Positions 1 through 64,000 of a DNA stretch of 64,000 nt are shown piece by piece. The first letter of the stretch is position 1; every line of letters starts with the position of its first letter. The translations under genes were made by a program, and so were the position numbers. The notes under the pieces were generated by a model. That model was not told the DNA's origin. It was given only the letters and a program-made list of their open reading frames with translations, and ran no database searches. This DNA comes from Gordius sp. MW1 (taxonomy: Eukaryota > Nematomorpha > Gordioida > Gordea > Gordiidae): assembly GCA_964036665.1 (NCBI GenBank), contig OZ038533.1, forward strand, positions 16,302,575 through 16,366,574, given 5' to 3'.

Positions 1-7
1 TTCGTTA

Positions 8-206
8 CTTGTAAGAACGGCTGGGTTTTGTTCGGTCGACATTTGGTTTTAGTCGCCTAAACATCAACAAACCAAAAAAATTTTGGTCTGTTTTTCTTAG
101 TCGCATAAATAGATCAAAGTTTTGACCAAAAAACCTTAAGTCTGTTTATTTTTAGTCGACTAAAACCGAGGATCGACCAAACAAAACCCAGCCGTTTTTA
201 CAACAC
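8..206. mobile_element. hAT-type MITE, family A, near-complete copy
   Basis: This is an inverted-repeat element of about 200 bp with ends reading GGCTGGGTTTTGTTCGGTCG and its complement (AACCCAGCCGTTTTTACAACACTA on the right). It has no coding capacity. The flanks TTCGTTA (left, cut by the window edge) and ATTCGTCA (right) look like a decayed 8-bp target duplication, the hAT hallmark. At least twelve more copies lie in the window (734, 2688, 3214, 4484, 7511, 9425, 20807, 22288, 23054, 28025, 41787, 51721). Confidence 0.8.
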
Positions 207-733
207 TAATTCGTCACATATTATTTTAACTCGTTCGTTACTGATTCCTGGCCACTCCTAGAAGCATAGGCTAGATAGATTGCTCATCAACTTTAAATAA
301 GTGTACTATTTTTTGCCGCCATTTCGAAATGTGCACAAATAAGGGAAGGACATATAGATTATATAGTAATTTTGGTTAGCTAAAGTGTTTTAAGAATGGA
401 ATAAAAATTGAACTAGTAAATATCAAAAACAGCATTTCACAATTTGTGATGGTGTGATGTAAAAGAAGTTTAGTGACATCTGCTTTTAATTATATAATAA
501 TTTATTAACAAATGAGGTAGGCAAATTCACTTTTATTTATTCAACAACGGGGTACACGCAGAAAGATATAGGAGATAGTTAAAATGAAAATGGTGGATTT
601 AATGGTACACATTTTACCTTATGAAATATAGTCCATGCCTAGAAGAAACTGATCTAGTTCTTTTTATCCTCTAATTCTTGCTTTTGTTTTAATTTACACT
701 TCTCTATATTCCATTTCCTATGCTTACACAAAT

Positions 734-840
734 TAGTGTTGTTAAAACGGCTGGGTTTTGTTTGAACCCGAATCCGACCCGAGAGCATTTTTAAATTTTT
801 CAACCACGGTCGGGTTCGGGGTCACCCGTACGAACCTCTA
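734..840. mobile_element. Left end of family A MITE joined to a CCCGA-rich repeat
   Basis: The first 36 bases match the family A left terminus (TAGTGTTG, then GGCTGGGTTTTG). The sequence then switches to an imperfect inverted repeat rich in CCCGA/TCGGG motifs, with a TTTAAATTTTT spacer, ending GAACCTCTA. It is probably a chimera of two TIR elements. It lies just upstream of the first readable MED13 exon. Confidence 0.55.
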
Positions 841-883
841 ATCTAAAGCACTTTCACTTTATAATTGCAATATTGTATTTTAG

Positions 884-3800
884 GTTTGCAAATTGGGTCG
901 ACACCTTCCTCTGTCACGCCTTCGAGATGGCATTTTAAAGGTGGGCGCCAACCTCGCTAAAAGCTTTCCCGATGATAATACCCTCAACGATTGGAATTCT
1001 TCCTTCGGTATGGCGTGCATAGGCGTAGCCAGGGGTGGCAGCCTCCCCCCCCCCTTAAATCTAAAAATTCTTGAAAATTTAATATAATTACGACTAAAAT
1101 TACTAAAAATTATTTTTAGCCCTTCTTTAAATCGTTAGTGCCCCCCCCCCCTCTAAATCTAATTTTTTTTTTAAATTTAATATAATTGTGACTAAAATTA
1201 CTAAAAATTAGTATTTTGCCCCTCCCTAAATCATTTTTGCGCCCCCCCCTTTAAATCCAATCCTGGCTACGCCCATGATGACGTGCCTTTTATTTTGTCG
1301 TATTCTTCAAACCTATTTTATACTGTGCCGTTTCATGAATATTTGGTTTTTTCTTTTTTTGTGTTTAGGGAATAGCTGGTGGGAGAAGAAGCTCAAGCTA
1401 TACGTTCTAGCCATCAAGAATCAATTAGGTAAAGAGTGCTTAAATGAATATTGTATTATTTTGTGATTGTGACTATAGGAATATTGATTTTAAGCCTCTG
1501 ACGATATTATAAGAAAATGTTTTAAATGGAAATTGGCTAAAAGTTTAAAAACTTAAAATAAGCAATCACTTCAAGTAAGCTGTGTGTGTGCTAAAGTTTA
1601 ACTATAGTTTAATTTTGATCCTCATAATCCGCTTTTTCAATTGCGTCTCCCCAATCATTAAACCCGGTCACTCATCCACAAATATATCCGGTGTAACGTG
1701 CTTCAAGAAAATGCCAATATGGTTGATGAGCAAAGCTAGCAAATCCATAGACCGGTGTTACTCTATGGAAGTGAAACATGGGCATTAAACACCACGGAAG
1801 GAAAGCTATTACAAGCCACGAGATGAGAATGATACGGTGGAGCTAGGGGTATACTAAGCTGGATCATATGACGAATGACTTTCTCATGACAAAAATGGGT
1901 ATTCAACCTATGGCGGACATGATCAACGAAAATCGGCTAAGGTGGTGGTATGGGCATATACTAAGAAGAGACACGAATAACGTAAATCGAAAAGTACTGG
2001 ACATGGAGGTACCGGGCAAGAGAGGAAGAGGACGACCTCGTGTCACGTGAAAAGGGCAAGTCGATAAAGTTATAAAAACAAAAGAGATTAGTCGAGATAT
2101 GGCACTCACCCGGTCAAGATGGAAGAAACTCATTAAGACAAACCTCACGACTGTGGGACCAATTAACTGATAAAGAAGAACAGTCTCATCCACAAATCCA
2201 AGTTGTATAAAATGGATTTAAAGGCGATTGAGGGGTGACGCTTTAAAATGCTTTCAATACGTTTCTACCTCGTCCCCGTTCTGTTTAAGAATTTAACTGC
2301 CTTTTACTAGTTTATTTGTCTCTCTCTTTGTTGTTGAAAGATTTATTTATTCGTTAAGGTCCGTTGCTTGCTACCGCCCCGTTGAGCCTGAATATCCCCG
2401 TTGTTTCTTCATCCACGACGACTCACACCCATTCCAACACTCAATTCGAATGTGGGACGCCCGAGAATAACGCTAATGCCGGCTCCAATGCCCTAGCCGG
2501 TCAAGGCAATAGGCTGCCAGCCCAACATCAACAGGGCTATGCGTCGCAGAATGGTTATGCCCCAGGAGGTCACCTTAATCAACATCCCGAAGAGGTGGCG
2601 TCAAAATACGGAGAACCTTACGCTGGTAAGCTTCCATCCCATTCCACCGCTGCTAAAAATTGTGTTTTTTGTTCCGTTATTTTAGGTTAGCGTTGTAAAA
2701 AAGGGCTGGGTTTTGTTCGGTCGACCTTTGGTTTTAGTCGACCAAACATAAGATTCTATAATATAATCCGTCTTTAATAACCCTCTATACAGAGCCCCCC
2801 GATAGCGAAACAACGAACAATTACAACACCTCCTCCTCTACTGCACCTCACACACCCTTGGATCAATCCAATAATGCCACGGCCACTGCATGCAATAGCA
2901 ATAATAATCCCCCTTCCGGGACCGGGGACAATAACAATTCCGATAGCCTTTCTATCGTGCTATACCTCTTAGATCCTTTCTCCATGATTCCCCCACACGG
3001 TAGTTTTAGTAATAACCAGGATTCCAGCTCAGCGGGCACTCCTTTCTCTAAGCACTTTACCCTGGGTTTGACTAAGGCGTACACCGAGATGACCAGAAAC
3101 CTGCCCGACGATATAAAACGCAAAATTACCTTAAAGGTTCGTTTATTAATTCATCGATTGATTGCGGCATTTTGCGAAAGGCCTTCATCGTTTTTTTTGG
3201 CCATAGTTTGTAGTAGTGTTGTAAAAAGAATTGGGTTTCGTTTAGCCGACCTAGTAGTACTAACTGCCATCTTAACGAAAATAGACCAAAATTCTCTGGT
3301 TTGTTTTTCAAATTTCGACTAAGCCTATAGGTCGATTGAACAAAACCCAGCAGGTCTTTTTACAACACTGGTTTCTATGGTGTAAAATCGTTGGAATTTT
3401 CAAAGATTGCCCGCGATTAGTTGTAATATCAATGCCGCGATCCTTATTTTTCATTTTACTTTTTTATACCATTATCACGAATGGTTAGTTTTCCATTGGT
3501 TTAAATTATTTTTTTGCATTCATTAGGCCATAGTCTAAACTATTCACGTAGTTAATACACAACCTTTCGATTTTAAATTTTGCAATTTAAGATTCATCAA
3601 TTTAGACGATATAAATAATATTTATCGTATCAGTGAAACCTTTTACATATTAATCAATTTTATTTATTATTTTGGCATTTTATTTAATATCTCGACATCA
3701 TACTCGTTCCAGTTCTATCTAACACATTTTTGTGCACTTTAACGCATCACAGATTTTACCCTAGCAAACCCTAATTTTACACCATGGATGGTTAGTTTTT

Positions 3801-6800
3801 TCGTTGGTTTTCTTATTCATTCATTATGCCTTAGTCCAAACTATTTACTTAGTTAGTACACAACCTTCCACTGTTCATCACCCATACAAATGTTAAATTT
3901 AATCAATTGCGACGATATTAAATAATAATTGCATGTGGAAGCAAACGTAATCGTCGTATAAACGAAATCATTTGCGAGAAAAAATTAATTTTGACAATTC
4001 ATTATTTTAAATATTTCGACATTTATCTCGTTTTATTTTATTTTTAAAACATCCTTATGTATATGAACGAATCAAAGATTTTACCCTTGCAAACCCTTAT
4101 TCAAGCCGGTAACTCTCGGTTCGAAAAGGGAGATGGTCGGCAAAGTAGTCACGTCAGTAATCATTTTAGATCGTTTGCGCTCTCGCTCTATTCCCAAATC
4201 CGATACGTGGTCCCACGGGAAAAACCGAGCCAATCCTACACTGGGTTCGGGCCGGGAGTTCATAAAAATTCTATCTTACAAAAAAATCAGGTTTGCTAAG
4301 AATATCTCTTCTCTTACCATTATAGTATGCATGCACAACTTTGGCGCCCTCTCTCGTTCGAGATCGTTTAATTAGGGTCCTTGGGCGAATAGACTGACCA
4401 AGAGCTTATACTTTTTAAATAACGAGGAAGGCCGATACACTTGAGACTATATTGATCATCTAAAGGACATTCCGTCGAATCTAGTGGTATAAAAATGGCT
4501 GGGTTTTGTTTAGTTGACCAAACATAAACAGACCTAAGCTTTTTTGGCCTATTTTTCTTAGTCGACCTTAGGGCCCGTCTTACGCTGCGTTCATAGTGCC
4601 GCGCGAAGCGAAAACATTTTCGTGCGAAAAATACAAATGCATTAAATTAATAGGGCGCGTTCATAGTGAACACAAATTTTCGCTTCCGCCGCATGCGGCA
4701 AAAGCGAACGAAAAAGTGAATACAAATCATTTTGTACTTTTCGCGTCGCGTCATGGCCAAAAAATTAAATAGTGGTGTAAGTTAATATGCATATAAGTGA
4801 TTATTTATATTTTAATGCTTAGAGCATAGATAATTATAATCTAATTGATGACATTAGTGCATTACCGTTTATATATGACAAATTTAATAAAGATTACAAG
4901 GATATTAAAAAAAGAGATGGAATTTCAGAAACTTTCAATAAAATATTTCATTTCAGGTAAAATAAGCTATTTTTAAAATCTTATGTTATGATTAGCTGAG
5001 GAACTAAAGAAAAGATGGAAAAACTTAAGAGATACTTATATGAAGGAGTATAACAAGGAAAAAAACCCTAAAAGTGGAAGTGCATTAAGCATGTCATCTT
5101 GGCCTTATTTCAAGGTGCTAGATTTTTTAAGGCCAACTTTACAGCCAAGAAGTCAATGGAGCAGTCTTGATAATATAATATATGAAGATGAGACAAACAA
5201 TTCATTAAATGATGAAAGTGTCTTTTTAAGTGATGCTTCTAGTGTGCTAAATAAGGAAAATAGTAAGTTTATAATTGGATAGTAGTCAATAATGATATTT
5301 ATACAGCACCACCAGAAAGGTTTAAAAAAAAATCACGTAGGATGAATTCAGAAATAACTTTTCTTGAGAAGCTCATTACTATGGAAGAGCAAAATAAAAA
5401 CAAACCTGCTGTCCATGGTGTTATAGAAGAAACTTTTAAAAAGAGATCAAAGAAGGGAAAAGAACAATTGTTTAAGATAATTATAATGAAATGTTTAAAT
5501 TTTCATACAGATGATGATGATTAATTTTTATATTTTAAATATGTATTGAATTTAATAAATATTGTATCTATGTAATATATGTAAAATAAAGTTATATTTT
5601 CAATCAATATGCTTTATACAACCTTTTTAAACTTATAATACTAATCTTTATTGAAATCAAAAATTTTTCCATTCGTCATTATCAAAATAATTGTCGAATA
5701 TATAGCTTCTTTGCATGAGTGTTTTATTGATTGTTGGTGGTAAAAGACCTGACAGTGAGCCTTTTGATGTTTATCCATATCATATGGGATATAAGGCCTT
5801 TCCTTATCAATAATCATATTATGTAATATGACACAAGTTTTGATTATCAAATCTGTTGTAGAAGGTTTTGTGTCCATAGCTCTACCCAAAATTCTCCATT
5901 TGGATGTAAGTATACCAAAGGCACATTCAACCAGCCTTCTTGCTCTGGACAACCTATATTTGTAGTGTCTCATTGAGTTTGTACATACCCCTCTAAAAGG
6001 CTTCATTATATATGTTATCTAAAAGTATTAATTAAATTTAACATCTATTATTACCTAATAGTGATCATCAATTTTTCCTCAGATGATATATTTAATTTAA
6101 CAAAGTTTGTTTTTTGGGGCTTTGTTGATGGACCTACACGTTTAGTATGTAATAAAATGTTTCCTGCAATAATTTTAACAAATAAATATTATTAATTACC
6201 ATGCTCATTCTCAAGTAATTAAAAAATTTTACGGGACATTGAAGCAATTTTGGAAATGTAGTAAAAAATTCACTTTCTTTTCTTCTATTAACGTTTAGTC
6301 TATTAACAGTTCTTTTCTTCATAGTATAATATAGATATGAACACTTTAAAGTTATAAGTGAAACCATTTCAAACGCGAATCGCAGGCACTATGAATGAAA
6401 CGTCAATTTGCGAATTGCCTGCGAAATTTCGCGGGCGAAATTTCGCGTCGCAATTTTTCGCTTCGCGCGGCACTATGTTTTGTTTGTCTAAATATGCTAG
6501 ATATATATGTCGTGGAATCAATAATTTTAGTTTAGTTACCATATGAATATGTATTAATAAGCGTAATCCAAGGATAAATACTTGTTTTACGAGCAAAAAC
6601 AGAAAAATAGAACAAAAATGTGGTGACGCTCGTATTAAGACGCGGCTATGTTTAAACGTGCATTAGCTTTTTTAATCGAGATTCAAAATCGCGTATTAAG
6701 ACGCACCCTTAGCTTTGTTTTTTGCATCGACATTTTTTGAGCAACTCAAGCCGCCACCATTTTTTTTGGATTTTTTAAATGTGCGCACTTGTGCAGTGAG

Positions 6801-9800
6801 TAAATTGCGAAATTTATGCAAGAAATAATAATGATCGAACATTAAAGGTTTCATCTTTCATTCGTAAGTTTGTCATTTAGTTATTAAATTTGGAGGGGGG
6901 CTATAATGATTTAGGGAGGGGCCAAAGATAATTTTTAGTAATTTTAGCCATAATTATATTAAATTTTGAAGAAATTTTGGATTTAGAGGGGGCAACCGCC
7001 CCTCCCTGCCCCCCCCCCTCGGCTACGCCCATGGTGGGGACAAAGTAGAATGTATGGATAGGCAAACTCTTTGCAAATCTCAAAGATCGTTCATTCTCTT
7101 TTAAAATTACACTATTCCTAATTTCGTAAAAAACTTTTTCATCCGTAGGCGTCGGGCTATCACCATACGACGAGTCCTACTTTGTACGCCCCACCCTACG
7201 TGCTAGCCCCGCAACAAAATGGCTTGCCGGATTACGGACACCTATTGGGCCGAAAACCGAAGACTACTCATAACCACGCGCAATCTATGATGCACCATAA
7301 CCACGGGTTCGGATCTAAAACCAATGGGATGCCCAACCCGAGTCGGGCTGCCCGCGAAACGAGTGCAGTCCTATTTTGTGGGTACTGCTTGAGTCACGAT
7401 CAGAAATGGCTTCTAGCCACTGCTACCGACGACCGGGGTCAAATCTTGGAAGCTTGTTTCATCAACATGGACACCCCCAATAGGTATAACTTGCGTGTGA
7501 AGTAGTGAAGTAGTGTCGTAAAAACGGGCGGGTTTTGTTTGGTCCACCTCGGGCTTTAGTCGATCAAAAATAAACGAACGAAAGGCTTTTAGGTCCATTT
7601 ATTTTTATTAGTCGCATAAATCGACCATAGGAGGTTTTTTGGTCACAACTTTGGTCTGTTTAAGCTTAGTCGACTAAAACCAAAGGACGACCAAACAAAA
7701 TCCAGCCGTTTTTACAACACTAGTGTGAAGGCTAAAATCATGTTGTTATTTTTGGCCCTAAAATATGGTTAAAGGGTAATTCGTAAGTTTTGGTAAATGT
7801 CCAGTATTCGTGTAGATAAGTTTAAAATCCACGTCCCTCTCTATCTCCCACGAAAGATCGAAAATTTATTATTTTCCGCTGTTTGTTAACTGATTATATT
7901 TAACGTGAGTTTACGGTTTCGTTATTTAATTCAAAAAGTACGTTAAAGTTTTCCTATGAATCCCTCCTGTTAATTACTTTTTTGACTAATAGACGTTATA
8001 ATCTAGGGAAAATTCCACTTTTTTTTTGAACACTTTTTTTCTAGATTTAGGAAGAAGAAAGGTGCATTGCAAAGGGCGGTCTTGAAAAAAGTTTGGGATT
8101 TCGTGGTAAAAACCGTTTCGGGAACTAACACCATGTGGCGCATAACGATCGGTCGTTTCGGGCGCATAGGACACGGAGAATTGAAAGGTAATTGTTAGGC
8201 GATAAATTGAAAATCACTTCTTTTTTTAATTGGGCCCCAAAATCTGATATCTGCCTTTTAGTCATATGCAAGTGTGGAGGTTTATTTTAATTCCGAAAAA
8301 ACTTTTGGTTATTTGAGGTGACGTATTGAAAATTCTTAACTTAGACCATAGGCGTATTTATTAATGGAAGTAGGGACGCAGCCTAGGCAAAAAAAACAAT
8401 TTTTGTTTTTCAATTATAGGTGAAATATTTGAAAAATAAAAAAAATTCCATAAAAAGTGAATTAATATATAGCTAATTATATTACGGTAATATGTAATAC
8501 AAATATACTATATTAAAAAAAATTAAATAAGAGCGTTAAGTACTAATATAGTATTTTCACCTTCCTCCTAAGGAAGGAAAAGAATGCACTAATAGGATTT
8601 AAAATTGAATTTTTTAAAAATGATTAAAATTATGAAAGAAATGACCTTATTGCCATTCCCTCGCCCCCTCCCTCCCAAACGTGTGGTTTGGTTTCATCAT
8701 CTTTATATTTCGACGCAGTTTGGAGTAGCTTGTTGAGCAAGCGTAATTTGCAAAGATGCAACGCCGAACTCAGAGATAGTTGCAGAGCCTGTTCGATCGT
8801 TCCCCTCTCGGCCCAGACTCCGACGACCGCCGAGCCGGTCGGCCAAAAAGTTTCGGCCCCCGGCGTAGCCATATTGAGCGCCTGCTTGATCAGTCTGGAC
8901 CTAAACACGAATTTCCACGTGATGGCCAATTCGGTTGCCCCCGAGTTGGACCGTATGGGCTACAGCAAATTGTGCCCCCTGACTACACCCAAAGACGTCT
9001 CTTGCACTCACATCCTCGTTTTCCCCCTATCCGCTACTGCTCAAGTATAAGGCTTTGAATACCATCTTAAATTAACGTTTTTATACCCTATAGTTTTTTT
9101 TGTTTATGGAGAATTTTAAATTTTTCAATGTATATACACATTGGCGTAGGGCGGGGGTGTTCGGGTTAGAATTCCTCCCATGATTTTCAATTTATATACT
9201 TTTTATATTGTATATTTAATAAAAATAAATATTTGTCGGAATATTACTTCTAGTATTTCATTATTTTTACGCTATTGTCACTTCAATCTTTTAGGGCAAA
9301 AACATTTTTATCCAAAAAATAGTTACAAAAAAATTTCACATTGAAAATTTTATAATCCCCTCCTTGAGGAAATCCTAGTTACGCCGCCTACGCCTATGTA
9401 TATACAAGTTTGCATAATCCATGGTAGTGTGGTAAAAAGGGCTGGGTAGGTTTTTGGGTCTCTTTTTCTTAATCGACCTCTAGGCTTGGTCGAAATTGGA
9501 AAAACAGACCGTTAATCTTAGTGAAACCAATGGTCGACCAATCAAAATCTAGCCGTTGTTTTTACAACATTTATCGATCGGGGTATTCCCCATTCCACTA
9601 TCTGTTCCCTTGAAAACACCTTGATTTTGTTTATTTTTTGGCGCGTGAACGTATCTAATTTTAAGAATTCATTTACTTTTAAACTCTTATCTCATCGTAA
9701 GTATTCGCATACCGTTTTTAAATACATTATCGGGGTAGGTGAATTTTTACTCTCCTCCTCATTTAAATTGTTTGAAGTGATCTAAAATGAGTAATTTTTC

Positions 9801-12800
9801 CAATTTGCTGATTTTGTCATTAAAGAAAATTGCATGGAATGTTCGTTTCATCGCTCAATGTCGAATTAATAACAAATGTGTAAATTTTGCGTACTGGAAT
9901 GAATGTTATTTTTTGGCTTTCAGTGAGAGGTATTTTGTTTATGTTTAGGTTAATTACACGATTTCTAATAGTAAATAAATTTGCAAAATAGATGATTAAA
10001 CCATAGGCTGAATAGTTTAGACCAACGAACAGCTGTTTTTTGCATTGAAATTTATTGAGCAGCTTAGCTTGCCATTTTAAGTGAGATGCAACTACAATGT
10101 TAATGTGTATGTCCTACAACTATTTACAATATATCACAAAATTTTTCCACCTAGCATAATTTCTTTTTTTTCACATAAATCTTTTGTTAGGTAAAATTAG
10201 CTTAATCTAAATTTTTCTTCAAGATAAATTTTAAACTTCTGCACAGTTGATAGTCTTTAGTCGGCTATATATGTCTCTTAATCAAAAATTATCAGCTGTT
10301 CACTAGTCTATAGTATAATTATTATTATTATTGGTTTGGATTATGTTAATTTGTACATAGCCGAGCGGGACGGATAATAGGGAAGAGGATGTAGCCATGG
10401 AAGAGTTGGTGGGTGGGGGGCGGGGTCCTGCACCCCTCAACCATTTTTCTCTGGGGGGTGGAGCAACCGCCCACGACCCTCATGACCCTCACAACCTCCT
10501 CCTTGATGACGTTATTGCCCCCAACCCTCGCAACTCCACCGGCGTCGAGGGCGGGTCCCGATGCCTGGGGGGTGAGGATGATCCTGTGGGGGGTGATGAC
10601 GACGACGACGATCTCCTCCTCCTCAACGCCTTCTCCGACCTACCCATCGATCAATTTATGATTGACGTGGACGACGTCATGATGATGGAGGAAGATGGCG
10701 GCGGGGGCGGTGCGGATGATTCGACCACCGGTTTACACGTCGTAGATAATCACCATGGCAACCATCATCACCACGGCAATCAGCAGCATCACGTGATGAT
10801 GGCCTCGTCTTCAACCAATCACGCGAAGCCTACGTCATCGTTGCAGCACCGATCAGGTGGTTCGGGACTAATCGGCCAATCGGGTGCGTGTTCTAATCAC
10901 GTTACCCCTTTTCAAAATGGCAGCCTCGCCATGGAAAGGCGCAAAAGGGTGAGAACCAGACATACATATTTCTTATAAATGTTAGTGATAGGAAAGTTAA
11001 TTTTCGTACATTTAATGATAAAAATATAATTATCAGCGGCCATATACACTTTAGAAGTCTGAAAATTAATGCCAAAGATTTAAACAGTTATGGTTCTTAG
11101 TTATTAGTTGCAAAATTCGTTTGCCGATAAATGGATGGATGGATAATAAATTATAAATTACTATCGGGAATAATAAGGCAAATTTTGTTGAAATCTTAGT
11201 AAAGTTGTGCCTAAAATTAGTTTCCCCTTGACAATTTTGTTAAGAAAATAAAGCAATTTACATTGATTCTTTAGGTTCGTATTTTAAATATTCGTTTTAA
11301 TCTTTTATACGCAAAGATAGACTACTTGACTTCTTTTCTCAACACTGTTAAGAATGTGAATGTTGCCTATTTTCATTACTCTCTTTAAAGATGCAAAACG
11401 GGGACATGTATATTTTTGGGAACCCTCTATATTTCAAACTATTTGTTATATAGTATCTCAGTTTATTATGTTTTGAATTTATCGAATAAATACAATGGAT
11501 ATATTATAATGACTAATTTAACATTATACTTACAAATATAATATATATGAAATATGAATTAAACCCATAACGTTTGTAAATGAATTAGCTAGAGCAATCT
11601 ATTTCTAATTGATCCCAATCTCTAAACTTGGCTATAGTGAGGCCTTTTTTCTCCATTACTGTGTATTTGTTAAACGACGTTATTTTATTTAACTACTAGC
11701 ATTCTGGTTTGGAATATTCGGACGAACCCATTATGCTACTGCAACAACCCCTCGCCCTCGGCTATTACGTGTCAACAGCCAAAATAGGACCGCTACCTTA
11801 TTGGTTTTATTCGGCCAACCACTTTGTCGCTTGCGAAAATCGACCTTCTTTCTTAAACGTACGGCAACTTTCATTCGGCGATTAGCTTTTAATTTTTTTT
11901 ATGTTTTGTTCATAAAAATTTAGAAATGAACGCTTTATTAATTTTGTTGTTTGTTTATGGTTAAAAAGTTTATTTAACGAAGACAAAGTTGCATATATAG
12001 TAAGCGTAATACAAAAAAAAACGCTCTATTAATTGGTATTTTTGTATGGCAACGTATTTAGGCGGCCTTGCACATCAATTGTGCATCGGTTATCCACAGC
12101 AACGACGATCTCTTCTCCCATACCTCCTTCAAAAACGATCACAAAAATCACCCCTTAGATTCCGATCAAACCACCGATATCCTAAGGTAATTACTTGACT
12201 TGAACCCTCATATTGATTCGATCGATTTTGATATAACACTGTTAAGTCACGATCTTGAGAATGAAAACTACCATTGGCTTAGGGAGGGGGTGATTTTAGG
12301 GGTAGAACCCCTCCCATGATTTTCAATTCGTTGGAATTTTACTTTTAGTATTCTATTATTTTTACGCTATTGTCACTTTAAACTTTTAGGAAAAAATCAT
12401 TTTTATCTATAAGAATAGTTACAAAAAAAAATTCACCTTAATTTAATAACCCCCCCCCCCCCCCCCTTGAGGTAATCCTAGTTACGCCTATGATAACTAC
12501 ACTTATTTTAGTTCTTTGTTTTTAACAAATATTCGTTGAAGAGCATAAAAACGCGGCTACCCCTTCTAAATCCAAAAAATTGATAAAATTTATTAAAATT
12601 TTGACTAAATTTCTAACAAATCATCATTTTGCCCCTCCCTAAATCATTATTTGCCCCTTTAATTCCAATGCTGGCTACGCCCATGGTAATGGGGCATCAT
12701 TTGAAATCTGTATGACATTTTCCAATTTATTAACGATGTGTACTTCATGTATTCGTTACACTTCAGGTACGTTTTGGAGGGCTACAACCGATTGTCATGG

Positions 12801-12899
12801 CTGGTTATGGATCCTAGCAGTAGGGATCGCGTGTCGTGCCTTCCCCTTCACTTACAAATCCTCCTCAACATATACCACATGCTAGCGACCTATTCTTAG
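884..12899 (+). CDS. MED13: Mediator complex subunit 13 (MED13/skuld), C-terminal 12 exons
   Basis: MED13 is the large subunit of the CDK8 kinase module that reversibly docks on Mediator in the nucleus. Exons: 884-1007, 1369-1428, 2359-2625, 2793-3136, 4078-4290, 7149-7483, 8051-8187, 8719-9044, 10361-10948, 11700-11858, 12062-12186, 12767-12899 (TAG). All are bounded by AG/GT and all codon phases agree, giving 936 residues. Diagnostic blocks follow animal MED13 in order: [82 protein letters not shown] and [12 protein letters not shown]. They form the PIWI/MID-like C-terminal module. The N-terminal half lies left of the window. Exon 10361-10948 holds a species-specific Gly, Asp and His-rich insert around a conserved acidic D-L-P patch. 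Introns carry at least a dozen transposon relics. Gene identity is near certain; exact borders of low-complexity exons are inferred. Confidence 0.94.
1017..1276. mobile_element. Family B TIR element (GGCGTAGCC ends), internally duplicated
   Basis: The ends read CATAGGCGTAGCCAGG and CTGGCTACGCCCATG. The interior contains two tandem versions of the same AT-rich body (TTTAATATAATT then ACTAAAATTACTAAAAATTA), each closed by a poly-C run, so the copy has an internal duplication. It sits in the 1008-1368 intron of MED13. Family B recurs at 6880, 9140, 12270, 12556, 18675, 20252, 20612, 26130, 60552 and 60974. Confidence 0.75.
1640..2215 (+). pseudogene. LINE 3' fragment (C-terminal end of reverse transcriptase ORF)
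   Basis: Broken plus-strand reading frames encode [12 protein letters not shown] and [11 protein letters not shown], the tail typical of a non-LTR retrotransposon ORF2 C-terminus, followed by a RSRWKKLI-type segment. Nucleotides here match, in reverse complement, the 3' part of the longer LINE at 56,726-59,600, so both belong to one family. The fragment lies in a MED13 intron and carries in-frame stops. It is inactive and probably a 5'-truncated insertion. Confidence 0.8.
2688..2757. mobile_element. Half copy of family A MITE
   Basis: TAGCGTTGTAAAAAAGGGCT followed by the GGTCGAC-type subterminal sequence and GTCGACCAAACATAA. Only the left half of the family A element remains. It fills most of the short MED13 intron 2626-2792. 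Confidence 0.65.
3214..3369. mobile_element. Family A hAT-type MITE
   Basis: It begins TAGTGTTGTAAAAAGAATTG and ends with AAAACCCAGCAGG and TTTTTACAACACT, with inverted GTCGA-rich subterminal sequence. It is shorter than other copies because of an internal deletion. It lies in the long MED13 intron 3137-4077. Confidence 0.75.
3481..4100 (+). repeat. Diverged tandem duplication covering a MED13 3' splice site
   Basis: Two direct copies of about 305 bp start at ATGGTTAGTTTT (3481 and 3787) and share blocks such as AAACTATT, TACACAACCTT, a GACGATAT stretch and TATCTCG. Each ends in ATTTTACCC(T)(A/T)GCAAACCCT. The second copy (3787-4100) contains the true acceptor and the first bases of the 4078 exon. 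In the first copy the matching exon start (about 3753) reads ATT TTA CCC TAG, so it carries a stop and no further exon. Confidence 0.75.
4484..4566. mobile_element. Truncated family A MITE
   Basis: Left half only: TATAAAAATGGCTGGGTTTT, a shortened GTTGACCAAACATAAACAG and CTTAGTCGACCTT. It is cut where the next nested element (CTTAGGGCCCGTCTTACGC) begins. Confidence 0.6.
4850..5524 (+). pseudogene. Harbinger-encoded MADF-domain protein
   Basis: The blocks [19 protein letters not shown] (4866-4922) and [20 protein letters not shown] (4998-5057), followed by [12 protein letters not shown], are a MADF-type helix-turn-helix domain. PIF/Harbinger elements carry this as their second, DNA-binding ORF. 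Likely exons are about 4850-4956, 4996-5262 and 5307-5524. The intron 5263-5306 is only 44 nt, with a GTAAGT donor and TACAG acceptor. The junction 4956/4996 does not keep phase in my reading, so the gene is probably broken or the first donor differs. Confidence 0.65.
5641..6006 (-). pseudogene. Harbinger transposase, C-terminal part of DDE domain
   Basis: The translation contains [20 protein letters not shown] followed by ILTSKWRIL and a TCVILHNMI block. This is the C-terminal signature of DDE_Tnp_4 (HARBI1-like) transposases, including the last catalytic Glu region (RRLVECAFG). The ORF starts directly at MKPFRG with no room for the first two catalytic Asp motifs, so the core has been deleted. 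It lies between the 23-bp TIRs of the element. Confidence 0.85.
6134..6367 (-). pseudogene. Harbinger transposase N-terminal fragment
   Basis: A minus-strand reading frame contains [13 protein letters not shown] and FFNYLRMS, resembling the N-terminal helices of HARBI1-like transposases (a [EF]-x-L-x-x-[DE] block followed by F-x-x-[YF]-[FL]-R-M-[ST]). It is separated from the C-terminal ORF by about 130 bp of AT-rich non-coding sequence. This agrees with an internal deletion. Confidence 0.5.
6880..7033. mobile_element. Family B TIR element, left end missing
   Basis: The body GGGGGGCTATAATGATTTAG, then TTTTAGTAATTTTAGCC, ATTTAGAGGGGGC and a poly-C run, ends CTCGGCTACGCCCATG. It matches the complete copies at 60,552 and 60,974 except that the left terminus is lost. 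It lies just upstream of the MED13 exon at 7149. Confidence 0.7.
7511..7722. mobile_element. Family A hAT-type MITE, full length
   Basis: It begins TAGTGTCGTAAAAACGGGCG and ends CCAGCCGTTTTTACAACACTA. The flanks TAGTGAAG (7503-7510) and GTGTGAAG (7723-7730) agree at 6 of 8 bases, as a decayed 8-bp target duplication would. It lies 27 bp downstream of the MED13 donor at 7484. Confidence 0.8.
9140..9400. mobile_element. Family B-type TIR element (variant 2)
   Basis: ATTGGCGTAGGGCGGGGGTG at the left and CTAGTTACGCCGCCTACGCC at the right. The body shares CCTCCCATGATTTTCAATT, TTTACGCTATTGTCACTT and a CCCCTCCTTGAGGAAATCCT block with 12,270-12,500. The two copies form a sub-family with its own body but the same kind of ends as family B. 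Confidence 0.65.
9425..9571. mobile_element. Family A MITE, shortened
   Basis: Left end TAGTGTGGTAAAAAGGGCTG, right end AGCCGTTGTTTTTACAACAT. The interior has only one arm of the GTCGAC-rich region. It lies in the MED13 intron 9045-10360, the rest of which is AT-rich without recognisable coding. Confidence 0.7.
10361..10948 (+). other. MED13: Low-complexity exon of MED13 (Gly/Asp/His-rich)
   Basis: This is a 196-codon exon with phase 0 at both ends, between the SCTHILVFP exon and the QQPLALGY exon. Vertebrate MED13 has a serine-rich disordered loop with a conserved acidic DLPF-like patch at the same place. Here the patch is recognisable ([14 protein letters not shown]), but it is surrounded by GGG-rich, Asp-rich and His-rich runs coded by GGGG and GAC repeats. 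Its GC content is clearly above the flanking introns, as expected of coding DNA in this genome. It is probably a disordered spacer. Confidence 0.8.
12270..12690. mobile_element. Two adjacent family B elements
   Basis: 12,270-12,500 is a variant-2 copy (CCATTGGCTTAGGGAGGGGG ... AGTTACGCCTATG) with a run of about 17 C near 12,450. 12,556-12,690 is a reverse-orientation copy of the main family (CCCTCCCTAAATCATTATTT, then AATGCTGGCTACGCCCATG). Both lie in the last MED13 intron, 12,187-12,766. Confidence 0.7.
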
Positions 12900-14658
12900 C
12901 CCATCGCCCCCCCTCTCTCACACTTTCCCTCATCAATGCAAAAAATCCCAACATTTAATCATGCTCGAGAGAAGATCAAGATATTCAAGTGCAGTCGTCA
13001 ACTATATAATACACGGTTTACAATCAACACGTAGATCATCCACTCTCACTTATTTATTCCTTAGCCCACTGTCCTTTATTTAAGTTAACCTTGCCATTAT
13101 TTAAACCCAAATCTGAATTTTGAGAGTGAAAATTTCACAAAACACCGGCCCTCACATACACATTCTCTCCTATAATAATTTATGCCCCCCGAGCGTTTTA
13201 TTCATTTGTAAATACCGTATCACTTATATATTATATTCATACATATAATAATTCACACACTTGACATATACGTACACGCACGATGATATACATTGAGATT
13301 GAACATATTTGTTAATTCTTTATTATGGCAGCCCTCACTCATTATCGCTCCTCTTTGACTTCGGGTTTTTTAACGTGAGAGGTTGAGGGATAACTAGTAA
13401 TAAATTATCATGTAGTAGACGTTTTCTTCCAATACGTATTTAATATGAATGATTTTATTGGAAGTTTAAAGACAAATTTATTTTAATTTTAATCATGAAT
13501 TTTATCTTATTTATTGGAAATTGTTAGTAGGGTCTTGCAAAATCAACGTTTGTTTGCCATGATCTTAGAAATTTTATATAAAAAATACCTAAATTTAAGT
13601 CAATAGCTAAAATAGTTTAAGATGGACAAAGGAAAATCGTTTACTTTGATTTTGTTTGGCTTAGATTTGGAAGGCAAAAATCAATAGCTGTTTCCCCCAT
13701 AAATCCAAAAAATATATTATAGAAAAAGATATTAATGTTAAAAATTCTAATAATTGCCCACACTCATAATACTTTTTTTAAGCAAATATAGGTATAAAAA
13801 CAGTTTTTATGGAGTATTTGGTTTAATTCCTCTCCATAAATATTGGTGGAGGGAAAGAGTGAAATGTTAATAAACATCGCATAGGTAGTATGTTATCTAA
13901 TATATTCCGTTTTACCAGACATACTGGGAGGAATTTTAATGAAGGGAAAGGGGTTCAGATAAATACTGATAAAATAAAAATAGAGGTAGAATTAAAATAT
14001 CTTATAGCCTTGTTAACCAATGATCCCTGGGATTAAATAAATGTGATTAAAAATGGGATTAGATCATAGCAACCAAAAAGGATAAAAGGGCCATTTATGC
14101 ATCCTTAACTTTATTTATCTCAAAATCTGCAGTGCTTGGAGTAAAAATTTAAAGCTTAATTTTTCACCTTCAAAGCCATTGATTGTGGGATGTTTTTTCC
14201 CAGTAGACCTGTGTACTTTAGATTAATTTTATTTTCCTTAATGGTAACATTTATGAATTAAAATACAATTTGAAGAACTTTTATCCTTAAACTAGTAAAT
14301 TAAGGCATTATTTAAATGTGTTTTTCAGGGTATTTATCTCCTCATAAGTGTGGCAAAAATAAGGAGATGAGTTTGATAGATTATAATATAAATGCCCTTT
14401 AAAACAATTAAATGACATTTTCCAACTTTTGATGTCAATCTCGGACATCCTATGCTACTTATTTTTGTCGCCTAGAAATATTTAAACTTATTTGTCGCAT
14501 ATTTTGACCTTAACCCCGTTTATAATATGAAGGTGTTTTGATAATAATTATTGTCGCACGCATAAATTAGACGATTGCAATTTATCTACTAAAGACTATA
14601 AGAAAACTTTTTGATTTGTCATAACATTTAATCTTAAAATTTTACAAAATTTAACACT
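12900..14658. other. Intergenic, MED13 3' flank
   Basis: AT-rich sequence after the MED13 stop. It begins with a C-rich stretch (CATCGCCCCCCCTCTC), and an AATAAA hexamer near 13,400 could end the transcript. I see no further exon, RNA gene or transposon terminus. Confidence 0.4.
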
Positions 14659-15897
14659 ATGATGTCTTATACAATTGTTGTATTTCTTCTCTCCTCAAAT
14701 CTGGTCATCGGTCAATTTACGAATTTATCTGACTCAAGTATCTATTTAATTTCATAATATTTTACATTTAAGTATAGAATCATTCGATATATGCAATTAG
14801 AACAAAAATATAAATTAAATTTTTGATTAGATTTAGTTGTAAAGAGGGATAAAAGGCAAAGTTTTAAGCCATTGTTACCTGTAGATATCGTTTTCATGCT
14901 TGATGCTAGCGACAGTATAAAGCAATGGTTCCCAAGCATCATCAAGTCATTAACGGTTTTATTATTTATAAGTAGATTTCTAAAATATACCCCGAAATTT
15001 ATTGATTAACAAATTTATAATAATGCCCTTTAATTGTATAGAGAGCGATAGAAAATATTGATAGTAAAAATACAATCAGTCCAGATGGAACTAATATTGG
15101 AATTGGACTGTTTAATAGTTTTGTTGGTAGGCCGCTGCCCCTACACAAAGGAAACAGTTTAGCGAAAGTCCTGAATGCTCTTCAAAAGATAACCTTTGGA
15201 GGTTTTGTTTGTCAACATTTTCATATATAAGTAACAAAAAACAATTGCAAAAATTAAAAAAAAAGGTATTTCAAATTTTTTGAATACTCAATATATATTA
15301 AAATTGTGATCAAAACTACTGATTTTTACTAAAATGGATTAACATTAAAGATCACTTAAAATTTGTCAAGAAATTTGTAAGAGATCCTTTTAATGCTTCA
15401 TTCATTTTTGTATGACAAAAAGGGCCGGGGGTTGATTATTTAAATTTTTCTGCTTTAAGGCTCGGTCTCATTTTTAACTGAATCGGCAATGCCCGAATCA
15501 TGAGTTGGCCGAAATGCCCGGCCCGAAATGATGATTTTAAAATTTTTACCACAAATTTTATTATATACATGGAAATTTTTTTTGCATTTGATTCTCGCTT
15601 TTTTGGATAAGAACCACGGGCCGGACCGGACCGAGCAGCGGGTTTGGCCGGGCTTTTCTGGTCTGACGGTTACATAGTTAATTGCCCCCTCCCTTCCCCA
15701 TAATTTTCAATTAGTATCTATTATTAATTTTGTAGCTGGTGGGGGAACTCGTTCAGACAAAGGGCTAAACTTGGCGAGGAGAATGTTGAAAAGAGGTGGA
15801 AGGAGAGGGAGTAGGAAGGCTATCATTTTAATAACAGATGGACAATTTTATGTTGGGAGAGATCCATTACTCGAAGCCAATCGTATCAAGAATGCAA
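14659..15897 (+). CDS. Secreted VWA-domain protein, 5' exons (partial)
   Basis: Four exons can be joined with matching phases: 14659-14737, 14837-14955, 15042-15201 and 15736-15897, giving about 173 codons. Exon 1 starts ATG ATG and encodes a signal-peptide-like run (MMSYTIVVFLLSSNLVIG). The rest is a von Willebrand factor A domain: DIVFMLDASDSI (MIDAS DxSxS), ISPDGTNIGIGLF, GGGTRSDKGLNLARR (the MIDAS Thr) and KAIILITDGQFYVGRDP (the MIDAS Asp). Metal-ion-dependent ligand binding in the extracellular space is the usual role. The final strand and helix of the domain are not found. A 30-nt candidate exon at 17870-17899 has the right phase but is weak. A collagen/matrilin-like or stand-alone VWA product are equally possible. 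Confidence 0.78.
15420..15680. mobile_element. GGCCGGG-ended TIR relic
   Basis: An imperfect inverted arrangement starts AAAAAGGGCCGGGGG and ends with CGGGCCGGACCGGACCGAGC and GGCCGGGCTTTTCTGG. It lies in an intron of the VWA gene, just before the exon at 15736. It resembles the longer GC-ended element at 16,405-17,440. Confidence 0.5.
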
Positions 15898-16404
15898 GTA
15901 AATCAAAAAGTTATAATAGTACATCAGGTTTATTTTTATTCCTCATTTCAATTTTAAGCTTCACGTTTTATTTTAGTTTTAGATTGAGAATTTGGTCAAT
16001 AATAATGCTCTCTTTGTACAGCGTTTTGCTTTACTTTTGCACGTCTTAACTCTTTTTGCACATTAGTAGGAGGAAAAAAAGTGATGAATCATAACTTTTG
16101 AAACAGAACGCTTTTTCTCTCTAGAAAAAGAGCGTGCTATTTCGAAAGCCATGATTGATCACCTTTTTCTCTCGTAGGTGTCAGCAGCCAGCGTGGTAAC
16201 TCCAAACACCCCTTTTGATTGGGTAAAGGGATGATTAATGGCTTTTTCACACTCTCTTCCTATAATGAGATTGGGTAGAGGCGTGATTGATGAGATTTTT
16301 AGGGAGAATTTTAGCTCTTGTTAACAACACCCAGCGTTCATCATGTTAGAGGGCAATAAATCATTCCTCCCTTATAATAGAGGTCAGATTTGTTAGGAAT
16401 TTTA

Positions 16405-17440
16405 TGCCCGAACCCGGCCCGGTTCTTTAACTTCATTGCCCGCCCGAGCCCACCCGAGCCCGCCCGAACCTTCTAGGTGTCCTCCCGGGCCCGCCCGAAA
16501 CATAAAAGCTGCCCGAACTGCCCGGTCCGAAATATTAAATTTGCCCGTTAGGTCAGATTATGCGATCTTAAATTCTATCAACCATTATTCAAATATAAGC
16601 ATTAAATTAATGGCATTTAAAAAAAAATATGCAATATTTTATTATCACAAATAAAATCTAATTTCCTTTCTAAATGATTCTTTCAAATGAAACTTTTAAT
16701 CTTTAATTTTAATCCTAATAGGTCAAAAAAGGTTAGTATTTGGTCTTTCGAAAATATTTGGCCAGATAGCACTGGCTAAACCGCTTTAGGTCACAATATT
16801 TTAACAAGTTAATTGATAACGCATTAAGGGACAAACATGTTGGAACATTTAAATAGCAAAATATTAATTTAATGCAGCCCATGTCCATGAAAATATTTAT
16901 GTAGCAATTTTTTAATTAAAATCAAAGTTAACATATTTAATAAATAATATTACAATAAACAAAATTATACTCCCCTTTTGAGTTAACCCGTTTGCCCTAC
17001 CCATAAATAAACTTCTTAATGAATTAAATTAGTACAATTAGTCAATCTATGCTCTGCTAAAACTTATTCTTTTGATAAAAAGACAATAATTTATCAATAG
17101 AATCTAAATGCAATTTAAAAAAAGAAAGGTATAGAAATTTTTTATCATAAAAATAAGGAGTAATTTAGCGAAAGCGATAATGATAAGGGAAAGGGAATAA
17201 TAAAGGCTAATTGGAGAAACTTTGTGATGGCGAAATCAAGTTTCTTAACTTTTTTTAGCATTTTCGTATGCAATTAAATAAAAAGTAACGAAATGACACT
17301 ATTTAAAAAATCTCATTAAACCTGAACGAATCATATCTTCAACATGCCCGCCCGGGCCCGCCCGAAAACAAAAATTTAGGAGTTGCCCGGCCCGTGGGCC
17401 GGGCCTGTTCGGGCAGCAGGGCGGGCCGGGCAATCTGGTC
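16405..17440. mobile_element. Transposon relic with CCCG-rich inverted ends
   Basis: The left end (16,405-16,560) is packed with GCCCGCCCGAGCCC-type motifs. The right end (17,345-17,440) carries CGCCCGGGCCCGCCCG and then GGGCCGGGC motifs in inverted order. Between them is about 800 bp of very AT-rich DNA without an ORF. GC-rich subterminal arrays around an AT-rich body are typical of non-autonomous hAT elements, but no target duplication could be seen. Confidence 0.5.
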
Positions 17441-19594
17441 TCTGCCTTATACTAAACTTTAACTACCCAAAAAGCTTATTAATTTGTTGCATACTAAAAT
17501 TTGTATTGTTCTCTTTATAACTTATAATATTTGTCGGTTTTTACAAATATTTATTTATTTTTATGGGGGGGGGGGAGAAATTACCCGAAGTTAAATCCCA
17601 GCTTTATAATAATTCATAAGTATATATGTAATATTTTATTATATATAACAACAATAGATTCAAATAAATAAAGAATTTGTCTATATTTAATTATATAAAA
17701 ACTTATAAAACCCCACAATTTCAAAAATTTAATATTATAACCAAAATGCTAGTCTAAACTTAATTTATTAAAAACAATAAACATAACGCCTAAAATAGCA
17801 AAAATTGACCTTTGATTGATTGACAGCTCATATTTAATATGGCTGGCCTCTGTTATATTACAATTACAGTGTGCGAGAAGAGAGTCGGGAAGTGCAAAAG
17901 TAAGGAAAAATGCTGTAAATATAAAAATTTGAAATTTGTATATTTAATTTTTAATAAATATCTACATAGATAGTAATATTAATTTATTTAAAAACCTTAT
18001 TTTTATTTAGATAATAAAGGATATTTTTGCAGTTTGAACTTAAATATTCAGAAAACTAGTAAAGAATATTTGAATAGAAAAATTTTGTATATATATCTAG
18101 ATTATCATTTGTTTGTTGTGCCAATTACCAATAACGCTGACTATAAAATCATAAAAACGCTGGCGCCTAAAAGTAGCTATAGTATCGATATCACCCTTGG
18201 TCTCTTGTTTGATCGTATGGCGATTCCTATTACGACTTAGATATTTTGGATAAATATTGCTCAAACATCATTTTATCTTTTTGTACTTATAAAGTTTAAA
18301 TAACAAATTTGATGTATTTAATATAATGTTTTCACATAAAGATTCATGAATATTGTTTAAATGTTGTTCTAAACGAAATTAATAAATATTATCAAATTGA
18401 CACTTTCGAAAGAAAATTATATTTCTTATTTAAAATGTTATCATTTACGAAATTCCTCATTTTCATCTAACATTTTCATCTCGATTAAAGCATCAAGCTT
18501 GGTCAAGCCACGTCCAATTAAGAATTAAAATTGACAGACGCTGTCCCATTTAAAAAAAATCAAAAAATTGTTTTCTTTATCACAAAATAATTTTTTTAAC
18601 TCATTTATATTCTTACAATATAAAATAAAAAAAACAATTAAAATAAATGGCAATTACTAGAGCTGTTTTGTTCTCATGGGCGTAGCCAGCATTGGGATTA
18701 GAGGGGGCAATAATGATTTAAAGAGGGGCAAAATGATCATTTTTTGAAATTTTTGCCATAATTTTAATAAATTTCAACCAATTTTTGGTTTGGAGGGGGC
18801 ATTAGGCCCGTGCTAGTTCTTATTTTATTAAGTATAATTAGTTACTTTAACTCCAAGAGAACTTTAACTGCTACAATAAATTTACTGTTACTATACATCT
18901 AAAAAACATTAATTAATTTCTATATCAAATCGCCTAGTTTGTGTTTACCGCTTTCAAATTAAAGTTTCTTCGTGGATTAAATTCGAATTTTTTAACCTGT
19001 AAACTCTTATAAAATACACACAAAATATCATATTTTATTTATAATAATGCATTCGTATTGAAATTTCTTTATTATTGTTAAAACTGTTTTAGTAGTGCGA
19101 TTGTTTTAAACCAATAATAATAAATAAAAGCAATTTTATTTTAATTAATATACAGTCACTTTTGCAAGAATTTTTTTAAAGCAGCGTGTTTGTAATTTTA
19201 TAATTAAATTTAACACAATTTAAATTATGATTTTAAAACAGATAAAATTGTCCTATAATAACTAATGAAAATTCTGATAATTTTCATATTTGGAGATTAC
19301 ATAAAGGTTGTTGGGTTTGAAGGTAAAAGCATCTAAATCGATTATTTGATTTTGAAAATTATTATTGGGAAGAGTTAATTACACATTTAGTTAATTTGAA
19401 TTTGCAATAAAAACAGTTTTTTCCTAAATTTCTTTAATATTAGACTAAATCACATAAGAAATATGCTTAGCGGATGTCATTTAGTTTTAACTTGCGACAT
19501 AAATAACAAAAAGAAAGAGAGGATATTAGAGGTATATGCCTTCTATAATCAAATGTCAAAATTTATGGAAACTTCAGAGGAGATTTACGTAGAG
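17441..19594. other. AT-rich DNA with no assignable gene
   Basis: It contains a poly-G run at about 17,567, a 67-codon plus-strand reading frame ending at 18,240 that I do not recognise, and a family B TIR copy at 18,675-18,812 (CATGGGCGTAGCCAGC start, right end lost). Missing 3' exons of the VWA gene could lie here, but I could not identify them. Confidence 0.4.
18675..18812. mobile_element. Family B TIR element, right end missing
   Basis: It starts CATGGGCGTAGCCAGCATTG and runs through AATGATTTAAAGAGGGGC, TTTTGAAATTTTTGCC and TTTGGAGGGGGCATTAGGCC. It lacks the terminal GGCTACGCCCATG. Confidence 0.7.
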
Positions 19595-20252
19595 GTGTGC
19601 ACCGATCCGATCCGAAGGGTTTTTGAAAAATTTTATATCCATCCGATCCGATCCAAGTTTTTTAAAATTAAAATCCAATCCGATCCGAGTTATGTAAATT
19701 CAAAATCCGATCCGATCCGAAATTTTTAAATTAAAATTTTACGAACAGAACTTTTTATTGATGATTAAATTCAAAATACATAAAAATAAGGTATAGCAAT
19801 TTTAATAGACCTGAAATAAATATAAAATTTTATTTGACTAATTCCATATTATTATATAAAAATAATAAAGAATCTAAATTTTCGGTTTAATTCGCGTTCT
19901 TCTATCTTCTAATGTTCTTCCAGCCACCGAGAAATTTCTTTCCGAAGTGGTAGAGGGAGAAGGTATAACTAAAACTTTATTCAGCTTATAAAGCCTTGGC
20001 AGGACTGTTTGATATGAAACCCACCATTTCAGCAAATCTTTTTATAAATCATATTTGCAATCCTCATTTCAAAGATAATTATGAAAAGGTATACTAAAAA
20101 TTATTAATTTAATTAATTAGAACTTATTATTGTTTATTTTAAATTTGAAAATCCGATCCGACCCGACTAAAATAAAATGTTGATTCGATCCGATTCGATC
20201 CGAGTTCGGACGGATCGGATGTCGGATCGGATTGATCCGTGCACACCTCTAA
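19595..20252 (-). mobile_element. hAT element with GATCC-array ends and transposase remnant
   Basis: Terminal inverted repeats read TAGAGGTGTGCACCGATCCG at the left and CGGATTGATCCGTGCACACC then TCTA at the right. Each is followed by tandem CGATC(C) units. The interior encodes, on the minus strand from about 20,038 to 19,874, DLLKWWVSYQTVLPRLYKL and SPSTTSERNFSVAGRT followed by RRTRIKP. This is the C-terminal dimerisation domain of a hAT transposase. Everything upstream of that domain is gone, so it is a deleted relic. No clear 8-bp duplication was seen at the flanks. Confidence 0.82.
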
Positions 20253-20720
20253 TGAGCATAGCCAGGATTGGAATTAGAGGGTACCATAATCATTTAAAAA
20301 AGGGTATATAATATTATTTTTTTGAAATAAGCCCTGATTTTATCCAATTATATTTATGTAAAAGGAAGCATTTGCTAAGCCCATAGATCCATCCATTTTA
20401 AACGTATCAAGTCTTTAGAGTCTAAGTTTATTTTTTCATATACATATTGGTTAAAATATTTTTTTCAACTCATTAAACAGGATTTTGATTAATATATACT
20501 AGAAAAGGCATCAGAATTTAATTCGGTTTGGGATGAATTAAATATGGGGATTTAGATGGGGGTAGTAGCCGCTCCCCCTCGGTTGCGCCCATGCAATCAT
20601 CACTCCTAGGGAAAAAATTTATTGAAATCATGGCTAAAATTTCAAAAAGTGATCATTTTGCCCCTCCCCAAATCATTATTGCCCCCCTCTAATTCCATTG
20701 CTGACTACACTCATGGATGA
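20252..20720. mobile_element. Family B fragments in both orientations
   Basis: 20,258-20,390 begins GCATAGCCAGGATTGGAATT. 20,530-20,593 ends CTCGGTTGCGCCCATG. 20,612-20,716 is an inverted copy ending AATTCCATTGCTGACTACAC. They appear to be pieces of two or three family B insertions lying against the hAT relic. Confidence 0.6.
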
Positions 20721-21774
20721 TTTCCTACTTAATTACTGAGTCCTGCAATGAATTATTTTGTATTTATATCTAATTAAATGGAATTTTTTTATATTAAAGG
20801 TATTGGAGTTTAATCAACTAAAACCAAAGGTCAACCAAACAAAACCGAACCGTTTCTACAACACCATTTAAAGGATGAATGAAAGGTACAAATATATACC
20901 TATTATTTAATTTAAAATAAATTAAATTTCCTAGCTCAGATGACATCAAAAATTTAGTGGCCACAATTTCTCATCCGATCTTTAAAACAAATTCGATCTG
21001 AATCAAACTAGAGAAATACGAGAAAGTTAAAGGTTGAATAACATAATTTTAATGTTTCTTCATCAGCACTATAGTGAAGAATTAGTTAAAGCCACTATTA
21101 TAATTTTTTTAGTTTTGAAAATTCGGATGATTTAAATAATAGTTAAGATAATAATAATTTTCCAAGATATCAACTATTTTTAAATCTAATGTACAACCAT
21201 CAGACAGCGCCCAATCGAGCGCCTTTTCAGTGCTTAAAATTAATATTTAGTGAAATAGAGTTGAATAGATGACAATCTATGACGTCTTTTTGAAATAGAA
21301 TTGCATAGAAAAATTCAATATAAATAATATTGATAAGTATAGTTTTTTAATCGCGGAGAAATTTTCACGAGAAACCCTGGTAAACAAGATAAGCAGCTAC
21401 CTAGTTATTGTGGAAAAACAGCTCTAGTAAACCTTAAATTTCTAGAATTGTAAATTTTTGTTAATTTATAAAAGATATCTACTCTCGGTAGAGCAATATC
21501 TGCATAAGCCCCAACTAAAATTATTTAAATAATTGATATTCTAAAATATTTTAAAATAGACAAATAATTGAATTCATATTTATAAACAGATTCAACTTAA
21601 TTCTAATATACTTTTTATTAGTTAAACGACATTGTTAGTAAAATGAGATAACAATAATATTCAGACTACTTTGTCTCGTAATAGAATTAAGGTCCATTAA
21701 TAAATAGTGTATAATATGATAAAAGATGTGTGGCGAATAAATAATACGAAATGAAATAAACGCAAAATGCAGAA
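20721..21774. other. Intergenic, PDE1 3' flank
   Basis: AT-rich sequence with one half-copy of the family A MITE at 20,807-20,866 (ACTAAAACCAAAGGTCAACC ... ACAACACC). Nothing else is recognised. Confidence 0.4.
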
Positions 21775-24700
21775 TTATTTAATAACTCCTTTCCATTTTA
21801 ATCGATTTTCTGCTAAATGATGGTTCCAGGGTGTATGTTTTAGCCTAAAAAAATATGAAATATATTTGTTTTTAAAATTTTTTTGTATCTGTGAAAATAA
21901 TTAATAAATTTATTCTTTAGATATCTACTGTCTTATAATTCTGATATAGGTTAAAATAAAAAACAATTGCCAAAAACAAAAAAATTTATACTTTTTAGGT
22001 TCTTTAATGATTAAAAGTTCAGAAACTGAATTTTTAAGCCCCGAATCTGAACATACGTCCATGGAATTTTCTTTTAAACTTTTATAATCATCTTTCATAG
22101 TTAAGATGGCCTCTAGCATAGCCTCCATTACTTGAAAGCAAGGGTCCACTATATAATTGATAAATCCTAACAAACATTTAAACTCAGTTAATTAAAAAAT
22201 ATATAATTAATATTAAATAATAATCATAAATTTATTTTCTTATAATATATTAAATTTTTGCAAGAATAACGTTGGACTCCTTATTACTAATGTTGTAAAA
22301 AGGGCTGGGTTTTGTCTGGTCCACCTTTGCTTTAACGAAGACTAACGATCATCTGTGGTCTGTTTTTCAAATTTCGACTAAGCCTTGAGGTCGAGCAAGA
22401 AAAAGAGACCAAAAAACCATTTGTTTGTTTATGTTTAGTCGACTAAAACCGAAGGTAGACCAGACAAAACCCAGCCCTTTTTACGACCCTACTTATTACA
22501 CGAGGGGACTTTAAGTTTTAACCGAGACATGGGGAAGGGGGTCAGTTAATTTTATAATTATAAAATTAAAAAATTGTCTCTTAAAAATCCATACAACTTA
22601 ACAATTTTAAAAAATTTAAAATTAATTGGAAAATTCTAAATAAATAAAATAGAGATACCTATTTGGGAATCTGGAATGAGGGTTGTATTTTTATCACAGA
22701 GGGGCGAATACGGTAATCCTAACTCTAACTCCCTTTCTCCCTATTACAAAAAAAAAATTTATTTTAAAGAACAAAACATATGTTAAAAATCGAGAAAGAA
22801 CTAACAATAATTTACAACAAATTTTGAAAATAAAAATAAAGATTTTATAATGATTAAATTCATTGACTTGGTGGAAAAATTCCTGCATCAAAGAATGAGT
22901 CCATTTTTCATGGTAGGCCCAAGGTTTGCATGGATGGCTTATATCAGCGGCATGGAGAATTAGGGAAAGAGCTTTGGATTTTTCTATGCTACAATAAATT
23001 AAATCAAAAATAATAAATATTATAATAGTAAGTATTTATATATATATGGGGAATACTGTTGTAAAAAAGGAGCAGGGTTTTGTTTGGTCGACCATTGGCT
23101 TTAGTCGACTCAACATAAACAGACCAACGGTTTTTATTGTCTATTTTTCTTAGTCGCGTAAATGGTCCGTTTATGTTGAGTCGACTTAAACCAAGGGTCG
23201 CCCAAACAAAAACCTGCTCCTTTTATAACACTAAAAAGGGTATATTAGAACATTAAACGTTTCGATAATAAAATTAAGCCACTGGTGAAATAATAAATTC
23301 ATGAGTTTAAATCAAATCAAGAAATTAGTGAATTTTAATATGGGGCAGAAGCCCCTCCATGCCCCCCCCCCGGCAGCTTACTATTCAGGAAGTGCCAATA
23401 GATGTTTGATGGTTTTAACTTGTTGGAAATGAGAAGACATATCTGTGGCTAGCACCATATCAATAACGAGGGCCCGAAATTCCCTAACAAAATAGATTTT
23501 ATTTATTTATTTATTTATTTTATTAATTAATTAATTTATTTATTTGCTTTTACCGGTATTCTTCGTTTGACATCGAACTTAAAATAGCTGTTTCACCTTC
23601 CCTCATCTTCAAAAAAGCCGCAGTTAAATGATAATTCTCCAACACAGATCTATCATTATAAGTCAGGGCTAACGGGGAACTAGTAGCAAAATTAAAAATT
23701 ATTTATTTTAAAATAATAGTTTACATCAAATTTAGTTTTGGTGTTTAAAAATATGATATAATTAGAAAATAAATAAACAACTTTTATTTATGTTTATAAA
23801 GAAAATCACATATTTTGGGAAGGTGAGATAAATAAATTAAAAAGTTAAGAATCGTAAATAAATTATTTTGTTTAATAATTTTAAACTTCGTTTTGATGTG
23901 AAAATTATTCGTAGTTCCTGTGTGTTCATAATCGTGTATCAAAGCAGCTATCAGACAACCAAATTTCTCTGTATCAGTCAAAGTATCCTATTTAAAAAAA
24001 TATGAGTTTTTTAAAATATATATTTTAACTAATTAAAGTGATAAATCAATTTTTTTAACTGTGTATAATATGAAAAAAGTTAAAATTTAACCTGTAACTT
24101 AGTTTTGTGGATTAAATAATATACGGTTTGTGTAACATCAGCTGCGTGTATTACATTATGATAGGAATTATTATATTTGGCATAACCAGTTTGAAGGGTA
24201 TTCATAAAACTTTCCAAATGCCTCATGGGAATCTATTAATCAATTTTTAATAAATAACAAATTAAATTTTCAAAATTAATTATTAATAAATTATTAATTG
24301 TAATATCCAATATAATTTTGATCCATAGCTTTGGGCGTCGGCTCATTAATCAAAAATATTTTAGCATGTAGTTCAAATTTATAAAAATGTGGATGAAATT
24401 GTATTATTATTGTCATTTTTATTAACTCATAGATATTTTTTGTATGAATTTTTTTTGATTAATTACGAGGGTCAGACCCCATAATTAATCTGCGTAAATA
24501 AAATATTAATGATAAATTCTATATCAATAATCTAATAAAATAAATAAAAACATAGTTAATTCTAGAAATATTTATTTATTCGGAATTTTGAAATTAAATA
24601 AAAATAATTAATAATAAATATATATAAACCCTATTGTTGCATACTTTATAGCGATTGATAAGATCGAATCTGTTTAGCACCTCAATACCTATATACTTTA

Positions 24701-25661
24701 GGGATTGCCCATTGCTAGTTTCGTGTAGGCTGAATACATCAAAATCCCAATCATTTATTTTCTAAAATATTAAATGTTTTATTATTTTACATTTTTTTAA
24801 AAATAATAATTAAACCAAAAAAAATTAAAATAAATAAATTTTAAAATTATATGACAAACTTTGAGAATAGAAGCCACCGGTGCAGAAACGTGAAAATTAG
24901 CTATGGAAGCTCGGCGATACAATCTAATAAAATTCAATGACCAAATACAACTTTAAATATTTTTAAAATTATTGATTTTTAAAATTAATATAATTGCCAA
25001 AATTTGAAAACTAATCAATTTTCAAAAGGATATTAAACAGATAATTGGGATTTTTTACTTGTCCACCAATATGCCAACTCTGATTACGTTGGCTATATTT
25101 TTGAATTTGTGTTTTGACTCCTGGTTTGAAATGGAAAGTTTTCGGGTAAAAGTTGAAGAGAGCCAATCTTGAACCTCTTCAGGGATGGAATCCATGGATT
25201 TTGGATCCAAATCATCACATTCATTGCAAAGAACCCTTGAATAACGGATTAAATTAAATTTAATTTTGTAATTATGTTTTTATTTTAAAGTAAAAAAGTA
25301 TTAAAATTACATCTTAGCCATGAATGGTAATAGAAACCGATTTAATGCTTATATGTGAAATGTTTACAATTCTAGAAAGTCAATAAAATTAACGGTTTAC
25401 ATTCAATGCATATGTTTTTTTTATTTTTTATCTTATAAAAGAAGTCTCAGAAGAAGATATAAAAAATATTTTTTATTATATACGAAAAAAAATAATTTTA
25501 TAATTGTGAAAAATGAAGTTTTTATGAATTTTGTATATAAATACTTTTTTTCGTAGGCGTATGCTTTTTCCAAAGCAGCAATAGCATGTTGAAGTGAAGC
25601 TATCAATTTGGGTCTATGACAAGATTGTCCAGCACTCAAGCCTGTAACTAAGTCTTTTAAC
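21775..25661 (-). CDS. PDE1: Calcium/calmodulin-type 3',5'-cyclic nucleotide phosphodiesterase (PDE1), 5' end missing
   Basis: It hydrolyses cAMP and cGMP; PDE1 enzymes are switched on by Ca2+/calmodulin. Twelve minus-strand exons join in phase: 25661-25545, 25235-25059, 24923-24860, 24761-24645, 24232-24092, 23987-23887, 23679-23554, 23483-23382, 22988-22868, 22740-22659, 22166-21992 and 21844-21775 (TAA), giving 463 residues. The first two match the PDE1 regulatory block (RLKDLVTGL; VQDWLSSTFTRK). The metal-binding signature is complete: YHNVIHAADVTQTV, AALIHDYEHTGTTNNF, ENYHLTAA, LHAADISHP and DSQIGFI with the purine-selective Gln. PLCDKNTT and the terminal exon (NRLKWKG) also fit PDE1. 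No inactivating change is visible. The N-terminal exon(s), which carry the start and the calmodulin-binding helix, were not found in the repeat-rich DNA upstream. Confidence 0.95.
22280..22499. mobile_element. Family A hAT-type MITE with exact 8-bp target duplication
   Basis: The element 22,288-22,491 (TAATGTTGTAAAAAGGGCTG ... CCAGCCCTTTTTACGACCCTA) is flanked by CTTATTAC at 22,280-22,287 and again at 22,492-22,499. This exact 8-bp duplication assigns the family to the hAT superfamily. It lies in the PDE1 intron between the 22,659 and 22,166 exon ends. Confidence 0.9.
23054..23233. mobile_element. Family A hAT-type MITE
   Basis: TACTGTTGTAAAAAAGGAGC at the left and CTGCTCCTTTTATAACACTA at the right, with matching changes in both arms (GGAGCAGG/CCTGCTCC). 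It lies in a PDE1 intron, 65 bp upstream in transcript terms of the ISHP exon. Confidence 0.8.
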
Positions 25662-25749
25662 CTAAAGTTTAATTTAAAAAAAAAAATTAATTCAATTTTT
25701 TTTAGGTAATAGGGTTTATTTTCAAATAATTGTGAATAATACATTTACA

Positions 25750-26015
25750 TGCTAAAATATATTAGATTAATGAGCAGTCAGAGAGTCATGGATTAAAATT
25801 GAATTGGATTTTAGAAATTCCATGGTGATTTTCTGCTTAATATAAAGTCATGTGTAATTGAAGTAATAAATTTTGATATTTATTTAATGGATTGGCTGCC
25901 CCCGGAACCTAAATTACCGAGGGTCGTGGCCAATACTGAGACGAAAACGAAATTTTTGTGGTATTTGTATTTTTCCCCTTTCTTTCTGCTCATTAATCTA
26001 AAAATATGTTAGCAT
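25750..26015. repeat. Foldback repeat with a LINE fragment inside
   Basis: The arm CATGCTAAAATATATTAGAT then TAATGAGCAG (25,750) is answered by its reverse complement CTGCTCATTAATCTAAAAAT then ATGTTAGCATG (25,985). The same arm occurs singly at 24,335-24,370. The neighbouring block CATGGATYAAAATTGWATTG occurs at 25,790 and 28,316. A stretch at 25,890-25,975 (GAGGGTCGTGGCCAATACTG) matches the LINE piece at 55,105-55,190. Confidence 0.55.
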
Positions 26016-26129
26016 GTAGTATACACAATTATTTGGAAATAAGATTCTTATAGGTAACAAATATTATTAAATTCCTTTTCTCGAATAAAGTATATTGTTT
26101 AGATTGCAAGCACAAAAATGATCATTCAT

Positions 26130-26297
26130 CATGGGCGTATCCAGGATTTGGATTAGAGGAAGGTAATAATGAATTAGGGAGGGGTTAAATAATCATTTTT
26201 TCGAAATTTTAGCCATAATTATATAAAATTTTAAGATTTTTTTTTGGATTTAGAGGGGGACAGCCGCCCTTCCCTGCCTTCCCCTTGGCTACTACAT
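26130..26297. mobile_element. Family B TIR element
   Basis: CATGGGCGTATCCAGGATTT at the left and CTGCCTTCCCCTTGGCTAC at the right around the usual body (AATGAATTAGGGAGGGG, TTTAGAGGGGGACAGCCGCC). It is about 168 bp, the normal family length. Confidence 0.7.
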
Positions 26298-27063
26298 TGT
26301 TTGTATTTGTGAGGTTTATAAATAAAATGAAATAGCACAATTGTTTTGTGCATTAATGTCTCTCGTTGGCCCATAAATTAAGCCAATTAGGACATATAAA
26401 TCAATAAATATTCCATGCACGCACTGATTTATTGATTGATGATTATTATTAGTAAGGGGAATTGGCAACTATCTTTGTACGCAAGGTGACAGCAAATGTC
26501 ATAAATTAACTGGGCCACCCCAAAATCAGTTGAACACAAATTGTTCAAATGTAAATAAGGCAATTTAATTTTATTTATAAGTGTGGAACCACAGGCATGG
26601 GCCCAGCTAGGGAGGGGTTGGAAAGGGCAATTGCCCCCCCCCTCCCTCTTACTAAAATTCTCATTATATTTTTAGATGAATGAGCTGGGCATTTGCAGCC
26701 AGTTATTTAAAATTAGATTCTTTTAAACGCATTTAATAGTGGAATTCGTAGTTATTTGTTAGCACTTTCATTGCAACTTTTCGTCTATATATTATACAAG
26801 TAAGTTTTTTATCAAACATGAAATTTTGACGATTTTTAATCAAATCAGCAATGGTGAAACAAAAGGGGTACACTTATAATTGATTTCACTTATGAATAAT
26901 GAATTCATAGGTTCAATATTAAATGTATTAAATTAAACATCTGGTACCTCGATGAGGCCACTCTATTAGGCACTTAGGGAAGAGCTTGTCAAAGCTCTTA
27001 ATATCATAATCAATCTTATTTAGACTTAAAACTAATCATGAAATGCTACAAAAATATTTCCTG

Positions 27064-27650
27064 GTTGCCCCCTGCACGGGTCGCCCGAAGTCAGACCCGG
27101 CCCAAGGGGGATTCGGGCCGGGCTCGCGCAGAATCTAAAAATATCGGGGCTCGGGTCGGGCCTGATGGGGCACTCCAACCCGAGGCTCGAACCCGCACCC
27201 GAGCCAACTAACCTTTTATAAAATTTGATTTAAAATAATCTTCCTACAGCTTACATTATATAGCATTTAACCTCCAGTCTCTCTTCATGTCCTTATATAT
27301 TTTTAAATCAAAACTGCATGTTTTATTCTAGTATTTATATTCTAGTAGCTATTAAAACTCTAAAAATAAATAAATATTTCAGAAAGCTTATTTAATTTTA
27401 TAGAGGTTGATTTTTAGGTTAAAATAATTAGTTCAATAAATTGTAGCAAGAGAAATTGGTTATTATAACTTATCCTTGTTTAAAATTACAAATAATAACA
27501 GTCAAATTCATTTTTTTTTATCTGTAAACCGATTTCCATATGTATTTGTTGCCTACAAATTTATAGTAAAATATTAATCGGGCCGGGCTCGGGCCATAAA
27601 TAAAAATATCATTTCGGGCTCGGTCGGGCTCGGAAAAATAAAAAGTAAAT
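27064..27650. mobile_element. CGGGCTCGGGC-rich TIR relic
   Basis: The left block 27,064-27,200 (CGGGTCGCCCGAAGTCAGAC ... AACCCGCACCCGAGCC) and right block 27,575-27,650 (CGGGCCGGGCTCGGGCC ... TCGGGCTCGG) flank an AT-rich interior with no ORF. It has the same general design as 16,405-17,440. Confidence 0.45.
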
Positions 27651-27988
27651 CTATTTTGAAGGGCTCTAGTTGCACATCTGACATTCACCTATTTTTTTAA
27701 ACTTACTTACACCTTGAAAAAAACGAGATTTATCTTCTAAGATCTCCGATTAGTGGTTTAGAATGCATAAGAGGATATCCAAACAATGACCTCAAAGGTT
27801 TATTTAAATTCCAAAAATATAATTTTTAAGATCATTTTTCCTCGTCATACCTTTTATACATTTAAAAAACTACTTTAATATTGCCAAACTTTATTAACTT
27901 TTCACACTACTAGCGCACTTTTTACATTCACAAATTTTACAAAATTTCGAAGCTCACATAAAATCCATCATCAAACAAAAGTATAGGC

Positions 27989-28222
27989 TCAATTTAACTT
28001 TCGATACCAATACTTAGCTACAAGTAGTGTCGTAAAAATGGCTGGCTTTTGTTGGTTCGTCCACTAGGCTTAGTCGAAATTTGAAAAACTGACCAGAGCG
28101 GACCCTTCGATCAAACAGAATCCAGCCGTTTTTACAACGCTAGCTATAAGCATTATTGCCAATATAATTATGAGGCCCAGGAATTCGCTCACCCATCTCA
28201 TCTCCTTATCAGAAGAATTCAT
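27989..28222 (-). pseudogene. Small membrane-peptide-like ORF split by a MITE
   Basis: On the minus strand an ATG at 28,222-28,220 opens MNSSDKEMRWVSEFLG, followed by a hydrophobic stretch (LIIILAIML), and is then broken by the family A MITE. If the element and one target copy are ignored, the frame continues beyond it as a short basic tail (KYWYRKLN) and stops at 27,991-27,989, about 35 codons in all. One transmembrane helix with a short charged head and basic tail fits small membrane peptides. A chance ORF, or an exon using the GTGAGC donor after EMRW, are real alternatives. Confidence 0.3.
28017..28150. mobile_element. Family A MITE (short) with 8-bp target duplication
   Basis: The element 28,025-28,142 (TAGTGTCGTAAAAATGGCTG ... 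CCAGCCGTTTTTACAACGCTA) lies between GCTACAAG (28,017-28,024) and GCTATAAG (28,143-28,150), a target duplication with one mismatch. It is a short internal-deletion form of the family. It interrupts a minus-strand small reading frame described separately. Confidence 0.88.
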
Positions 28223-31200
28223 TATTAAGCTCTCAATTTTTATATAATTAAAAATTTAATTTTTATTTACAATACATGATAAAATAAATTAATTCAATTA
28301 GGAGGCACATAGAGCCATGGATCAAAATTGTATTGGATTTTACAATTTTCATCGTTTCTTGGTATTTATACTCAAAATAAATTAGTTTTATTTCATCGAC
28401 AATACATTTAGGGATGCCTGTTTGGCTTCGCTATTTTTGCCTTTTTTAAGCTGTGATTTTAAGCAATATTACAATTTTAATTTTTTTAATTAAATTTCAT
28501 TTGAAGTTATAAACATTGTAAAAAACATATGAATTATACATAGTACATATAAAGATTACAACAGCCTTAAATCTTAATTGTTTAAGAATAATGGCCATAA
28601 CATACCCAAGCACATTCTATAGGATTAAGCTAAAGGATTAAGGAACCCCTTTGCTTTGACATCAAATACACAAAAGAATAAATGTCTAAAAATCTGTTTC
28701 ATTTTTTTATTTAATTTTTTTTTTAAATAATTTATGGCTTCTTTTAAAATAGGAGAAGAGGCACTTATATGACGTTAATTAATTGCCATGCAATTTATGG
28801 GCTCGCGTTTGATTGTCCGTCCGTCCCCTCAGTCCGTCCTGTCCAGGTTGTAATTTTTTAATATTTCTATTAATATAGAATAATTATAGTGTTTAGAGAA
28901 AAATTAAATCGTCCCTCACTATAAAAGTCTTATGACGCCAAAATATAGTTCTAATTGCATGCTTATTAGATATTTGTAATTTTACCATGGAGGGACGAAT
29001 TGATGATTTGAAAAATTTCAAGTTTAATTTTAGTAAATAATCAAAAAATTTAGATCAAAGGGGGAGGGGGGAAGACTAAGCCCTTGATGTAGTAACCATT
29101 TTTTATATATATAACATATATATTTGGTTTATAGAATTCCTTGCCTCGATTGTAAAACTAATTTAACCCCACAAAACAAAACCAACTGAACCGAATCATT
29201 TCTACCTCTATCTCTTGGCCAAATATACATAAAACCAGGGATTTTTTCAATAAATACAGGAAATATATAAAAATTGAATAAGAAACTAAAAAAAACAAAA
29301 CAGGCAAAATCAAATAATTGCACCTTTGCCCCAATCAAATCCTTTGTTACTCAATAAATTAGTGTACGTATTTATTTGGTATCACAAATCAAAACCCCCA
29401 AAATTAGTAAGTGTTGACAAATATACTTGGATTTTAGTTTTTATAATACCAGCAGCGCTACGTTGACGTCATCAACTCTTAACAACACATAGGTATAAAT
29501 TTTAGGGAGGAAAAATCGATAATGGCTCAAAACAGGTAAAAGTGAATTATTAACTGTAATATTAAAAGGGGGGGCAAAGATTCCCTTGTTTAACCATAAA
29601 CGTGACACCGTTTTAATTATTATCAAGGTTAAATAATTAGTTTTGCGAAAATTTTACGATAAAATTCATTATTTCAACCGAAAAATAGATGATTTTTAGG
29701 CATTAAATGTTATCAATATGACGCTTAGTGAAATATTTAATGAATTTTGTGGTATTAGTTTGGTTCAAATACATGATCTTTATAATATTTAATAAATAAA
29801 TTTCCCAATATTAAAAATTAATTTATAAAATAACTTATAATAATTAAAAAAAAAAACGTTTAAATTACTTGTGTTATTTTCTAAAATCTAATATCATGAA
29901 TTATTTTATATATTCTCAATGTCATACAAACTCACTCGTTAGCAGATTCCTGGCATGCCTGAAAAGATGTTACTAGGAGTTTGGAATCTTCCGCTATTTG
30001 TGCATTGTTAATACTCATTGAATACGATTGGAGGGCAATAAATTTTTAAAACAACCGGGAAAAAATAAAAAAATAAAATAATTGTGTTTAAAAACCAAAA
30101 CAATAATTACAACAAAAGAATGATGATCGTATAAGGGGGGATTTATTGCGATATTTATAAGCTCGGTTTTTTTTACATCATTCTCCGCGTTTGGCGCGTG
30201 TGTGAAAGAAGGTCTGTTAATCGTTTATATGATGACAACGAAATCTATCGATTTTCCAGGTGTGCAATAATTTGCGAAATTAAAAAAATGGGATAATTTA
30301 TAAAAAGTGAAATAATTCATTATTTTGGAACCTTTCAACATTTGACGAACGGTAAATAATTATACTTTGTAATTTTATGAAGAGAGGGGAAAAAAAGAGC
30401 ACAAAGAAAGGCATTTAAGTGTGGAAGAAAGCGCGCGAGAATTAGACAAAGCCATTGTCAACTTGTGTCACCGATGTTGGACTCTGATTAAGGGTTGAAA
30501 ATAATTAAAGCCGGAAAATATTTATTGGAAAGGTAAAATTATTGATTGATTATCGATTTTAAACAACGTCCTTTATTATTAATGGAAAGCAACCACCGAC
30601 TAAATTAAGTGAAGAAGGCATAAGGGGTAGGGGGAACATTGTTAAAATAATTATAAAAAAAAATAGAAGAAGAAAGAAGGATATTGGCACCTATGCAAAA
30701 TGCTTGCCAAGGTTTATCATATTATGATCATTCAAATTTTTTTATTTGCATTCTATTTAGTAGCGCTCTTATGTTGAAATATGAATTTCGCGTCCTTAAA
30801 AACTAATTTAATTTAGATGCTATACTTTAGTTTTTACCCATTTTTTTATAAAATTAAATTTTGTTTTAAAACCAAATTTAATACTATCTCAAATCTAAAA
30901 AATTTTGACTCATTAATTTTAATCGTTTTATACTTCCTATTTAGTAATTTTTAATGATCGCTGGACAATATTTTAAAAGTTAAAAGGATATTTAATATTA
31001 AAATTTAATTTATATTTATAAAATACAATTCTATATCCGGTTAAAAGGCACTTAGGTAGTTTGTTATGTATTAAAGGAAATTACATTTTTATATTAATTA
31101 GATTAAATTATAATTTGATAAACCAATGGTAACCGAATTAATAATTTCCTATTTGTGTATTTAATTTTCGTTCTCATGTTTTAACTTCTAGATAAAACTT

Positions 31201-31780
31201 ACAAAAATGTAAAAAAAAATTATATTTTGACACCTTTGCCCAAGACCAAATTAAAATAATTGCCTTAACTTAAGTTTATGTTTGGTTAATGAAAATCAGT
31301 TTTTTTATTTAAAGTCGATCACTTTTCTACGAAATAATACGTTTCGCTTTCTTTGATCTCATTGACACGAAATACGAAAAAGGTATAAAGCAATTAAATC
31401 CTAGCATGTTAAAAAGTTTTATTTAAACTGTGTCTTATTTGATCGCCGCTATGATGCATATAAAAGGCAAATTTTTTAAAAATTTTAATACAAGTCTCAA
31501 AACAACAACGCACGTAGCATAGTGTTTTTAACTTTAATTGTGGGGAGGGGGGCAAAGAGCCAAAATACAACTAAATTATGTCAAAAAATTATTTAGCTTT
31601 GAAAATTTTTACATATCCATGCTTGACTTAAATCTTTCAAATTATATTTCTCCTTGAGTAATTTGTTAGTATTTTCACGAATAATATTAGATATCATTCA
31701 AAAGGTTCCAAACAACGTACTATAGGCAATATAATAGAGTTTCAACGAGTGATGTATAAAATTTATATAGGCTGTATGTG
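28223..31780. other. No recognised gene
   Basis: AT-rich DNA. Several minus-strand reading frames of 60-70 codons (for example 29,129-29,338) lack similarity I can name. 30,170-30,480 is less AT-rich and unique-looking (TTTGGCGCGTGTGTGAAAG; AAAGCGCGCGAGAATTAGAC). It could be a promoter or 5' leader, for instance of PDE1, but nothing proves it. Confidence 0.35.
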
Positions 31781-32531
31781 TTCTAGCACAGTGATTCTTA
31801 ACCTGGGGGTCGCGACCCCCTAGGGGGTCGCGAGAAGTTTGCCGGGGGGTCGCCAAATTTTTTTATAATAAAATAAAAATATTCAGAAAAGCTTTAGAAA
31901 AAATACTCACCAGGGGATTCGAACTCGTTGCCTTAAGATTCATTATTAGAATTAATAAATGATTGTAATTTAAAATCCTTGTTAAAAACTAAAAGTTTGC
32001 CGCAGTTTTGGATACAAATTCGTGCAGAATATCCTCCATTATTTTCAGCAGCAATTCAAAATTTGCTGCCTTTCGCTAGTACATATTTGTGTGAAAAAGG
32101 CTTCTCAACTATGGTGGATATAAAAACTAAAAAACGTAATGATTGCGACTAGATTCCTGCATGAGGATAGCATTACAATCAATTGAACCAAGAATTAACA
32201 AATAGGGTGAAGATGTTCAGCAGCAGAAATCTCATTAAATATATTTCCGAATGCATATATTTTTTATTTTAAACATTGTTTTTATGTTTAATTATGAAGT
32301 TTTTATGTTATTATTATTTCATTATCTATTTAAATCTTAAATAGATAATGAAATAATAAAGTTGTGTTTTATGTTTATTATATAATAAAATGAAAAAATA
32401 TTTGAAAATCATTATATTATAGATAATATAACAAATATAAATTATTATGAAAAAAATGGGGGGCCGCAAACAAATTATAAAATATTTGGGGGGTCGCGTG
32501 TATAAAAAGGTTAAGAACCACTGTTCTAGCA
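31781..32531 (+). mobile_element. hAT transposon relic (ZBED/Charlie-like) with perfect 8-bp target duplication
   Basis: TTCTAGCA occurs at 31,781-31,788 and again at 32,524-32,531. Between them is a 735-bp element with ends CAGTGATTCTTAACCTGGGG and GGTTAAGAACCACTG. Just inside each end is GGGGTCGC/GCGACCCC. The interior (about 32,020-32,210) encodes, with stops, LLPFASTYLCEKGFSTMVDI and KTKKRN. This is the C-terminal part of a hAT transposase of the ZBED5/Charlie type. The rest of the transposase is deleted. Confidence 0.92.
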
Positions 32532-34034
32532 GATTATACTATTAAAAATGTTAAAAAATTTATTTAAAATAATGTGTATTTTAACAAGGATTTTTAATTG
32601 GGCATAATAAATGTGAGGTTGTAACTGGACCAAACATCAATATCAAGCTCCGATTGAAATTCCACCCTGAATAAACATCAAACGATTTAAATTAAAACAA
32701 TTTTTAGCATATAACATACATAATTATTTGGAAATAAACTTCTATCGGTTAAAAAAAAAATTTATTTGATTGAAATTTGCGCAAAGCTTACTTACTTTTT
32801 AGCCATAATAGTGCCATCATGTACATATAACATTCTTTTACTAAGGGTACAATTATTAAATTTACTTGAGTTTCTAGAGCGCCTTTTTAGAAATAGAAGT
32901 GGCCTCAAGCGTTTAAGATAAAAATCTAGCTAAGCCAGATTTTATGATATTTTACAATTAGTTTGATATTAAAAATCAAAACTCTCCATTGAAATATTCC
33001 TTTAATAATATAATCATTAAATATTTATTTCAGATTATATCTAAGATTTCATATCTAACTTAACAAATCGTTTTTTGATTACGTCCTCATAATTTATTAA
33101 AACCTTATAATAAAAAATGGAAAATTTTCATGACGCAAAGAATGAAAAGGACTCGAAAAATTACATTTGAAGTGAAAATTATTTCACTCGTCCAATTAAG
33201 TTATTAAGATTTAATGGTGAATCTATATTGAAAAATGCAATAAATCATTTTTAAAATTGCCTCTGCCTTTGTGAATTTTTTGCGATGAGCTTAACTATGT
33301 CTCACCTTTTTTTATCTGTATTAGCATCCTTTGTAATTTAAATCGCACTTTATGATTTAGGTTGCCTTTCTAAAATTGATATACTTTGTTTGTTGATTAG
33401 ATAATTTAATTTGTAAAGATCGAATAAGATTCAATTTTATTTAAAACTTTCTTTTTGTCAATTTAATAAAGATAAAAGGCTATAGAATTAACTCTAATGA
33501 TACATTAATATTTAAAGTACAAAAATATTAAATGTATGTCTTTAATACCAAAAAATAATAATGAATCGATAGATAGATCAAGATTTAAATACGTTTTTTT
33601 TATAAAAATAGAAGTAAAAACTAATTTGGTAGTGAATATTTTTAATTTTACGACTGACAAATTTAAATGTTTTGCCTTAAATAGAGATGAGCAAAGACAT
33701 AAACTAACAATGTATATTTGTTCTATTAAAATCTATTTATTTTTTTAACATTTTTTGGCTGATATTAATGACCAAAGATATAGTAGATAGATACTTCAAC
33801 ATGTATGATGTTTATTGTCAGTAAGCAAAGGCAATTAAGCCATATAACATAGCAAATTATAAAAATCGCTAATCAATAATAATGAACTGTGAAATAAAAG
33901 TCAATTGCATAGCAATTAGCTATAAACGCGTATCAAAAAAAACAAGTACAACATTTTTCTTAATTATTTACTACTAAAAAGCGATAACAAATAAAAAAAA
34001 CTACATGCTTCATATTCTATGCATTCATCCCATT
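32532..34034. other. Intergenic, 3' flank of the lipid transfer protein gene
   Basis: AT-rich. 32,690-32,750 shares an ACATAATTATTTGGAAATAA block with 26,020-26,050, a dispersed repeat. No exon or RNA gene is seen. Confidence 0.4.
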
Positions 34035-37000
34035 TCATTCATAATCATTTGGATAGCTTTGCTGTTGTTGTAATTGCTGTTGCTGCTGTTGTTGTTGTTG
34101 GAACAAATTTTGAAAGCTATTCTGGTTTTGGTATTGTTGATGAAACGAAGATTGATAATTTTGATAGTTTTGCTCATTGTTTTCATCTTCGTCATATCTA
34201 TTCTTGTTTTGATTATAGTAATCTCTGAATCCTCTTTGAAAAGCCTGTGTTATATTCCAATGCAGAAGATGAGAAATGTAATGAAATGCATTTATTATGA
34301 TATTAGTTCTTTTATTATATTTTAAGTTTGTTATCGTGTAAATATATATATGTGTGATTGTATATATATTAAAACAAGGAGATTTTAATTTATAAATGTA
34401 GAAGTTTATTATTAAACCTTTAAATCACATGGTGTACAAGCGATGTGGGGAACGTGATTGGCGCCCCTGATGCATTGGCATCTTTGGCACGTGGTTTTGA
34501 TATTTTGAGCAATAAGTCGCGGCAAAACCACAAAAATACCCTTTTTCCCCGGACCCTAAAAATTGACGTTTTATTGTATATTATCTTTTTTCACCAATTT
34601 CCAGTGTTAATTCCGTATTACAGTAGTTTATGGCAAAAATGTGCTAATAAATTGGTAGGACTAACATAATTGTAAGCAGAAATTTGAAAGTAAAGTCCAC
34701 AATCATATGTCTAGTGTGTTTATACCTTATTACGTAGGTAAGCTTGATTGAATATAGCTCCGTGGCTACCTTGACTAACGATTGATAAAGGATCTTTACA
34801 ATCTCTCACACGCTTTCTCAATTCAGGATCTCCGACAACAGGATTATCTTTGGCATCTCTTGGAGTAAATGCGACTAATTTATTAATTCCTGTAGATAAT
34901 TACAAAAATATATTTAGAAGAATCATAAATTCTTTTAGGCTTCATAAATCAAATTATCACTTTAGATTTTAGGATAAAGTGTTTGATTGATTACATGATC
35001 TTTTAATTACCTATAACATTTTCTTCTCTATTAGCAATCAATGGACATGGATTTAAGGTGTACAGAGTAACGCCATTTTTAACCAAAAGATCCTTCACCG
35101 TTTCTGGGGAGTGTTGCTATATTATCATTGTAAAGTTTTAATAAGAAGAAAAAAATATAATCATTACATTGTTTTGGCTCCTAGATGTAGAGATCAAAGT
35201 TATGATATTGACAGTGTTTGTGTGTGCTGACATGAGAGTGGCTACTGCATAAACAGCATCTAGTGGGTATTGCTTAATGTCGGGTGTGAGCCTCAACGTT
35301 TTTAACGTTCCTTCTAAGTATTCAAACGGGAATATGTATGTCCCCTTCGGAGTTGTATAATAGCGAAGATCCACGTTGTTGTCCAAATTTCCATAACCCA
35401 CGACGGAATACATTATTTTGTTCCCCGGATGTCTGCGCCTCAGTTCGCTCTTTAGTTAAAAATATATATAAGAACATTGCTAATATTAAACCCTATTCAT
35501 TTTTACAATAATAACAGTGTTAATTCTAGCTATAATGTTAATCTATCATAATTTCAATGTTAGATTAAACCAGCCCTCCATCACACTTTACTTGATATTT
35601 TAGCATCAGTATACGATGCTAACCATTAAAGCACATTTATATAATATTTGGTAATGAAAGTCTTTACTTCGGTGTTTTTGAAGATTATGTTTAATTCAGC
35701 CTCTATATCTTTTAGAGCTGTCGATTCGTCAAAAAGGTATGTTATATAAATCGATTTAGTCGATTCTTTTTGCTGGGCTACGGAGAGTGTAATAGATTCG
35801 GATGGATTGAGATCGTGCGTAAATGCGGGCATATCGCGAGGAATGTGACAAACATCTTTTGCAATACGCAAATACGACAGCAATTAAATTAATCAAAATA
35901 TTAGTGGTGGTTTTGATTTGAACATAATATTATATCATCAAGTACTATACGCTGTGGCTAAACTATCGCTTCAGAATTTACAAATAGTTATATTAGGTTT
36001 TAAAGTTTGATTACAATTTGATAAATATACAACGAATAACGGGTCTAAATAGTAAGCCTAGATTAGGTATTAGGTAAGGTTTAAGCGTATGAATAAGTAA
36101 AAAAGATTGAATTTACCGCATTCCTTAGGGGGAGCCACTTTAATGTCTCTAAGACTGCATTCTTGGGCTAAGACACGGGCAGTCATACAAACAGCTTGAT
36201 GAGGATTGTGGGCGGGAACGTTATCAAACATGGCTTGTAAAGTTTCTCGTGTATATTTGGAATCACAATTTCTGCCAGGAATTAAGGATATAAATCATCG
36301 TCTCAGATTATTGACTTATACGAGTTTAATTTAATAAATCAATGAGACTTTAAGACTATATAGGTTATTATTACCTTAAAGCTCCAGCTCTATTTCGTAT
36401 GTATTGTTGCGCCACGTTTCTATACATCTGCGCGGCCCTCTCATTACCAGCTTGTGCTAAGGTGCGGTGGGCATTTTGAGCCAACTCAACTCTCTCTTGG
36501 CATTGATTTGTTTTCCATGAGGAGATAAAATTTTGCAAACTGCCTCGATTTCTGTCGTTTTTAGCACTACCATGTCCTTGGAAGCTAGATAAAAGGACTT
36601 CGCCTTGGGGATTCATAAATTCATTGTCGTGATTATCATCATTGGTCCCAAACAAACCTTTGTTAGATAAAAGATTGAGCTATAGTGCCAATGACCATTT
36701 AATATGAGTTTTATGAACGAAAAATAATAAGTAATCTTATTTAAATTTAGCTATTGAACTTGTCATTTAGTTTGAAATAATTTTAATAATTTGTGCAATT
36801 AGAACTCTCAAAGGGTTACCAGCAACTTTATCGTCATAAGTGTCTTCTAGGGCAACGAGTACAGAATTGGAGTCAGGCTGAAACTTTAACAATAATCCTT
36901 CTTGGCTATGGATAATAACTTCGTTCGGATATTTCAGGACTTCGTAATCGTTATTTATCATAGGTAATCTCACAATTGAATTGTCTATTTTAACCTAAAT

Positions 37001-37422
37001 AAAGAGAGGAAAATTATTTTATACATTACAAACAACAATTTACTTGATGCCCAGGCCCCAATTCAATTCTTCGTTTGCCTTTTAGCGTGGCCTCCACTAC
37101 AAGACATCCATCCTGAGTGTGCCAAGCAGCGATGCTCCAGCTTTTATCTTTCGTATCTTGGGCTAATATGTATTTGCATGTGAATGGGTTTAGTGGATAA
37201 ACATGTTTATCCCATGTTAGGACGTGAGAACTGTTGATTAAGGCGGCGAAATGCTAATCATATAAAAATTTAAACACGTAATTGTTACCTAATTCTAAAA
37301 ACATTATGACAAAATTTGAGTGGTATAGGAATTACCTCAGCTTCGTCTAGGGCTTCGGGGAAATTTATGTAAACATTTGGATGTCCTCTAATCCCAATTT
37401 TGTCTAAAACTTGTCTCACAAT
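34035..37422 (-). other. VWD domain, VWA-like region and polyglutamine tail exons
   Basis: Exons 37422-37336, 37253-37044, 36994-36820, 36657-36375, 36271-36117, 35855-35668, 35449-35168, 35116-35011, 34889-34726 and 34244-34035. The VWD domain is shown by [21 protein letters not shown], then [20 protein letters not shown] (usual consensus GLCG, here GLFG), with paired cysteines through PKEC. The next exons contain [19 protein letters not shown] and [14 protein letters not shown], which read like the strands of a degenerate VWA fold. The last exon ends in a run of Gln (nine consecutive, then more) and the stop. The VWA assignment is inference. Confidence 0.8.
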
Positions 37423-40400
37423 CTGTATTATACAAAAGGCATTTATAGCAAATTTTAGTATACGTATAATTCCTTACATTCACCAAAGTTTTCCATCCTG
37501 TTATATCTTTCGTATCTGGAGCTTGTTTGAACGATGTCCATTCGAATGGTAGAGATATTTCATAATAGGCCTCTCCCGTGTCACTCTCAAAAACTGTCAC
37601 TCTTGGAAATAGGTAAGAGAAGGGTGACAAAGGTGATTGCGGGGAAATGACGTATCTCAGATATTTCATAGCGCGACTGGCATCATAGTTTAGCCTTTGC
37701 TTGATGTTGAAATATTGTTTTTCAGCTGATTGTTGCCGTTGTTCATTGTCATCTTCATCCCTCTCCTTCAGTCCGATTAAAGCGAGAGATTGTGAGGCCA
37801 AATTTTGACTCCAACTATTGCTGCTGGACAAAGCTGATTGACTTTGAGACGACGATGATAGTAAATTTAGCAAATTTAAGCTATTGGAATTGCTATTTTG
37901 ATTATTGTTTGAGCTTGCGAGTAGTAACCTCTTCAAACTTGAAAAATAATATGTATGTTTAAAAGATTAAAAATATTAATCCTACTTATAGCGAAGGTTA
38001 TACGGTATGTCTCGTAAACTATTTATTTTTCGTGTCCATCCTTTTAATTTGTTAGCCATAGCGTTGTAGATGTAATCGAGTTTGTATCGGAAAGTGGTGC
38101 TACTTGCTAACACCCGTTTAATGTAACGCTTGATTAGAACCATTTCAGCCATCATATCAGACATGAAATTACCCAATTCTTCACTCAGAGATTCTTGGTT
38201 CTGTGATCTTTGGGGTGATTGGGATTGCCTGAGTCGAGATTGCTGGCGATAATTTTGTTTGTAATGCGAAGCTCTATTAGGTTGTTGATTATTCTGCCTG
38301 ATCTCATCGTCGTATTCGTAATCATAAGCTGAAGCGGCATATTCGTTGAGTTGATGTTTAAATTTCCTGTAATACGATTGCAAACCTGAGTTGCGGTCTG
38401 TAGGATCGATGTCTAATTTGTTCTTGATGTCGGTAAGGAGATGATTCCAGCCTGTGGCTGCAAGGCTACCAGCGTCTTTTTGAAAATCGTCCACGATTTC
38501 TTCAATAACTTTGAGCAATTTGGCATCCCATTTAAGTTGGACCGAAATGTGTCGAGTATCATTAAGAATAACGGCACCTTTGATTGCTGGAAGATCGTCC
38601 GCATCTGGCTTGTCAGGGGATTGCTCAAAATGTATTTTACGACCTCTGACCATTTTGGGTTTGATAATATAAACCTCAAGTGACACTTTAGTGTCTGAAT
38701 CGATCATGGCGCGAGCGTAAAGCTTCTCTCGGTACTAAAATAAAAAAATACAAGTTTATGATAACCATCATAAAATGTTGTTTTAAACCTAGTATAAATA
38801 TAAATAACCTTGATATTAAAGGCGAGCGTATCTGTGTTCAAATTAATGACGGACGCAGATTCTTTGCTTTCCTTAGGATCTCCAATTTGCACAATGACCA
38901 TGTAGTTAGGTTTTTTGGTATTCACAAACACTTGGAAAGTTAAATCGGTATTTAAAATTTCAATTGACGACACTTGGACTCCTGTTTCCGGCTCTATAGA
39001 ATACTTGATATCCACAGAGCGGTGATTGCCATCGCTCATTAAGTAGGAAGAAGCCGAGCGAAAGTCAAAATATCCTGTAGGTTTCTTAGCTAGATGCCCC
39101 TCAACCGTCCAATCCAATTTGACGTCCGTTTTAAAGATACGAAACAGCCAAGTTATGTTAGTCAAATGAAGATGTGATTTATCCTAACCAAGCAAGTAAA
39201 GATTTGTTTAAGAAGTATGTAAACATTGAATTCGATAAAAACAGAAACAATTTTATATATATTTGCCTTTCAGATATGTCAGGCTGGAATTTATTAATAG
39301 AAAGAATATTATTACTACTAAATTTATGGCTATCACATGAGGAAATTTAACAAACAGCTTATTTGGGGAAAAGTTAGTTATTATGAAGATATACAATATT
39401 TTACTTCTAAATTAAATTGTACACCAAAATTTTTGTTGGCCCTGTATTTGAAGATTGAGTTTAATTCCACTAATTCGTTATCTTCATTTAATTCAAGTTG
39501 ACTTTCAACGTTCCACGGTTGTTTCCAAGTTGAATCTACAACGCTTGTAACTATCGCATAATGCATATGCTTGTTTCCAGACGCATCGGTGCGGGGAGCA
39601 ACTTCCTTTGAATCTGTTTCGGATTTTATGGACAAAGTTCTTTGAGGCTCATTCTCTGCATCAGGTTGAATTTCTATAACTGTTTCATAATGTTCTCCAT
39701 TTTCACCAATCTTAAAACATTTCAAAGAGTAAAAGTAAATAAGTAAATTTGTTGCCAAGGGTATATATTTAATATACACGATTTGTGCTATTGGTAGCTT
39801 ACATCTTTAGGCTCGTGTCTTAGTTGAGCTTTAAAGACGCGTTTAGACAGTTGGATTTGTAAATCACCGGTCATGATGGTTCCCTTATTAAAATCCAACT
39901 TCAATTCTACTTTCCTTTTCATCAATGGTGTAATAAACATGTTAATATTAAGGGTAACCCCTTGGACCAAATTACTGAATACGAAACCATATTCAAGGAC
40001 GTATTGATTGGCAATAAATTTAATATTGGTTTCAAATTCCAATGGCAGTTCGATACCCGCTATGTCTCCTATTGTGGACTCTCGATTTGGATTATAATAC
40101 CTTTGCTGCTGACTTTGATGATAATTTTGCCTCTGACTGTGCTGATAATTTTGTCGCTGACTCTGTTGATAATTTTGGCGCTGACTCTGTTGTTGATAAC
40201 TGTTAGGCCTGAAGTCTTGATATCTAGGCTGTAAATACAAGACCAATAGTAACATATGTCTGATTCATAAGAATTTTAAAATATTTGTGGTATTTGAATA
40301 AAGTTTAGCTGTCATAATTTATAAGTGAACGTGTTTTAATTTGGAAACTTTTAGATTATGAGTAACATATGAAGCGTAATAACTTGAGTAGCTAAAGGAT

Positions 40401-43400
40401 AAATGGTTTTTATGTAAATTTTGTTTCCATGCCAGTTCCCGTTAATCAAAACGTTTAGGTTTTCATCGACCATTACTCTAATATCTACGGCTAGATTTTT
40501 AACGGTGGCCGAATGGACTTGTACTGAAACTAATTATAAAACAATGAAATGAAAATTAAATTATGTCACTTATGAAAGTTTCAAATACACAACTATTCAT
40601 ATTAATATTACTCTCAAATCGAGGGTCAACTTGTAGCGTAACATGTAATGACATTTGACGTTCTACATAAAAATCGAAAAAATATTTTAGTTATATCATA
40701 ATGATTTAAGACAGTAATTATTATTAGTGAGTACCTATATTAGTTTGTGTTTGCCAGGATATATCGTAATTTTGATCCCATTTGCTATTAGCCTTTTCAC
40801 CTTTGACCTGAACGCTTATTGACTTAGCCTCGGAAAAGCTTGATTCAGCAGATACCTAAACCATTTTAGTTTTATTTAAAGAATATAATCAAGCTTAATA
40901 AAAATTATAATACATAATTTTTGAAAATTAATTATTATTAATAAACTTACGTGAATGTTAATTGATTTTCCTTCAGTATATGTCCCATCAACGTTAGCTA
41001 AAAGCTTGTGCTCATTGTGTGTCAACTTGACTCTACCCTCTACTTTGCTATTAACAGCAGTTAAATTGAGAACCATATCAACGTTTTCGGCAGCCCACCA
41101 GGGACTTGTTATAGTCAAACTAGTTGACAATCCTTGGTCATTTGGTCTATTATGCAAACATTATGCTTAACACAAAGAGTTTTAAAATAGAATATTTTAA
41201 GTCGACAATTAAATATTCGTACTGTTTTTATTTGACATCTATCTTAATGTATACCTTGCCCATTTTTTGTGTCTCAAAGATAATTTAGTTTCTTCATTTT
41301 TGCCTCGTAAATCGACATCTAATTTTGCTTGGGAACTGTAATCGTCGATAAAGACAGTCGCGGATATGCGGTTTAAATCTGGGTTATGATCGTTGTCGTT
41401 TTCGGTAGTCCTCTGCTCCAGGAGCAACGTAAGATTATGCGTTTTGTCACCTTGATCGGGATACTCAATCAAAAGGTTGTAAAATTGTTTTCCATCGCCC
41501 AAGTCATAATCGATCAGAGCCCTATAATAATTTTATTAATAATAGATTATTAACCAACAAAAGCTTCAACAGTTTATAAATATGATTTTACAATTTATTA
41601 AATTGATTTTGCAAGGGAGGGAAATTAATAGATAATGAAATTTAAACTTAAAGAGCTTTAGTATTTTATGGTAGTTATATACATATTTTGTGAAATGATA
41701 TAAATAAGAAAGAAGTGTTTCCACCTAGGATCTAACTGGGGATTTTGTGCCTGTCAAGCGAACTTGATAACTAATACACTATAAACGAGTGTTATAAAAA
41801 GACGTAGATTTTGTTTAGTCGACCTATGGCTCAACTAATACTAACGGCTTAGCCAAAACAGAGCATCATCCTTTGATCTGCTTTTCAGATTTAGTCTAAG
41901 CCTAGAGGTCGACTAAGAAAAACAGACCAAAAACCTTTTGTCTACTTTTGTTATGTCGCCTTAACAAATGTCCGGTCTTTTGACAACACTACAATAAAAT
42001 ATTAATTGGAGACTAACTTGATTTCAGAAGGGCTCTTGTAAGATAATACATAGCGTGCGTATAAGGATTCATCTGAAGAGCTTCCTTTAGCTGATGATCT
42101 GTCATCTCTCTTGGGATAAATGTCAATTTGTCCATCACTCTTAATTTCGAGGTTGGATTCTTTATCCAAACCAAAATAAAGTTTTATCCTCTTATCGGGA
42201 TTTCTGCGCTCGTCATAACGTATGTCCATATTCAATTCAGCTTTCTCAGCTTCACTTCGTGAATCCGAAAGATCTGTCACAAGAGTCCCGGCTCCACTGA
42301 CTTTCCTACCACTTGAAGAATCCGTTGCAACCTTTATATTCATTCTTGAATGTTCCGATTTTTCGTTGTTCACTGAGAATGTCCCGTTAAACCAGGACTT
42401 TTCGTTCATAAAAATATGAGCACTGAGATCGGCTAGGCGGATACCATTTTTAAGTGTGCCTCTTTCATCATCTGAATATTTGAAATTTTATAAATACTTG
42501 TCATTTTTAAAGAGTCAACAATAAATTAAGAGATTTGTTGGTCAGAAAAATTTATGTCATTTCAGAAAATTTTACTACTCCAACTAACAAGCAAAAATAA
42601 CATGAGTATGGGTAGCATTAGTCTTGTCTAAAAGTATTTGAGATGATAATAACGTACTCGTTTTAAGAGACGAATAGATTGAAATGTCGTGATTCCATCT
42701 AGGAGCTTGGGTTGATTCTACCACTGATACATATTTGAAGGTGTGATCCACGTTAACACGTTCATAGTAAATGTATTTCTTGATGTTTAACCTTCAATTT
42801 AGCAATAAAACCCAATAAAGTTTCATATAATATTCTCAACATATCGAACTATTTATGTTTAAAGGGCTTACCGATGATTTTCACGGTTTGCTAGAGTGTA
42901 ATCAGCATTGAATTTTAGATCGTAACTTTTATGGTTGTAGGATGATACCCCATCCACGTTAGCTTTAAAACCATCTGGAATGTATATTTGCGCCCAATAA
43001 GTCATGGCATTCTTATCCGAATCTGAAAATATGGTTATAAAAAAGTCACGGCTAAAACAAGCAAATTCAATATTACCAAAGTTACTTAATTTAACATTTA
43101 AAAGTGCTATACCTTGTGGCCTAGCGTTTTGAGTTGATTGTTGCTCGATGTCATCAATGCTGGGGGCAGCCGAGTAAGTCATATTTAATTTTGCATAAGT
43201 ATTCTTTCTTTGAGGATCGATATAATCGTAAGTAAAGAATTTTGACCTTTGTCCCGATTTCTGTTCATAACGCGATTCATAAGATCCCAAATATTTATGG
43301 ACTTCATTCTTTTCCGTTTTAGCTACCAGACTTGCCGATGTTTTATACATGTTTTCATCCCTCAAATTACCTAACCCAACAGCGAATGAATTTTAGTTGT

Positions 43401-46400
43401 TTTTTTCCTATCGTAATGACTAATTCTCTATTATAAATACCTTCGACTTCCCAATGTAGATCGGGTGCTTGTACAACTAAGTTTAACGATTTTTGTTCGA
43501 CATTGACCTTTCCATGTGCCTCTAAGTGTCTATCAGTGCTAGCCCCAGGAGTGTCCAAAGTTGCCTTTAAACTATACTCTGACTCTGCCTATATAAATGA
43601 TAGAAAAAAAATAAAATGTGAAGCTGATTAGTTAAGCATACTTCTTTGGATGCGTCCAATTTAATGTTGTATTCTTTGATGGAACTGTCGCTTTTTTCCA
43701 GTGTAATTTTGGCAGCCATGATTCCTGTGGGGATATTTTTGGGAGAAGAGAGAGTAGATATTGAAGGATGAACTGTCTCTAGGCAAGTTTCTATTCCAAA
43801 CACTTTGGCCACTTTGTCACCACTACACATTGACTTTTTGATTCCGTGCTCGTCTAGCACCTTTTCTCCCGTGTTAGAGATGTAGAAAAACTCATTCCTT
43901 AAAATGTAATAAACTTAAATTTATGTTTGTAAATATTGATTTGAACTTTAAAAGAGATTAACAAAAATTAAGAGGCGCATTTTTGGAGATTTGTTTAATT
44001 AAAGAAATAATGTTGATTTTACCAGGTGGTAAAGATTTCCTGTTTTTCTGGAAGATCAATTTTAGCTCTAAGTCCTGTTTCAAGACCAAAGTTGATTTCG
44101 CCACTGAGTTCTGTGTTCGTGTGGAAAGTTGATGATATTCCTACGCCTGATTGGCTGACCCCAGTCAATGAAAGAGATACGTGGGTCTTGATAGCAGCAC
44201 TTGATAACAATTTTACATGGTTATGGTTTTGAATATCGTATAAGATGCTTTATTAAAGATATATAAATAACGGCTTTTTTAACTGCATTCCCTTACAAAA
44301 AGTGATATTACATGATTGCTTAACGTTTTTAAACAATTTAACATTATTTCGAAATAAATGTAATAATACCTAGGTTGAATTTGTCCTATTAAAGTGACTT
44401 GATGGGGGGAGGTGAGCATTTTGCTAAAGTCCATTTTCCCATTCAATTCAACATTAGATACGAGGCCAGACCTAATGGTCACGTTTACCGGTATACCTAC
44501 ACTAGTTGGAATCAAGGTTGTGGAATCAAAGAGGAGCGTAGACTCTGTAATACTCGTTTGCTAAAAAAAAAGAAGAGAAGCATATACACAATTCTTTTGA
44601 TGGAGTTTAAAACAGGATAATTTGCCGCCTAAAGAGAGTAGATTTCTCTAAAGACTTTTTTAAATTTAAATAAAGCTATATACCCGTGGACCAAACACAA
44701 AAACAAAATAGAGTTCCATTAATTCTTTCACTCTTATTATAATTAAACCCAATAATAAAGGTGAATGAGAGTAACCAGTTACCTGAGATTTTGTAAGCTG
44801 AGCCAATTTTTGCAATAGGACAAAAGGGTTAGCCAAAGTTTCTTTAATATCTTTCCCATAAATATCAAAGAAGGCGATCTCGTTTCCTTGTATCTTCAAG
44901 CTCGATAATGCACGAAGGCTTTCAAATCGAGGATCCGAAATAAATTGAATTAAACCGGAGGCTAGATTAGAGAAATCAGTATAATCACCATTTGCGTATT
45001 CATCAAAAGCTTTAAATAAATGCTCTTGTTCCTCGTATTCATCTTGGTTATAGGAAGCATGTTGTTGTAGCGACCTAAAAAAATTTAAAGAATTGTCAGA
45101 TATAATTTAATATGGTGTCATAAAAGTGAGTGAAAGCAAGTTTTTGGGGCTGCTTAAACCGTTTGCGATTGTTCGATTGTTGATCGTTTTGTGATTGAGA
45201 GGATGATGAGGATTGCTGCAATAGGTTTAGGTAAGGCCTTCTTCGTTCTGAATTTTGTTCGTAATTCCGAGATGATTGTTGTGGCAAATAATCAGTCATT
45301 TCGAGTTGTAGTGCAGCCTATATAATATTGAATAATACATCAAAATAATGTGACAAATGAAAGTAAGATGTTATTAATATTTACCTCGAAAATATTAAAG
45401 TTTAATCCAAATAGATCAAGAGTCAAATTGTAGACTGCGGATCTAGGAATGGCTCTATCGTAAAGTATGTGTCCTTCAGAAACGAGTCCAGTATCGAGCA
45501 TGTCAGAATAGAAAGAGGATTCAAAATGCCTGGAAATTGGTGATGATGCTGTATTGCTTCCAGCTCTATAATAATAATCTCGCTCATTTTCAGACTGGTC
45601 TTGTTCACGCTCTTGACCAGCGTTGTTTCTATTAATGTATTTCATCGCTTGTTCGCTTATGGCTCCCACCATGCTCTCTTCTTCAGCCATAAACTTAAGT
45701 TTTAGCTTGTGTGGGTCGGAACTGTCCTCCAAATTTCTGTAAAACGTGTAGGCCACCGTGAGCACTAATGAAAAAATAAAGAACTCTTATACTATGGTGT
45801 ATGGAGTTCTACAAATGCCAACATAATCTAAAGAAGTGTTTACTTTTAATCAATAGGTAAATGTAAATATGCTAATGCAGATTTAAATGACTTCGTTATC
45901 ATATTTAAAGATATTTAATTATATTAATTATTACTGATTTATCATTCGAAAGCCTATAAGTTTATCTATTAAACATAAAATTTAAATCTATGGAACAATG
46001 TAACAATATAGCATGTAAGTAATATAGATTTAAATTGGGGATTGCGAGGTGAGGCCTAGATGCAAATTTCAATAACGTACCCTCTTTGTTTGCTTCGTTT
46101 TGAAGAGTTTGCCTTATGCGTTTTAATGATGGCTGACTCGGGCATTTATTAAGTAAGAAAAATGCTTTGACTCTGACTTCTACATCATTGCCATTTTGGA
46201 AAAGGTCCATTAAATCGGCATGAGCTTTGCATGGCATCCTTCTTAAAGCATCGACCGCAGCCGATTTAATTTCACGTGGAGCATATTGATTTTGGAAACA
46301 GGCTAATACGTTTGGTATCAAAGATGGGGAAAAGCCCATGTTACCCAACGCTTTCAGGGCTTGTAAAGTCTGTCAAAAAATCAGGTTTATTATATTTGAT

Positions 46401-49400
46401 ATAACATTCGTTTTTATAGAATTATTAGCTAAAGGCCCTAGGTGATTTTACTATTTTATTGTTTTGCACATCATCGGAAGCGCCATTGCACGAATGCAAT
46501 GAATGCGCGATGAGATTTTGGACTTTCCTAGCTGTAGGGATTTGATCCAAATCTTGGTAGTGTGGCCTAGCCTCAGCTAGGTTGTGGATTAGACTGCTAA
46601 TTGCCATGGCTACCTCTGGATAACTTTCAAATCGATCCAAAAGGGGCTATGTGGAAAATATATTTGGTGTCATTACATAATTAAGTATTATTTACCTCCA
46701 TAGCTTCGACCATCTCTAATTCGGGCTCACTTATGAATGCACATGACAGAATCCAATACTTGGTATGGGCCCGGGATAAATCATTTGCCTTAATAATTTC
46801 AACCATTGCCTCAACAGCTTCGAGTGTGGCCGCCATGGGTACAGCATCGATGAAGAATTTGCTAATAAATTATGTTATGCTCGTAAATTAGGCATTGTGT
46901 AAGCATTGTGATTAGATAAAATTAAAATTTGTCCATCTTATCATGAGGTAGATTAATAATTAAATAGCCCAAGATAGACATTACTAGGAATGTTGTTTAA
47001 AGTTTGCTATTGAATTATGTTTTCCATCAAAAAAGGCTGTGATCCAAGAGAAGTTTTATAACCATTAACTTACTAAGAAGTAGACGTTATATCACTGCCA
47101 GAGTCTGGGTTTTGGCCTTGTCGCAATTTGTGATAGATTTGAATAAAAGATTCTTTGGACAGTGTTCTCACCAGATCGACTAATTGTATAAAGGCTTGGG
47201 GAGCATCCAGCTTAACACCTTTTTTGTTATCTTCGGCCATTCTTTCTAGATGCTCTAAAACTTCTTCGGAGTTTCCATCTCTGTTTGCATTACTTCTATC
47301 AGCTAATCTAGAATCTGACAACAAGCGACTCCTGACATAATCTAACAATAAAATACAATGATTAAAGCAATTTAATCAAAAATTAATTTTAGATCTTATT
47401 TATAAGGACTTTCTTTTCATTCTTGCATAAATAAATCTAATATATATAAACGGTGGTTTATTTAAATTAACCAAACTCTGCTATAATTAGACTTATAAGG
47501 GTTCTTAAGAAACAACAAATTATCGGTAGTTTACATAAAAATTTCAGATGGTTAACAAACAAATAACTAATTATCATTTGAAGTGAGACTTTTTTAAATC
47601 AGACTAACCATATGATCTATGTTGCTGAGATGGGTCATAACTGTATTGGTCTTGAGCATGGGGGTGACTGCCAACATATGTAAGACTTTGCCTAGTTTCA
47701 ACCGAAAACGTGGGCTGATAATCTCTGTTATTATCCTTAGATGGATGAGAAGTGTCAGGACTGCTAAATACGAATTTCTCCTTACAATCAGCTCTATCCA
47801 AAATTTGTTCCCGTGATATTTTTTGCCTGCAGTCCTTTTTCCCATTCAACAAAGATACCGTTCTTTGAGCCTAAGTTAAAGCACACATTTATTTTATAAT
47901 TGATAAAGTTTTTAATATAAATCTGTCATTAAAATAAAAAATAATAAAAGTTTTAAAAAGATTCCATTGACATACCGTATCAGTTATGGTTGGAGCATAG
48001 CCAATACTATCCTCGTGATACCTCTTTTGCATGCATTTAGACAAATCTTTAGTTTTACTGATTATTGTAAAACCGTTATCAGAACGATCGATTTCGTAGA
48101 TTGTTGGACATGTACCAGACATATCGCCCTTTAAAATTATATAACAAACTCATATTATGTAATCTTCAATTTTATATAAAAAGTGTAATATGCTTAAATA
48201 TAAAATAAATTTAAGTAGTAAATTAATTTGGGAAGTTAACCTCATAGACCACTTCTCTCTGATTGAAATCTTTCATGGTATTCTGCAACATGGTTAAAAT
48301 ACCCTTCTTGATGTCTATTACTACTGGATTTTCCTCCCTTTGACCACAAACGTCATCAATACGGCCATCTTGAAATGAGAACCTTAAGGGATGCCTCAAT
48401 AATTCTTCTGCTATTTGTTTGTTATCACTGTCGTCATCTGGTTTGATATTTAAACGTAAATAATTCAAAAGGATTTTTGAAATGCAATAACTATGATTTA
48501 TTCTTATAAAATCATTCATTATTTCTTCGTATTTTAATGATTTACTGATAGTTAAGAGACTGTTAAAATACACAATATTACTATATTACCTCTATCATTT
48601 CCCGGAGAACGTTTTTTGCCAGTTATGTCAGCGGCTTTAACCTAATAAAAAATAATAAGTGTTAATATATTTTATTTATTTAAGATTTTAAGATATTTAC
48701 TTTGAGTTCCAATTCACACTCAGCAATGACTCTAATTTCGACATCAGCTTGAATTCTATGTCCCGAGATGGCTTGATTCCTCCTTGAATCAGCTGATCGA
48801 TCCGAAATCGATGTGTCTATTTCAGCTTCATATTTGTACTTGTAAATTTTCCCCTTTCTGATATTGAATTTCTTATGAGACCCTAAGCACAGTTTTTAAA
48901 TTTATTTTAAATCGTAAATATGAGTTTTAAAAAATATGTATTACCATCACATTTTTTGGCACAGCTCGGCTCATCGTCTGCGTATCTTGCCCCATCTGTA
49001 CAACAATTTAATTTAATTGTTTTTTAAATTCAATTATTGATTTTATTAAAATTTAGCATTTTTCAAAAAAAAATTTTTTTAAGTTACCTCTGCTGTAGTA
49101 GTTATCATTTCTATTGGAATTCGGATTTTGTACGTATTGATATCTTTGCTGATTTTGTCGAAAAGAATTTTCAGGATTAGATTGATAATTTCGTTCGTCA
49201 TCTTCATCTCTTTGTTGATAGTCTACATTTTTAGAAGTAAGCATTATAATTTTTGATTTTATATTAGGTTTTTATGTGTTAGTATTAAACAAAAACTCTT
49301 TTTACTATAACTCGGTTGGTATCTTTCTTGTACATTGGGTTCCTTTGGATTTGAATATCTATTTTCAAATTCATTATTTTCTTCAATTAGCTCATCTAAA

Positions 49401-51250
49401 AAATTAAAATTGAGTTTTTTGAAAAATTTGAAGATATATAAAAATGTCATTTGATTTTAGAAATATATCTTCAGTTCAACAAAAATTTGTAAACCAATAC
49501 TGATATACCTCTATTTTTTAAAGAATAGCTGTACCGTTGGTTTTCATGTTGAAGAGAATTCTGCTTATTATTGTCTAGAAGTAAATAAAAATGTTTTCTA
49601 AATTCAGTTTTTATAATATATTTTAAAAATATAAATGTTAAAATCTCATTCTACCCTCTTCGCTGTTAAAATTTTTTTCATTAGCTTTTTTAACAAATAT
49701 TTATTACTGTTATTATATTGAGATGCTCTTTCAGATTCGTATTGATAATTATGCTTGTCACTTTGATCATCAGGATTTACAGAAAATTCACTCTTTATAC
49801 GATCTAATAATGTAAGGCCCAAGTGAAGAATCAATTAAATTTAAAATTAATTTACCTAGTAGTTGGCAGGCTGGGCTCTCAGGGTTATTTTGGCAGGTGT
49901 TTGGCCTGCGGGGAGATCTCTTCTTTCTCGAAGATGCTCTCAATCCAGATTCTTCACAAAGAGAGGCAAAAACAATTTATAGAATTTAATTTTTAAAATT
50001 TAAAATTTTTTTAAATAAACTAATATTTTTTTCGCATAATAATAAAATACCACAAATAGCTTCGCACTCTTCTTCCGTCTTAAAATTGTTGCCATTCGAT
50101 TGACAACCACCATAAATGAAAATCTTGCAATTCCCAGTCGCACTATCGAAATACCATCTTGGGATGTATGCTCTGCATGGACCTGTAAAAGCTCCCAATT
50201 GACATATCGCGGGAGATTTTGGGATAGCATTAGAACGGTCTCTTCCTTGTTCCTGATCTCTGTCATAATTAATTCTAGCACTGTCTTCTCTATTGTCGTT
50301 CTCTCTATCTTCAGAATTGTCATTATTCTCTTCTTCTCTATCATTATTGTTATTATGCGCGTTATCATTTTCAGTTTGTTCATCGTCAGTTTGTATATCA
50401 TCATTATCTCTATCATTAGTTCGGTCATCTTTAATGCTTGGAACCCTATCTCGATTATCCTTGTCAGCATTATTGGGGTCGTATGGATTATCTAAGTTCA
50501 AAGGCACACTCATGAAACATGAATAGTTTATGATTAAAACTTTAGATTATATTAGTGCTATAATTATAAGTTTTAATATTGTAAGCCAAAGCCGAGTTCG
50601 TAAAATCATATGGTTAGATACACACAACCTTTTTTCATTATATAGATTTACTTTGTTCACATTTCGCGTCCCATCCCCTGGCCTTAATACAGAATTTAAG
50701 ATTAATTAACTTTCATTCATATTCCTTACATTATAATAAATATATTCTTTTCTTATTCTATTGGTTCATGCTTTTTTATTATATATGTTCGCGTTTAACG
50801 TTTGGAAAAAAAATAGTTTGTTAAACCCCAATAATTTTGACCGTATATTGTAACATTTATTATACTTTTATATATCTAATTCGAGAAAACTTCACCCTTG
50901 TATATATGACGTCATTATTGTATATGATGCTATAAATGAAATTGCTGGCCGGGAAATGTCCAATATTTTTAAAACGAAAAGGTTTTTTAGGAATCTGAAA
51001 AGCTATTTTACCCCTGGCCGCCCTGGGCATCTACGGCTAAATTTTCGCGCGAATCGGGCCGGTAGTTTCAGAATTTAGCCCTTTTTTAAAACTAAAAGGA
51101 ATTTTAGGATTCTGCAAAAGATTTTACCCCTGGCCGCCCTGGGAACCTACGGGTAAAGTTTCGCGCGAATCGGGCCGGGAGTTTCAGAATTTAGCCCTTA
51201 TCTACATACATACATACATACATACATACATACATACATACATACATAAA

Positions 51251-51284
<34 letters not shown>

Positions 51285-53616
51285 CACTTTACTTTATATA
51301 TATAGATTTATCACTATAAACACTATTATGCTTAAAGTAAATTTGTAATTTCCAATGCAAAAATGGCTTACCGGGAGTAACACCAGCGCACACATTTTCA
51401 CAAGTGTCATAATCGAGGAAATTGTTTCCGTTTGATTGACAGCCACCATATATAAATTCGCGACAGTAACCAGAATTTATGTCGTAATAGAAACGGGGCA
51501 TGTAGGCTTGACACATCCCGCTAAATTTTGGTCTATCGCAAACCTCTAAAACCGCATTAAATTCATTTTATCACTTACTATTCAAATTGACATAACGTTA
51601 ATCTCTTCTTTTCCATTAATATCTATACATTATTATTCACTTTACTCTCTAGCATATTTTATATATTTGTAATTTTAAAAAACTCTTTGAGACAATAATC
51701 CTATTCAAGTCTTGTGTTATTGTTGTAAAAACGGTTGGGTTTTGTTTAATCGAACTTGGGTTTTAGTCGACTATACTCAAATAAACCAAAGATTTTTTGG
51801 TCAAACCTTTGAGTGGATAGTTACCTCTTTTACAAGTGCGTTGGCAAGTTTCAACATCTTCAAAGTTGTTCCCATTGCTTTGACAGCCACCGTAAGTGAA
51901 AGCTTTACATTCGAATGTTGTGGTATCGTAAAAGTAACGCATAAACGAAGCTCTGCATGGACCCGTGTGTGCCGGTAAATGGCAATAACCTGGAACATCG
52001 ATATCACTATCGGGTTCATCTGGAGTCGGATCGGGGTCAGGATTGTTAGAATCTAATCATTTCATATTATAAAAGAGTTAATTTATGGAAGTTAGACAAC
52101 CTAGCTGCTTATACAATGATGCTTTGCCAAACTTGTCCAAGGTTTTCTAAACGTTGTGTTAATCGAGAAAAAAGCAAGGATATTACTTAATAACGAAGTA
52201 TGTTTAAAATAATTTAAAAATTTTAATTTATTTTGGCCAAGCAATTAGTTGTTAAGTTTGTTATTCACAAATTGTTTTGTTCCAAAATTGGACTGCATTA
52301 AATTGCTTTATATATGGTTTACATGATCCAATTTATAAGGGGGGGGGGGAGGTAATGTAATTCTTAAATTGTTAATGGGTATTGACGAATTATATGATTG
52401 TATTTTAGATTATTAATGTTTTTGGCGGCTGCAAAGCAGTTTAAAATAAATTTCGCTACTCAAGGCCCCTAGACAGTTAAAAGATCCATATAATTCTTTG
52501 TAAAATTGGGCAGAAAATTGTTTATTATAACTATGGAGTAAATGGGCTATTAATTTTTTCACATTCAAGACTATGTAAAAAATTTTGTGGAGATAATTTG
52601 CTAATAAAATATAGTTGTTTTTTAAAATTTAGTAATTATCCAGTAGTTTTGCTACCAGGGGGCTAAGTAAAGATAAAATTTACCTGGTACGACACCCTGA
52701 CATAAGCTATAACAATCATTCTTTGTATCGAAATTGTTTCCGTTCGATTGACAACCACCGTAGATGAAAGGCTTACATCTTTGGGTATTTATATCATAGT
52801 AATACTTGGGGAAATAACCGAAGCATGAGCCAACTTGCTTTGGCCTACCGCAAACCACTGGTAAAAATAAGATGAAATAAACTCAAATGCCATATCATAT
52901 CGAAAGATACCTAAAAAAACACGAGTAAAAAAATGAAAAAAATGAAAAAAATGAAATATTTTAGTGAATTTAAAACCTCTTTTGCATGTATTTTCGCAAG
53001 CATCCATAGTTTGGAAGTTATTTCCATTGCTATTGCAGCCCCCGTAAATGAACGATTTGCAAGTATTATCTTTAAAATCGTAAAAGTAACGCGGAAAATG
53101 AGCTCTACACCGTCCCGTATAACCGGGTAAATAACAATATTTCGGAACTGAGACTTTACTAATCTGAGGTACAATCTGACCGATATTTTGATTCGATCCG
53201 GCCCGGTCTTGTAATTCATCCGAACCAGGTCGGGTATATAATTGTTGGGCAGATGAAGATTGAAAATTTTGGCTTAAACCAGGAGGATTTTGGTTGCCGC
53301 CAGCTCCAGATAGATGGGCTAAACATTGGGCCTTTTGTTGAGCCGTATTAAGCCTCTCGCATTGGGCTGGTGTGCCATCAGCTGATTGATCATAAGCTTG
53401 AGGAGCCTCTTCTAAGTCCCTAAACCCGCCTTGATCTCGTCTTTGTAAGTCTTGAAAGTCTTCGTGCAAAAATATACATCAAAATTACGTTGGCAATTGT
53501 CGTAAATTATAAATTTATGATAGGAATTTATGAGATAAATAATATCTACCTTGATTTATAATGTATCCGAAAGTCCCTAAAATTATGAGGCCCAAAAACA
53601 ATGGCGAAGGCCCCAT
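34035..53616 (-). CDS. Five-Kunitz large lipid transfer protein (apolipophorin/vitellogenin superfamily), complete
   Basis: I read 52 exons, from ATG at 53,616 to TGA at 34,037-34,035, every junction GT/AG and in phase. They total 11,421 coding nt, or 3,806 residues. Order: signal peptide (1-20); five Kunitz/BPTI domains (about 130-522); basic site RKKR (531-534) in a short linker; acidic Asn/Gln-rich linkers; lipovitellin-type N-terminal lipid-binding module from about 690; a second basic site RKR-S (1466-1469); long beta-sheet lipid-carrying region with low-complexity inserts; VWD domain (about 3,217-3,490); VWA-like region; Gln-rich tail. Such proteins load lipid in the secretory pathway and circulate as lipoprotein or yolk. 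Length and VWD position suit an apolipophorin/discoidal lipoprotein better than a vitellogenin (about 1,800 residues). Introns carry a family A MITE (41,787-41,991) and others. The Kunitz fusion is the odd feature; a chimeric gene model is the main alternative. Confidence 0.92.
37478..43588 (-). other. Beta-sheet lipid-carrying region exons
   Basis: Exons 43588-43441, 43370-43113, 43022-42872, 42791-42658, 42471-42018, 41521-41255, 41146-40951, 40855-40735, 40662-40612, 40529-40384, 40228-39803, 39710-39405, 39183-38809, 38734-37986 and 37937-37478. They encode long runs of amphipathic beta-strand sequence with few cysteines, as in apolipophorin and apoB (for example [16 protein letters not shown]). 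Exon 40228-39803 opens with an imperfect octapeptide repeat around QSQRQNYQ. Exon 38734-37986 carries a [11 protein letters not shown] insert. Exon 37937-37478 starts with an Asn/Ser/Leu-rich tract. These inserts look like disordered loops. Confidence 0.88.
41787..41991. mobile_element. Family A MITE in an intron of the lipid transfer protein gene
   Basis: GAGTGTTATAAAAAGACGTA at the left, GTCTTTTGACAACACTA at the right, and both GTCGAC-rich arms present. It lies in the intron 42017-41522. It is diverged from the other copies, so an old insertion. Confidence 0.75.
43642..48882 (-). other. N-terminal lipid-binding (LLT/Vitellogenin_N) module exons
   Basis: Exons 48882-48701, 48641-48590, 48437-48241, 48128-47976, 47870-47609, 47341-47074, 46861-46696, 46646-46452, 46369-46081, 45764-45385, 45317-45160, 45074-44783, 44560-44370, 44199-44023 and 43897-43642. 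Hallmarks: [22 protein letters not shown] with [20 protein letters not shown] and KTKDLSKC; the helical-repeat region ([32 protein letters not shown]); then [14 protein letters not shown] and the sheet start [19 protein letters not shown]. This is the fold shared by vitellogenin, apoB, MTP and apolipophorin. RKR-S at the 45,160/45,074 junction, in a Ser/Gln-rich loop, is where insect apolipophorins are cut into apoLp-II and apoLp-I. Confidence 0.92.
48945..49951 (-). other. Basic cleavage-type site and short acidic Asn/Gln-rich exons
   Basis: Exons 49951-49856, 49803-49708, 49574-49509, 49395-49306, 49222-49088 and 48995-48945, all phase 1-1. The first holds [15 protein letters not shown], a strong proprotein-convertase type site (R-x-K-R followed by Ser) directly after the Kunitz array. 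The next four encode disordered Asn, Gln, Glu, Tyr-rich peptides of 22-45 residues. The last ([13 protein letters not shown]) opens the lipid-binding module. Cleavage at RKKR would release the inhibitor array from the lipoprotein; that is inference. Confidence 0.85.
50971..51285. repeat. Tandem 117-bp repeat ending in a TACA microsatellite
   Basis: Two direct copies start at 50,971 (AAAACGAAAAGG) and 51,088 (AAAACTAAAAGG). Each contains TTTTACCCCTGGCCGCCCTG and TTTCGCGCGAATCGGGCCGG, and ends GTTTCAGAATTTAGCCCTT. The second runs into a (TACA)n tract at about 51,201-51,280. All lies in the intron between Kunitz exons 5 and 6. The GC-rich monomer and simple-repeat tail suggest a retroposed or satellite-like sequence. 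Confidence 0.75.
51721..51805. mobile_element. Half family A MITE beside a splice donor
   Basis: TTGTTGTAAAAACGGTTGGG, then GTTTTAGTCGAC and AAGATTTTTTGGTC. Only the left half remains. It ends within about 20 bp of the donor of the exon 52052-51825 of the lipid transfer protein, so the insertion defines most of the start of that intron. Confidence 0.65.
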
Positions 53617-55079
53617 ATTGAATCGATCTAAAAAATCCTATTATTTAATGTAAATTTATGATTGAAACTTACTTTTTTAACTAATACCCTGACTTAGAAT
53701 TAAATTTAAAAATAAAAGGTTTCGGAGATTTTATTGTGGAAATTTGTTGGTTTAGTTTAGGGACTTTGATTCGCAAAGGTCGATTTTGTTAACTTTATGG
53801 AGGTTTTAAATTTGGCGAAATTAACAAAAAAAAATAAAATGAAGTTTCAACTTAAATTTAAATCTTTATATACGGTCTGCAAAGTCATTATTAATAAAAT
53901 AAAAAAATGAAATCAAGTTTAAAAATTTTGGGTTTAATGCTTGTTTGACCTCTCATGGCCTGCCCCCCGCCGTACAAATGTTTAAATTTTGACAGTTTTC
54001 AAATACCAGCATTTTAACAACTGTTAGATGCGATGCGAGAACAAAAAACCGAGTTTAAATTTAGTTAAAACAGCATGATAAATTGTTTAAAACTAGCATT
54101 GTAAGTTTAATACTTTTTAAAATACATTTTTTTTCTAAATTTGCTATAACCATTAGTCTTGTAAGATATATACATAATCTGTTATAAAACTCCGCCTTCT
54201 CTTCAAATATGCCCTGGTTGTTATATATCAGAACTTTTGTTTTGTGTTACAGAAACTTTATTAAAAGTTTTAACACATTTCTAAGTTAAATTTTACATTT
54301 TGAAACAATGCACAACACACAACACGTACAGGCTTATAACCTCAATGAGAAATTTTTAAAGTCTGTAAAGATTTTTTATGCCTTGATAGAAAAATTTGAT
54401 TAATACATTAATCAAAATACAGTTAGTACATGTTAAATCTTTAAAATATTAAATGTATTATTTAATGATTTATAGAACGATTTTTACATAAAAAATAGTC
54501 AAACTTTTGATTAATAATTTAAAAAATTTAAATTTTTTAAGTTTAAAAATAAATTGTTATTAACTTTTGTTGAAACAGTTCAACTAAATAGCCTTTTATC
54601 GTGTTTTTTAAAATAATTTAGAAAAGTTTTAATTAAATACTTTTTATAATTGCATATTACTTAATGGGAGAATATAATCATTTATACTAAATGTGTTTGG
54701 AAACCTATATTTTTTAGTTTTTAAACTGAAGACTAAGGCTTAAAAGTGTGCGGTCACACGTGTTTAGAGTATCCTACGATTTTTTTAATTTTATTAAAAC
54801 ATAAATATTTGTATTTTTAAAGTACAAAATAACTATTGACACGACAAATTATATCAATTTATAAAATTGAAAGTAAGTTGTAAGGTAGACGACCTCCATT
54901 TAAAAAAATATTTAGCTGATAAAATTTTAAGCATTTTGTCTAACAATTATAAATAAAAATATATAAATTATGCCAATAGAAATCAAATCTCAATCCGTCA
55001 TCGATCCATCCCCATTGTAATTGTATTTTTTTAAAACAATTTCTCTAGTAGATATACTACTTAAGGTGGAAAATTTATG
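53617..55079. other. 5' flank of the lipid transfer protein gene
   Basis: AT-rich DNA upstream (minus strand) of the ATG at 53,616. The promoter and 5' leader should be here. I see no clear TATA or initiator that stands out from the AT-rich background, and no transposon terminus. Confidence 0.35.
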
Positions 55080-55310
55080 TTTTTGTTTCGGAAATTAGCT
55101 ATCTTCGGATCCCGAAGTCACCTAGGGTCGTGGCCACAACTGGGACGAAGATATCATTGTGGGAAATTTTGTATTTTCCCTCTTTCCTCCAAGGTTGGGA
55201 AAACTGTATAATTCAGCAAATACATCCACCGCCGTAAGATCCCAACATGCATATAGGCCTCGAGCCCTTGGCATGATAGTAAGGCCATCGGGTCTATTGC
55301 CGTTCATAAG
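55080..55310 (-). pseudogene. LINE C-terminal fragment (RPDGLT-type domain)
   Basis: The minus-strand frame encodes NGNRPDGLTIMPRARGLYAC followed by WDLTAVDVFAE, a conserved block after the reverse transcriptase in one group of non-LTR elements. In a shifted frame it continues VVATTLGDFG. The same block is repeated in part at 25,890-25,975, and its continuation resembles 59,837-60,160. It is a truncated relic. Confidence 0.7.
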
Positions 55311-56725
55311 GGCCGACTTTATTTAAGGACAAATCGATGATTTTATTGATTAAGGAATGTTGAGGGTGTCGAGCTTTGTTGTTTTGTTTTAACGGGAATA
55401 TGACTAATGTCCATGAACATAAGTCGGGGACAAAGGTCACATAGGCAGTGAGGCAAAATGTCACAACTTTTACATGGAAGGACCTCTAGCCTTATAAACC
55501 ATCGGCAGGAATTTCTCAAAAATAGGTTGTTACAAGAATGATAAGCTAAAGACGAATTATTATATAAAAATTACATTTTTATGTTTAGGGGAGACCGGGG
55601 CTAGGCGTAGTCCGGGATTATTATTATCTCTGTAATTATCTTTTATAATAATAATGATATATAGTTAAAATTTATACCATATGTGTTTTTTTATAAGGTA
55701 TAAGTAAAAAATTTTTTGTTTAAATAAAAGAAAATTTAAAATTTTTATAGAAGAAAAACGATTTTCGGGGCTATTAGTAGCCTTGACAAAATTTTGTATT
55801 TTTTACATAAAATTTTTTTGGCTCTATATTTTGAACTAATTTAAGTTTTATCTTATATAAGGATATTTTTTATATGAAAACCGTCTATAGATTAAATTTT
55901 TATTCGCAATATAACATGTAAAATTATTAATTGTTTATAAGGGGTCGGGGCTAGTCGGAGAGGGGGTAGTGCTAGCCATATTTTATTGTGTCTTACATAT
56001 GACATGAATTAAAAAACAAAAATTTAGTTTGAAAATCCAACTTATTGTAATTTGGAGTAGAAATAATGATTATAGTTTAAAAAACGACTAAACGTTTTTA
56101 TCCATTGCAGCATCTGTCTTTTAAGTGTACTTAAGTCAGATTTCATCTTGACCCTTTATTTATTTGTATTATATAAAATACAATCATATTACATTTGCAT
56201 TTTCTATGTTTTTCATAATGAAACAATCTTTTTATTGATTTGAGTTAGCATACACTAATAAGAAATGAAAACGTCAGGGTTAATCTATCCCTGAACAGGG
56301 CTATAACTAGCCCCAGGCACTTTTAAAATTTCTAGGATTGTTGATTTTATTAAACTCAATTTATGAAAAAACTACAATCAATTTTTTCTCAACATTTTTT
56401 TCCTATAGTAAAAATAGAGTATAAAAATGTATTACAATTAGAAAATTATTAGAAAACTTTGTTAAACGTGATTAAATTTTTTATGGCTATTTAGTTTCCG
56501 ATTGTGCAATTAATAAAGCCCATCTGCGTGACGAGCTTTCCTCATATTCCAATTTCCCCCTACAAACATATACATATGTGGGTGTGGTTATCAATTAAAA
56601 AAATTTTTTATGAGGGCTAATTGCATGTCTCACTGGTCTTAATTGGAAAAAATGGATAATCGCTTACAATTTGTTAGGTGAGAGTTTGTAGGTGTTTCCG
56701 GTGCCGTGTTTATGCAATTTGTCAT
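55311..56725. other. AT-rich DNA with GGGGCTAG-type repeat motifs
   Basis: GGGGAGACCGGGGCTAGGCG (55,588), AAGGGGTCGGGGCTAGTCGG (about 55,941) and, inverted, GGGCTATAACTAGCCCC (about 56,297) look like ends of a TIR element with an AT-rich interior. No gene is seen. Confidence 0.35.
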
Positions 56726-57683
56726 TGATCTTCTTCTTCTTCAGTTATTTGGTCCCACAGTCGTGGGGTTTGTTTTGGTAAGTTTCTTCCATCTTGACCG
56801 GGTGAGTGCCATGCCTTGACTAATATCTTCAGTTTTTATAATTTTATCGACTTGCCCTTTACGCGTGGCAAGGGGTCCTCTTCCTCTTTTCCCCGGTACT
56901 TCCATGTCCAGTACTTATCGATCTAGGTCATTCGTGTCTTATCTTAGTATATGCCCATACCACCTTAGCCGATTTTCTTTAATCATGTCCGCCATTTGTT
57001 GAATACCCATTTTTTCAAAAGAAAGTCATTCGTCATATGGTCGAGCTTAGTATAGTATACCCCAAGCTCCACCGTATCATTCTCATCTCAGTGGCTTGTA
57101 ATAACCTTCCTTCCGTGGTGTTTATGCCCATGATTCACTTCCATAGAGTAACCGGTTTTACGATGGATTTGTAGGCTTTGCTCTTCAACCATATTGGCAT
57201 TTTCTCGCACATTACACCGGATATAGTTCGCTATTTAAGCCATCCCTTTGACCACTTTTTGGCTTATTCGAATACTTTCTCCTTTGTTCCCTCGCATAGT
57301 ACTATATCATCGGCATATAGCATACACCATAGCAATGGCTTTTGAATGTCCCACGTTATCGTGTCTATAATTATATTAAATAATAAGGGACTTAAAGCAG
57401 ATCCTAGATGTAATCCAATTTTAACCCGAAAAAGTTTAGAGTCTCCAACTGTCTTCCTAACGCAAGAGTTTGAGGCTTCATAAATATTTTTTATAAGCCT
57501 TATATATGCGTCAGGGATATTTTGTTTTCTCAGGCACCACTATATTAATTCGCGAGGGACCGTGTCATAAGCTTTCCAAGTCAAAAAAAATATTTAAGTC
57601 TCTTCTCTTTTCACCATATTGATCCATCATTTGTCTCCGGAGATTGAATCGATTGTGGATTTGCCGGCCAAAATCCGAATTAG

Positions 57684-58265
57684 TTAGCCGATATTTTCCC
57701 CTCTAGCCTTGTTACTAGGATCCTTTCCATAAGCTTCAAGGAGTGGCAAGTTAGCTTGATACCTCTGTATTGCCACAGTCATGATGGTCTTCTTGTTAAA
57801 TAAGGGTATTATCGTGCTTGCTCTCCATTGATTAGGAATTCGCTCTTCTGCCAATATCTTGTTAAGGAGGTTCGTCGTGGTGGTTACTCCTTCTTCACGA
57901 CATCCGAGCAATGCTTCCATAAGTATTCTATCTAGGCCATTAGCTTTTCCTTTTTGCATCTTGTTCATTTGTGTCCGAACTTCATCCTCCTGAAAGAGTT
58001 CGACCATACTTATGTTTGACTCAATATCCAGACAGGAATCTTTGTCATTTGCAATATTCATTAGTTTCATAAAATATCCTTTCCACCTTTCCATCACTTC
58101 CTTCGGCTTGAATAAGGTTGGACCCTTCTTGTTTTTGACTATTTTAAGAAGTCCGACATCGCGACATATTTTCTCCCTTATCTTGGCCAATTTATACATA
58201 AGCCTTTCACCCTCTTTATGATCCAGTTTGTTTGCCATCTCGGTGTACGCGGAATTCTTCGCCAT
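57684..58265 (-). pseudogene. LINE reverse transcriptase fragment
   Basis: A 193-codon open stretch covers the linker and first RT motifs: ERWKGYFMKLMN, then VELFQEDEVRTQMNKMQKGK, and IPNQWRASTIIPLF. Motif 0 and 1 are recognisable; the catalytic YxDD region would lie further toward 57,300, where the frame is broken. It belongs to the LINE at 56,726-59,600. Confidence 0.8.
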
Positions 58266-59425
58266 TGCAACTTTTATGCGGCTCTCTTTGCGTCCTTATA
58301 CTATTGATAATCCTCCGACATTTCTTGATTTATGCCACCGTATATATAGATTTTCTTTCTTTCGATGAAATCCCTAACAAATTGATAACATCACCATAGT
58401 TCCCTATTCATATCTTTTCCTCCTTTGGTCTGTCCTAGAACACGAATCCCTGTTTCCTTTATGTCCTTAGTTAGCGTCTTTAAATCGTCGTTTACGCCCC
58501 TTTGCAACTTCCTTGCACCCAGGAGTGAGCAGGCATTTAGATGGTATTCTTCGTTCGTCGACATATCTTTTAGCCTTTCCTATCGAATTCGGGATTCATA
58601 GCTTTTTTTCTTTCGGGAAATACTCTTCTGTCAAGATCCATAACAAGGGGACGATGTTGCCTATCGATTTCTTCTCCCGGTATTACTTTGCAATCCTTGA
58701 TACTCCACAATTACTATTGCCGTATGAGCAGATAGTCAATTTAATTTAAATGCTTCCCACTTCTATAAATCACAATATGATCCTCGCGTTTATGAAAATA
58801 TGTGTTAACGATCGCCATCGTATGCTTGGGATACTTGTAGAAGTTTTTCCCCTTCATTGTTCTTCGGATCATGCCCATATCCTTCATGATTGCGTTCATG
58901 CCCTGCGCGACCTTTCCCTACGTGAGCGTTGAAATCTGTTCCAATAATTAGCCTTTCTTCCTGTCCGATTCACTGAATTTCTTTTTCCAATAAATCGAAG
59001 AATATGTCTTTCTCTCTATTTGGGGAGCATATGCGCAAATAACTATTAGGCGGCCCCCTTTATCTGCAATCTTCACACACATTAGCCTGTCCGAACAACG
59101 CTTAACTTCCACAACCTTTTCTTTGAACGATTTGCTTAGAACCCTACCGACCCCGTTTCTAGGATTTGGTGACCCACTGTAGAATAGTTTGTATCCTTCT
59201 ACTAACTCCCGGCTTTGGTTCCGTTCTACCTCGTCTCTTGTAGGCAGGCGATGTGTGCCTTTCTTCTTAGCATTTGTGCGACCTCGATGCTCTTACTCGT
59301 TAACGTTCCCACATTTCAGCACGTTATTCGCATTCTTTCCACAACTAATTTCCTACGCCGCCTTCGTTGTGAGTTGGGCAGTAACCCTAGTGTATTTTTC
59401 ACAGGACGCGGTATGCAGTGCGCGT

Positions 59426-59555
59426 CTTTTGTGGAGGACGTCCCGGCTTTCTCTTGTACAATTTTGTTTGATATCATGATTTTGGAGTAGTGTGGAGGAC
59501 GCCCCCAGCTTTCTCTTGTGAAATTTTGTTTGTAACATCATGATTTTGGAGTTGT
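59426..59555. repeat. Two tandem 62-bp units at the LINE 5' end
   Basis: GTGGAGGACGTCCCGGCTTT ... CATGATTTTGGAGTAGT is followed directly by GTGGAGGACGCCCCCAGCTT ... CATGATTTTGGAGTTGT. The two units are about 85-90% alike by eye. Some non-LTR elements carry short tandem promoter units at this place. Confidence 0.65.
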
Positions 59556-59836
59556 TGTTCATAGCCAAATTCCGACCCGAAGCCAACCCTCCACTTTTTG
59601 CACACGGACTTGGGACCGTCGTAGGTAGTGTTAATTTGGGAACGATATTGTCATCATATTAATAACATAACAAACTCTAACTAAAGGTAATATTTTAAAA
59701 AACCTCAAAGTGCATTTGCTGTTTTTGCCCCCAAAGCTATAAAAGATACTTTAACTCCGAGAAAAACCAAAAAAAATCCACCGAATGCCCCAGAACATTT
59801 AGCCTTAAAATTTCGTCATTAACATTAGAACACATT

Positions 59837-60160
59837 TTAATGACGCCCATTTGGGAAAATTAATGACAAACCAGTATAAATTATACTTTTATTGTTGGGT
59901 AGAAAAAAATTACATTCACGACTAAAAAAACGCGCTAAATCTACACCGATGGCATTGATCCGTGTGTTGGATTTAACGATTTCCATTGCGATCTTTTGCC
60001 TGATAAAATAGTACTTTTTCAAATCTAATGAGACGTTAGATATCGCTTTTCCAATTTGTTTCAAGAGATCGAGAGCTTCAGTGACTAAATTTCCGATTGT
60101 TGTTGCCACTACAGGAATGAATGTTGTGTCCATGAGGGAGGAATATTTGGTTGTCTTCAT
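59837..60160 (-). pseudogene. LINE C-terminal fragment (second family)
   Basis: A 107-codon minus-strand frame contains FIPVVATTIGNLVTEALDLL and IRQKIAMEIVKSNTR. This matches the pattern of a conserved C-terminal helix block of non-LTR ORF2 proteins (PVxxETLG ... FLxQRxSxAIQRGN). It appears to continue the domain seen at 55,080-55,310, and comes from the same kind of element. Confidence 0.55.
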
Positions 60161-60551
60161 ATTCTTTGAATTTTACAAAATATTCTGAAATAAAAATATC
60201 ATGTCTAGTTGTTCATTTTGGGATATGTAATATACTTATAAGTTTTATTATAGATTCACTTGGAAACTATAACGTTTTATATTGAATTTTAATCATTAAA
60301 ACTATGGTCAAAAATTATTAAAAACGCCTAAAATATAAAAAGTAAAATTTGCTATAGCTTTAGCGCCTATCAAACTAAGTTAGCTCTTATATTTCAGATA
60401 TTTATCATATAATATCAACCTTTCTTGTTCCTTAGTTTCGCACGTTAAAAATGCTACCCGAAGATGAAATAATCTTCGTAAAAATTACGGTAACAGAATT
60501 TTTAAATAAATCCATGCAAGAGATCCTGACATTTCTTGCATAAGTCGTCCA

Positions 60552-60724
60552 CTTATGGGGGTAGCCAGCATTGGAATTAGAAGGGGTCAATAATAATTTA
60601 GGGCAGGGCAAAATCATCATTTTTTGAAATTTTAACTTGAATCTTAATAAATTTCAGCTTACTTTTGGATTTAGAAGAGGGCAGCTGCCCCTCCATGCCC
60701 CCCCTCTCTTGGCCACGCCCATGC
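60552..60724. mobile_element. Family B TIR element, full length
   Basis: ATGGGGGTAGCCAGCATTGG at the left and CTCTCTTGGCCACGCCCATG at the right, about 172 bp, with the standard body (AATAATTTAGGGCAGGGC; TTAGAAGAGGGCAGCTGCCC). There is no ORF. Confidence 0.78.
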
Positions 60725-60973
60725 GTCCACCCATGAACAATTCAGCCTAGGTGAGCAACACAGAAATTATCTATTGGTGAAGCAGATATGGACATAGACT
60801 AGATAGACTGCTCATGTCATATGTTCCATATGTTAAATTAATTGTGTGTCGAATTTTCCTCCATTTTGAAGACAACAACTGGTGTATTTCAACGATGTCA
60901 TTTTGCTCTATAACGCAATTTACCTTCCTCATTCGTTTATAAATTTGAACGAACTTCAATAAATTAATATTAT

Positions 60974-61145
60974 CATGGGCTTAGCCAGCATTGGAATTAG
61001 AGGAAGGCAATTAATTTGGGGAGGGGCAAAATGAATATTTTTTGAAATTTTAACCATAATTTTAATAGATTTCAACAAATTTTTGGAATTAGAGGGGGGC
61101 AGCCGCCCCCCTGCCCCCCCCCCCTTTCCCTTGGCTACACCCATG
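60974..61145. mobile_element. Family B TIR element, full length
   Basis: CATGGGCTTAGCCAGCATTG at the left and CCCTTGGCTACACCCATG at the right, 172 bp. It contains GGGGCAAAATGAATATTTTT, TTAGAGGGGGGCAGCCGCC and a 12-C run. It is the same family and orientation as the copy 250 bp to the left. Confidence 0.8.
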
Positions 61146-61439
61146 AATATTATACAAAATATACATGGCGCTATAATATTAAATAAACTTTCATCACAGT
61201 TTTTAAATGTAATTTTTATGTATTGTGTAAATGATAGTTATTTTATACTGCTGTTTTTGATATCTACCCAATTCAATTTTATATACCTTTTTAAGATTAT
61301 TTAATTTAAAAAAATACTATATAATCACTACTTTATCATGTTATATTTAAAAAGGTGGAAAAATGGTAGATATTTTGTGCGTTGATGCCCAGTCTATCTA
61401 ATCTATGGATATCTCCTTTGGGATGATGATGAATCGGAA

Positions 61440-61625
61440 AAGATTGAAGATTTCAACGAAGTTAATACCTATCTTATAATTATTTAAATCTAAAACCTGA
61501 AGATGCTCAGCTTGATGTAATTTTATGGTGGAAAGAACATTCATTTATGCTACCAAACTTAACAAAATTAGCTATTTAGTTTTAGTCAATTCCAACCACC
61601 ATTGCTACTAGTGAACGCACATAAG
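61440..61625 (+). pseudogene. hAT transposase fragment
   Basis: A plus-strand frame (interrupted by stops) encodes LDVILWWKEHSFMLPNLTKL followed after two stops by IPTTIATSERT. It lines up with the C-terminal hAT pattern WWKxxxxxYPxLxxLA ... IPATSxPSER. No terminal repeats were assigned. It differs in sequence from the relics at 19,874 and 32,020. Confidence 0.7.
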
Positions 61626-61902
61626 GCAAGTCGCCACTTGCCTTTTGGAACAGAGAAAAACAAAATTATTGCCTTATAGAATAGAATCTCGACACTTCAA
61701 ATATCGTTTAAAAGATAATAATGATATTTTTTGATTATAAGTATTTCCTTAGAAAATAATTATCCCTTTTTATCATTTATAGTGTAGTCATTATCTTATT
61801 AATTTACAGACATTAAATAATATATCCAAATAAGTTTAATTTTTTATAGGAATTTTACGGATTTATTAGAAGTTATAAGCATTATAAAAATAGACACATT
61901 AT

Positions 61903-62082
61903 TGTAGAGAGGTAATTGGAGTGCGAAGCACCTCAGGGGATATGTTATTTACCGATGTGTTGTCAATCAAATTATCGTTAATTGGTTGTATTACATATGC
62001 GTTTGATATACACGTTTTACTCACTTTTCTATATTTGTATCGCTTCGAAATCTGTAGTAAATAAAGGTTCCCAGACTTAACA
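61903..62082 (+). repeat. Probable 5' LTR of a Ty3/gypsy-type element
   Basis: About 180 bp starting TGTAGAGAGGTAATTGGAGT and ending TTCCCAGACTTAACA. An AATAAA hexamer lies near the end (62,062) and a TGGCGACGTGAAACC sequence, a plausible tRNA primer site, follows directly. The matching 3' LTR would be outside the window, so the boundaries are inferred. Confidence 0.5.
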
Positions 62083-62107
62083 GTGGCGACGTGAAACCTA
62101 CGCTGGG

Positions 62108-64000
62108 ATGCAGAAATATAAAACAACGGCTAACTTCGACGCTTTTATAACACAATTTGAGCTATTCCTAAGGAGCAATAAGACGGAGACAGATGAGCAA
62201 AAAGCAGCTCTATTATTAACCAGACTTGATGGGGAGGCATTCCAATTAATACTAGAGGATTATAGACCTCAAGAGTTGACAGGAATTACATATGAAGAAG
62301 CTAAAAATCGGTTAAAAAATTTATACCAGAGGAATTCATGCGCGAGGGCAAAGAGGTATGAATTCTCAAAGGTTCGACAAGGCCAGGGAGAGACGATAGA
62401 CGCGTACCCTAATAGACTCAAGGCCGGAGCTAACAGCTGCAACTTCGGAAACGAAGAATTGCAGAACAGAATCGTCGATCAATTCATTATAGGATTGTGC
62501 GATAGAAGCTTACAGGCGAGACTGTTGGCAGAAAATGACATCAAATGGGACCGCCTACGAGAGCTGGCGTTAACAGCCGAGACAATAAATGGGGGACTAA
62601 GCACCTTGGAAAACGGGCCCAAAGAGGCGTGGAGCGTAGTGGCGAGACGAGAAGCGTGGCCTGGGCCGGTCCGGATTCCCAGGTTAAACCATGCTTTAGA
62701 TGTGTTAACAGTAGATATATATATTAATAACAAGTTGTTCCAATGTATCTTTAATACGGGCGCCAAGGTTTCGATAATACCGGCGCGAAGATGAGCGAAG
62801 GAGATCCTACGCAACAAAGAGCCCGTCCCGACGGTATACGCGTACGGCCACGAGGAAATAAAGATAAAGCCGATGTCCGAATGGGTAACACGAGGAAACA
62901 GCTGTCGTTATTATTAGCAGACGTAGCGGGGCCGCCGTTGTGCGGGATCGATTGGATACAAGAATTTGAGCCCGAAATCTGGCGTCAAATACGTTGGAAC
63001 TCGAGAGCTGTGGCGGAACGGTTCGCTGTCAATTACGTAGAAAGACCGAAGGATACCAAGTCCGCGATCCAGCACGTGATGAAGCAATGGGGTGGCCAGC
63101 TTAACGAATTCCCGAAAGCAGTCAAGGGAAGAACGGTGGAAGTACCGTTAAAAAAGGGCATAGATCCCGTATTTATCCCCGCACGAAGGGTGACAATGGC
63201 GTGGAAGAAAGCAGTAGAAGAAGAGCTGAATAAATGGGTCAGAGACGGGGTGATAGAACCAATCGATTTCTCAAGATGGGCCAGTCCGGTGGTACCCGTG
63301 AAAAAAAGCGATGGGACTCTGCGATTATGTATAGACTACCGGTTTACTATAAACAAATACGCACAGGGTTTGTTGTATCCCTTACCCAAATCGACGATTT
63401 GTTAAATAAACTCCATAACGCGTGTTATTTTACTAAGCTGGACCTAACGAAAGCGTATCTACAGCTTGTACTAGGTCCAGAGACGAGCCAACGATTGACT
63501 ATCTCCACCCACAAGGGCTTATTTAAAGTTAACCGGATGCCTTTTGGCTTAAATTGTGCCGCGGCGATTTTACAAAAAACAAAGGATCAGATATTAGGAG
63601 GTATGGAGAGGGTAGCGGTATACATCGATGATATACTAATCGCAGGGGAAACAGAAAAAATCCACAACGAGCGGTTACTCAAAGTACTAGAAACGTTACA
63701 AAAGTGGGGTTACGTGCCAAACATTTCCAAGAGCATCTTGTGGGCCAAGGAAGTAACATTTTTGGGATATGTAATAAGTAACAAGGGAATTAAAATCAAC
63801 GACAATAAAGCCGAACTCATCAAGCAGTGGAAAAATTTAACAAACAAAAATGAAATAAAATCGTTCCTTGGGTTAACAGCATATTTTTCAAAGTTTATTA
63901 AGGACTACGCCAAAATCGTGCACCCGATTCAGAAACTCGTGAAAAAAACGTGTTGTACCATTGGGGTGGAGAACACCAAGGCGCATTTGAAGCCATCAAG
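62108..64000 (+). mobile_element. Ty3/gypsy-type LTR retrotransposon, gag and pol start, runs off the right edge
   Basis: A Gag-like ORF (62,108-62,794) shows FELFLRSNK, LLLTRLDGEAF and a FSKVRQGQGETIDAY block, and ends in a protease-like [11 protein letters not shown] (usual DTGA). Pol follows in a second ORF (62,791-63,405) with [35 protein letters not shown] and CIDYR. After a frameshift near 63,400 it continues KLDLTKAYLQL, MPFGLNCA and the catalytic YIDDILI (about 63,630), then FLGLTAYFSKFI. The changed protease motif and frameshift indicate a damaged copy. Confidence 0.85.

Follow-up and report, generated by a model that had tools for sequence, protein, structure and literature searches.

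TFPI (formerly lipoprotein-associated coagulation inhibitor) is a multi-Kunitz protein found in association with lipoproteins; it is a separate protein that binds them non-covalently and is not fused to a large lipid transfer protein (LLTP). AMBP contains two Kunitz domains. In the available text of the source, AMBP is one precursor of a secreted lipocalin and a Kunitz inhibitor, which are joined by the sequence VRR and cleaved in the Golgi, and the reason for their co-synthesis has long been called a mystery (PMC7965949). Among the LLTPs, Daphnia vitellogenins carry a foreign, SOD-like domain N-terminal to Vitellogenin_N, and the accessible parts of the two reports make no mention of Kunitz domains in these proteins (PMC1783640, PMC2678069). 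Insect apolipophorin-II/I and decapod apolipocrustacein are large LLTPs with a VWD domain and furin/subtilisin-type processing at RX[RK]R, furin cleavage being known for the insect protein, while crustacean clotting protein is related to vitellogenin and VWD domains are found among the LLTPs, as far as the available text of the source goes (PMC1783640).

Here, we describe a predicted gene of Gordius sp. MW1 in which five Kunitz domains are fused to the N-terminus of an LLTP. It lies in a stretch of 64,000 nucleotides, here called the window. The first-pass annotation of this locus had compared it with Daphnia vitellogenin and its SOD-like N-terminal extension, and this comparison was correct according to the accessible text (PMC1783640, PMC2678069). 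Both proteins have a foreign domain ahead of Vitellogenin_N, but the added part is enzyme-like in Daphnia, whereas it consists of protease inhibitors here. AMBP differs in that its carrier is a lipocalin unrelated to LLTPs, its Kunitz part is C-terminal and it belongs to vertebrates; no lipocalin module was matched by Pfam in the fused protein, and the likeness between the two would be one of mechanism only. As described in the accessible text on the APO family, the processing site is inside the lipoprotein (725/728 in a shrimp) and DUF1081 is present, whereas in the fused protein RX[KR]R lies ahead of the lipoprotein and no DUF1081 was found. The vitellogenin/crustacean clotting protein branch has the same Vitellogenin_N, DUF1943 and C-terminal VWD as the fused protein, which adds to them the five-Kunitz array, a furin-type site and a C-terminal VWA-like region. 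We found no report of Kunitz domains in an LLTP in the open-licence PMC literature, and such a protein may be annotated elsewhere. The suggestion of a new lipoprotein architecture made in the first-pass annotation is partly supported, namely for the fused architecture as computed and for its novelty as far as the literature found is concerned.

The gene was predicted with our own Viterbi splice model, which combines codon usage, a third-order background and donor and acceptor matrices and was retrained on the predictions it made. ATG 53616 was set as the start, and the stop was left free. The predicted gene runs on the minus strand from this ATG to a TGA at 34035-34037 and comprises 53 exons, 11,682 nt and 3,893 aa (Table 1), with an AATAAA polyadenylation-type motif at 33816, beyond the last exon. 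A gene with this start and this end had already been proposed, and our independent model reached the same TGA with a free stop. The comparison of exon borders covered the four ends quoted in the first-pass annotation (50,491; 50,051; 48,945; 48,701), which were identical in our model. Its totals of 52 exons and 3,806 aa were one exon and 87 aa short of ours. Exons 14, 18, 31 and 36 are uncertain in the model, as they have a weak donor or are very short (the exon 18 donor is GTCTAC, with a score of -3.4, and exons 14 and 36 are about 50 nt each). That the exons join without phase conflict is weak evidence alone because any model builder enforces phase. Stronger support comes from introns 1-12, which are in phase 1 throughout, while introns 13-52 are distributed as 20, 11 and 9 in phases 0, 1 and 2. 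The resulting block of phase 1-1 exons reaches from the exon of the signal peptide up to the exon that opens the lipoprotein body. The signal peptide of exon 1 is the most hydrophobic segment of the protein and is conserved in D1 and D3, two copies from the 5' part of the gene.

Table 1. Features of the predicted Kunitz-lipoprotein gene and of its copies (window positions unless a chromosome is given).
Feature	Position	Strand	Basis or location
Exon 1: start codon and signal peptide (22 residues), ends in phase 1	53550..53616	-	splice model
Exon 2: N-terminal spacer and Kunitz 1 (residues 131-181; P1 Arg)	52977..53459	-	Pfam, cysteine pattern
Exon 3: Kunitz 2 (residues 186-236; P1 Phe)	52684..52857	-	Pfam, cysteine pattern
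Exon 4: Kunitz 3 (residues 265-315; P1 Arg)	51807..52052	-	Pfam, cysteine pattern
Exon 5: Kunitz 4 (residues 326-376; P1 Gln)	51372..51545	-	Pfam, cysteine pattern
Exon 6: acidic spacer and Kunitz 5 (residues 478-528; P1 Arg)	50051..50491	-	Pfam, cysteine pattern
Exon 7: candidate furin-type site RKKR↓SPRR (residues 537-540; nt 49928-49917)	49856..49951	-	motif match
Exons 8-12: N/Q/E-rich linker, every exon phase 1-1	48945..49803	-	splice model, coding-signal tests
Linker exons 8, 9, 10	49803-49708, 49574-49509, 49395-49306	-	
Linker exons 11, 12	49222-49088, 48995-48945	-	
Vitellogenin_N lipid-transfer module (residues 716-1296), starting with exon 13	45748..48882	-	Pfam, 1lsh
Vit_open_b-sht (DUF1943), residues 1368-1703	44031..45534	-	Pfam
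VWD domain, residues 3265-3404	36602..37232	-	Pfam, VWF chains
Exons 48-52: C-terminal region, weak VWA-like match (residues 3560-3698)	34418..35855	-	TssR_VWA
Last exon (53): Q/N-rich tail and stop TGA	34035..34244	-	splice model
D1: copy of the 5' end, exons 1-7	C7:16392556-16396130	-	same chromosome, about 40 kb downstream of parent, outside the window
D3: one-Kunitz copy, 8.7 Mb from parent, and linker relics upstream of it	C7:7618608-7619300 and C7:7629329-7630110		same chromosome, outside the window; the copy itself at 7.6186-7.6193 Mb

The LLTP part of the fused protein is approximately 3,190 aa long, and usual vitellogenins are shorter. Kunitz_BPTI, Vitellogenin_N and VWD, the three families named in the first-pass annotation, were all found in the joined protein, and Pfam placed the five Kunitz domains ahead of the lipid-binding module as had been described, followed by Vitellogenin_N, Vit_open_b-sht and VWD. 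In residues 1-1926, PF00014 (Kunitz) matched five stretches (E 2.9e-80), PF01347 (Vitellogenin_N) matched residues 716-1296 (E 5.4e-70, profile positions 3-586 of 590) and PF09172 (Vit_open_b-sht, DUF1943) matched residues 1368-1703 (E 2e-25). In residues 2408-3893, PF00094 (VWD) matched residues 3265-3404 (E 7.1e-16), a region that also matched VWF chains (E 1.8e-10). The five Kunitz domains all fit the cysteine pattern and all have a canonical reactive loop, GxC-[P1]-[A/G], with R, F, R, Q, R at P1 and A, G, A, A, A at P1'. With its Vitellogenin_N module, the protein falls into the LLTP superfamily, and the best solved relative of the lipoprotein half by sequence was lipovitellin 1lsh (E 2.5e-20), with MTP far behind (E 0.02). 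No match to DUF1081 was obtained over all 3,893 residues (Pfam, E up to 1 and 10), a search that a diverged copy could escape, nor was one obtained in the genome in a search run without a positive control. In the accessible part of the source, DUF1081 is common exclusively to the crustacean yolk precursor, apolipophorin-II/I and apoB (PMC1783640). This mark of the APO family was not detected in the fused protein, which shows the combination of DUF1943 and VWD without detectable DUF1081 that defines the vitellogenin/clotting-protein type. Judged by these published domain criteria, and because DUF1081 was not found, the lipoprotein half is vitellogenin/clotting-protein-like rather than apolipophorin-like.

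The C-terminal region matched TssR_VWA (E 2e-5, 24.2 bits, below the cut-off of 25.7) and had no sequence match among PDB sequences. A VWA-like region after the VWD is unusual for an LLTP. By eye, a degenerate metal-site motif was seen in this region (window 34418-35855). Further Pfam matches to bacterial Ig, FCD, Phage_connect_1 and similar families were dismissed as weak. We found no second LLTP in the genome, with or without Kunitz domains, using PF01347, PF09172 or a 1,054-aa lipoprotein query, every match of which fell within the fused gene; this exon-by-exon search is insensitive, since PF00094 missed the fused gene's own VWD and MTP, which is expected in every animal, was not found.

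The Kunitz and lipoprotein halves are joined by a linker of approximately 1.1 kb. Its sequence is low-complexity, and decayed relatives of linker exons 8-11 occur elsewhere on the chromosome. Two neighboring genes might have been joined by the model here, with exons 8-11 being non-coding or belonging to the LLTP's own 5' end, and both the existence of the Kunitz-only copy D1 and the AATAAA/ATTAAA motifs within the linker (49990, 49705, 49047, 49017, 48906) would fit such an arrangement. To score the linker, exons 7-12 were excluded from the training of the codon and background models; the splice matrices were held out as well in the comparison with real sequence, but not in the shuffle and one-versus-two-gene tests. 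The path through exons 7-12 scored 174.8, above all 200 dinucleotide shuffles (maximum 115.5, mean 103.4). With the splice matrices also held out, the score was 167.8 (102.8 in antisense), a value reached by 5 of 150 stretches of real neighborhood sequence. By eye, these five sit on or antisense to ORFs resembling transposon or host-gene coding, namely a mariner-like transposase and its antisense, a retroelement RNase H and exons of a MED13-like gene.

A single-gene path scored 1508.2 against 1496.7 for the best two-gene split, in which the second gene would start at ATG 49244 without a signal peptide; the split is thus a mere 11.4 nats behind, with no cost charged for the gene border. We also scanned 50,600-48,700 for exons running from an ATG to a phase-1 donor, and none came near the hydropathy of exon 1 (2.91). 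The highest value among the alternatives was 2.08, in an exon whose donor is poor, and several readings of exon 6 in a shifted frame reached 2.06, some with a fair donor; the first-pass statement that no second signal peptide separates the two parts holds in that no convincing one was found. Moreover, the linker exons are uniformly phase 1-1, and introns 6-12 measure 52-133 bp, so that no two neighboring exons predicted from exon 6 to exon 13 are more than 133 bp apart. A mis-joining of neighbors is disfavored by the two-gene path, the shuffles and the real-sequence controls, and we consider it very unlikely. The fused Kunitz-lipoprotein architecture is supported by computation: the splice model, the domains, the linker signal and the one-gene score all support the predicted gene, in agreement with the fusion proposed in the first pass.

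The motif RX[KR]R occurs once in the 3,893 residues, as RKKR at residues 537-540, starting nine residues past the last cysteine of Kunitz 5. This motif, which is not mentioned in the first-pass annotation, is a likely candidate for a furin-type cleavage site at the module border. On balance, it is probable that the gene encodes a secreted precursor, made of a signal peptide, Kunitz 1-5, the furin-type site, the linker and a full vitellogenin-type LLTP, from which the inhibitor is cut free by a furin-like protease. Such a precursor would enter the secretory pathway, its Kunitz domains would fold and, judging from the sequence features, a furin-like convertase would cut after RKKR. The products would be a soluble five-headed inhibitor and a lipoprotein starting with the N/Q-rich linker, which is probably disordered, and each lipoprotein molecule made would come with one free five-headed inhibitor. 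Its three heads with Arg at P1 would be directed at trypsin-like targets and the head with Phe at chymotrypsin-like ones, the fifth head having Gln. The role of the inhibitor would be to keep serine proteases near the lipoprotein in check, in yolk proteolysis, clotting or immune cascades.

The same gene evidence (splice model, domains, one-gene score, linker signal) would also fit a chain that stays uncut, with the five Kunitz domains held covalently on the lipoprotein as a protease guard or for targeting to clots or membranes. The furin motif may be inaccessible or unused, the two exon 7 cysteines just past RKKR (residues 548 and 557) could hold the pieces together, and in D3 the splice acceptor of the motif-bearing exon is gone. 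However, the protein's one consensus furin site lies where the modules meet, and the homology-based reading of D1 ends five residues past it; we regard the uncut chain as rather unlikely. Given the furin-type site after Kunitz 5 and the Kunitz-only copy D1, an inhibitor made together with the lipoprotein and then cut apart is at least as likely as one that is permanently tethered. A weaker motif, NRKR↓S, was seen at residues 1467-1470 (window 45159-45170), about 760 residues into the lipoprotein part and close to the position at which the yolk precursor of a shrimp is cleaved (725/728), according to the available text of the source (PMC1783640).

A DNA search with exon 1 pointed to three places among the best candidates, namely the parent gene, D1 and D3, and no lipoprotein exons were found in the examined stretches flanking either copy. 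D1 contains the upstream region, the signal-peptide exon, the five Kunitz exons and part of exon 7, and both the furin motif and the exon 7 splice acceptor are kept. Read by homology, its exon 7 runs to ...SRKKRSPGWP and then meets a stop, five residues past the furin motif, where foreign sequence interrupts the exon. The automatic model of D1 prefers splicing from exon 6 into the inserted DNA (273.7 versus 251.1 for the exon 7 stop); the program charges little for extra exons and the insert may hold other coding sequence, and the end of D1 after the furin motif is putative. D1 may also have fixed a short form that the parent makes itself, if one gene gave both the full fusion and a Kunitz-only isoform through intron retention or early polyadenylation after exon 7. 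Read-through of the exon 7 donor would reach a stop within about 25 codons (ORF 49788-49976) and an AATAAA is present at 49705, but this motif is common in AT-rich DNA, and the production of both forms appears quite improbable to us.

Compared with exons 1-7 of the parent, D1 has five indels in 1,632 aligned bases (interruption left out), all of which keep the frame, whereas 68 of the 95 indels in 3,098 aligned non-coding bases are not multiples of three. If indels in the exons had accumulated at the non-coding rate, 35.8 frame-breaking ones would be expected, about 18 of them on D1's branch. Over 522 codons, dN was 0.072 and dS 0.273, a ratio of 0.265 (bootstrap 0.18-0.37) that should be read with care, as dS may be overestimated given a non-coding distance of only 0.14; with this distance in place of dS, dN/neutral is about 0.5. 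Selection on both the parent and D1 is suggested weakly by the substitutions and strongly by the indels. The P1 residues differ in four of the five domains (R, F, R, Q, R in the parent and R, L, K, R, K in D1). Sequences related to the linker lie beyond D1, 12-17 kb further on (C7:16375059-16380507). Three of the five indels in these D1-side exons 8-10 disrupt the frame and a TAA lies in frame in exon 10, and hence they appear to be relics.

D3 consists of the signal-peptide exon and one exon in which the start of exon 2 is fused to the end of exon 6, both open, and its single Kunitz domain has Ile at P1. Although its DNA contains the furin motif of exon 7, the AG of the acceptor is changed to TG, and the splice model does not use the motif, ending D3 elsewhere with low scores; the copy may be decaying. 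With this mutated acceptor, D3 does not count as evidence for an end at the furin motif, and the idea that both Kunitz-only copies end there was rejected, D1 alone being readable in this way. The linker relics upstream of D3 are in a permuted order relative to D1. D1 and D3 probably descend from one interrupted ancestor, because both contain the same sequence interrupting exon 7 and the same sequence preceding the exon 8 relic. Parsimony would tentatively place the fused gene before the Kunitz-only copies, since in the opposite order the remainder of exon 7, a working donor, an intron and the first part of exon 8 would all have to arise through one deletion.

The Kunitz tree drew on 40 of the 60 matches outside the parent and D1. 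Four of those taken failed the cysteine pattern, and the tree contained 36 outside domains and 10 further members. D3's Kunitz domain was the one member of the tree to group with the array (0.90), and no outside donor was identified among the 40 of 60 matches sampled. An earlier Kunitz pair was probably duplicated within the array, because K1 pairs with K3 (0.75) and K2 with K4 (0.84). The continuous phase 1-1 block is what would be left if exon shuffling had placed the Kunitz and linker exons in a phase-1 intron following the exon of the signal peptide, and we infer such an insertion.

The genome assembly totals 211.8 Mb in 12 contigs, and TTAGGG telomeres were found at seven of the eight chromosome ends examined. 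By eye, the surroundings of the gene include MED13-like exons (window 1-11000, plus strand), a VWA-domain protein (15678-16046, plus strand), a cyclic-nucleotide phosphodiesterase (22697-23035, minus strand) and, at 57687-64000 and on toward D1, retroelement-like and mariner-like ORFs between the gene and this copy. Chitin_bind_4 cuticle proteins gave no genome match in a search run without a positive control. COX1 gave 24 genome matches, one of them on the mitochondrial contig C12, and the same COX1 fragment occurred four times with equal score on C4, which suggests amplified nuclear mitochondrial DNA. The mitochondrial contig has a perfect tandem repeat before COX1 (11-bp unit, 21.4 copies, 3714-3948), with ND4L-ND4-ND5 on the COX1 strand and ND2 inverted (genes named by eye), an order that we take to resemble the ecdysozoan pattern. 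The telomere repeat and the lack of Chitin_bind_4 matches speak against an arthropod, and with the mitochondrial order they would fit an ecdysozoan outside the arthropods.

Lipoproteins and serine-protease cascades meet repeatedly, for instance in clotting protein and AMBP, and the Kunitz-vitellogenin-type fusion, if true, would be an independent case of a carrier and a Kunitz inhibitor being synthesized together. The phase-1 block behind the signal exon suggests that exon shuffling acted on an ancient secreted protein family, and D1 offers a natural control for the function of the array without the lipoprotein. Tentatively, the single detectable vitellogenin-type gene could yield its own furin-released multi-headed inhibitor, with the propiece also set free in evolution as a separate secreted inhibitor with five heads (D1) and perhaps with one head (D3). 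Such a carrier-coupled system, if true, would be the LLTP counterpart of AMBP, tying lipid or yolk supply to the control of serine proteases.
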